From: Siphonodentalium dalli
Taxonomy: Eukaryota > Mollusca > Scaphopoda > Gadilida > Siphonodentaliidae
Assembly: GCA_032622095.1 (NCBI GenBank)
Contig: CP136062.1
Coordinates: 40,672,918-40,736,917 of the forward strand
Length of the DNA stretch: 64,000 nt
Direction: 5' to 3'
Shown here: piece by piece, positions 1-64,000 of the stretch
How the letters are laid out: each line of letters starts with the position of its first letter
How positions within the stretch are numbered: position 1 is the first letter of the stretch
The notes under the pieces: generated by a model
Databases searched by the model: none
What the model was told of the DNA's origin: nothing
What the model saw: only the letters and a program-made list of their open reading frames with translations
Program-made: the position numbers and the translations under genes

Positions 1-448
1 TCCCACCACATACATATATAGGTATCCCCACCACATACATCTATAGGTATCCCCACCACACACATCTATAGGTATCCGCACCACATACATATATATGTAT
101 CCCCACCACATATATATATAGGTATCCCCACCACATACATATATAGGTATCCTCACCACACACATCTTTAGGTATCCCCACCACATATATATATAAGTAT
201 CCTCACCACACACATATATAGGTATCACCACCACAAACATATATAGGTATCCCCGCCACACACACATATATAGGTATCCCCGCCACATACATATATAGGT
301 ATCCCCACCACACACATCTATAGGTATCCCCACCACATACATATATAGGTATGACCACCACATACATATATAGGTATCCCCACCACACACATATATAGGT
401 ATCCCCACCACATACATATATATAGGTATCCCCGCCACACACATATAT
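1..448. repeat. Sat25 satellite array, left segment
   Basis: Tandem copies of a 25-bp monomer run from the first base. The plus-strand consensus is a GGTATCCCCACCAC core followed by the AT-rich tail ATACATATATA. Common variants replace ATACATATA with ACACATCTATA or change CCCCACC to CCCCGCC. The array starts before the window and stops at an island of different sequence at about 449. It is the same family and orientation as the main array to the right of the island, so the island interrupts one array rather than separating two. Confidence 0.97.
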
Positions 449-497
449 TTTGAATTTTGAATTTCCTTGACAATTTTGACCAGATTCGAGTGGGGGG

Positions 498-562
498 TCG
501 ACGTTGCTGAACTTAGCTGATCGGTCGAGAACCGGTGATTTCAACGTGAAATGGCCGTAAAC
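498..562 (-). pseudogene. 5S rRNA pseudogene, 5' part (about nt 1-64)
   Basis: The minus strand starts GTTTACGGCCATTTCACGTT and continues with CACCGGTTCTCG and AGTTCAGCAACGTCG. These correspond to the 5' end, helix II/III region and A-box region of metazoan 5S rRNA. By eye roughly 85% of positions match a typical invertebrate 5S gene recalled from general knowledge; no alignment was run. Homology stops abruptly after GTCGA, where a functional gene would continue into the intermediate element and C box. The gene cannot make a normal 5S rRNA from this copy. Upstream of its first base is ACTTTAT, which may be a relic of the 5S spacer. Confidence 0.85.
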
Positions 563-640
563 ATAAAGTCCCTGTAATTTAAACATCATATGGCTCCACA
601 TCCACCAGTGTTTGAACAATTGAAATGCACAAGTTTTGTT
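563..640 (-). other. Putative relic 5S intergenic spacer
   Basis: This 78-bp sequence lies between the 3' end of one 5S fragment and the 5' start of the next, both in the same orientation. That is the position of the nontranscribed spacer in tandem 5S rDNA. It is shorter than most animal 5S spacers. It has no T-run terminator directly after the 3' part on the coding strand; the sequence there reads AACAAAACTTG. The assignment is positional inference only. Confidence 0.45.
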
Positions 641-681
641 TACAGCACCCGAGATTCCCAGGCGGTCACCCATCCAGGTAT
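641..681 (-). pseudogene. 5S rRNA pseudogene, 3' part (about nt 77-116)
   Basis: The minus strand reads TACCTGGATGGGTGACCGCC and then TGGGAAT and GGGTGCTGTA. This is the C-box and 3' region of 5S rRNA, one of the most conserved parts of the gene. The last few bases (GGCTT in most animals) are absent. At its 5' side the match ends exactly where the satellite begins: the bases GGTAT on the plus strand belong equally to the 5S fragment and to the satellite monomer. About 12 nt of 5S between this fragment and the end of the 5' fragment are missing. Confidence 0.88.
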
Positions 682-3600
682 CACCAACACATACATATAT
701 AGGTATCCCCAACACATAAATATATAGGTATCCCCACCACATAAATATATAGGTATCCCCACCACATACATATATATGTATCCCCACCACAAACATCTAT
801 AGGTATCCCCACCACATTCATATATAGGTATCGCCACCACATACATATATAGGTATCCCCACCACATACAAATATAGGTATCCCCACCACATACATGTAT
901 AGGTATCCCCACCACATACATATATAGGTATCCCCGCCACACACATATATAGGTATCCCCGCCACATACATATATAGGTATCCCCGCCATATACATATAT
1001 AGGAATTCCCGCCACATACACATATAGGTATTCCCGCCAAACACATATATAGGTCTCCCCACCACACACATCTTTAGGTATCCCCACCACACACATATAT
1101 AGGTATCCCCACCACACACATCTATAGGTATCCCCACCACACACATATATAGGTATCCCCACCACACACAGAAATAGGTATCCCCATAACATACATATAT
1201 AGGTATCCCCACCACATATATATATAGGTATCCCACCACACACATATATATGTATCACCACCACACACATATATAGGTATCCCCGCCACATACATATATA
1301 GGTATCCCCGCCACACACATCTATAGGTATCCCCACCACACACATATATAGGTATCTCCACCACATACATATATAGGTATCCCCACCACATACATATATA
1401 GGTATCCCACCACACACATATATATGTATCACCACCACACACATATATAGGTATCCCCACCACATACATATATAGGTATCCCCGCCACACACATATATAG
1501 GTCTCCCCACCACACACATCTATAGGTATCCCCACCACATACATCTATAGGTATCCCCACCACATACATATATAGGTCTCCCCACCACATACATATATAG
1601 GTATCCCCACCACATACATATATAGGTATCCCCACCACATACATATATAGGTATCCCCGCCACATACATATATAGGTATCCCCACCACACACATATATAG
1701 GTATCCCCGCCACACACATATATATGTCTCCCCACACACACATATATAGATATCCCCACCACATACATATATAGGTATCCTCACCACACACATATATATG
1801 TATTCCCACAACATACATATATAGGTCTCCCCACCACATACATATAGATGTATCCCCGCCACATACATATATAGGTATCCCCACCACATACATATATAGG
1901 TATCCCCGCCACATACATATATAGGTATCCCCACCACACACCTATATAGGTATCACCGCCACATACATATATAGGTATCCCCACCACACACATATATAAG
2001 TATCCCCACCACACACATCTATAGGTATCCCCACCACACACATCTATAGGTATCCCCACTAAACACATCTATAGGTATCCCCACCACACACATCTATAGG
2101 TATCCCCACCACATACATATATAGGTATCCCCACCACATACATATATAGGTATCCCCTCCACACACAAATATAGGTATCCCCACCACATACATATATAGG
2201 TATCCCCACCACATACATATATAGGTATCCCCACCGCATATATATATAGGTATCCCCACCACATACATCTATATGTATCCCCACCACACAGATCTATAGG
2301 TATCCCCACCACATACATATATAGGTATCCCCGCCACATACATATATAGGTATCCCCACCACATACATATATAGGTATCCCCACCACACACATCTATAGG
2401 TATCCCCACCACACACATATATAGGTATCCCCACCACACACATATATAGGTATCCCCACCACATACATATATAGGTATCACCACCACACACATATATAGG
2501 TATCTCCACCACAAACATCTATAGGTATCCCCACCACACACATGTATAGGTATCCCCACCACACACATCTATAGGTATCCCCACCACACACATATATAGG
2601 TATCACCACCACATACATATATAGGTATCCCCGCCACATACATATATAGGTATTCCAGCCACACAAATCTATATGTATCCCCACCACACACATATATAGG
2701 TATCACCACCACATACATATATAGGTATCCCCACCACATACATATATAGGTATCCCCACCACAGACATATATAGGTATCACCACCACACACATATATAGG
2801 TATCCCCGCCACATACATATATAGGTATCCCCGCCACACACATATATAGGTCTCCCCACCACACACATCTATAGGTATCCCCACTACATACATCTATAAG
2901 TATCCCCACCACATACATATATAGGTATCCTCACCACACACATATATAGGTATCCCCACCACATACATATATAGGTCTCCCCACCACACTCATATATAGG
3001 TATCCCCACCACACACATATATAGGTATCCCAGCCACACATATATATATAGGTATCCCCACCACACACATCTATATGTATCCCCACCACACACATCTATA
3101 TGTATCCCCACCACACACATCTATAGGTATCCCCAACACACACATCTATAGGTATCCCCCCACATAAATATATAGGTATCCCCACCACATACATATATAG
3201 GTATCCCCACCACACACATATATAGGTATCCCCACCACATACCTATATAGGTATCCCCACCACATACATATATAGGTATCCCCACCACATACATATATAG
3301 GTATCCCCACCACACACATCTATAGGTATCCCCACCACATACATATATAGGTATCCCCACCACATACATATATAGGTATCCCCACCAAATACATATATAG
3401 GTATCCCCACCACACACATATATATATCCCCGCCACACACATATATAGGTATCCCCACCACATACATATATAGGTCTCCCCACCACATACATCTATAGGT
3501 ATCCCCACCACACACATCTATAGGTATCCCAACCACACACATATATAGGTATCACCACCACATACATATATAGGTATCCCCGCGACACACATATATAGGT

Positions 3601-4189
3601 ATCCCCGCCGCATACATATATGGGTATCCCCACCACACACATCTATAGGTATCCCCACCACATACATATATAGGTATCCCCACCACACACATATATAGGT
3701 ATCCCCATCACACACATCTATAGGTATCCCCACCACACACATATATAGGTATCACCACCACATACATATATAGGTATCCCCGCCACATACATATATAGGT
3801 ATTCCCGCCACACACATCTATAGGTATCGCCACCACACACATATATATGTATCACCACCACATACATATATAGGTATCCCCACCACATACATATATAGGT
3901 ATCCCCACCACAGACATATATAGGTATCACCACCACACACATATATAGGTATCCCCGCCACATACATATATAGGTATCCCCGCCACACACACATATAGGT
4001 CTCCCCACCACATACATCTATAGGTATCCCCACCACATACATATATAAGTATCCCCACCACATACATATATAGGTATCCCCACCACACACATATATAGGT
4101 ATCCTCACCACATACATATATAGGTCTCCCCACCACGTACATATATAGGTATCCCCGCTACATACATATATAGGTATCCCCACCACATA

Positions 4190-7100
4190 CATATATAGGT
4201 ATCCCCGCCACATACATATATAGGTATCCCCACCACACACATATATAGGTATCCCCGCCACATACATATATAGGTATCCCCACCACACTCATATATAGGT
4301 ATCCCCACCACACACATATATAGGTATCCCAGCCACACACATATATAGGTATCCCCACCACACACATCTATATGTATCCCCAACACACACATCTATATGT
4401 ATCCCCACCTCACACATCTATAGGTATCCCCTAACACACACATCTATAGGTATCCCCCCACATACATATATAGGTATCCCCACCACATACATATATAGGT
4501 ATCCCCACCACACACATATATAGGTATCCCCACCACATTCATATATAGGTATCCCCACCACATACATATATAGGTATCCCCACCACATACATATATAGGT
4601 ATCCCCACAATATACATCTATATGTATCCCCACCACACACATCTATATGTATCCCCACCACATACATATATAGGTATCCCCACCACATACATATATAGGT
4701 ATCCCCACCAAATACATATATAGGTATCCCCACCACACACATATATATAGGTATCCCCGCCACACACATATATAGGTATCCCCACCACATACATATATAG
4801 GTCTCCCCACCACATACATCTATAGGTATCCCCACCACACACATCTATAGGTATCCCCCACACACACATATATAGGTATCACCACCACATACATATATAG
4901 GTATCCCCGCCACACACATATATAGGTATCCCCGCCACATACATATATGGGTATCCCCACCACACACATCTATAGGTATCCCCACCACATACATATATAG
5001 GTACCCCCCCACGTACATATAGGTATCCCACGACACACATATAGGTATCCCCACCACATACATATATAGGTATCCCCACCACATACATAAAAAGGTATTC
5101 CCACCACATACATATATAGGTATCCCCACCACATACATCTATAGGTATCCCCACCACACACATCTATAGGTATCCGCACCACATACATATATATGTATCC
5201 TCACCACATACATATATAGGTATCCCCACCACATACATATATAGGTATCCCCACAACACACATCTTTTGGTATCCCCACCACATACATATATAAGTATCC
5301 TCACCACACACATATATAGGTATCACCACCACAAACATATATAGGTATCCCCGCCACACACACATATATAGGTATCCCCGCCACATACATATATAGGTAT
5401 CCCCACCACACACATCTATAGGTATCCCAACCACATACATATATAGGTATCACCACCACATACATATATAGGTATCCCCACAACACACACATATAGGTAT
5501 CCCCACCACATACATATATGGGTATCCCCGCAACACACATATATAGGTATCCCCACCACATACATATATAGGTCTCCCCACCACATACATCTATAGATAT
5601 CCCCACCACACACATCTATAGGTATCCCCACCACACACATATATAGGTATCACCACCACATACATCTATAGGTATCACCTCCACATACATATATATGTAT
5701 TCCCAACACATACATATATAGGTATTCCCAACACCTACATATATAGCTATCCCCTCTACATACATATATAGGTATCCCCGCCACATACATATATAGGTAT
5801 CCCCACCACACACATATATAGGTATCCCCGCCACATACATATATAGGTATCCCCACCACACTCATATATAGGTATCCCCACCACACACATATATATGTAT
5901 CCCAGCCACACACATATATAGGTATCCCCACCACACACATCTATATGTATCCCCAACACACACATCTATATGTATCCCCACCTCACACATCTATAGGTAT
6001 CCCCTAACACACACATCTATAGGTATCCCCCCACATACATATATAGGTATCCCCACCACATACATATATAGGTATCCCCACCACTCACATATATAGGTAT
6101 CCCCACCACATTCATATATAGGTCTCCCCCACCACATACATATATAGGTATCCCCACCACATACATATATAGGTATCCCCACAATATACATCTATATGTA
6201 TCCCCACCACACACATCTATATGTATCCCCACCACATACATATATAGGTATCCCCACCACATACATATATAGGTATCCCCACCAAATACATATATAGGTA
6301 TCCCCACCACACACATATATATAGGTATCCCCGCCACACACATATATAGGTATCCCCACCACATACATATATAGGTCTCCCCACCACATACATCTATAGG
6401 TATCCCCACCACACACATCTATAGGTATCCCCCACACACACATATATAGGTATCACCACCACATACATATATAGGTATCCCCGCCACACAAATATATAGG
6501 TATCCCCGCCACATACATATATGGGTATCCCCACCACACACATCTATAGGTATCCCCACCACATACATATATAGGTACCCCCCCACGTACATATAGGTAT
6601 CCCACGACACACATATAGGTATCCCCACCACATACATATATAGGTATCCCCACCACATACATAAAAAGGTATTCCCACCACATACATATATAGGTATCCC
6701 CACCACATACATCTATAGGTATCCCCACCACACACATCTATAGGTATCCGCACCACATACATATATATGTATCCTCACCACATACATATATAGGTATCCC
6801 CACCACATACATATATAGGTATCCCCACAACACACATCTTTTGGTATCCCCACCACATACATATATAAGTATCCTCACCACACACATATATAGGTATCAC
6901 CACCACAAACATATATAGGTATCCCCGCCACACACACATATATAGGTATCCCCGCCACATACATATATAGGTATCCCCACCACACACATCTATAGGTATC
7001 CCAACCACATACATATATAGGTATCACCACCACATACATATATAGGTATCCCCACAACACACACATATAGGTATCCCCACCACATACATATATGGGTATC

Positions 7101-7338
7101 CCCGCAACACACATATATAGGTATCCCCACCACATACATATATAGGTCTCCCCCACCACATACATCTATAGATATCCCCACCACACACATCTATAGGTAT
7201 CCCCACCACACACATATATAGGTATCACCACCACATACATCTATAGGTATCACCTCCACATACATATATATGTATTCCCAACACATACATATATAGGTAT
7301 TCCCAACACATACATATATAGCTATCCCCTCTACATAC
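4190..7338. repeat. Sat25 higher-order tandem duplication, about 1,574-bp unit
   Basis: The order of diagnostic monomers in about 4190-5763 is repeated in about 5764-7338. Matching landmarks are the CCCTAACACACACATC variant (about 4431 and 6004), the CCCACGACACAC variant (5027 and 6601), and the unusual ACATAAAAAGG monomer (5085 and 6659). Offsets are 1,573 to 1,574 bp, which is 63 monomers minus one base. A few single-base differences, such as an extra C near 6126, separate the copies. Block ends are approximate. Confidence 0.85.
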
Positions 7339-7838
7339 ATATATAGGTATCCCCACCACATACATATATAGGTATCCCCACCACATACATATATAGGTAT
7401 CCCCACCAGAAACATATATAGGTATCCCCACCACACACATCTATATTTATCCCCACCACATACATATATAGGTATCACCACCACATACATATATATAGGT
7501 ATCCCCACCATACACATATATAGGTATCCCCGCCACATACATATATAGGTATCACCACCACACACATATATAGTTCTCCCCACCACATACATCTATAGGT
7601 ATCCCCACCACACGCATATATAGGTATCCCCACCACACGCATCTATAGGTATCCCCACCACACACATCTATAGGTATCCCCACCACACACATATAAAGGT
7701 ATCCCCACCATACACATCTATATGTATCCCCGCCACACACATCTATAGGTATCCCCACCACATACATATATAGGTATCCCCACCACACCCATATATAGGT
7801 ATCCCCACCACATACATATATAGGTATCACCACCACAC

Positions 7839-10800
7839 ACATATAGGTATGCCCGCAACATACATATAGGTATTCCCACCAAACACATATAGGTATCCCC
7901 ACCGCACACATCTATAGGTATCACAACCACATACATATATAGGTATCCCCAACACATACATATATAGGTATCCCCACCACATACATATATAGGTCTCCCC
8001 ACCACACACATATATAGGTATCCTCGCCACACACATATATATGTATCCTCACCACACACACATATAGGTATCCCCGCCACATACATCTATAGGTATCCCC
8101 ACCACATACATATATAGATATCCCCACCACACACATATATATGTATCCCCACCACATACATATATAGGTATCCCCACCACATACATAAATAGGTATTCCC
8201 ACCACATACATATATAGGTATCCCCACCACATACATATATAGGTATCCCCACCACACACATCTTTAGGTATCCCCACCACATACATATATAAGTATCCTC
8301 ACCACACACATATATAGGTATCACCACCACAAACATATATAGGTATCCCCGCCACACACACATATATAGGTATCCCCGCCACATACATATATAGGTATCC
8401 CCACCACACACATATATACGTATCCCCACCACATACATATATAGGTATGACCACCACATACATATATAGGTATCCCCACCACACACAAATATAGGTATCC
8501 CCACCTCATACATATATAGGTATCCCCGCAACACACATATATAGGTATCCCCACCACATACATATATAGGTCTCCCCACCACATACATCTATAGATATCC
8601 CCACAACACACATCTATAGGAATCCCCACCACACACATATATAGGTATCACCACCACATACATATATAGGTATCACCACCACATACATATATATGTATCC
8701 CCAACACATACATATATAGGTATTCCCACCACATACATATATAGCTATTCCCTCCACATACATATATAGGTATCCCCACCACATACATATATAGGTATCC
8801 CCACCACATACATATATAGGTATCCCCACCAGAAACATATATAGGTATTCCCACCACACACATCTATATTTATCCCCACCACATACATATATAGGTATCA
8901 CCACCACATACATATATATAGGTATCCCCACCATACACATATATAGGTATCCCCGCCACATACATATATAGGTATCACCACCACACACATATATAGTTCT
9001 CCCCATCACATACATCTATAGGTATCCCCACCACACGCATATATAGGTATCCCCACCACACGAATCTATAGGTATCCCCACCACAGGCATCTATATGTAT
9101 CCCCACCACACACATCTATAGGTATCCCCACACACACATATAAAGGTATCCCCACCATACACATCTATATGTATCCCCGCCACACACATCTATAGGTATC
9201 CCCACCACATACATATATAGGTATCCCCACCACACCCATATATAGGTATCCCCACCACATACATATATAGGTATCACCACCACATACATATAGGTATCCC
9301 CGCAACATACATATAGGTATTCCCACCAAACACATATAGGTATCCCCACCGCACACATCTATAGGTATCACAACCACATACATATATAGGTATCCCCAAC
9401 ACATACATATATAGGTATCCCCACCACATACATATATAGGTCTCCCCCACCACACACATATATAGGTATCCTCGCCACACACATATATAGGTATCCTCAC
9501 CACACACATATATAGGTATCCCCGCCACATACATCTATAGGTATCCCCACCACATACATATATAGGTATCCCCACCACATACATATATAGGTATCACCAC
9601 CACATACATCTATATGTATCACCACCACACACATATATAGGTATCCCCACCACACACATGTATAGGTATCCCCACCACATGCATATATAGGTCTCCCCAC
9701 CACATACATCTATAGGTATCCCCACCACATACATATATACGTATCACCACCACATACATATGTAGGTATCCCCGCCACACACATATATAGGTATCCCCGC
9801 CACATACATATATAGGTATCCCCATCACACACATCTATAGGTATCACCAACACATACATATATAGGTATCCCCAACACATACATATATAGGTATCCCCAC
9901 CACATAAATATATAGGTATCCCCACCACATACATATATAGGTATCCCCACCACATACATATATAGGTATTCCCACCACATACAAATATAGGTATCCCCAC
10001 CACATACATGTATAAGTATTCCCGCCACACACATATATGGGTATCCCCGCCACATACATATATAGGTATCCCCGCCACATACATATATAGGAATTCCCGC
10101 CACATACATATATAGGTATTCCCGCCAAACAGATATATAGGTCTCCCCACCACACACATCTATAGGTATCCCCACCACACACATATATAGGTATCCCCAC
10201 AACACACATCTATAGGTATCCCCACCACACACATATATAGGTATCCCCACCACATACAGATATAGGTATCCCCATAACATACATATATAGGTATCCCCAC
10301 CACATACATATATAGGTAGCCCCACCACACACATATATAGGTATCACCACCACATACATATATAGGTATCCCCGCCACATATATATATAGGTATCCCCGC
10401 CACACACATATATAGGTCTCCCCGCCACATACATATATAGGTATCCCCACCACACACATATATAGGTATCCCCACCACACACATATATATGTATCCCCGC
10501 CACGCACATATATATGTATCCCCACCCACACATCTATAGGTATCCTCACCACACACATCTATAGGTATCCCCACCAATTACATATATAGGTATCCCCACC
10601 ACACACATATATAGGTATCCCCACCACATACATATATAGGTATCACCACCACACACACATATAGGTATCCCCCCACATACATATATAGGTATCCCCACCA
10701 CACACATATATAGGTATCACCGCCACATACATATATAGGTATCCCCGCCACACACATATATAGGTCTCCCCACCACACACATCTATAGGTATCCCCACCA

Positions 10801-13800
10801 CATACATCTATAGGTATCCCCACCACATACATATATAGGTATCACCACCACACTCATATATAGGTATCCCCACCACATACATATATAGGTATCCCCAACA
10901 CACACATATATAGGTATCACCGCCACATACATATATAGGTATCCCCGCCACACACATATATAGGTCTCCCCACCACACACATCTATAGGTATCCCCACCA
11001 CATACATCTATAGGTATCCCCACCACATACATATATAGGTATCCTCACCACACACATATATAGGTATCCCCACCACATACATATATAGGTCTCCCCACCA
11101 CATACATATATAGGTATCCCCGCCACATACATATATAGGTATCCCCACCACATACATATATAGGTATCCCCGCCACACACATATATAGGTCTCCCCACCT
11201 CACACATCTATAGGTATCCCCACCACATACATATATAGGTATCCCCACCACATACATATATAGGTATCACCACCACACACATATATAGGTATCCCCACCA
11301 CACATATATATAGGTATCCCCACCACACACATATATAGGTATCACCGCCACATACATATATAGGTATCCCCACCACACACATCTATAGGTATCCCAACCA
11401 CATACATCTATAGGTTTCCACACCACATACATATATAGGTATCCTCACCACAAACATATATAGGTATTCCCACCACATACATATATAGGTCTCCCCACCA
11501 CATACATATATAGGTATCCCCGCCACATACATATATAGGTATCCCCACCACATACATATATAGGTATCCTCGACACACACATATATATGTCTCCCCACCA
11601 CACACATATATAGGTATCCCCGCCACACACATATATAGTTATCCTCACCACACACATATATAGGTATCCCCGCCACATACATCTATAGGTATCCCCACCA
11701 CATACATATATAGGTATCCCCACCACATACATATATAGGTATCACCGCCACATACATCTAAAGGTATCCCCACCACACACATATATAGGTATCCCCACCA
11801 CACACATATATAGGTATCACCACCACACACATATATAGGTATCCCCACCACATACATATATATGTATCCCCACCACACACATATATAGGTATTCCCACCA
11901 CACACATCTATAGGTATCCCCACCACACACATATATAGGTATCCCCACCACACACATCTATATGTATCCCCACCACACACATATATAGGTATCCCCACCA
12001 CATACAGATATAGGTATCCCCACCACACCCATATATAGGTATCCCCACCACATACATATATAGGTATCACCACCACACACATATAGGTATCCCCGCAACA
12101 TACATATAGGTATTCCCACCAAACACATATAGGTATCCCCACCGCACACATCTATAGGTATCACAACCACATACATATATAGGTATCCCCAACACATACA
12201 TATATAGGTATCCCCACCACATACATATATAGGTCTCCCCACCACACACATATATAGGTATCCTCGCCACACACATATATAGGTATCCTCACCACACACA
12301 TATATAGGTATCCCCGCCACATACATCTATAGGTATCCCCACCACATACATATATAGGTATCCCCACCACATACATATATAGGTATCACCACCACATACA
12401 GATATAGGTATCCCCATAACATACATATATAGGTATCCCCACCACATACACATATAGGTAGCCCCACCACACACATACATAGGTATCACCACCACATACA
12501 TATATAGGTATCCCCGCCACATATATATATAGGTATCCCCGCCACACACATATATAGGTCTCCCCGCCACATACATATATAGGTATCCCCGCCACACACA
12601 TATATAGGTCTCCCCACCACACACATCTATAGGTATCCCAACCACATACATCTATAGGTTTCCACACCACATACATATATAGGTATCCTCACCACAAACA
12701 TATATAGGTATTCCCACCACATACATATATAGGTCTCCCCACCACATACATATATAGGTATCCCCGCCACATACATATATAGGTATCCCCACCACATACA
12801 TATATAGGTATCCTCGACACACACATATATATGTCTCCCCACCACACACATATATAGGTATCCCCGCCACACACATATATAGTTATCCTCACCACACACA
12901 TATATAGGTATCCCCGCCACATACATCTATAGGTATCCCCACCACATACATATATAGGTATCCCCACCACATACATATATAGGTATCACCGCCACATACA
13001 TCTAAAGGTATCCCCACCACACACATATATAGGTATTCCCACCACACACATATATAGGTATCACCACCACACACATATATAGGTATCCCCACCACATACA
13101 TATATATGTATCCCCACCACACACATATATAGGTATTCCCACCACACACATCTATAGGTATTCCCACCACACACATATATAGGTATCCCCACCACACACA
13201 TCTATATGTATCCCCACCACACACATATATAGGTATCCCCACCACATACATATATAGGTATCCCCACCACACCCATATATAGGTATCCCCACCACATACA
13301 TATATAGGTATCACCACCACACACATATAGGTATCCCCGCAACATACATATAGGTATTCCCACCAAACACATATAGGTATCCCCACCGCACACATCTATA
13401 GGTATCACAACCACATACATATATAGGTATCCCCAACACATACATATATAGGTATCCCCACCACATACATATATAGGTCTCCCCACCACACACATATATA
13501 GGTATATAGGTATCCTCGCCACACACATATATATGTATCCTCACCACACACATATATAGGTATCCCCGCCACATACATCTATAGGTATCCCCACCACATA
13601 CATATATAGGTATCCCCACCACATACATATATAGGTATCACCACCACATACAGATATAGGTATCCCCATAACATACATCTATAGGTATCCCCACCACATA
13701 CATATATAGGTATCCTCACCACACACATATATAGGTATCCCCACCACATACATATATAGGTCTCCCACCACATACATATATAGGTATCCCCGCCACATAC

Positions 13801-16800
13801 ATATATAGGTATCCCCACCACATAAATATATAGGTATCCCCGCCACACACATATATAGGTCTCCCCACCTCACACATCTATAGGTATCCCCACCACATAC
13901 ATTTATAGGTATCCCCACCACATACATATATAGGTATCACCACCACACTCATATATAGGTATCCCCACCACATACATATATAGGTATCCCCAACACACAC
14001 ATATATAGGTATCACCGCCACATACATATATAGGTATCCCCGCCACACACATATATAGGTCTCCCCACCACACACATCTATAGGTATCCCCACCACATAC
14101 ATCTATAGGTATCCCCACCACATACATATATAGGTATCCTCACCACACACATATATAGGTATCCCCACCACATACATATATAGGTCTCCCCACCACATAC
14201 ATATATAGGTATCCCCGCCACATACATATATAGGTATCCCCACCACATACATATATAGGTATCCCCGCCACACACATATATAGGTCTCCCCACCTCACAC
14301 ATCTATAGGTATCCCCACCACATACATCTATAGGTATCCCCACCACATACATATATAGGTATCACCACCACACACATATATAGGTATCCCCACCACACAC
14401 ATATATAGGTATCCCCACCACACACATATATAGGTATCACCGCCACATACATATATAGGTATCCCCACCACACACATCTATAGGTATCCCAACCACATAC
14501 ATCTATAGGTTTCCACACCACATACATATATAGGTATCCTCACCACAAACATATATAGGTATTCCCACCACATACATATATAGGTCTCCCCACCACATAC
14601 ATATATAGGTATCCCCGCCACATACATATATAGGTATCCCCACCACATACATATATAGGTATCCTCGACACACACATATATATGTCTCCCCACCACACAC
14701 ATATATAGGTATCCCCGCCACACACATATATAGTTATCCTCACCACACACATATATAGGTATCCCCGCCACATACATCTATAGGTATCCCCACCACATAC
14801 ATATATAGGTATCCCCACCACATACATATATAGGTATCACCGCCACATACATCTAAAGGTATCCCCACCACACACATATATAGGTATCCCCACCACACAC
14901 ATATATAGGTATCACCACCACACACATATATAGGTATCCCCACCACATACATATATATGTATCCCCACCACACACATATATAGGTATTCCCACCACACAC
15001 ATCTATAGGTATCCCCACCACACACATATATAGGTATCCCCACCACACACATCTATATGTATCCCCACCACACACATATATAGGTATCCCCACCACATAC
15101 ATATATAGGTATCCCCACCACACCCATATATAGGTATCCCCACCACATACATATATAGGTATCACCACCACACACATATAGGTATCCCCGCAACATACAT
15201 ATAGGTATTCCCACCAAACACATATAGGTATCCCCACCGCACACATCTATAGGTATCACAACCACATACATATATAGGTATCCCCAACACATACATATAT
15301 AGGTATCCCCACCACATACATATATAGGTCTCCCCACCACACACATATATAGGTATCCTCGCCACACACATATATAGGTATCCTCACCACACACATATAT
15401 AGGTATCCCCGCCACATACATCTATAGGTATCCCCACCACATACATATATAGGTATCCCCACCACATACATATATAGGTATCACCACCACATACAGATAT
15501 AGGTATCCCCATAACATACATATATAGGTATCCCCACCACATACACATATAGGTAGCCCCACCACACACATACATAGGTATCACCACCACATACATATAT
15601 AGGTATCCCCGCCACATATATATATAGGTATCCCCGCCACACACATATATAGGTCTCCCCGCCACATACATATATAGGTATCCCCGCCACACACATATAT
15701 AGGTCTCCCCACCACACACATCTATAGGTATCCCAACCACATACATCTATAGGTTTCCACACCACATACATATATAGGTATCCTCACCACAAACATATAT
15801 AGGTATTCCCACCACATACATATATAGGTCTCCCCACCACATACATATATAGGTATCCCCGCCACATACATATATAGGTATCCCCACCACATACATATAT
15901 AGGTATCCTCGACACACACATATATATGTCTCCCCACCACACACATATATAGGTATCCCCGCCACACACATATATAGTTATCCTCACCACACACATATAT
16001 AGGTATCCCCGCCACATACATCTATAGGTATCCCCACCACATACATATATAGGTATCCCCACCACATACATATATAGGTATCACCGCCACATACATCTAA
16101 AGGTATCCCCACCATACACATATATAGGTATCCCCACCACACACATATATAGGTATCACCACCACACACATATATAGGTATCCCCACCACATACATATAT
16201 ATGTATCCCCACCACACACATATATAGGTATTCCCACCACACACATCTATAGGTATTCCCACCACACACATATATAGGTATCCCCACCACACACATCTAT
16301 ATGTATCCCCACCACACACATATATAGGTATCCCCACCACATACATATATAGGTATCCCCACCACACCCATATATAGGTATCCCCACCACATACATATAT
16401 AGGTATCACCACCACACACATATAGGTATCCCCGCAACATACATATAGGTATTCCCACCAAACACATATAGGTATCCCCACCGCACACATCTATAGGTAT
16501 CACAACCACATACATATATAGGTATCCCCAACACATACATATATAGGTATCCCCACCACATACATATATAGGTCTCCCCACCACACACATATATAGGTAT
16601 CCTCGCCACACACATATATAGGTATCCTCACCACACACATATATAGGTATCCCCGCCACATACATCTATAGGTATCCCCACCACATACATATATAGGTAT
16701 CCCCACCACATACATATATAGGTATCACCACCACATACAGATATAGGTATCCCCATAACATACATCTATAGGTATCCCCACCACATACATATATAGGTAT

Positions 16801-19800
16801 CCTCACCACACACATATATAGGTATCCCCACCACATACATATATAGGTCTCCCACCACATACATATATAGGTATCCCCGCCACATACATATATAGGTATC
16901 CCCACCACATACATATATAGGTATCCCCGCCACACACATATATAGGTCTCCCCACCTCACACATCTATAGGTATCCCCACCACATACATCTATACGTATC
17001 CCCACCACATACATATATAGGTATCACCACCACACACATATATAGGTATCCCCACCACACACATATATAGGTATCCCCACCACACACATATATAGGTATC
17101 ACCGCCACATACATATATAGGTATCCCCGCCACACACATATATAGGTCTCCCCACCACACACATCTATAGGTATCCCAACCACATACATCTATAGGTTTC
17201 CACACCACATACATATATAGGTATCCTCACCACAAACATATATAGGTATTCCCACCACATACATATATAGGTCTCCCCACCACATACATATATAGGTATC
17301 CCCGCCACATACATATATAGGTATCCCCACCACATACATATATAGGTATCCTCGACACACACATATATATGTCTCCCCACCACACACATATATAGGTATC
17401 CCCGCCACACACATATATAGTTATCCTCACCACACACATATATAGGTATCCCCGCCACATACATCTATAGGTATCCCCACCACATACATATATAGGTATC
17501 CCCACCACATACATATATAGGTATCACCGCCACATACATCTAAAGGTATCCCCACCACACACATATATAGGTATCCCCACCACACACATATATAGGTATC
17601 ACCACCACACACATATATAGGTATCCCCACCACATACATATATATGTATCCCCACCACACACATATATAGGTATCCCCACCACATACATATATAGGTATC
17701 CCCACCACACCCATATATAGGTATCCCCACCACATACATATATAGGTATCACCACCACACACATATAGGTATCCCCGCAACATACATATATAGGTATCAC
17801 CACCACACACATATAGGTATCCCCGCAACATACATATAGGTATTCCCACCAAACACATATAGGTATCCCCACCGCACACATCTATAGGTATCACAACCAC
17901 ATACATATATAGGTATCCCCAACACATACATATATAGGTATCCCCACCACATACATATATAGGTCTCCCCACCACACACATATATAGGTATCCTCGCCAC
18001 ACACATATATAGGTATCCTCACCACACACATATATAGGTATCCCCGCCACATACATCTATAGGTATCCCCACCACATACATATATAGGTATCCCCACCAC
18101 ATACATATATAGGTATCACCACCACATACAGATATAGGTATCCCCATAACATACATATATAGGTATCCCCACCACATACATATATAGGTAGCCCCACCAC
18201 ACACATATATAGGTATCACCACCACATACATATATAGGTATCCCCGCCACATATATATATAGGTATCCCCGCCACACACATATATAGGTCTCCCCGCCAC
18301 ATACATATATAGGTATCCCCACCACACACATATATAGGTATCCCCACCACACACATATATATGTATCCCCGCCACGCACATATATATGCATCCCCACCCA
18401 CACATCTATAGGTATCCTCACCACACACATCTATAGGTATCCACACCACTTACATATATATGTATCCCCACCACACACATATATAGGTATCCCCACCACA
18501 TACATATATAGGTATCACCACCACACACACATATAGGTATCCCCCCCACATACATATATAGGTATCCCCACCACACACATATATAGGTATCACCGCCACA
18601 TACATATATAGGTATCCCCGCCACACACATATATAGGTCTCCCCACCACACACATCTATAGGTATCCCCACCACATACATCTATAGGTATCCCAACCACA
18701 TACATATATAGGTATCACCACCACACTCATATATAGGTATCCCCACCACATACATATATAGGTATCCCCAACACACACATATATAGGTATCACCGCCACA
18801 TACATATATAGGTATCCCCGCCACACACATATATAGGTCTCCCCACCACACACATCTATAGGTATCCCCACCACATACATCTATAGGTATCCCCACCACA
18901 TACATATATAGGTATCCTCACCACACACATATATAGGTATCCCCACCACATACATATATAGGTCTCCCCACCACATACATATATAGGTATCCCCGCCACA
19001 TACATATATAGGTATCCCCACCACATACATATATAGGTATCCCCGCCACACACATATATAGGTCTACCCACCTCACACATCTATATGTATCCCCACCACA
19101 TACATCTATATGTATCCCCACCACACACATATATAGGTATCCCCACCACACACATATATAGGTATCCCCACCACACACATATATAGGTATCACCGCCACA
19201 TACATATATAGGTATCCCCGCCACACACATATATAGGTCTCCCCACCACACACATCTATAGGTATCCCAACCACATACATCTATAGGTTTCCACACCACA
19301 TACATATATAGGTATCCTCACCACAAACATATATAGGTATCCCCGCCACATACATATATAGGTATCCCCACCACATACATATATAGGTATCCTCGACACA
19401 CACATATATATGTCTCCCACCACACACATATATAGGTATCCCCGCCACACACATATATAGTTATCCTCACCACACACATATATAGGTATCCCCGCCACAT
19501 ACATCTATAGGTATCCCCACCACATACATATATAGGTATCCCCACCACATACATATATAGGTATCACCGCCACATACATCTAAAGGTATCCCCACCACAC
19601 ACATATATAGGTATCCCCACCACACACATATATAGGTATCACCACCACACACATATATATGTATCCCCACCACATACATATATATGTATCCCCACCACAC
19701 ACATATATAGGTATTCCCACCACACACATCTATAGGTATCCCCACCACACACATATATAGGTATCCCCACCACACACATCTATATGTATCCCCACCACAC

Positions 19801-22800
19801 ACATATATAGGTATCCCCACCACATACATATATAGGTATCCCCACCACACCCATATATAGGTATCCCCACCACATACATATATAGGTATCACCACCACAC
19901 ACATATAGGTATCCCCGCAACATACATATAGGTATTCCCACCAAACACATATAGGTATCCCCACCGCACACATCTATAGGTATCACAACCACATACATAT
20001 ATAGGTATCCCCAACACATACATATATAGGTATCCCCACCACATACATATATAGGTCTCCCCACGACACACATATATAGGTATCCTCGCCACACACATAT
20101 ATAGGTATCCTCACCAAACACATATATAGGTATCCCCGCCACATACATCTATAGGTATCCCCACCACATACATATATAGGTATCCCCACCACATACATAT
20201 ATAGGTATCACCACCACATACATCTATATGTATCACCACCACACACATATATAGGTATCCCCACCACACACATATATAGGTATCCCCACCACATACATAT
20301 ATAGGTCTCCCCACCACATACATCTATAGGTATCCCCACCACATATATATATACGTATCACCACCACATACATATGTAGGTATCCCCGCCACACACATAT
20401 ATAGGTATCCCCGCCACATACATATATAGGTATCCCCACCACACACATCTATAGGTATCACCAACACATACATATATAGGTATCCCCAACACATACATAT
20501 ATAGGTATCCCCACCACATACATATATAGGTATCCCCACCACAAACATCTATAGGTATCCCCACCACATACATATATAGGTATCCCCACCACATACATAT
20601 ATAGGTATTCCCACCACATACAAATATAGGTATCCCCACCACATACATGTATAAGTATTCCCGCCACACACATATATGGGTATCCCCGCCACATACATAT
20701 ATAGGTATCCCGCCACATACATATATAGGAATTCCCGCCACATACATATATAGGTATTCCCGCCAAACAGATATATAGGTCTCCCCACCACACACATCTA
20801 TAGGTATCCCCACCACACACATATATAGGTATCCCCACAACACACATCTATAGGTATCCCCACCACACACATATATAGGTATCCCCACCACATACAGATA
20901 TAGGTATCCCCATAACATACATATATAGGTATCCCCACCACATACATATATAGGTAGCCCCACCACACACATATATAGGTATCACCACCACATTCATATA
21001 TAGGTATCCCCGCCACATATATATATAGGTATCCCCGCCACACACATATATAGGTCTCCCCGCCACATACATATATAGGTATCCCCACCACACACATATA
21101 TAGGTATCCCCACCACACACATATATATGTATCCCCGCCACGCACATATATATGTATCCCCACCCACACATCTATAGGTATCCTCACCACACACATCTAT
21201 AGTTATTCCCACAACTTACATATATAGGTATCCCCACCACACACATATATAGGTATCCCCACCACATACATATATAGGTATCACCACCACACACACATAT
21301 AGGTATCCCCCCACATACATATATAGGTATCCCCACCACACACATATATAGGTATCACCGCCACATACATATATAGGTATCCCCGCCAAACACATATATA
21401 GGTCTCCCCACCACACACATCTATAGGTATCCCCACCACATACATCTATAGGTATCCCCACCACATACATATATAGGTATCACCACCACACTCATATATA
21501 GGTATCCCCACCACATACATATATAGGTATCCCCAACACACACATATATAGGTATCACCGCCACATACATATATAGGTATCCCCGCCACACACATATATA
21601 GGTCTCCCCACCACACACATCTATAGGTATCCCCACCACATACATCTATAGGTATCCCCACCACATACATATATAGGTATCCTCACCACACACATATATA
21701 GGTATCCCCACCACATACATATATAGGTCTCCCTACCACATACATATATAGGTATCCCCGCCACATACATATATAGGTATCCCCACCACATACATATATA
21801 GGTATCCCCGCCACACACATATATAGGTCTCCCCACCTCACACATCTATAGGTATCCCCACCACATACATCTATAGGTATCCCCACCACATACATATATA
21901 GGTATCACCACCACACTCATATATAGGTATCCCCACCACACACATATATAGGTATCCCCACCACACACATATATAGGTATCACCGCCACATACATATATA
22001 GGTATCCCCGCCACACACATATATAGGGTCTCCCCCACCACACACATCTATAGGTATCCCAACCACATACATCTATAGGTTTCCACACCACATACATATA
22101 TAGGTATCCTCACCACAAACATATATAGGTATTCCCACCACATACATATATAGGTCTCCCCACCACATACATATATAGGTATCCCCGCCACATACATATA
22201 TAGGTATCCCCACCACATACATATATAGGTATCCTCGACACACACATATATATGTCTCCCCACCACACACATATATAGGTATCCCCGCCACACACATATA
22301 TAGTTATCCTCACCACACACATATATAGGTATCCCCGCCACATACATCTATAGGTATCCCCACCACATACATATATAGGTATCCCCACCACATACATATA
22401 TAGGTATCACCGCCACATACATCTAAAGGTATCCCCACCACACACATATATAGGTATCCCCACCACACACATATATAGGTATCACCACCACACACATATA
22501 TAGGTATCCCCACCACATACATATATGTGAATCCCCACCACACACATATATAGGTATTCCCACCACACACATCTATAGGTATCCCCACCACACACATATA
22601 TAGGTATCCCCACCACACACATCTATATGTATCCCCACCACACACATGTATAGGTATCCCCACCACATACATATATAGGTATCCCCGCCACAAACATATA
22701 TAGTTATCCTCACCACACACATATATAGGTATCCCCACCACATACATATATAGGTCTCCCCACCACATACATATATAGGTTTCCCCGCCACATACATGTT

Positions 22801-25800
22801 GAGGTATCCCCGCCACACACATATATAGGTATCCCCACACATACATATATAGGTATCCCCACCACACACATATATAGGTATCCCCACCACACACATCTAT
22901 AGGTATCCCACCACACACATATATAGGTATCCCCACCACATACATATATAGGTATCCCCACCACATACATAAATAGGTATTCCCACCACATACATATATA
23001 GGTATCCCCACCACATACATCTATAGGTATCCCCACCACACACATCTATAGGTATCCGCACCACATACATATATATGTATCCTCACCACATACATATATA
23101 GGTATCCCCACCACATACATATATAGGTATCCCCACAACACACATTTTTAGGTATCCCCACCACATACATATATAAGTATCCTCACCACACACATATATA
23201 GGTATCACCACCACAAACATATATAGGTATCCCCGCCACACACACATATATAGGTATCCCCGCCACATACATATATAGGTATCCCCACCACACACATCTA
23301 TAGGTATCCCCACCACATACATATATAGGTATCACCACCACATACATATATAGGTATCCCCACCACACACACATATAGGTATCCCCACCACATACATATA
23401 TGGGTATCCCCGCAACACACATATATAGGTATCCCCACCACATACATATATAGGTCTACCCACCACATACATCTATAGATATCCCCACCACACACATCTA
23501 TAGGTATCCCAACCACACACATATATAGGTATCTCCACATACATCTATAGGTATCACCACCACATACATATATATGTATCCCCAACACATACATATATAG
23601 GTATTCCCACCACATACATATATAGCTATCCCCTCTACATACATATATAGGTATCCCCACCACATACATATATAGGTATCCCCATCACATACATATATAG
23701 GTATCCCCACCAGAAACATATATAGGTATCCCCACCACACACATCTATATTTATCCCCACCACATACATATATAGGTATCACCACCACATACATATATAT
23801 AGGTATCCCCACCATACACATATATAGGTATCCCCGCCACATACATATATAGGTATCACCACCACACACATATATAGTTCTCCCCACCACATACATCTAT
23901 AGGTATCCCCACCACATACATATATAGGTATCACCACCACACACATATATAGGTATCCCCACCACACACATATATAGGTATCCCCACCACACACATATAT
24001 AGGTATCACCGCCACATACATATATAGGTATCCCCGCCACACACATATATAGGTCTCCCCACCACACACATCTATAGATATCCCAACCACATACATCTAT
24101 ATGTTTCCACACCACATACATATATAGGTATCCTCACCACAAACATATATAGGTATTCCCACCACATACATATATAGGTCTCCCCACCACATACATATAT
24201 AGGTATCCCCGCCACATACATATATAGGTATCCCCACCACATACATATATATAGGTATCCTCGACACACACATATATATGTCTCCCCACCACACACATAT
24301 ATAGGTATCCCCGCCACACACATATATAGTTATCCTCACCACACACATATATAGGTATCCCCGCCACATACATCTATAGGTATCCCCACCACATACATAT
24401 ATAGGTATCCCCACCACATACATATATAGGTATCACCGCCACATACATCTAAAGGTATCCCCACCACACACATATATAGGTATCCCCACCACACACATAT
24501 ATAGGTATCACCACCACACACATATATAGGTATCCCCACCACATACATATATATGAATCCCCACCACACACATATATAGGTATTCCCACCACACACATCT
24601 ATAGGTATCCCCACCACACACATATATAGGTATCCCCACCACACACATCTATATGTATACCCACCACACACATATATCGGTATCCCCACCACATACATAT
24701 ATAGGTATCCCCGCCACAAACATATATAGTTATCCTCACCACACACATATATAGGTATCCCCACCACATACATATATAGGTCTCCCCACCACATACATAT
24801 ATAGGTATCCCCGCCACATACATGTTGAGGTATCCCCGCCACACACATATATAGGTATCCCCACACATACATATATAGGTATCCCCACCACACACATATA
24901 TAGGTATCCCCACCACACACATCTATAGGTATCCCCACCACACACATATATAGGTATCCCCACCACATACATATATAGGTATCCCCACCACATACATAAA
25001 TAGGTATTCCCACCACATACATATATAGGTATCCCCACCACATACATCTATAGGTATCCCCACCACACACATCTATAGGTATCCGCACCACATACATATA
25101 TATGTATCCTCACCACATACATATATAGGTATCCCCACCACATACATATATAGGTATCCCCACAACACACATTTTTAGGTATCACCACCACAAACATATA
25201 TAGGTATCCCCGCCACACACACATATATAGGTATCCCCGCCACATACATATATAGGTATCCCCACCACACACATCTATAGGTATCCCCACCACATACATA
25301 TATAGGTATCCGCACCACACACACATATAGGTATCCCCACCACATACATATATGGGTATCCCCGCAACACAAATATATAGGTATCCCCACCACATACATA
25401 TATAGATCTCCCCACCACATACATCTATAGATATCCCCACCACACACATCTATAGGTATCCCCACCACACACATATATATGTATCACCACATACATCTAT
25501 AGGTATCACCACCACATACATATATATGTATCCCCAACACATACATATATAGGTATTCCCACCACATACATATATATCTATCCCCTCTACATACATATAT
25601 AGGTATCCCCACCACATACATATATAGGTATCCCCACCACATACATATATAGGTATCCCCACCAGAAACATATATAGGTATCCCCACCACACACATCTAT
25701 ATTTATTCCCACCACATACATATATAGGTATCACCACCACATACATATATATAGGTATCCCCACCATACACATATATAGGTATCCCCGCCACATACATAT

Positions 25801-28800
25801 ATAGGTATCACCACCACACACATATATAGTTCTCCCCACCACATACATCTATAGGTATCCCCACCACACGCATATATAGGTATCCCCACCACACGCATCT
25901 ATAGGTATCCCCACCACACACATCTATAGGTATCCCCACCACACACATATAAAGGTATTCCCACCATATACATCTATATGTATCCCCGCCACACACATCT
26001 ATAGGTATCCCCACCACATACATATATAGGTATCCCCACCACACCCATATATAGGTATCCCCACCACATACATATATAGGTATCACCACCACACACATAT
26101 AGGTATCCCCGCAACATACATATAGGTATTCCCACCAAACACATATAGGTATCCCCACCGCACACATCTATAGGTATCACAACCACATACATATATAGGT
26201 ATCCCCAACACATACATATATAGGTATCCCCGCCACATACATATATAGGTCTCCCCACCACACACATATATAGGTATCCTCGCCACACACATATATATGT
26301 ATCCTCACCACACACATATATAGGTAACCCCGACACATACATCTATAGGTATCCCCACCACATACATATATAGATATCCCCACCACACACATATATATGT
26401 ATCCCCACCACATTCATATATAGGTATCCCCACCACATACATAAATAGGTATTCCCACCACATACATATATAGGTACCCCCACCACATACATCTATAGGT
26501 ATCCCCACCACATACATCTATAGGTATCCGCACCACATACATATATATGTATCCCCACCACATACATATATAGGTATCCCCACCACATACATATATAGGT
26601 ATCCCCACCACACACATCTTTGGGTATCCCCACCACATACATATATAAGTTTCCTCACCACACACATATATAGGTATCACCACCACAAACATATATAGGT
26701 ATCCCCGCCACACACACATATATAGGTATCCCCGCCACATACATATATAGGTATCCCCACCACACACATCTATAGGTATCCCCACCACATACATATATAG
26801 GTATGACCACCACATACATATATAGGTATCCCCACCACACACATATATAGGTATCCCCACCACATACATATATAGGTATCCCCGCAACCCACATATATAG
26901 GTATCCCCACCACATACATATATAGGTCTCCCCACCACATACATCTATAGATATCCCCACCGCACACATCTATAGGAATCCCCACCACACACATATATAG
27001 GTATCACCACCACATACATCTATAGGTATCACCACCACGTACATATATATGTATCCCCAACACATACATATATAGGTATTCCCACCACATACATATATAG
27101 CTATCCCCTCCACATACATATATAGGTATCCCCACCACATACATATATAGGTATCCCCACCACATACATATATAGGTATCCCCACCAGAAACATATATAG
27201 GTATCCCCACCACACACATATATAGGTATCCCCACCACATACATATATAGGTATCACCACCACATACATATATATAGGTATCCCCACCATACACATATAT
27301 AGGTATCCCCGCCACATACATATATAGGTATCACCACCACACACATATATAGTTCTCCCCACCACATACATCTATAGGTATCCCCACCACACGCATCTAT
27401 AGGTATCCCCACCACACGCATCTATAGGTATCCCCACCACACACATCTATAGGTATCCCCACCACACATATATAAAGGTATCCCCACAATACACATCTAT
27501 ATGTATCCCCGCCACACACATCTATAGGTATCCCCACCACACACATATATAGGTATCCCCACCACACACATCTATATGTATCCCCACCACACACATATAT
27601 AGGTATCCCCACCACATACATATATAGGTATCCCCGCCACAAACATATATAGTTATCCTCACCACACACATATATAGGTATCACCACCACAAACGTATAT
27701 AGGTATCCCCGCCACACACACATATATAGGTATCCCCGCCACATACATATATAGGTATCCCCACCACACACTTCTATAGGTATCCCCACCACATACATAT
27801 ATAGGTATCACCACCACATACATATATAGGTATCCCCACCACACACACATATAAGTATCCCCACCACATACATATATGGGTATCCCCGCAACACACATAT
27901 ATAGGTATCCCCACCACATACATATATAGGTCTCCCCACCACATACATCTATAGATATCCCCACCACACACATCTATAGGTATCCCCACCACACACATAT
28001 ATAGGTATCACCACATACATCTATAGGTATCACCACCACATACATATATATGTATCCCCAACACATACATATATAGGTATTCCCACCACATACATATATA
28101 GCTATCCCCTCTACATACATATATAGGTATTCCCACCACATACATATATAGGTATCCCCACCACATACATATATAGGTATCCCCACCAGAAACATATATA
28201 GGTATCCCCACCACACACATCTATATTTATCCCCACCACATACATATATAGGTATCACCACCACATACATATATATAGGTATATCCACCATACACATATA
28301 TAGGTATCCCCGCCACATACATATATAGGTATCACCACCACACACATATATAGTTCTCCCCACCACATACATCTATAGGTATCCCCACCACACGCATATA
28401 TAGGTATCCCCACCACACACATCTATAGGTATCCCCACCACACACATCTATAGGTATCCCCACCACACACATATAAAGGTATCCCCACCATACACATCTA
28501 TATGTATCCCCGCCACACACATCTATAGGTATCCCCACCACATACATATATAGGTATCCCCACCACACCCATATACAGGTATCCCCACCACATACATATA
28601 TAGGTATCACCACCACACACATATAGGTATCCCCGCAACATACATATAGGTATTCCCACCAAACACATATAGGTATCCCCACCGCACACATCTATAGGTA
28701 TCACAACCACATACATATATAGGTATCCCCAACACATACATATATAGGTATCCCCACCACATACATATATAGGTCTCCCCACCACACACATATATAGGTA

Positions 28801-31800
28801 TCCTCGCCACACACATATATAGGTATCCTCACCACACACATATATAGGTATCCCCGCCACATACATCTATAGGTATCCCCACCACATACATATATAGGTA
28901 TCCCCACCACATACATATATAGGTATCACCACCACATACATCTATATGTATCACCACCACACACATATATAGGTATCCCCACCACACACATATATAGGTA
29001 TCCCCACCACATACATATATAGGTCTCCCCACCACATACATCTATGGGTATCCCCACCACATACATATATACGTATCACCACCACATACATATGTAGGTA
29101 TCCCCGCCACACACATATATAGGTATCCCCGCCACATACATATGTAGGTATCCCCACCACACACATCTATAGGTATCACCAACACATACATATATAGGTA
29201 TCCCCAACACATACATATATAGGTATCCCCACCACATAAATATATAGGTATCCCCACCACATACATATATAGGTATCCCCACCACAAACATCTATAGGTA
29301 TCCCCACCACATACATATATAGGTATCCCCACCACATACATATATAGGTATTCCCACCACATACAAATATAGGTATCCCCACCACATACATGTATAAGTA
29401 TTCCCGCCACACACATATATGGGTATCCCCGCCACATACACATATAGGTATCCCCGCCACATACATATATAGGAATTCCCGCCACATACATATATAGGTA
29501 TTCCCGCCAAACAGATATATAGGTCTCCCCACCACACACATCTATAGGTATCCCCACCACACACATATATAGCTATCCCCTCCACATACATATATAGGTA
29601 TCCCCACCACATACATATATAGGTATCCCCACCACATACATATATAGGTATCCCCGACAGAAACATATATAGGTATCCCCACCACACACATATATAGGTA
29701 TCCCCACCACATACATATATAGGTATCACCACCACATACATATATATAGGTATCCCCACCATAAACATATATAGGTATCCCCGCCACATACATATATAGG
29801 TATCACCACCACACACATATATAGTTCTCCCCACCACATACATCTATAGGTATCCCCACCACACGCATCTATAGGTATCCCCACCACACGCATCTATAGG
29901 TATCCCCACCACACACATCTATAGGTATCCCCACCACACACATATAAAGGAATCCCCACCATACACATCTATATGTATCCCCGCCACACACATCTATAGG
30001 TATCCCCACCACATACATATATAGGTATCCCCACCACACCCATATACAGGTATCCCCACCACATACATATATAGGTATCACCACCACACACATATAGGTA
30101 TCCCCGCAACATACATATAGGTATTCCCACCAAACACATATAGGTATCCCCACCGCACACATCTATAGGTATCACAACCACATACATATATAGGTATCCC
30201 CAACACATACATATATAGGTATCCCCACCACATACATATATAGGTCTCCCCACCACACACATATATAGGTATCCTCGCCACACACATATATAGGTATCCT
30301 CACCACACACATATATAGGTATCCCCGCCACATACATCTATAGGTATCCCCACCACATACATATATAGGTATCCCCACCACATACATATATAGGTATCAC
30401 CACCACATACATCTATATGTATCACCACCACACACATATATAGGTATCCCCACCACACACATATATAGGTATCCCCACCACATACATATATAGGTCTCCC
30501 CACCACATACATCTATAGGTATCCCCACCACATACATATATACGTATCACCACCACATACATATGTAGGTATCCCCGCCACACACATATATAGGTATCCC
30601 CGCCACATACATATGTAGGTATCCCCACCACACACATCTATAGGTATCACCAACACATACATATATAGGTATCCCCAACACATACATATATAGGTATCCC
30701 CACCACATAAATATATAGGTATCCCCACCACATACATATATAGGTATCCCCACCACAAACATCTATAGGTATCCCCACCACATACATATATAGGTATCCC
30801 CACACATACATATATAGGTATTCCCACCACATACAAATATATGTATCCCCACCACATACATGTATAAGTATTCCCGCCACACACATATATGGGTATCCCC
30901 GCCACATACATATATAGGTATCCCCGCCACATACATATATAGGAATTCCCGCCACATACATATATAGGTATTCCCGCCAAACAGATATATAGGTCTCCCC
31001 ACCACACACATCTATAGGTATCCTCACCACACACATATATAGGTATCCCCACAACACACATCTATAGGTATCCCACCACACACATATATAGGTATCCCCA
31101 CCACATACAGATATAGGTATCCCCATAACATACATATATAGGTATCCCCACCACATACATATATAGGTAGCCCCACCACACACATATATAGGTATCACCA
31201 CCACATACATATATAGGTATCCCCGCCACATATATATATAGGTATCCCCGCCACACACATATATAGGTCTCCCCGCCACATACATATATAGGTATCCCCG
31301 CCACACACATATATAGGTATCCCCACCACACACATATATATGTATCCCCGCCACGCACATATATATGTATCCCCACCCACACATCTATAGGTATCCTCAC
31401 CACACACATCTATAGGTATCCCCACCACTTACATATATAGGTATCCCCACCACACACATATATAGGTATCCCCACCACATACATATATAGGTATCACCAC
31501 CACACACACATATAGGTATCCCCCCACATACATATATAGGTATCCCCACCACTCACATATATAGGTATCACCGCCACATACATATATAGGTATCCCCGCC
31601 ACACACATATATAGGGCTCCCCACCACACACATCTATAGGTATCCCCACCACATACATCTATAGGTATCCCCACCACATACATATATAGGTATCACCACC
31701 ACACTCATATATAGGTATCCCCACCACATACATATATAGGTATCCACACCACACACATATATAGGTATCACCGCCACATACATATATAGGTATCCCCGCC

Positions 31801-34800
31801 ACACACATATATAGGTCTCCCCACCACACACATCTATAGGTATCCCCACCACATACATCTATAGGTATCCCCACCACATACATATATAGGTATCTTCACC
31901 ACACACATATATAGGTATCCCCACCACATACATATATAGGTCTCCCCACCACATACATATATAGGTATCCTCGCCACATACATATATAGGTATCCCCACC
32001 ACATACATATATAGGTATCCCCGCCACACACATATATAGGTCTCCCCACCACACACATCTATAGGTATCCCCACCACATACATCTATAGGTATTCCCACC
32101 ACATACATATATAGGTATCACCACCACTCACATATATAGGTATCCCCACCACACACATATATAGGTATCCCACCACACACATATATAGGTATCACCGCCA
32201 CATACATATATAGGTATCCCCGTCACACACATATATAGGTCTCCCCACCACACACATCTATAGGTATCCCAACCACATACATCTATAGGTTTCCACACCA
32301 CATACATATATAGGTATCCTCACCACAAACATATATAGGTATTCCCACCACATACATATATAGGTCTCCCCACCACATACATATATAGGTATCCCCGCCA
32401 CATACATATATAGGTATCCCCACCACATACATATATAGGTATCCTCGACACACACATATATATGTCTCCCCACCACACACATATATAGGTATCCCCGCCA
32501 CACACATATATAGTTATCCTCACCACACACATATATAGGTATCCCCGCCACATACATCTATAGGTATCCCCACCACATACATATATAGGTATCCCCCACC
32601 ACATACATATATAGGTATCACCGCCACATACATCTAAAGGTATCCCCACCACACACATATATAGGTATCCCCACCACACACATATATAGGTATCACCACC
32701 ACACACATATATAGGTATCCCCACCACATACATATATATGTATCCCCACCACACACATATATAGGTATTCCCACCACACACATCTATAGGTATCCCCACC
32801 ACACACATATAAAGGTATCCCCACCATACACATCTATATGTATCCCCGCCAAACGCATCTATAGGTATCCCCACCACATACATATATAGGTATCCCCACC
32901 ACACCCATATATAGGTATCCCCACCACATACATATATAGGTATCACCACCACACACATATAGGTATCCCCGCAACATACATATAGGTATCCCCACCAAAC
33001 ACATATAGGTATCCCCACCGCACACATCTATAGGTATCACAACCACATACATATATAGGTATCCCCAACACATACATATATAGGTATCCCCACCACATAC
33101 ATATATAGGTCTCCCCACCACACACATATATAGGTATCCTCGCCACACACATATATATGTATCCTCACCACACACATATATAGGTATCCCCGCCACATAC
33201 ATCTATAGGTATCCCCACCACATACATATATAGATATCCCCACCACACACATATATATGTATCCCCACCACATACATATATAGGTATCCCCACCACATAC
33301 ATAAATAGGTATTCCCACCACATACATATATAGGTATCCCCACCACATACATCAATAGGTATCCCCACCACACACATCTATAGGTATCCGCACCACATAC
33401 ATATATATGTATCCCCACCACATACATATATAGGTATCCCCACCACATACATATATAGGTATCCCCACCACACACATCTTTAGGTATCCCCACCACATAC
33501 ATATATAAGTATCCTCACCACACACATATATAGGTATCACCACCACAAACATATATAGGTATCCCCGCCACACACACATATATAGGTATCCCCGCCACAT
33601 GCATATATAGGTATCCCCACCACACACATCTTTAGGTATCCCCACCACATACATATATAGGTATGACCACCACATACATATATAGGTATCCCCACCACAG
33701 ACATATATAGGTATCCCCACCACATACATATATAGGTATCCCCGCAACACACATATATAGGTATCCCCACCACATACATATATAGGTCTCCCCACCACAT
33801 ACATCAATAGATATCCCCACCACACACATCTATAGGAATCCCCACCACACACATATATAGGTATCACCACCACATACATCTATAGGTATCACCACCACAT
33901 ACATATATATGTATCACCAACACATACATATATAGGTATTCCCACCACATACGTATATAGCTATCCCCTCCACATACATATATAGGTATCCCCACCACAT
34001 ACATATATAGGTATCCCCACCACATACATATATAGGTATCCCCGCCAGAAACATATATAGGTATCCCCACCACACACATATATAGGTATCCCCACCACAT
34101 ACATATATAGGTATCACCACCACATACATATATATAGGTATCCCCACCATAAACATATATAGGTATCCCCGCCACATACACATATAGGTATCACCACCAC
34201 ACACATATATAGTTCTCCCCACCACATACAGCTATAGGTATCCCCACCACACGCATCTATAGGTATCCCCACCACACGCATCTATAGGTATCCCCACCAC
34301 ACACATCTATAGGTATCCCCACCACACACATATAAAGGTATCCCCACCATACACATCTATATGTATCCCCGCCACACACATCTATAGGTATCCCCACCAC
34401 ATACATATATAGGTATCCCCACCACACCCATATACAGGTATCCCCACCACATACATATATAGGTATCACCACCACACACATATAGGTATCCCCGCAACAT
34501 ACATATAGGTATTCCCACCAAACACATATAGGTATCCCCACCGCACACATCTATAGGTATCACAACCACATACATATATAGGTATCCCCAACACATACAT
34601 ATATAGGTATCCCCACCACATACATATATAGGTCTCCCCACCACACACATATATAGGTATCCTCGCCACACACATATATAGGTATCCTCACCACACACAT
34701 ATATAGGTATCCCCGCCACATACATCTATAGGTATCCCCACCACATACATATATAGGTATCCCCACCACATACATATATAGGTATCACCACCACATACAT

Positions 34801-36950
34801 CTATATGTATCACCACCACACACATATATAGGTATCCCCATCACACACATATATAGGTATCCCCACCACACACATATATAGGTCTCCCCATCACATACAT
34901 CTATAGGTATCCCCACCACATACATATATACGTATCACCACCACATACATATGTAGGTATCCCCGCCACACACATATATAGGTATCCCCGCCACATACAT
35001 ATATAGGTATCCCCACCACACACATCTATAGGTATCACCAACACATACATATATAGGTATCCCCAACACATACATATATAGGTATCCCCACCACATAAAT
35101 ATATAGGTATCCCCACCACATACATATATAGGTATCCCCACCACAAACATCTATAGGTATCCCCACCACATACATATATATGTATCCCCACCACATACAT
35201 ATATAGGTCTCCCCACCACACACATCTATAGGTATCCCCACCACATACATATATAAGTATCCTCACCACACACATATATAGGTATCACCACCACAAACAT
35301 ATATAGGTATCCCCGCCACACACACATATATAGGTATCCCCGCCACATGCTTATATAGGTATCCCCACCACACACATCTTTATGTATCCCCACCACATAC
35401 ATATATAGGTATGACCACCACATACATATATAGGTATCCCCACCACACACATATATAGGTATCCCCACCACATACATATATAGGTATCCCCGCAACACAC
35501 ATATATAGGTATCCCCACCACATACATATATAGGTCTCCCCACCACATACATCTATAGATATCCCCACCACACACATCTATAGGAATCCCCGCCACACAC
35601 ATATATAGGTATCACCACCACATACATCTATAGGTATCACCACCACATACATATATATGTATCACCAACACATACATATATAGGTATTCCCACCACATAC
35701 GTATATAGCTATCCCCTCCACATACATATATAGGTATCCCCACCACATACATATATAGGTATCCCCACCACACACATCTATAGGTATCCGCACCACATAC
35801 ATATATATGTATCCCCACCACATACATATATAGGTATCTCCACCACATACATATATAGGTATCCCCACCACACACATCTTTAGGTATCCCCACCACATAC
35901 ATATATAAGTATCCTCACCACACACATATATAGGTATCACCACCACAAACATATATAGGTATCCCCGCCACACACACATATATAGGTATCCCCGCCACAT
36001 GCATATATAGGTATCCCCACCACACACATCTTTAGGTATCCCCACCACATACATATATAGGTATGACCACCACATACATATATAGGTATCCCCACCACAC
36101 ACATATATAGGTATCCCCACCACATACATATATAGGTATCCCCGCAACACACATATATAGGTATCCCCACCACATACATATATAGGTCTCCCCACCACAT
36201 ACATCTATAGATATCCCCACCACACACATCTATAGGAATCCCCACCACACACATATATAGGTATCACCACCACATACATCTATAGGTATCACCACCACAT
36301 ACATATATATGTATCACCAACACATACATATATAGGTATTCCCACCACATACGTATATAGCTATCCCCTCCACATACATATATAGGTATCCCCACCACAT
36401 ACATATATAGGTATCCCCACCACATACATATATAGGTATCCCCGCCAGAAACATATATAGGTATCCCCACCACACACATATATAGGTATCCCCACCACAT
36501 ACATATATAGGTATCACCACCACATACATATATATAGGTATCCCCACCATAAACATATATAGGTATCCCCGCCACATACATATATAGGTATCACCACCAC
36601 ACACATATATAGTTCTCCCCACCACATACAGCTATAGGTATCCCCACCACACGCATCTATAGGTATCCCCACCACACGCATCTATAGGTATCCCCACCAC
36701 ACACATCTATAGGTATCCCCACCACACACATATAAAGGTATCCCCACCATACACATCTATATGTATCCCCGCCACACACATCTATAGGTATCCCCACCAC
36801 ATACATATATAGGTATCCCCACCACACCCATATACAGGTATCCCCACCACATACATATATAGGTATCACCACCACACACGTATAGGTATCCCCGCAACAT
36901 ACATATAGGTATTCCCACCAAACACATATAGGTATCCCCACCGCACACAT
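7839..36950. repeat. Recurring short-monomer tag in Sat25 (at least 14 copies)
   Basis: A run of consecutive shortened monomers, about 23 bp each because one TA step is lost, carries the diagnostic pieces CCCGCAACATAC, TTCCCACCAAACACAT and CCCCACCGCACAC. Its right ends fall near 7911, 9358, 12151, 13395, 15246, 16490, 17881, 19973, 26167, 28691, 30162, 33027, 34550 and 36950, with an extra partial copy near 17780. It is absent before about 7.8 kb and after about 37 kb. Spacings range from 1,244 to about 6,200 bp, so it marks nested higher-order blocks rather than a single fixed period. The feature coordinates give the total range. Confidence 0.8.
10783..16964. repeat. Sat25 higher-order duplication, 3,095-bp unit with nested 1,244-bp unit
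   Basis: Variant monomers in about 10783-13877 recur in the same order at a constant offset of 3,095 bp; examples are 11383 to 14478, 11645 to 14740, 12289 to 15384 and 12889 to 15984. Within each unit a sub-block is itself repeated at 1,244 bp (11383 to 12627, 14478 to 15722). A related region at about 20.8-21.9 kb matches 10.2-11.3 kb at an offset of 10,638 bp. The nesting implies several rounds of unequal exchange or amplification. Ends are approximate. Confidence 0.8.
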
Positions 36951-39900
36951 CTATAGGTATCACAACCACATACATATATAGGTATCCCCAACACATACAT
37001 ATATAGGTATCCCCACCACATACATATATAGGTCTCCCCACCACACACATATATAGGTATCCTCGCCACACACTTATATAGGTATCCTCACCACACACAT
37101 ATATAGGTATCCCCGCCACATACATCTATAGGTATCCCCACCACATACATATATAGGTATCCCCACCACATACATATATAGGTATCACCACCACATACAT
37201 CTATATGTATCACCACCACACACATATATAGGTATCCCCATCACACACATATATAGGTATCCCCACCACACACATATAAAGGTCTCCCCAACACATACAT
37301 CTATAGGTATCCCCACCACATACATATATACGTATCACCACCACATACATATGTAGGTATCCCCGCCAGACACATATATAGGTATCCCCGCCACATACAT
37401 ATATAGGTATCCCCACCACACACATCTATAGGTATCACCAACACATACATATATAGGTATCCCCAACACATACATATATAGGTATCCCCACCACATAAAT
37501 ATATAGGTATCCCCACCACATACATATATAGGTATCCCCACCACAAACATCTATAGGTATCCCCACCACATACATATATATGTATCCCCACCACATACAT
37601 ATATAGGTATTCCCACCACATACAAATATAGGTATCCCCACCACATACATGTATAAGTATTCCCGCCACACACATATATGGGTATCCCCGCCACATACAT
37701 ATATAGGTATCCCCGCCACATACATATATAGGAATTCCCGCCACATACATATATAGGTATTCCCGCCAAACAGATATATAGGTCTCCCCACCACACACAT
37801 CTATAGGTATCCCCACCACACACATATATAGGTATCCCCACAACACACATCTATAGGTATCCCCACCACACACATATATAGGTATCCCCACCACATACAG
37901 ATATAGGTATCCCCATAACATACATATATAGGTATCCCCACCACATACATATATAGGTAGCCCCACCACACACATATATAGGTATCACCACCACATACAT
38001 ATATAGGTATCCCCGCCACATATATATATAGGTATCCCCGCCACACACATATATAGGTCTCCCCGCCACATACATATATAGGTATCCCCGCCACACACAT
38101 ATATAGGTATCCCCACCACACACATATATAAGTATCCCCGCCACGCACATATATATGTATCCCCACCCACACATATATAGGTATCCTCACCACACACATC
38201 TATAGGTATCCCCACCACTTACATATATAGGTATCCCCACCACACACATATATAGGTATCCCCACCACATACATATATAGGTATCACCACCACACACACA
38301 TATAGGTATCCCCCCACATACATATATAGGTATCCCCACCACACACATATATAGGTATCACCGCCACATACATATATAGGTATCCCCGCCACACACATAT
38401 ATAGGTCTCCCCACCACACACATCTATAGGTATCCCCACCACACACATCTTTAGGTATCCCCACCACATACATATATAGGTATCACCACCACACTCATAT
38501 ATAGGTATCCCCACCACATACATATATAGGTATCCCCACCACACACATATATAGGTATCACCGCCACATACATATATAGGTATCCCCGCCACACACATAT
38601 ATAGGTCTCCCCACCACACACATCTATAGGTATCCCCACCACATACATCTATAGGTATCCCCACCACATACATATATAGGTATCCTCACCACACACATAT
38701 ATAGGTATCCCCACCACATACATATATAGGTCTCCCCACCACATACATATATAGGTATCCTCGCCACATACATATATAGGTATCCCCACCACATACATAT
38801 ATAGGTATCCCCGCCACACACATATATAGGTCTCCCCACCACACACATCTATAGGTATCCCCACCACATACATCTATAGGTATCCCCACCACATACATAT
38901 ATAGGTATCACCACCACACACATATATAGGTATCCCCACCACACACATATATAGGTATCCCCACCACACACATATATAGGTATCACCGCCACATACATAT
39001 ATAGGTATCCCCGTCACACACATATATAGGTCTCCCCACCACACACATCTATAGGTAACCCAATCACATACATCTATAGGTTTCCACACCACATACATAT
39101 ATAGGTATCCTCACCACAATCATATATAGGTATTCCCACCACATACATATATAGGTCTCCCCATCACATACATATATAGGTATCCCCGCCACATACATAT
39201 ATAGGTATCCCCACCACATACATATATAGGTATCCTCAACACACACATATATATGTCTCCCCACCACACACATATATAGGTATCCCCGCCACATACATAT
39301 ATAGTTATCCTCACCACACACATATATAGGTATCCCCGCCACATACATCTATAGGTATCCCCACCACATACATATATAGGTATCCCCCACCACATACATA
39401 TATAGGTATCACCGCCACATACATCTAAAGGTATCCCCACCACACACATATATAGGTATCCCCACCACACACATATATAGGTATCACCACCACACACATA
39501 TATAGGTATCCCCACCACATACATATATATGTATCCCCACCACACACATATATAGGTATTCCCACCACACACATCTATAGGTATCCCCACCACACACATA
39601 TATAGGTATCCCCACCACACACATCTATATGTATCCCCACCACACACATATATAGGTATCCCCACCACATACATATATAGGTATCCCCACCACAAACATA
39701 TATAGTTATCCTCACCACACACATATATAGGTATCCCCACCACATACATATATAGGTCTCCCCACCACATACATATATAGGTATCCCCGCCACATCCATG
39801 TTGAGGTATCCCCGCCACACACATATATATGTATCCCCACACATACATATATAGGTATCCCACCACACACATATATAGGTATCCCCACCACACACATCTA

Positions 39901-42275
39901 TAGGTATCCCCACCACACACATATATATGTATCCCCACACATACATATATAGGTATCCCCACCACACACATATATAGGTATCCCCACCACACACATCTAT
40001 AGGTATCCCCACCACACACATCTATATGTATCCCCACCACATACATATATAGGTATCCCCACCACATACATATATATATATCCCCACCACACACATATAT
40101 AGGTATCCCCACCACATACATATATAGGTATCCCCACCACATACATAAATAGGTATTCCCACCACATACATATATAGGTATCCCCACCACATACATCTAT
40201 AGGTATCCCCACCACACACATCTATAGGTATCCGCACCACATACATATATATGTATCCCCACCACTTACATATATAGGTATCCCCACCACATACTTATAT
40301 AGGTATCCCCACCACACACATCTTTAGGTATCCCCACCACATACATATATAAGTATCCTCACCACACACATATATAGGTATCACCACCACAAACATATAT
40401 AGGTATCCCCGCCGCACACACATATATAGGTATCCCCGCCACATACATATATAGGTATCCCCACCACACACATCTATAGGTATCCCCACCACATACATAT
40501 ATAGGTATCACCACCACATACATATATAGGTATCCCCACCACACACATATATAGGTATCCCCACCACATACATATATAGGTATCCCCGCAACACACATAT
40601 ATAGGTATCCCCACCACATACATATATAGGTCTCCCCACCACATACATCTATAGATATCCCCACCACACACATCTATAGGTATCCCCACCACACACATAT
40701 ATAGGTATCACCACCACATACATCTATAGGTATCACCACCACATACATATATATGTATCCCCAACACATACATATATAGGTATTCCCACCACATACATAT
40801 ATAGCTATCCCATCTACATACATATATAGGTATCCCCACCACACACATATATAGGTATCCCCACCACATACATATATAGGTATCCCCACCACATACATAT
40901 ATAGGTATCACCACCACACTCATATATAGGTATCCCCACCACATACATATATAGGTATCCCCACCACACACATATATAGGTATCACCGCCACATACATAT
41001 ATAGGTATCCCCGCCACACACATATATAGGTCTCCTCACCACACACATCTATAGGTATCCCCACCACATACATCTATAGGTATCCCCACCACATACATAT
41101 ATAGGTATCCTCACCACACACATATATAGGTATCCCCACCACATACATATATAGGTCTCCCCACCACATACATATATAGGTATCCCCGCCACATACATAT
41201 ATAGGTATCCCCACCACATACATATATAGGTATCCCCGCCGCCACACACATATATAGGTCTCCCCACCACACACATCTATAGGTATCCCCACCACATACA
41301 TCTATAGGTATCCCCACCACATACATATATAGGTATCACCACCACACACATATATAGGTATCCCCACCACACACATATATAGGTATCCCCACCACACACA
41401 TATATAGGTATCACCGCCACATACATATATAGGTATCCCCGCCACACACATATATAGGTCTCCCCACCACACACATCTATAGGTATCCCAACCACATACA
41501 TCTATAGGTTTCCACACCACATACATATATAGGTATCCTCACCACAAACATATATAGGTATTCCCACCACATACATATATAGGTATCCCCACCACATACA
41601 TATATAGGTATCCCCGCCGCCACACACATATATAGGTCTCCCCACCACACACATCTATAGGTATCCCCACCACATACATCTATAGGTATCCCCACCACAT
41701 ACATATATAGGTATCACCACCACACACATATATAGGTATCCCCACCACACACATATATAGGTATCCCCACCACACACATATATAGGTATCACCGCCACAT
41801 ACATATATAGGTATCCTCGACACACACATATATATGTCTCCCCACCACACACATATATAGGTATCCCCGCCACACACATATATAGTTATCCTCACCACAC
41901 ACATATATAGGTATCCCCGCCACATACATCTATAGGTATCCCCACCACATACATATATAGGTATCCCCACCACATACATATATAGGTATCACCGCCACAT
42001 ACATCTAAAGGTATCCCCACCACACACATATATAGGTATCCCCACCACACACATATATAGGTATCACCACCACACACATATATAGGTATCCCCACCACAT
42101 ACATATATATGTTTCCCCACCACACACATATATAGGTATTCCCACCACACACATATATAGGTATCCCCACCACACACATATATAGGTATCCCCACCACAC
42201 ACATCTATATGTATCCCCACCACACACATATATAGGTATCCCCACCACATACATATATAGGTATCCCCACCACAA

Positions 42276-42375
42276 NNNNNNNNNNNNNNNNNNNNNNNNN
42301 NNNNNNNNNNNNNNNNNNNNNNNNNNNNNNNNNNNNNNNNNNNNNNNNNNNNNNNNNNNNNNNNNNNNNNNNNNN
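42276..42375. other. Assembly gap (100 N)
   Basis: There are exactly 100 N bases, a conventional placeholder for a gap of unknown size. Sat25 ends at its left edge and Sat26 starts at its right edge, so the junction between the two satellite families is not observed. Their adjacency and relative orientation depend on scaffolding. Confidence 0.99.
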
Positions 42376-44174
42376 GTTCGCGCTGCCGGGGGACTTTAAG
42401 TGTTCGCGCTGCCGGGGGACTTTAAGTGTTCGCGCTGCCGGGGGACATTAAGTGTTCGCGCTGCCGGGGGACATTAAGTGTTCGCGCTACCGGGGGACAT
42501 TAAGTGTTCGCGCTGCCGGGGGACATTAAGTGTTCGCGCTACCGGGGGACATTAAGTGTTCGCGCTGCCGGGGACCGTAAGTGTTCGCGCTGCCGGGGGA
42601 CTTTAAGTGTTCGCGCTGCCGGGGGACTTTAAGTGTTCGCGCTGCCGGGGGACATTAAGTGTTCGCGCTGCCGGGGGACATTAAGTGTTCGCGCTGCCGG
42701 GGGACATTAAGTGTTCGCGCTACCGGGGGACATTAAGTGTTCGCGCTGCCGGGGGACATTAAGTGTTCGCGCTACCGGGGGACATTAAGTGTTCGCGCTG
42801 CCGGGGACTTTAAGTGTTCGCGCTGCCGGGGGACATTAAGTGTTCGCGCTACCGGGGGACATTAAGTGTTCGCGCTGCCGGGGACCGTAAGTGTTCGCGC
42901 TACCGGGGGGATATTAAGTGTTCGCGCTGCCGGGGGACATTAAATGTTCGCGCTACTGGGGGATATTAAGTGTTCGCGCTACCGGGGGACATTAAGTGTT
43001 CGCGCTGCCGGGGGGACATTAAGTGTTCGCGCTACTGGGGGATATTAAGTGTTCGCGCTACCGGGGGATATTAAGTGTTCGCGCTGCCGGGGGACATTAA
43101 GTGTTCGCGCTACCGGGGGGACATTAAGTGTTCGCGCTACCGGGGGATATTAAGTGTTCGCGCTACCGGGGGATATTAAGTGTTCGCGCTGCCGGGGGAC
43201 ATTAAGTGTTCGCGCTACCGGGGGACATTAAGTGTTCGCGCTACCGGGGGACATTAAGTGTTCGCGCTGCCGGGGGGACATTAAGTGTTCGCGCTGCCGG
43301 GGACCGTAAGTGTTCGCGCTGCCGGGGACCGTAAGTGTTCGCGCTACCGGGGGACATTAAGTGTTCGCGCTGCCGGGGGACATTAAGTGTTCGCGCTGCC
43401 GGGGGACTTTAAGTGTTTCGCGCTACCGGGGGACTTTAAGTGTTCGCGCTACCGGGGGACATTAAGTGTTCGCGCTACCGGGGGACATTAAGTGTTCGCG
43501 CTGCCGGGGACAGTAAGTGTTCGCGCTGCCGGGGGGACATTAAGTGTTCGCGCTGCCGGGGACCGTAAGTGTTCGCGCTGCCGGGGACCGTAAGTGTTCG
43601 CGCTGCCGGGGGACATTAAGTGTTCGCGCTACCGGGGGACATTAAGTGTTCGCGCTACCGGGGGACATTAAGTGTTCGCGCTACCGGGGGACATTAAGTG
43701 TTCGCGCTGCCGGGGACCGTAAGTGTTCGCGCTACCGGGGGACATTAAGTGTTCGCGCTACCGGGGGACTTTAAGTGTTCGCGCTACCGGGGGACATTAA
43801 GTGTTCGCGCTGCCGGGGGACATTAAGTGTTCGCGCTACCGGGGGACATTAAGTGTTCGCGCTACCGGGGGACATTAAGTGTTCGCACTACCGGGGGACA
43901 TTAAGTGTTCGCGCTACCGGGGGACATTAAGTGTTCGCGCTACCGGGGGACATTAAGTGTTCGCGCTGCCGGGGGACTTTAAGTGTTCGCGCTGCCGGGG
44001 GACTTTAAGTGTTCGCACTACCGGGGGACATTAAGTGTTCGCGCTAGCGGGGGACATTAAGTGTTCGCGCTGCCGGGGGATATTAAGTGTTCGCGCTGCC
44101 GGGGACCGTAAGTGTTCGCGCTACCGGGGGACATTAAGTGTTCGCGCTACCGGGGGGACATTAAGTGTTCGCGC

Positions 44175-44956
44175 TACCGGGGGACATTAAGTGTTCGCGC
44201 TACCGGGGGACTTTAAGTGTTTGCACTACCGGGGGGACATTAAGTGTTCGCGCTGCCGGGGGACTTTAAGTGTTCGCGCTACCGGGGGACATTAAGTGTT
44301 CGCGCTGCCGGGGACCGTAAGTGTTCGCGCTACCGGGGGGACTTTAAGTGTTCGCGCTACCGGGGGACTTTAAGTGTTCGCGCTACCGGGGGGACATTAA
44401 GTGTTCGCGCTGCCGGGGACCGTAAGTGTTCGCGCTGCCGGGGGACTTTAAGTGTTCGCGCTACCGGGGGGACATTAAGTGTTCGCGCTGCCGGGGACCG
44501 TAAGTGTTCGCGCTACCGTGGGACATTAAGTGTTCGCGCTACCGGGGGACATTAAGTGTTCGCGCTACCGGGGGACATTAAGTGTTCGCGCTACCGGGGG
44601 ACTTTAAGTGTTTGCACTACCGGGGGGACATTAAGTGTTCGCGCTGCCGGGGGACTTTAAGTGTTCGCGCTACCGGGGGACATTAAGTGTTCGCGCTGCC
44701 GGGGACCGTAAGTGTTCGCGCTACCGGGGGGACTTTAAGTGTTCGCGCTACCGGGGGACTTTAAGTGTTCGCGCTACCGGGGGGACATTAAGTGTTCGCG
44801 CTGCCGGGGACCGTAAGTGTTCGCGCTGCCGGGGGACTTTAAGTGTTCGCGCTACCGGGGGGACATTAAGTGTTCGCGCTGCCGGGGACCGTAAGTGTTC
44901 GCGCTACCGTGGGACATTAAGTGTTCGCGCTACCGGGGGACATTAAGTGTTCGCGC
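44175..44956. repeat. 391-bp tandem duplication inside Sat26
   Basis: A block of 15 monomers, recognisable by the rare GTGTTTGCACTACC variant at about 44218 and again at about 44609 and by the CCGTGGGAC variant in each copy, is repeated at an offset of 391 bp. A 312-base stretch starting at 44244 and at 44635 translates identically, so the copies look identical or nearly so over most of their length. This points to a recent event or active homogenisation. Ends are approximate. Confidence 0.85.
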
Positions 44957-45199
44957 TACCGGGGGACTTTAAGTGTTCGCGCTACCGGGGGACATTAAGT
45001 GTTCGCGCTGCCGGGGGACATTAATTGTTCGCGCTGCCGGGGACCGTAAGTGTTCGCGCTACCGGGGGGACATTAAGTGTTCGCGCTACCGGGGGACATT
45101 AAGTGTTCGCGCTACCGGGGGACATTAAGTGTTCGCGCTGCCGGGGGGACATTAAGTGTTCGCGCTGCCGGGGACCGTAAGTGTTCGCGCTGCCGGGGA

Positions 45200-47961
45200 C
45201 CGTAAGTGTTCGCGCTACCGGGGGACATTAAGTGTTCGCGCTACCGGGGGACATTAAGTGTTCGCGCTACCGGGGGACATTAAGTGTTCGCGCTGCCGGG
45301 GGACTTTAAGTGTTCGCGCTGCCGGTGGACATTAAGTGCATGCGCTACCGGGGGACATTAAGTGTTCGCGCTACCGGGGGACATTAAGTGTTCGCGCTAC
45401 CGGGGGACATTAAGTGTTCGCGCTACCGGGGGACATTAAGTGTTCGCGCTACCGGGGGACATTAAGTGTTCGCGCTACCGGGGGACATTAATTGTTCGCG
45501 CTACCGGGGGACTTTAAGTGTTCGCGCTACCGGGGACCGTAAGTGTTCGCGCTACCGGGGGACTTTAAGTGTTCGCGCTGCCGGTGGACATTAAGTGCAT
45601 GCGCTACCGGGGACCGTAAGTGTTCGCGCTGCCGGGGGACATTAAGTGTTCGCGCTACCGGGGGACATTAAGTGTTCGCGCTACCGGGGGGACATTAAGT
45701 GTTCGCGCTACCGGGGGACATTAAGTGTTCGCGCTACCGGGGGGACATTAAGTGTTCGCGCTGCCGGGGGACTTTAAGTGTTCGCGCTGCCGGGGGACAT
45801 TAAGTGTTCGCGCTGCCGGGGGACATTAAGTGTTCGCGCTGCCGGGGGACATTAAGTGTTCGCGCTGCCGGGGGACATTAAGTGTTCGCGCTGCCGGGGG
45901 ACATTAAGTGTTCGCGCTACCGGGGGGACATTAAGTGTTCGCGCTGCCGGGGGACTTTAAGTGTTCGCGCTGCCGGGGGGACATTAAGTGTTCGCGCTAC
46001 CGGGGGACATTAAGTGTTCGCGCTACCGGGGGGACATTAAGTGTTCGCGCTGCCGGGGGACTTTAAGTGTTCGCGCTGCCGGGGGACATTAAGTGTTCGC
46101 GCTGCCGGGGGGACATTAAGTGTTCGCGCTGCCGGGGGTCATTAAGTGTTCGCGCTGCCGGGGGACATTAAGTGTTCGCGCTGCCGGGGGGACATTAAGT
46201 GTTCGCGCTGCCGGGGACCGTAAGTGTTCGCGCTGCCGGGGACCGTAAGTGTTCGCGCTACCGGGGGACATTAAGTGTTCGCGCTACCGGGGGACATTAA
46301 GTGTTCGCGCTACCGGGGGACATTAAGTGTTCGCGCTGCCGGGGGACTTTAAGTGTTCGCGCTACCGGGGGACATTAAGTGTTCGCGCTACCGGGGGACA
46401 TTAAGTGTTCGCGCTGCCGGGGGACTTTAAGTGTTCGCGCTGCCGGTGGACATTAAGTGCATGCGCTACCGGGGGACATTAAGTGTTCGCGCTGCCGGGG
46501 GACATTAAGTGTTCGCGCTACCGGGGGACATTAAGTGTTCGCGCTGCCGGTGGACATTAAGTGCATTCGCTACCGGGGGACCGTAAGTGTTCGCGCTACC
46601 GGGGGACATTAAGTGTTCGCGCTACCGGGGGACATTAAGTGTTCGCGCTACCGGGGGACATTAAGTGTTCGCGCTGCCGGGGGACTTTAAGTGTTCGCGC
46701 TGCCGGTGGACATTAAGTGCATGCGCTACCGGGGGACATTAAGTGTTCGCGCTACCGGGGGACATTAAGTGTTCGCGCTACCGGGGGACATTAAGTGTTC
46801 GCGCTACCGGGGGACATTAAGTGTTCGCGCTACCGGGGGACATTAAGTGTTCGCGCTACCGGGGGACATTAATTGTTCGCGCTACCGGGGGACTTTAAGT
46901 GTTCGCGCTACCGGGGACCGTAAGTGTTCGCGCTACCGGGGGACTTTAAGTGTTCGCGCTGCCGGTGGACATTAAGTGCATGCGCTACCGGGGACCGTAA
47001 GTGTTCGCGCTGCCGGGGGACATTAAGTGTTCGCGCTACCGGGGGACATTAAGTGTTCGCGCTACCGGGGGGACATTAAGTGTTCGCGCTACCGGGGGAC
47101 ATTAAGTGTTCGCGCTACCGGGGGGACATTAAGTGTTCGCGCTGCCGGGGGACTTTAAGTGTTCGCGCTGCCGGGGGACATTAAGTGTTCGCGCTGCCGG
47201 GGGACATTAAGTGTTCGCGCTGCCGGGGGACATTAAGTGTTCGCGCTGCCGGGGGACATTAAGTGTTCGCGCTGCCGGGGGACATTAAGTGTTCGCGCTA
47301 CCGGGGGGACATTAAGTGTTCGCGCTGCCGGGGGACTTTAAGTGTTCGCGCTGCCGGGGGGACATTAAGTGTTCGCGCTACCGGGGGACATTAAGTGTTC
47401 GCGCTACCGGGGGGACATTAAGTGTTCGCGCTGCCGGGGGACTTTAAGTGTTCGCGCTGCCGGGGGACATTAAGTGTTCGCGCTGCCGGGGGGACATTAA
47501 GTGTTCGCGCTGCCGGGGGTCATTAAGTGTTCGCGCTGCCGGGGGACATTAAGTGTTCGCGCTGCCGGGGGGACATTAAGTGTTCGCGCTGCCGGGGACC
47601 GTAAGTGTTCGCGCTGCCGGGGACCGTAAGTGTTCGCGCTACCGGGGGACATTAAGTGTTCGCGCTACCGGGGGACATTAAGTGTTCGCGCTACCGGGGG
47701 ACATTAAGTGTTCGCGCTGCCGGGGGACTTTAAGTGTTCGCGCTACCGGGGGACATTAAGTGTTCGCGCTACCGGGGGACATTAAGTGTTCGCGCTGCCG
47801 GGGGACTTTAAGTGTTCGCGCTGCCGGTGGACATTAAGTGCATGCGCTACCGGGGGACATTAAGTGTTCGCGCTGCCGGGGGACATTAAGTGTTCGCGCT
47901 ACCGGGGGACATTAAGTGTTCGCGCTGCCGGTGGACATTAAGTGCATTCGCTACCGGGGGA
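45200..47961. repeat. About 1,381-bp higher-order duplication inside Sat26
   Basis: Rare monomers with GCCGGTGGAC followed by GTGCATGCGC occur at 45321, 45580 and 46442 and again at 46702, 46961 and 47823, all offset by 1,381 bp. The GTGCATTCGC variant recurs with the same offset (about 46557 and 47938). The unit is 53 monomers. The copies stop matching just after the second GTGCATTCGC monomer. A further, partly rearranged relative lies at about 48.8-50.4 kb. Boundaries are approximate. Confidence 0.8.
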
Positions 47962-50789
47962 CATTAAGTGTTCGCGCTACCGGGGGACATTAAGTGTTCG
48001 CGCTACCGGGGGACATTAAGTGTTCGCGCTACCGGGGGACATTAAGTGTTCGCGCTGCCGGTGGACATTAAGTGCATGCGCTACCGGGGGACATTAAGTG
48101 TTCGCGCTACCGGGGGACATTAAGTGTTCGCGCTACCGGGGGACATTAAGTGTTCGCGCTGCCGGGGGACATTAAGTGTTCGCGCTACCGGGGGACATTA
48201 AGTGTTCGCGCTACCGGGGGACATTAAGTGTTCGCGCTGCCGGGGGACTTTAAGTGTTCGCGCTGCCGGTGGACATTAAGGGCATGCGCTACCGGGGGAC
48301 ATTAAGTGTTCGCGCTGCCGGGGGACATTAAGTGTTCGCGCTACCGGGGGACATTAAGTGTTCGCGCTGCCGGTGGACATTAAGTGCATGCGCTACCGGG
48401 GGACATTAAGTGTTCGCGCTACCGGGGGACATTAAGTGTTCGCGCTACCGGGGGACATTAAGTGTTCGCGCTACCGGGGGACATTAAGTGTTCGCGCTAC
48501 CGGGGGACATTAAGTGTTCGCCCTGCCGGGGGATATTAAGTGTTCGCGCTACCGGGGGACTTTAAGTGTTCGCGCTGCCGGTGGACATTAAGTGCATGCG
48601 CTACCGGGGGACATTAAGTGTTCGCGCTACCGGGGGACATTAAGTGTTCGCGCTACCGGGGGACATTAAGTGTTCGCGCTACCGGGGGACATTAAGTGTT
48701 CGCGCTACCGGGGGACATTAAGTGTTCGCCCTGCCGGGGGATATTAAGTGTTCGCGCTACCGGGGGACTTTAAGTGTTCGCGCTACCGGGGGACTTTAAG
48801 TGTTCGCGCTACCGGGGACCGTAAGTGTTCGCGCTACCGGGGGACTTTAAGTGTTCGCGCTGCCGGTGGACATTAAGTGCATGCGCTACCGGGGACCGTA
48901 AGTGTTCGCGCTACCGGGGGACATTAAGTGTTCGCGCTACCGGGGGACATTAAGTGTTCGCGCTACCGGGGGACATTAAGTGTTCGCGCTACCGGGGGGA
49001 CATTAAGTGTTCGCGCTGCCGGGGGACTTTAAGTGTTCGCGCTGCCGGGGGACATTAAGTGTTCGCGCTGCCGGGGGACATTAAGTGTTCGCGCTGCCGG
49101 GGGACATTAAGTGTTCGCGCTGCCGGGGGACATTAAGTGTTCGCGCTGCCGGGGGACATTAAGTGTTCGCGCTACCGGGGGGACATTAAGTGTTCGCGCT
49201 GCCGGGGGACTTTAAGTGTTCGCGCTGCCGGGGGGACATTAAGTGTTCGCGCTACCGGGGGACATTAAGTGTTCGCGCTACCGGGGGGACACTAAGTGTT
49301 CGCGCTGCCGGGGGACTTTAAGTGTTCGCGCTGCCGGGGGACATTAAGTGTTCGCGCTGCCGGGGGGACATTAAGTGTTCGCGCTGCCGGGGGGACATTA
49401 AGTGTTCGCGCTGCCGGGGGACATTAAGTGTTCGCGCTGCCGGGGGGACATTAAGTGTTCGCGCTGCCGGGGACCGTAAGTGTTCGCGCTGCCGGGGAGC
49501 GTAAGTGTTCGCGCTACCGGGGGACATTAAGGGTTCGCGCTACCGGGGGACATTAAGTGTTCGCGCTACCGGGGGACATTAAGTGTTCGCGCTGCCGGGG
49601 GACTTTAAGTGTTCGCGCTGCCGGTGGACATTAAGTGCATGCGCTACCGGGGGACATTAAGTGTTCGCGCTACCGGGGGACATTAAGTGTTCGCGCTACC
49701 GGGGGACATTAAGTGTTCGCGCTACCGGGGGACATTAAGTGTTCGCGCTACCGGGGGACATTAAGTGTTCGCGCTACCGGGGGACTTTAAGTGTTCGCGC
49801 TACCGGGGACCGTAAGTGTTCGCGCTACCGGGGGACTTTAAGTGTTCGCGCTGCCGGTGGACATTAAGTGCATGCGCTACCGGGGACCGTAAGTGTTCGC
49901 GCTGCCGGGGGACATTAAGTGTTCGCGCTACCGGGGGACATTAAGTGTTCGCGCTACCGGGGGACATTAAGTGTTCGCGCTACCGGGGGACATTAAGTGT
50001 TCGCGCTACCGGGGGGACATTAAGTGTTCGCGCTGCCGGGGGACTTTAAGTGTTCGCGCTGCCGGGGGACATTAAGTGTTCGCGCTGCCGGGGGACATTA
50101 AGTGTTCGCGCTGCCGGGGGACATTAAGTGTTCGCGCTGCCGGGGGACATTAAGTGTTCGCGCTGCCGGGGGACATTAAGTGTTCGCGCTACCGGGGGGA
50201 CATTAAGTGTTCGCGCTGCCGGGGGACTTTAAGTGTTCGCGCTGCCGGGGGGACATTAAGTGTTCGCGCTACCGGGGGACATTAAGTGTTCGCGCTACCG
50301 GGGGGACATTAAGTGTTCGCGCTGCCGGGGGACTTTAAGTGTTCGCGCTGCCGGGGGACATTAAGTGTTCGCGCTACCGGGGGGACATTAAGTGTTCGCG
50401 CTGCCGGGGGACTTTAAGTGTTCGCGCTACCGGGGGACTTTAAGTGTTCGCGCTGCCGGGGGGACATTAAGTGCACGCGCTACCGGGGGGACATTAAGTA
50501 TTAGCGCTGCCGGGGGACATTAAGTGTTCGCGCTCCGGGGGACATTAAGTGTTCGCCCTGCCGTGTGACATTAAGTGTTCGCGCTGCGCTGCTTACGTCT
50601 CATCTTGTGGGAAGTTTCTAAATATAGTCTCAAATTAACTTGTTTAGCTTTCCCTTCATTTCAGTTTCTCTATGCCCTAATTTACAGAAGGTAAATTGCA
50701 AAATCGAGGTGACTGATGTGTGAACATCACCAACTTCAACCGGAGAACTTCAATCTGATCCTAGGTCTCCCATAGCATTTGATGCATAA

Positions 50790-50881
50790 GCAGAAGGAGG
50801 TCCACAGAGGGTGAATATTGTGACGCTAGTCCGCTGTCTGGGATAGCGTCACTCATTCACCTTATGTGGACCTCATTCTGC
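50790..50881. mobile_element. Foldback / MITE-like hairpin element, copy A
   Basis: The 39-base left arm (50790-50828) begins GCAGAAGGAGGTCCAC and ends GTGACGCTA. The right arm (50844-50881) is its imperfect reverse complement, ending GTGGACCTCATTCTGC. A 15-base loop separates them, and about 33 arm positions pair. The same terminal and arm sequences occur in the elements at 56381-56604, so this is a dispersed family rather than a chance hairpin. There is no coding capacity, and I cannot identify target-site duplications or the superfamily. Confidence 0.7.
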
Positions 50882-51560
50882 ATAAAGTCAGACACACTAT
50901 ATCCAGACTTGATCACAAAATGATAACTGTATTACCAACGCTCAAGAAAAACGTCCGTGCATTGCTGAGAAAAGAATGGCCCAACGATTTTCTTAAAATT
51001 GTCTTGTCAAGGGCAAACACAGATGGGGAAGGTTAGGGTCACGCGAGATCACGATGTGTTCAGCTCACGCACGGTGGGACGAAATAGCGCACATAAAGTG
51101 GGGTGATTTCTCCGATAAATCACAACATGTACCCATCGGCCACAGACATACTAACCAACTAACCAACTAACATATTTCCCTCGGCACATGACTCGTTATC
51201 ATATTGCCCGGATTACATGCATCATGCACAATCCGCGCTTATTTAATCTGACACGATCGGAGACGAGTATCATTTTTTACTCGTCTGTGACAAATATAAA
51301 TGTCTACGTGAGCGCTATATCCCAAAATAATACTGGGAAAATCGTAACGTTTCATGGGCTCTTGTCAATAGAAAATATTTGTCGTTTGAAACATGTCTGT
51401 ATTTAAAAAACAATGCCTTTAGAGAAGTCTCTTAATTGCAATTAATTGTATACCTTGTGGAAGGCAGCTGAATTAGCTTATTGCATGGTCAAAAAATCAA
51501 ACTGATAGTCGAAAGGACATTGAAAACAGATGAAGAATATCTATATCTATATTTGCGAAT

Positions 51561-51587
51561 GTCTGTCTGTCTGTCTGTCTGTCTGTG
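51561..51587. repeat. (TCTG)n microsatellite 1, copy 1
   Basis: There are about six and a half perfect units of a GTCT/TCTG tetranucleotide, followed by GTGTTCTATAGAAATTCAC. The second spacer copy has one extra unit. The same combination of microsatellite plus TTCTATA plus AAATTCAC recurs 1.3 kb downstream, so it belongs to the larger repeated structure. Confidence 0.95.
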
Positions 51588-51589
51588 TT

Positions 51590-53300
51590 CTATAGAAATT
51601 CACAGGGGACCATCTAGATGATGCCAAATGGGTCTACTATGAGTAGCTTTTTACGAGAAAGATAATGGTCGGGGTTAGAATTTTCTAAAGTGACGCCGTT
51701 GTTGTCAGGGGCAGAAAAGGGGGAGGGGCAGAACAATATTTGTCGCCGATTGCCACAAAACTTATATATAATCATCCCCATAATATGAGGAATCTAATGG
51801 CGTGGTTTAAATATGGCAAAAGTCGCGCCGTTCGCGTCAGGGGTGCCCGGAAGGAGGGGGGGGGGGCAGATTTATTTTCTGTCGCCGATTGCCACGAAAC
51901 TTACATATAATCATCCCCATGATATGAAGAATCCAACGGTGTGGTTTAAATAGGTCAAAAGTGGCGTCGTTTGAGTCCGGGGTGAACGGAAGGGGAGAGG
52001 GGCACCAAAATTGATAAATCTAATTTTAGCGCCGATTTCCACCAAATTGATATATATTCTTCTTCATGATACAAAGAATCTAATTGTGCGAATTAACAAC
52101 GCCAAATTGTAGTTTTTGGATGAGAGATTGGGAGGGGGTGGGCACTAAATTTGATAATAAGTCGCCGATTGCCACCACACTTATACATCCCCATGGTATG
52201 AGGAGTCTAATGGTGTGGCTTTTATCTGTTAAATGTGGCCTCATTCGAGTCAGGGTTGCATTGAAAGGGACACCAACATTGATGCACAATTTTTTTAGCG
52301 CCAATTTCCACCAAATTGATACACGTTCTTATCCATGATACGAGGAATCTAATCGTGATTTAAATACGCCATAGTGGTGCTGTTTGGGTGAGAGATGGAG
52401 AGGGGAGGGATTGGCACCAAATTTGATAACAAAATTGTTTAGTCGGCGATTATCAACAAACTTATAAACAATCATCTCCATGATATCAGGAGTGTAATAG
52501 TGTGGTTTAAGGATGTCACAAGTGGGGCCATTCGAGTCAGTGGTATATAGAGATGAGAGGGACACAACAAATTATATCTATATGTTTAGTGCCGTGATAC
52601 GAGGAATCTTATCGTGTGGTTTAGATACACCAAATTGGTGCCCTATGGGTGAGAGATATGGGGACCTTAAATTTGATACGAATTTGTGTACTCGCCAATT
52701 TTCACCAATTTCATATATATGCATCTCTAATCTCTAATGAGTCTTAGTGTGTGCAGCTTGAGTCCGAAATAGGGACGGGAGGGTCACCAAAACTGATACA
52801 AAATATTTTTAGTACCAATTACCATCAAATTCATACACGTTCTTCTCAAATGATACAAGAAATAAAATCGTGCTGTCTGTCGGTCTTTTTGTCTGTCTGT
52901 GTGCGTTCTATATATAAATTCACGCGGTACAATCGAGATGGCACCAAGGCGTTCTAAGAGGGGTAACTTTTTACAAGGAAGATAATGGTGCCGGTTAACA
53001 TTTTCTAAAATGACGCTGTTGGTGGGAGGGGAAATTTAAAACATATGGTGAAATAGTTTTGTCGCTGATTTCCACCAAACGAATACATAATCACCTTCGC
53101 AATATTGCGTTGTTCGAGTCAGCGTTGCATCAACAATTGATTTAATAAACCAAATTCCACCAAATTCATACACGTTTTTCTCTAATGATATACCATGAAT
53201 TAAATCACATTTGGTGTCGTTTGCGTCACGGATGGCGAGCGGATATGCACTATCATTGATAAGATTGCTATTCGCCGATATCCACATATAAGTTATATAC
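51590..53300. repeat. Degenerate tandem repeat, about 140-bp period, copy 1
   Basis: A landmark of the form GTCGCCGATTGCCAC with CAAA(C/T)TTATA downstream recurs in diverged form near 51742, 51881, 52029, 52161, 52298, 52442, 52692, 52812, 53061 and 53271, mostly 120-150 bp apart. Units also share ATCATCCCCATGATATGAGGAATCTAATGG-like and GTTTGAGTCAGGGGTG-like segments. A more conserved header after each TCTG microsatellite (51585-51715 and 52901-53035) is repeated at about 1.31 kb. The apparent reading frames at 52084-52338, 52080-52304 and 52513-52737 lie within these units and are not genes. The core of a nonautonomous transposon is a reasonable guess. Confidence 0.75.
52873..52903. repeat. 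(TCTG)n microsatellite 2, interrupted, copy 1
   Basis: CTGTCTGT, a CGGTCTTTTT interruption and GTCTGTCTGTGTG precede a TTCTATATATAAATTCACG header homologous to the one after microsatellite 1. The repeat is degenerate and shows no length change between the two spacer copies, unlike microsatellite 1. Confidence 0.85.
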
Positions 53301-54305
53301 AGTCACCAGGCCATCTCCATATCATTTTAAGTAGTTGGGCGTTCACATTTCACAATCCCGACATTATGGTGACCCACATAAGTCACTTGAACAATTATAT
53401 CTTCTTAACAGTCATATTTATATGGGAATGGCAATTAAGACATTCACACAATGAGCTAGCAAAAAGAGATAACTAGAAGAAGAATTAAACGTATATTTAT
53501 CATTCTATTGAAGAGATACATATATTCGTGCAAACTGAGAGACCTCGAACCGTCAGAGGATTGCATATATATAATACAAAAAATTTAATCTGTTCCATTC
53601 AATACAGTTTCCACAAAAAGTTACAATTTGTCAAGAGATATGGAAGGCCTGTTCAAAAATAGTGGTCACAGTGTGCAGTCAAATATAGTTTCTTCTGATA
53701 TACAAGAAAATGCAGTTAGTAGCACAAGACTTTTCAGGATCCTACCAATTCTGACATCTGACAAGGGTTTTAGAACAGACTCATCGACTGACATAAACAA
53801 TTCAAAATCTCGCTCTGTGCCTGGAACATGTAGCTGATATATATGCGCAGCAACATTTCGTTTAAACTAAGAATATTTAGCCAATATATAGCACCATGAA
53901 CAGAGGAGCACCTGGAAATTTCTTTGAAACATCTGTATCGTCATGGAGATATGATAGCCATGTGTCCTCGATATCTTAGTCCAACGCACTATATTGATTG
54001 ATACATCTCAATATGTAAAACCCAATTATCATCTTTTATCGAACTAATGTGTTTATGATGTTCATGTATCATATTATAACGTCTAATGTATACGCAGTTG
54101 TATATAAATAAATACTTCATTATTGGTGGAACGGATTAATCGCGATAAACAGAATGACAATTGACAAGGTGAGCCACTACTTATATGCCATGACTGTAAT
54201 AATCATGTTTTGTGATGCTATTTGAATATACAATTTATGAGAAAACGTATTACACTTTAAGCAAGAGCATTCTCTATTCCCAACAAATATCCACAGCATA
54301 CATTA
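53301..54305. other. AT-rich stretch without recognised features, copy 1
   Basis: I see no gene or RNA here. A 69-codon frame at 53628-53837 opens with TTG, with its first ATG at 53640. It is kept open in the second copy (62638-62847) with one amino-acid change and one silent change, but it matches nothing I know and has no plausible context. A TATATAAATAAATA run lies near 54101. Confidence 0.6.
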
Positions 54306-54334
54306 ACCTGGGCAACGCCGGGTAACCCTGCTAG
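54306..54334 (+). mobile_element. Helitron-like 3' terminus, copy 1
   Basis: A short hairpin, ACCTGGGC then AAC then GCCGGGT (54306-54323, one bulge and one G-T pair), is followed by AACCCTG and then CTAG with a T next to it (54331-54335). A GC-rich hairpin a few bases before CTRR with insertion next to T is the known 3' signature of Helitron transposons. The element would extend to the left and could include the degenerate repeat and TCTG microsatellites, a structure known from nonautonomous Helitron/Helentron relatives. I could not place a 5' TC end, and no Rep/helicase is encoded. Confidence 0.45.
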
Positions 54335-54335
54335 T

Positions 54336-55428
54336 AACTTATATACACACACGATTTTTAAAAGAACAAAAAAAAGGAACAAAGAAAAACAAACAACAAG
54401 TTTGTAGGGAGGGGTCCCATATTCATTGTGTACATATTGTATATAATATATTGTATATGTGTTATGCATGTTACACATTAATTTGTGTCTTTGCAATAAA
54501 GCATTCACTTTGTCATTTATCCGAAATAGCTCGACATCGCATTGCGGCTAATTGCGGGTTAATGAACTATGCGCCTTACCGGTCGATTCACCGGGGACCA
54601 ACATAATAATTATTATGATCTGGTCACCAGGGGCCAACATTCGAGGTACCACATATGATATAATTTGAGATATAAAGTACCAAAGCGAAAGGTTAGAATC
54701 ATGATACCGAAAGTACCAGACTGAACAGATGAACGATTGCATTCACAATCAACCACGCTGTGTGATCATAGAAACAGTCTAGCAAACTGATGATATATCA
54801 CCGAGAGGGACGGGAGATAACTCGGAGTCAAAGGTTAGCGCCTTTGAGATATTGTTGATGTTATTAAGTAGATAAGAATCTATGAGTGTTGGAGATGCCA
54901 ATGTACTCTAAACAAGAAAACCATAGTCAGAAATGGTAACTCGCTCAAGATCATATATTATATACCCATGATTGTAATTATAAAATCTTTTTCTTTTCTG
55001 TTATTTGTAATTGACATAGCTTATCACAAACCAAAATTCAACATTATTTACATAATGTAAACGTCATTAAACGAAATTGAAATTCTCAACTACACCTTTT
55101 ACCGGGCTCGGCCTCTGGGTCGCACTACAACTTTTAATGTGTCTCAATAATTAACAATGTATAGAATAGAAGCCCCATGCGCAATGGCAGCGCCCAGGCG
55201 AAACAAGAATTTGTACATTAATATGCACGCGGCGCGCGTAATAAAATTGAGTTAATTATATATAGTCGATATTTATTTAGTTATCGGTTGTTAATGAATT
55301 TAGTTAATTTCCCACCGTAGACCCGTGAAAGAGTATATGTTTTTATTGGGTTACCATTTCCATCACGGTCTTTTAACTAAATATTTTAGTAACAATATAT
55401 TTAGACCAATGTAATGGCTTCTCTCTGA
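54336..55428. other. AT-rich non-genic stretch
   Basis: No gene is recognised. Low-complexity TATTGTATA repeats lie around 54430-54465. The segment 54865-54906 (TAAGTAGATAAGAATC and following) is about 85% identical to 55497-55538, showing a short dispersed repeat. The minus-strand frame 54257-54508 crosses the Helitron-like end and is treated as chance. Confidence 0.6.
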
Positions 55429-55502
55429 ACCACGTGGTAGTTTTCAACCAATGAGATTGGTGTGTCTCTCCTTGCCGCTGATCATGAATAATGGCGGTAA
55501 GT
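55406..55502 (+). promoter_or_regulatory. Promoter-like cluster with ATG and splice-donor-like end (weak)
   Basis: CCAAT occurs at 55406 and 55448 and ATTGG at 55456, with a perfect 10-base palindrome ACCACGTGGT (an E-box core) at 55429-55438. Downstream is a pyrimidine-rich GTGTCTCTCCTTGCC and then ATGGCG directly followed by GTAAGT (55491-55502), which resembles a very short first coding exon with a donor site. Against this, the bases from 55497 belong to a repeat also present at 54865, and no downstream exon is convincing. Confidence 0.2.
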
Positions 55503-55798
55503 AGATAATAATTTACGGGTGTTGGAGAGGCCAATGGAACGTATCAACCATGCTATATCATAAAATAAGGTCAAATGAGCTTTAAGGAATATAAAATTGC
55601 ACAAGATATATGAATATTTTGCGGTTTTGGTTTCTTAGATAATTCTGTTTCAAATAAGATGAATATCAACGTTTTGTTGAAGCTGGTGTTACCATAATTC
55701 ACAATCGAAACGGGTAGATGGACACACGCATTGTAATGGTCTGGAGCTAGTCTGGGTGTTTACTTTTGTGGATTAGCAAGACATGTGAGCATAAGCTG

Positions 55799-55871
55799 TT
55801 ATTTTGATAGTGCCGACATTGCGGCCTCTATAGCCCAATTGGGTACTCGGGGTGAAGTCCTATCAAAATAA
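55799..55871. repeat. Short inverted repeat with 12-bp perfect arms
   Basis: TTATTTTGATAG at 55799-55810 is exactly reverse-complemented by CTATCAAAATAA at 55860-55871. The interior contains the palindrome CCCAATTGGG. The size and structure would fit a tiny MITE or a transcript hairpin. A Pol III A-box-like string TAGCCCAATTGG lies inside, but no B box follows. Confidence 0.55.
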
Positions 55872-56380
55872 TTATCACTGTCGTAAGCATGCATACATAC
55901 AATGGTGCGAAGAAAAGCATATTATTGTATCCAACAATAAAGATACATTGCAACTAAAGCTGCTGACCTGGTTGGACCTACAGATGTAGACGAAACAATA
56001 CAGGAACAATACATGCGGGTTACCTAAATTATGCATCTTGTCTCCAGGTCGAGCTAGCTCCGCCAGGCTCTAACTACTACATGTACCGGAACGCGGTTTA
56101 AACCCGGATTGATTTCACGATATCTCACGATGTTGCCAACATAAACCACCGACCATGTATGTTAGATCGCAGACTTGCACATGATGATACATCGACGCGA
56201 TAACTTTCCCTCGTCAGGAACAAAAACCCAGTGATTGGCGTTCAAACTTAACTGAATTTAAACCAACCAGCGTCGCCATTACTGGATGTTCCTGAATGAT
56301 TACCCGCGGTGCACCGATCCGACTGAGTCGCCGGTCTCAGATCCGTGTAACGACTATATAAGTGCACGCACGTATCAGAC
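55872..56380. other. Non-genic stretch between inverted repeats
   Basis: About half a kilobase of mixed-composition sequence without a recognisable gene, RNA or repeat. It includes a GCGGTTTAAACCCGG segment near 56092, a short AT-centred palindrome (GGTTTAAACC) in GC-rich flanks. I see nothing else to report. Confidence 0.5.
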
Positions 56381-56604
56381 ATGTCTGTCATTGCAGAATG
56401 ATGTCCCCAGAGGGTGAATTTAGTGATGCTACCCCCGCATAGCGGGCTAGCATCACCAAATTCACACTCATGGGAACCTCATTCTGCTTACACCTCAGCG
56501 GAATGAGGTTCCCAGATGGTGAATTTGGTGATGCTAACCCGCTATGCGGGGTAGAATCACTAAATTCACCCTCTGGGGACCTCATTCTGCAAATGACAGA
56601 CATA
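56381..56604. mobile_element. Nested double foldback element, same family as 50790-50881
   Basis: The whole 224-bp element is palindromic. ATGTCTGTCATT at the left (56381) matches the reverse complement of AAATGACAGACAT at the right, and both lead into GCAGAATGA-type arms. It contains two complete hairpins in series, 56393-56487 and 56498-56590, each with GAATGAGGTCCCCAGAGGGT-type arms and a small inner palindrome around CCCGCATAGCGGG or CCCGCTATGCGGGG. The arms closely match the single foldback at 50790. It may have arisen by insertion of one element next to another in inverted order or by hairpin-mediated duplication. The long frame across it is a by-product of the symmetry. Confidence 0.75.
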
Positions 56605-57654
56605 TTCCTTCAGATGTTTTGTTTAAACTTATTACTAAACTTTTAATGATTACCAAATAATGTATATGTTTCTCAGTATGAATTGGAAAAGATGAGTGGT
56701 CATAACATGATTTGACAGTAAACATGGTGCTTATCGTGACCATAAGCCATACCATACACATATAATCATATTGAATGCTAACTCTGGTGCACTGATATCA
56801 GTAGAATATGAATGTGTGTATATCAATCAAATAGTTACATGCGTCATTAATTATAATGACCCACCCCTACACATATAACATATTAAATGATAAATCTAGT
56901 TTACTGATATCAATATAATGTACAACACTCGATGCCCATGAATGTGTATATTTGAATCAAATAATTAAAGTTATATGTATACTTAATTATAACGACCCAA
57001 CGCCTCTTCAAAGTAAGTTTTAACAGGTTACAGTACTGTTGCCCAGGTTGTGTAACTTAGGTCATTGCATAATATGACCTGAATCTGCTAGTTAATTATA
57101 TATACTTTTGAACTTTTGCAAATATCTCAATATTTTTGAATAAGAGGAGTGATTTTGGAACCTTCTAAGAATATTATTGTTTCCAAATTGGTATCAAGGC
57201 TACTGAATTGGTATCAATGATGCTTTAGAAATGTTGAGAATGATCTGGCAATTAGCATGTTTGTTCTCCCGGAAACCAGCCATGAATACGAGTACCAATG
57301 TTGCCATGTGTTTAAATTATGTTGTCCACGCAGACCGTGACAGACGCAGAGGTTTGTTGATTGCATGCTGGTGCTAAATTAATAAATTTGAATGGATGCC
57401 AACAATCACGCGTTGAGGCACGCGCGCGAATATCAGCTGTCAATCAACTTAAAGGTACTCAATCCGATTTAACGCTCCTAAATTACTATTTCTTTGGCTT
57501 CGGGGGTAAAAAATATTTGATTCGAGTCGAGGAACCCACCCATCAAACCTCAGAGTGATCAGATATCGATTTTTGAAGTTTGCTATTTCAATTAAAAGTG
57601 GCCCAGAAACACGCCGTCAAATTGCTGGTCACGGTCAAAATTGCGGACGAAGAT
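56605..57654. other. AT-rich flank before Sat26 array 2
   Basis: No gene is supported. A 65-codon frame at 57361-57558 has no recognisable domain. Two similar segments, near 56810-56860 and 56935-57000, share AATGTGTATAT, AATCAAATA and TTAATTATAA(C/T)GACCCA, and with their upstream CTGATATCA motifs form a degenerate repeat of about 130 bp. The segment ends at GAAGAT, where GGACATTAAG of Sat26 begins without a transition zone. Confidence 0.6.
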
Positions 57655-59600
57655 GGACATTAAGTGTTCGCGCTGCCGGGGGACATTAAGTATTCGCGCT
57701 ACCGGGGGACATTAAGTGTTCGCGCTGTCGTGGGGGACTTTAAGTGTTCGCGCTACCGGGGGACATTAAGTGTTCGCGCTACCGGGGGACATTAAGTGTT
57801 CGCGCTGTCGTGGGGGACTTTAAGTGTTCGCGCTACCGGGGGACATTAAGTGTTCGCGCTACCGGGGGACATTAAGTGTTCGCGCTACCGGGGGACATTA
57901 AGTGTTCGCGCTACCGGGGGGACATTAAGTGTTCGCGCTGCGGGGGGACATTAAGTGTTCGCGCTACCGGGGGACATTAAGTGTTCGCGCTACCGGGGGA
58001 CATTAAGTGTTCGCGCTGCCGGGGGACATTAAGTGTTCGCGCTACCGGGGGGACATTAAGTGCACGCGCTGCCGGGGGACATTAAGTGCACGCGCTGCCG
58101 GGGGACATTAAGTGTTCGCGCTGCCGGGGGGACATTAAGTGTTCGCGCTACCGGGGGACATTAAGTGTTCGCGCTACCGGGGGGACATTAAGTGCACGCG
58201 CTGCCGGGGGACATTAAGTGTTCGCGCTACCGGGGGACATTAAGTGTTCGCGCTACCGGGGGACATTAAGTGTTCGCGCTACCGGGGGGACATTAAGTGC
58301 ACGCGCTGCCGGGGGACATTAAGTGTTCGCGCTGCCGGGGGACATTAAGTGTTCGCGCTACCGGGGGGACATTAAGTGCACGCGCTGCCGGGGGACATTA
58401 AGTGTTCGCGCTGCCGGGGGACTTTAAGTGTTCGCGCTACCGGGGGGACATTAAGTGCACGCGCTGCCGGGGGACATTAAGTGCACGCGCTGCCGGGGGA
58501 CATTAAGTGTTCGCGCTGCCGGGGGACATTAAGTGTTCGCGCTACCGGGGGGACATTAAGTGCACGCGCTGCCGGGGGACATTAAGTGTTCGCGCTGCCG
58601 GGGGACATTAAGTGTTCGCGCTACCGGGGGGACATTAAGTGCACGCGCTGCCGGGGGACATTAAGTGCACGCGCTGCCGGGGGACATTAAGTGTTCGCGC
58701 TGCCGGGGGGACATTAAGTGTTCGCGCTACCGGGGGACATTAAGTGTTCGCGCTACCGGGGGGACATTAAGTGCACGCGCTGCCGGGGGACATTAAGTGT
58801 TCGCGCTACCGGGGGACATTAAGTGTTCGCGCTACCGGGGGACATTAAGTGTTCGCGCTACCGGGGGGACATTAAGTGCACGCGCTGCCGGGGGACATTA
58901 AGTGTTCGCGCTGCCGGGGGACATTAAGTGTTCGCGCTACCGGGGGGACATTAAGTGCACGCGCTGCCGGGGGACATTAAGTGTTCGCGCTGCCGGGGGA
59001 CATTAAGTGTTCGCGCTACCGGGGGGACATTAAGTGCACGCGCTGCCGGGGGACATTAAGTGCACGCGCTGCCGGGGGACATTAAGTGTTCGCGCTGCCG
59101 GGGGACTTTAAGTGTTCGCGCTACCGGGGGGACATTAAGTGCACGCGCTGCCGGGGGACATTAAGTGCACGCGCTGCCGGGGGACATTAAGTGTTCGCGC
59201 TGCCGGGGGACATTAAGTGTTCGCGCTACCGGGGGGACATTAAGTGCACGCGCTGCCGGGGGACATTAAGTGCACGCGCTGCCGGGGGACATTAAGTGTT
59301 CGCGCTGCCGGGGGACTTTAAGTGTTCGCGCTACCGGGGGACTTTAAGTGTTCGCGCTGCCGGGGGGACATTAAGTGCACGCGCTGCCGGGGGACATTAA
59401 GTGTTCGCGCTGCCGGGGGACATTAAGTATTCGCGCTACCGGGGGACTTTAAGTGTTCACGCTGCCGGGGGGACATTAAGTGCACGCGCTACCGGGGGGA
59501 CATTAAGTATTCGCGCTGCCGGGGGACATTAAGTGTTCGCGCTTCCGGGGGACATTAAGTGTTCGCCCTGCCGTGTGACATTAAGTGTTCGCGCTGCGCT
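57655..59600. repeat. Sat26 satellite array 2 (about 1.95 kb)
   Basis: About 75 monomers of the same 26-bp family lie in the same orientation as array 1. The array is enriched in a GTGCACGCGC variant that is nearly absent from array 1, where GTGCATGCGC is used instead, and the variant recurs every two to five monomers. A GCTGTCGTGGGGG variant appears twice near the left end. The last few hundred bases, ending in CCGTGTGAC and GCGCTGCGCTGC, match the end of array 1. The array left edge is sharp, giving the only complete array length in the window. Confidence 0.97.
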
Positions 59601-59799
59601 GCTTACGTCTCATCTTGTGGGAAGTTTCTAAATATAGTCTCAAATTAACTTGTTTAGCTTTCCCTTCATTTCAGTTTCTCTATGCTCTAATTTGCAGAAG
59701 GTAAATTGCACAATCGAGGTGACTGATGTGTGAACATCACCAACTTCAACCGGAGAACTTCAATCTGATCCTAGGTCTCCCATAGCATTTGATGCATAA

Positions 59800-59891
59800 G
59801 CAGAAGGAGGTCCCCAGAGGGTGAATTTTGTGACGCTAGTCCGCTGTCTGGGATAGCGTCACTCATTCACCTTATGTGGACCTCATTCTGC
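59800..59891. mobile_element. Foldback / MITE-like hairpin element, copy B
   Basis: This is the duplicate of the element at 50790-50881. Two bases differ: it reads GGTCCCCAGAGG and GAATTTTGTG where copy A has GGTCCACAGAGG and GAATATTGTG. Copy B is closer to the arms of the 56381-56604 element, so it probably keeps the ancestral state. Confidence 0.7.
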
Positions 59892-60374
59892 ATAAAGTCA
59901 GACACACTATATCCAGACTTGATCACAAAATGATAACTGTATTACCAACGCTCAAGAAAAACGTCCGTGCATTGCTGAGAAAAGAATGGCCCAACGATTT
60001 TCTTAAAATTGTCTTGTCAAGGGCAAACACAGATGGGGAAGGTTAGGGTCACGCGAGATCACGATGTGTTCAGCTCACGCACGGTGGGACGAAATAGCGC
60101 ACATAAAGTGGGGTGATTTCTCCGATAAATCACAACATGTACCCATCGGCCACAGACATACTAACCAACTAACCAACTAACATATTTCCCTCGGCACATG
60201 ACTCGTTATCATATTGCCCGGATTACATGCATCATGCACAATCCGCGCTTATTTAATCTGACACGATCGGAGACGAGTATCATTTTTTACTCGTCTGTGA
60301 CAAATATAAATGTCTACGTGAGCGCTATATCCCAAAATAATACTGGGAAAATCGTAACGTTTCATGGGCTCTTG

Positions 60375-60398
60375 TCAAACGAAAATATTTTCGTTTGA
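60375..60398. repeat. Perfect 24-bp palindrome
   Basis: The half-site TCAAACGAAAAT at 60375-60386 is exactly mirrored by its reverse complement at 60387-60398. The allelic position in spacer copy 1 (about 51365-51389) is an imperfect version reading TCAATAGAAAATATTTG and then TCGTTTGA. Confidence 0.9.
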
Positions 60399-60567
60399 AA
60401 CATGTCTGTATTTAAAAAAAAATGCCTTTAGAGAAGTCTCTTAATTGCAATTAATTGTATACCTTGTGGAAGGCAGCTGAATTAGCTTATTGCATGGTCA
60501 AAAAATCAAACTGATAGTCGAAAGGACATTGAAAACAGATGAAGAATATCTATATCTATATTTGCGA

Positions 60568-60569
<2 letters not shown>

Positions 60570-60599
<30 letters not shown>

Positions 60600-60600
60600 G
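60570..60600. repeat. (TCTG)n microsatellite 1, copy 2
   Basis: Homologous to 51561-51587 with one additional tetranucleotide unit. This is the normal mode of microsatellite change and shows the two spacer copies have had time to diverge by slippage. Confidence 0.95.
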
Positions 60601-62310
60601 TTCTATAGCAATTCACAGGGGACCATCTAGATGATGCCAAATGGGTCTACTATGAGTAGCTTTTTACGAGAAAGATAATGGTCGGGGTTAGAATTTTCTA
60701 AAGTGACGCCGTTGTTGTCAGGGGCAGAAAAGGGGGAAGGGCAGAACAAATATTTGTCGCCGATTACCACAAAACTTATATATAATCATCCCCATAATAT
60801 GAGGAATCTAATGGCGTGGTTTAAATATGGCAAAAGTCGCGCCGTTCGCGTCAGGGGTGCCCGGAAGGGGGGGGGGCAGATTTATTTTCTGTCGCCGATT
60901 GCCACGAAACTTACATATAATCATCCCCATGATATGAAGAATCCAACGGTGTGGTTTAAATAGGTCAAAAGTGGCGTCGTTTGAGTCAGGGGTGAACGGA
61001 AGGGGAGAGGGGCACCAAAATTGATAAATCTAATTTTAGCGCCGATTTCCACCAAATTGATATATATTCTTCTTCATGATACAAAGAATCTAATTGTGCG
61101 AATTAACAACGCCAAATTGTTGTTTTTGGATGAGAGATTGGGAGGGGGTGGGCACTAAATTTGATAATAAGTCGCCGATTGCCACCACACTTATACATCC
61201 CCATGGTATGAGGAGTCTAATGGTGTGGCTTTTATCTGTTAAATGTGGCCTCATTCGAGTCAGGGTTGCATTGAAAGGGACACCAACATTGATGCACAAT
61301 TTTTTTAGCGCCAATTTCCACCAAATTGATACACGTTCTTATCCATGATACGAGGAATCTAATCGTGATTTAAATACGCCATAGTGGTGCTGTTTGGGTG
61401 AGAGATGGAGAGGGGAGGGATTGGCACCAAATTTGATAACAAAATTGTTTAGTCGGCGATTATCAACAAACTTATAAACAATCATCTCCATGATATCAGG
61501 AGTGTAATAGTGTGGTTTAAGGATGTCACAAGTGGGGCCATTCGAGTCAGTGGTATATAGAGATGAGAGGGACACAACAAATTATATCTATATGTTTAGT
61601 GCCGTGATACGAGGAATCTTATCGTGTGGTTTAGATACACCAAATTGGTGCCCTATGGGTGAGAGATATGGGGACCTTAAATTTGATACGAATTTGTGTA
61701 CTCGCCAATTTTCACCAATTTCATATATATGCATCTCTAATCTCTAATGAGTCTTAGTGTGTGCAGCTTGAGTCCGAAATAGGGACGGGAGGGTCACCAA
61801 AACTGATACAAAATATTTTTAGTACCAATTACCATCAAATTCAGACACGTTCTTCTCAAATGATACAAGAAATAAAATCGTGCTGTCTGTCGGTCTTTTT
61901 GTCTGTCTGTGTGCGTTCTATATATAAATTCACGCGGTACAATCGAGATGGCACCAAGGCGTTCTAAGAGGGGTAACTTTTTACAAGGAAGATAATGGTG
62001 CCGGTTAACATTTTCTAAAATGACGCTGTTGGTGGGAGGGGAAATTTAAAACATATGGTGAAATAGTTTTGTCGCTGATTTCCACCAAACGAATACATAA
62101 TCACCTTCGCAATATGGCGTTGTTCGAGTCAGCGTTGCATCAACAATTGATTTAATAAACCAAATTCCACCAAATTCATACACGTTTTTCTCCAATGATA
62201 TACCATGAATTAAATCACATTTGGTGTCGTTTGCGTCACGGATGGCGAGCGGATATGCACTATCATTGATAAGATTGCTATTCGCCGATATCCACATATA
62301 AGTTATATAC
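60601..62310. repeat. Degenerate tandem repeat, about 140-bp period, copy 2
   Basis: Duplicate of 51590-53300 with the same units in the same order. A G-run in the second unit is shorter here than in copy 1. As a result the frame at 60703-60963 stays open here but not in copy 1, which argues against coding. The second TCTG microsatellite lies at 61883-61913. Confidence 0.75.
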
Positions 62311-63315
62311 AGTCACCAGGCCATCTCCATATCATTTTAAGTAGTTGGGCGTTCACATTTCACAATCCCGACATTATGGTGACCCACATAAGTCACTTGA
62401 ACAATTATATCTTCTTAACAGTCATATTTATATGGGAATGGCAATTAAGACATTCACACAATGAGCTAGCAAAAAGAGATAACTAGAAGAAGAATTAAAC
62501 GTATATTTATCATTCTATTGAAGAGATACATATATTCGTGCAAACTGAGAGACCTCGAACCGTCAGAGGATTGCATATATATAATACAAAAAATTTAGTC
62601 TGTTCCATTCAATACAGTTTCCACAAAAAGTTACAATTTGTCAAGAGATATGGAAGGCCTGTTCAAAAATAGTGGTCACAGTGTGCAGTCAAATATAGTT
62701 TCTTCTGATATACAAGAAAATGCAGTTAGTAGCACAAGACTTTTCAGGATCCTACCAATTCTGACATCTGACAAGGGTTTTAGAACAGACTCATCGACTG
62801 ACATAAACAATTTAAAATCTCGCTCTGTGCCTGGCACATGTAGCTGATATATGTGCGCAGCAACATTTCGTTTAAACTAAGAATATTTAGCCAATATATA
62901 GCACCACGAACAGAGGAGCACCTGGAAATTTCTTTGAAACATCTGTATCTTCATGGAGATATGATAGCCATGTGTCCTCGATATCTTAGTCCAACCCACT
63001 ATATTGATTGATACATCTCAATATGTAAAACCCAATTATCATCTTTTATCGAACTAATGTGTTTATGATGTTCATGTATCATATTATAACGTCTAATGTA
63101 TACGCAGTTGTATATAAATAAATACTTCATTATTGGTGGAACGGATTAATCGCGATAAACAGAATGACAATTGACAAGGTGAGCCACTACTTATATGCCA
63201 TGACTGTAATAATCATGTTTTGTGATGCTATTTGAATATACAATTTATGAGAAAACGTATTACACTTTAAGCAAGAGCATTCTCTATTCCCAACAAATAT
63301 CCACAGCATACATTA

Positions 63316-63344
63316 ACCTGGGCAACGCCGGGTAACCCTGCTAG
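63316..63344 (+). mobile_element. Helitron-like 3' terminus, copy 2
   Basis: Identical to 54306-54334: a GC-rich hairpin, AACCCTG, then CTAG followed by T. It is part of the duplicated spacer, so it is not an independent insertion and adds no evidence for transposition. Confidence 0.45.
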
Positions 63345-64000
63345 TAACTTATATACACACACGATTTTTAAAAGAACAAAAAAAAGGAACAAAGAAAAAC
63401 AAACAACAAGTTTGTAGGGAGGGGTCCCATATTCATTGTGTACATATTGTATATAATATATTGTATATGTGTTATGCATGTTACACATTAATTTGTGTCT
63501 TTGCAATAAAGCATTCACTTTGTCATTTATCCGAAATAGCTCGACATCGCATTGCGGCTAATTGCGGGTTAATGAACTATGCGCCTTACCGGTCGATTCA
63601 CCGGGGACCAACATAATAATTATTATGATCTGGTCACCAGGGGCCAACATTCGAGGTACCACATATGATATAATTTGAGATATAAAGTACCAAAGCGAAA
63701 GGTTAGAATCATGATACCGAAAGTACCAGACTGAACAGATGAACGATTGCATTCACAATCAACCACGCTGTGTGATCATAGAAACAGTCTAGCAAACTGA
63801 TGATATATCACCGAGAGGGACGGGAGATAACTCGGAGTCAAAGGTTAGCGCCTTTGAGATATTGTTGATGTTATTAAGTAGATAAGAATCTATGAGTGTT
63901 GGAGATGCCAATGCACTCTAAACAAGAAAACCATAGTCAGAAATGGTAACTCGCTCAAGATCATATATTATATACCCATGATTGTAATTATAAAATCTTT

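What the first reader, a model, noticed from the sequence alone, without database searches (positions are those of the whole stretch)
449..682. Split, permuted 5S rRNA relic inside a 42-kb satellite array
Two segments on the minus strand match the 5' part (562-498) and the 3' part (681-641) of an animal 5S rRNA gene, in the order 3' part, 78-bp spacer, 5' part. That is the order found across the junction of two tandem 5S genes. It is the only non-satellite sequence in the array, so the array may have a 5S rDNA origin or may have captured a 5S unit.
Basis: partly seen in the sequence, partly recalled or inferred. Interest (0 to 1): 0.7.

Follow-up and report, generated by a model that had tools for sequence, protein, structure and literature searches.

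The report
5S fragment caught in satellite break
A broken, rearranged piece of an animal 5S ribosomal RNA gene sits once inside a long run of a simple 25-base repeat, most likely stitched in when a DNA break was repaired; it is a genomic scar rather than a working gene.

Summary
Minus-strand 562-499 matches 5S positions 1-64 and 680-638 matches positions 76-118, in the order 3' part, 75-bp AT-rich spacer, 5' part. Against a 5S gene found here, 0 of 2000 shuffles reached either score. Neither part reaches Rfam's gathering score. The island, 449-675, is the only non-satellite stretch in 1-42275.

A 5S origin of the array is not supported: the 25-bp unit resembles 5S no more than shuffles do. Capture of a 5S unit is supported.

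New here: the island lies on a rearrangement junction. Eleven other copies of its left flank and six of its right flank exist in the array. They are never adjacent; in four places they lie 1268-1296 bp apart. Register is kept and there is no target-site duplication. The two 5S ends nearly abut, so the piece is about one unit (~193 bp) opened inside the gene, as a cut circle would give.

Three of 15 helix II/III pairs are broken, box C precedes box A, and no T-run terminator is present: a dead relic, best read as filler DNA from break repair. No host genome is held, so donor and copy number are untested.

The parts
1..448 (.). Left flank: 25-bp satellite; ends in monomer phase ...ACATATAT
   Evidence: alignment to the unit. 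11 other copies of 249-448 in the array at 186-196 of 200 identical, 11 of 11 ending ACATATAT
449..497 (-). 49 bp of unknown origin, holding about 2.3 copies of a 7-bp AT-rich repeat at its outer end (sequence reading)
   Evidence: No match in the array; only 10-11-base chance-level matches in 42376-64000 and in L001/L002
499..562 (-). 5' part of a 5S rRNA gene, positions 1-64
   Evidence: 49/64 identical to L001 5S, 0 of 2000 shuffles reach the score; Rfam RF00001 23.9 bits, below gathering
563..637 (-). 75-bp AT-rich spacer between the two 5S parts
   Evidence: No 5S similarity beyond shuffles (0.09 to 0.85 of shuffles reach the score); GC 0.346 and no TTTT, computed on 563-640
638..680 (-). 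3' part of a 5S rRNA gene, positions 76-118, with an unbroken 21-base box C region at 655-675; 676-680 is shared with the satellite
   Evidence: 38/44 columns identical to L001 5S, 0 of 2000 shuffles; Rfam 17.4 bits, E 0.4
676..42275 (.). Right flank: 25-bp satellite, resuming in register with AGGTATC, up to the N gap
   Evidence: 6 other copies of 676-875 at 186-195 of 200 identical, 6 of 6 preceded by ACATCTAT instead of ACATATAT
445..683 (.). Bracket of the array rearrangement junction, coinciding with the island
   Evidence: Base-by-base comparison of left and right copies; four left-right copy pairs lie 1268, 1271, 1271 and 1296 bp apart, none adjacent

Best explanation
The island is an orphan 5S rDNA fragment, about one repeat unit opened inside the gene, plus 49 bp of other DNA, captured when a break in the satellite array was repaired. 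Shown: the two 5S pieces and their order, the single occurrence in the array, no visible target-site duplication, the kept register, and the joining of two array segments that elsewhere lie about 1.27 kb apart. Inferred: that break and capture were one event. A broken or stalled array end was joined to, or copied, a 5S piece (possibly a small extrachromosomal circle, since the two 5S ends nearly abut), and repair resumed further along the array with loss of about 51 monomers. The piece has no predicted activity: box C lies upstream of box A, positions 65-75 with the intermediate element are missing, and no terminator follows the 3' part.
For: 5S identity. One island in 42 kb. 11 of 11 other left copies do not continue as the right flank does (following 100 bp only 83-89% identical to 676-775), and 6 of 6 other right copies are preceded by a different monomer ending; no pair is adjacent, and four pairs lie 1268-1296 bp apart, two of the intervening 1271-bp segments being 99.4% identical to each other. 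The switch falls within 445-683. The only flanking direct repeat is the satellite's own. Right junction: satellite TACCT overlies 5S TACTT on the minus strand, 4 of 5 bases, an imperfect microhomology. The 5S ends at positions 64 and 76-81 nearly abut. Filler capture at breaks, including nuclear DNA, is documented (PMC2567098 and PMC11724301, passages); 5S circles exist in human cells (PMC3225859 abstract).
Against: Rearranged junctions are common in this array: of 300 random spans, 216 had an adjacent copy pair, 39 had none and 45 had no copies on one side, so the coincidence of island and junction could be two events. The left contrast is modest: the 100 bp before right copies is still 91-92% identical to the left flank. 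A loss of about 1.27 kb is larger than the small deletions reported for numt patches, although other fillers show larger ones. The 49 bp have no known source, and the other junction shows no testable microhomology. Paralogous copies are not an allelic empty site. Circle and two-gene-junction donors cannot be told apart.
Confidence: 0.55

Rival explanations
1. The island is a fragment of a 5S-derived repeat family of the host (a 5S-derived satellite of about 193 bp, like frog PcP190, or a 5S-headed SINE or TRIM) that entered the array by recombination or transposition.
For: Unit size of 118 + 75 bp resembles PcP190 (about 190 bp with a 120-bp 5S-like region, PMC11675491 passages). The 5S pieces are degenerate (3 of 15 helix II/III pairs broken, no terminator) although the flanks closely match their copies, as if the donor had already decayed. 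The outer end has a short AT-rich repeat like a SINE tail.
Against: Less than one unit and no tandem copies in the window. No uninterrupted 5S head, no target-site duplication, no terminal repeats. Ajax keeps box A, IE and box C in its LTR (PMC10886601); the island does not.
Confidence: 0.22
2. A 5S junction fragment or circle inserted cleanly into one monomer, and the mismatch between left and right array segments comes from an unrelated later or earlier rearrangement.
For: Register is kept exactly across the island, as in a clean insertion. 39 of 255 evaluable random spans also lack adjacent copies.
Against: The junction falls on the island within a few bases on either side, which two independent events would rarely give.
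Confidence: 0.14
3. Assembly artefact: a collapsed or chimeric join inside the repeat array.
For: Short-unit arrays are hard to assemble and this one ends in an N gap. No reads are available to me.
Against: A collapse would not supply 227 bp of 5S and other unique sequence; the register is kept.
Confidence: 0.07
4. The 25-bp array itself arose from 5S rDNA.
For: Only the 5-base overlap with 5S at the right junction.
Against: The unit matches 5S and the island no better than its own shuffles, and no intermediate form occurs in 42 kb.
Confidence: 0.02

Closest known systems
Dispersed degenerate 5S copies / orphons (Esox, PMC5437419 passages; orphon idea in PMC3225859 section 15)
   Same: Degenerate 5S sequence away from the main 5S arrays
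   Different: Here the piece is permuted, under one unit long, and sits inside an unrelated short-unit satellite on a rearrangement junction
Filler-DNA capture at double-strand breaks (numts, PMC2567098; templated insertions in yeast, PMC11724301; passages)
   Same: Foreign sequence at a junction with loss of target sequence and no target-site duplication
   Different: The donor is 5S rDNA, the target is a satellite array, and the loss is about 1.27 kb and inferred from paralogous copies
5S extrachromosomal circles (PMC3225859 abstract and section 15)
   Same: Would give one unit opened at an arbitrary point
   Different: No circle was observed here; inferred from the nearly abutting ends only
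PcP190 satellite of frogs (PMC11675491 passages)
   Same: About 190-bp unit with a 5S-like part and a variable part
   Different: PcP190 is a tandem array; here there is one incomplete unit
5S-headed SINE3, Ajax and Cassandra (PMC10886601 passages and parts 1-3 of 6)
   Same: Partial 5S sequence in a non-genic place
   Different: Those rely on the 5S promoter region in order; Ajax makes 5-bp target-site duplications; the island has neither

Membership tests
5S rRNA gene (RF00001) | Covariance-model score at or above gathering | tested here: not met
   0 hits at gathering; 23.9 and 17.4 bits against 38
5S rRNA gene (RF00001) | Intact helices II and III | tested here: not met
   3 of 15 pairs broken in the island, 0 of 15 in L001
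5S rRNA gene (RF00001) | Contiguous gene with box A, IE and box C in order | tested here: not met
   Parts in the order 3' then 5', positions 65-75 missing; box positions from PMC6204057
5S rRNA gene (RF00001) | T-run terminator after the 3' end | tested here: not met
   No TTTT in 563-640 on the minus strand
5S-headed SINE (SINE3) | Uninterrupted 5S promoter region at the 5' end | tested here: not met
5S-headed SINE (SINE3) | Target-site duplication | tested here: not met
   The only flanking direct repeat is the satellite's own, spacing 252
5S-headed SINE (SINE3) | Many copies in the genome | not testable with these tools
   No host genome held
TRIM with 5S (Ajax, Cassandra) | Two long terminal repeats with the 5S promoter region | tested here: not met
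   No internal direct repeat found in 430-700 other than the satellite. A solo LTR is not excluded by this, but lacks the ordered promoter
5S-derived satellite (PcP190-like) | Unit of about 190 bp with a 5S-like part | tested here: met
   118 + 75 bp from the coordinates, compared
5S-derived satellite (PcP190-like) | Tandem array of such units | tested here: not met
   One incomplete unit in the window; elsewhere in the host not testable
Filler DNA at a repaired break | No target-site duplication | tested here: met
Filler DNA at a repaired break | Flanks not contiguous in the undisturbed arrangement | tested here: inconclusive
   Flank copies lie 1268-1296 bp apart in four places and adjacent in none, but these are paralogous copies, not the allelic empty site, and 39 of 255 evaluable random spans also lack adjacent copies
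Filler DNA at a repaired break | Microhomology at the junctions | tested here: inconclusive
   Imperfect 4 of 5 bases at the right junction; left junction untestable, donor of the 49 bp unknown

The most novel reading that the evidence does not exclude
The island is one monomer of an undescribed 5S-derived repeat family of about 193 bp in this invertebrate, a PcP190-like satellite or mobile element, whose copies circularise and patch breaks in an unrelated 25-bp satellite array, so that array turnover and 5S-repeat dispersal are linked.
Probability: 0.15. Interest if true: 0.45.

Novelty: new member of a known kind. Interest (0 to 1): 0.2.

Why it matters
Foreign pieces in satellite arrays are natural markers of break repair and array turnover. 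This one can be read base by base: about one 5S unit opened inside the gene, sitting on a join between array segments that are otherwise 1.27 kb apart. If the junction is confirmed in other individuals, it is a scar showing that short-unit satellites can capture orphan or extrachromosomal 5S DNA. It does not change what is known about 5S genes.

Tried and rejected
A 5S origin of the satellite: local alignment of the unit to three 5S sequences and to the island was no better than shuffles. SINE3, Ajax and Cassandra membership: no target-site duplication, no terminal repeats, promoter not in order. A functional 5S gene: Rfam gathering not reached, helices broken. tRNA genes in the window: 0 by ARAGORN with the bacterial code. 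Relatives in viral contigs: five exact-pattern scans, 0 hits each (5S/island patterns; satellite units). Genome contigs was scanned once with the 21-base box C pattern: 2 loci. L001 carries 5S, U1, U2 and three histone 3' elements and looks animal although its record is titled as a bacterial MAG; Rfam gave no gathering hit on L002. Source of the 49-bp piece: only 10-11-base matches. Literature: eight searches. No title or abstract among those listed described a permuted 5S unit inside a short-unit satellite; most listed papers were not opened, so this is weak evidence of absence. A lead that a mollusc satellite derives from a Nin-SINE (PMC11121367, passages) was dropped because that SINE is tRNA-derived.

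This suggests a mollusc-like host but does not prove it.

Full report
What is there. Bases 2-42274 are reported by TRF as a 25-bp satellite (88% matches); my wrap-around alignment of 1-42275 gives an overall identity of 0.928 to the unit. The array is already running at the window's start and ends at a run of N, 42276-42375. The alignment finds one stretch that is not satellite, 434-685. The inserted bases proper are 449-675, 227 bp.

Is it 5S? Yes. On the minus strand 562-499 aligns to 5S positions 1-64 and 680-638 to positions 76-118 of an animal-type 5S gene on L001, at 49/64 and 38/44. Scores were 53 and 54 against shuffle maxima of 26 and 28; 0 of 2000 shuffles reached either. L001 comes from a record titled as a bacterial MAG, but Rfam finds 5S, U1, U2 and three histone 3' elements on it. 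Rfam gives nothing at gathering score for the window. At E<=10 it gives two RF00001 hits in this place, 23.9 bits (E 0.0076) and 17.4 bits (E 0.4, weak alone), against a cut-off of 38. The order 3' part, spacer, 5' part is as reported; my boundaries make the spacer 563-637, 75 bp.

State of the 5S pieces. Three of 15 pairs of helices II/III are broken (0 of 15 in L001). Helix I, formed between the two pieces, pairs 9 of 9, which happened in 4.1% of trials that placed the same number of changes at random; the parent arms of that trial were recalled and paired 8 of 9, so this is a hint only. Positions 65-75 are missing. The 21-base box C region at 655-675 is unbroken but lies upstream of box A. 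There is no TTTT in 563-640, whereas a T-rich stretch follows the gene in Donax (PMC6204057 passages). I infer that it cannot work as a 5S gene or in this order as a Pol III promoter. The gene parts have GC 0.49 and 0.595 and the spacer 0.346, like the gene and spacer of Donax (53.4-55% against 33.1-39.1%); the Donax spacers are longer, 157-367 bp.

One unit, opened inside the gene. The 5' part stops at position 64 and the 3' part begins at 76 (81 if the five bases shared with satellite are left out). The two ends therefore nearly abut, and 118 + 75 gives a unit of about 193 bp. A fragment across two neighbouring genes would have independent ends; a single circle cut once would have abutting ends. 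This favours a circle only mildly. 5S circles are reported in human cells, with earlier findings in Drosophila and plants (PMC3225859 abstract), and reintegration as orphons has been proposed (section 15).

The flanks. The left flank ends ACATATAT and the right flank resumes AGGTATC, so register is kept; the only flanking direct repeat is the satellite's own (spacing 252 = 227+25). Eleven other copies of the left flank (249-400 at 95% or better) and six of the right flank (676-825 at 94.5% or better) occur in the array. Aligned with gaps, the left copies are 186-196 of 200 identical and the right copies 186-195 of 200. In 11 of 11 left copies the next 100 bp is only 83-89% identical to 676-775; in 6 of 6 right copies the preceding monomer ends ACATCTAT, not ACATATAT, although the preceding 100 bp is still 91-92% identical to 349-448, so the left contrast is the weaker one. 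No left copy is directly followed by a right copy. In four of the six right copies a left copy ends 1268, 1271, 1271 or 1296 bp before it; two of these intervening segments are 99.4% identical to each other. Base by base the switch falls within 445-683, on the island. The control is not clean: of 300 random spans, 216 had an adjacent copy pair, 39 had none and 45 lacked copies on one side. Rearranged junctions are therefore not rare in this array; what is unusual is that this junction coincides with the island to within a few bases.

Reading. The simplest account is one repair event: a break in the array, capture or copying of about one degenerate 5S unit plus 49 bp of unknown DNA, and rejoining about 51 monomers further on. 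None of the other flank copies carries the island, so the array's own duplications did not spread it within the window. The flanks match their copies at 93-98%, while the 5S pieces are 77% and 86% identical to L001 and have broken pairs. L001 is not the host's own 5S, so part of this is species divergence; but the broken pairs suggest that the donor was already degenerate, or that the island is older than the conversion-refreshed flanks. Pikes carry such dispersed degenerate copies, about 4% of their 5S (PMC5437419 passages). Filler capture at breaks is documented (PMC2567098, PMC11724301, passages), though numt patches usually go with no or small deletions.

What it is not. It is not a working 5S gene, and it does not show SINE3, Ajax or Cassandra structure: no ordered promoter, no target-site duplication, no terminal repeats. 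The array is not visibly derived from 5S. A PcP190-like 5S-derived repeat family elsewhere in the host (compare) cannot be excluded, because no host genome is held; five exact-pattern scans of viral contigs gave nothing, which says little about a host genome.

Verdict. It is a neat but ordinary genomic scar.

Noticed in passing
50588-54990 and 59598-64000: Direct duplication of at least 4.4 kb, 99.2% identical over 4408 columns, cut by the window's end. Each copy follows a 26-bp array, so 26-bp array plus unique DNA forms a larger repeat of about 9 kb.
   Followed up: partly
42376-50585 and 57655-59597: Second satellite, unit of 26 bp (GTTCGCGCTACCGGGGGACATTAAGT), GC about 0.6; the second block also shows 79- and 105-bp higher periods.
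   Followed up: no
50785-50884 and 56391-56595: Related nested inverted repeats of 30-68 bases (GCAGAATGAGGTCC...TGAATTT...), like foldback or MITE-type elements.
   Followed up: no
51719-51993 and 60755-61014: Two-copy tandem repeats of 135-139 bp beside TGTC runs; weaker 69-72% self-matches in 51560-53093 suggest an older diverged array.
   Followed up: no
window 1-42275: The 25-bp array has long segmental copies, for example 5001-5400 and 6575-6974 identical and the 1271-bp segments after 33758 and 36158 at 99.4%.
   Followed up: partly
L001 1-5648: A genome contigs record titled 'MAG: bacterium isolate GMC4.maxbin2.282' carries U1, U2, 5S and three histone 3' stem-loops: an animal-type small-RNA and histone cluster, probably mis-binned.
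   Followed up: partly
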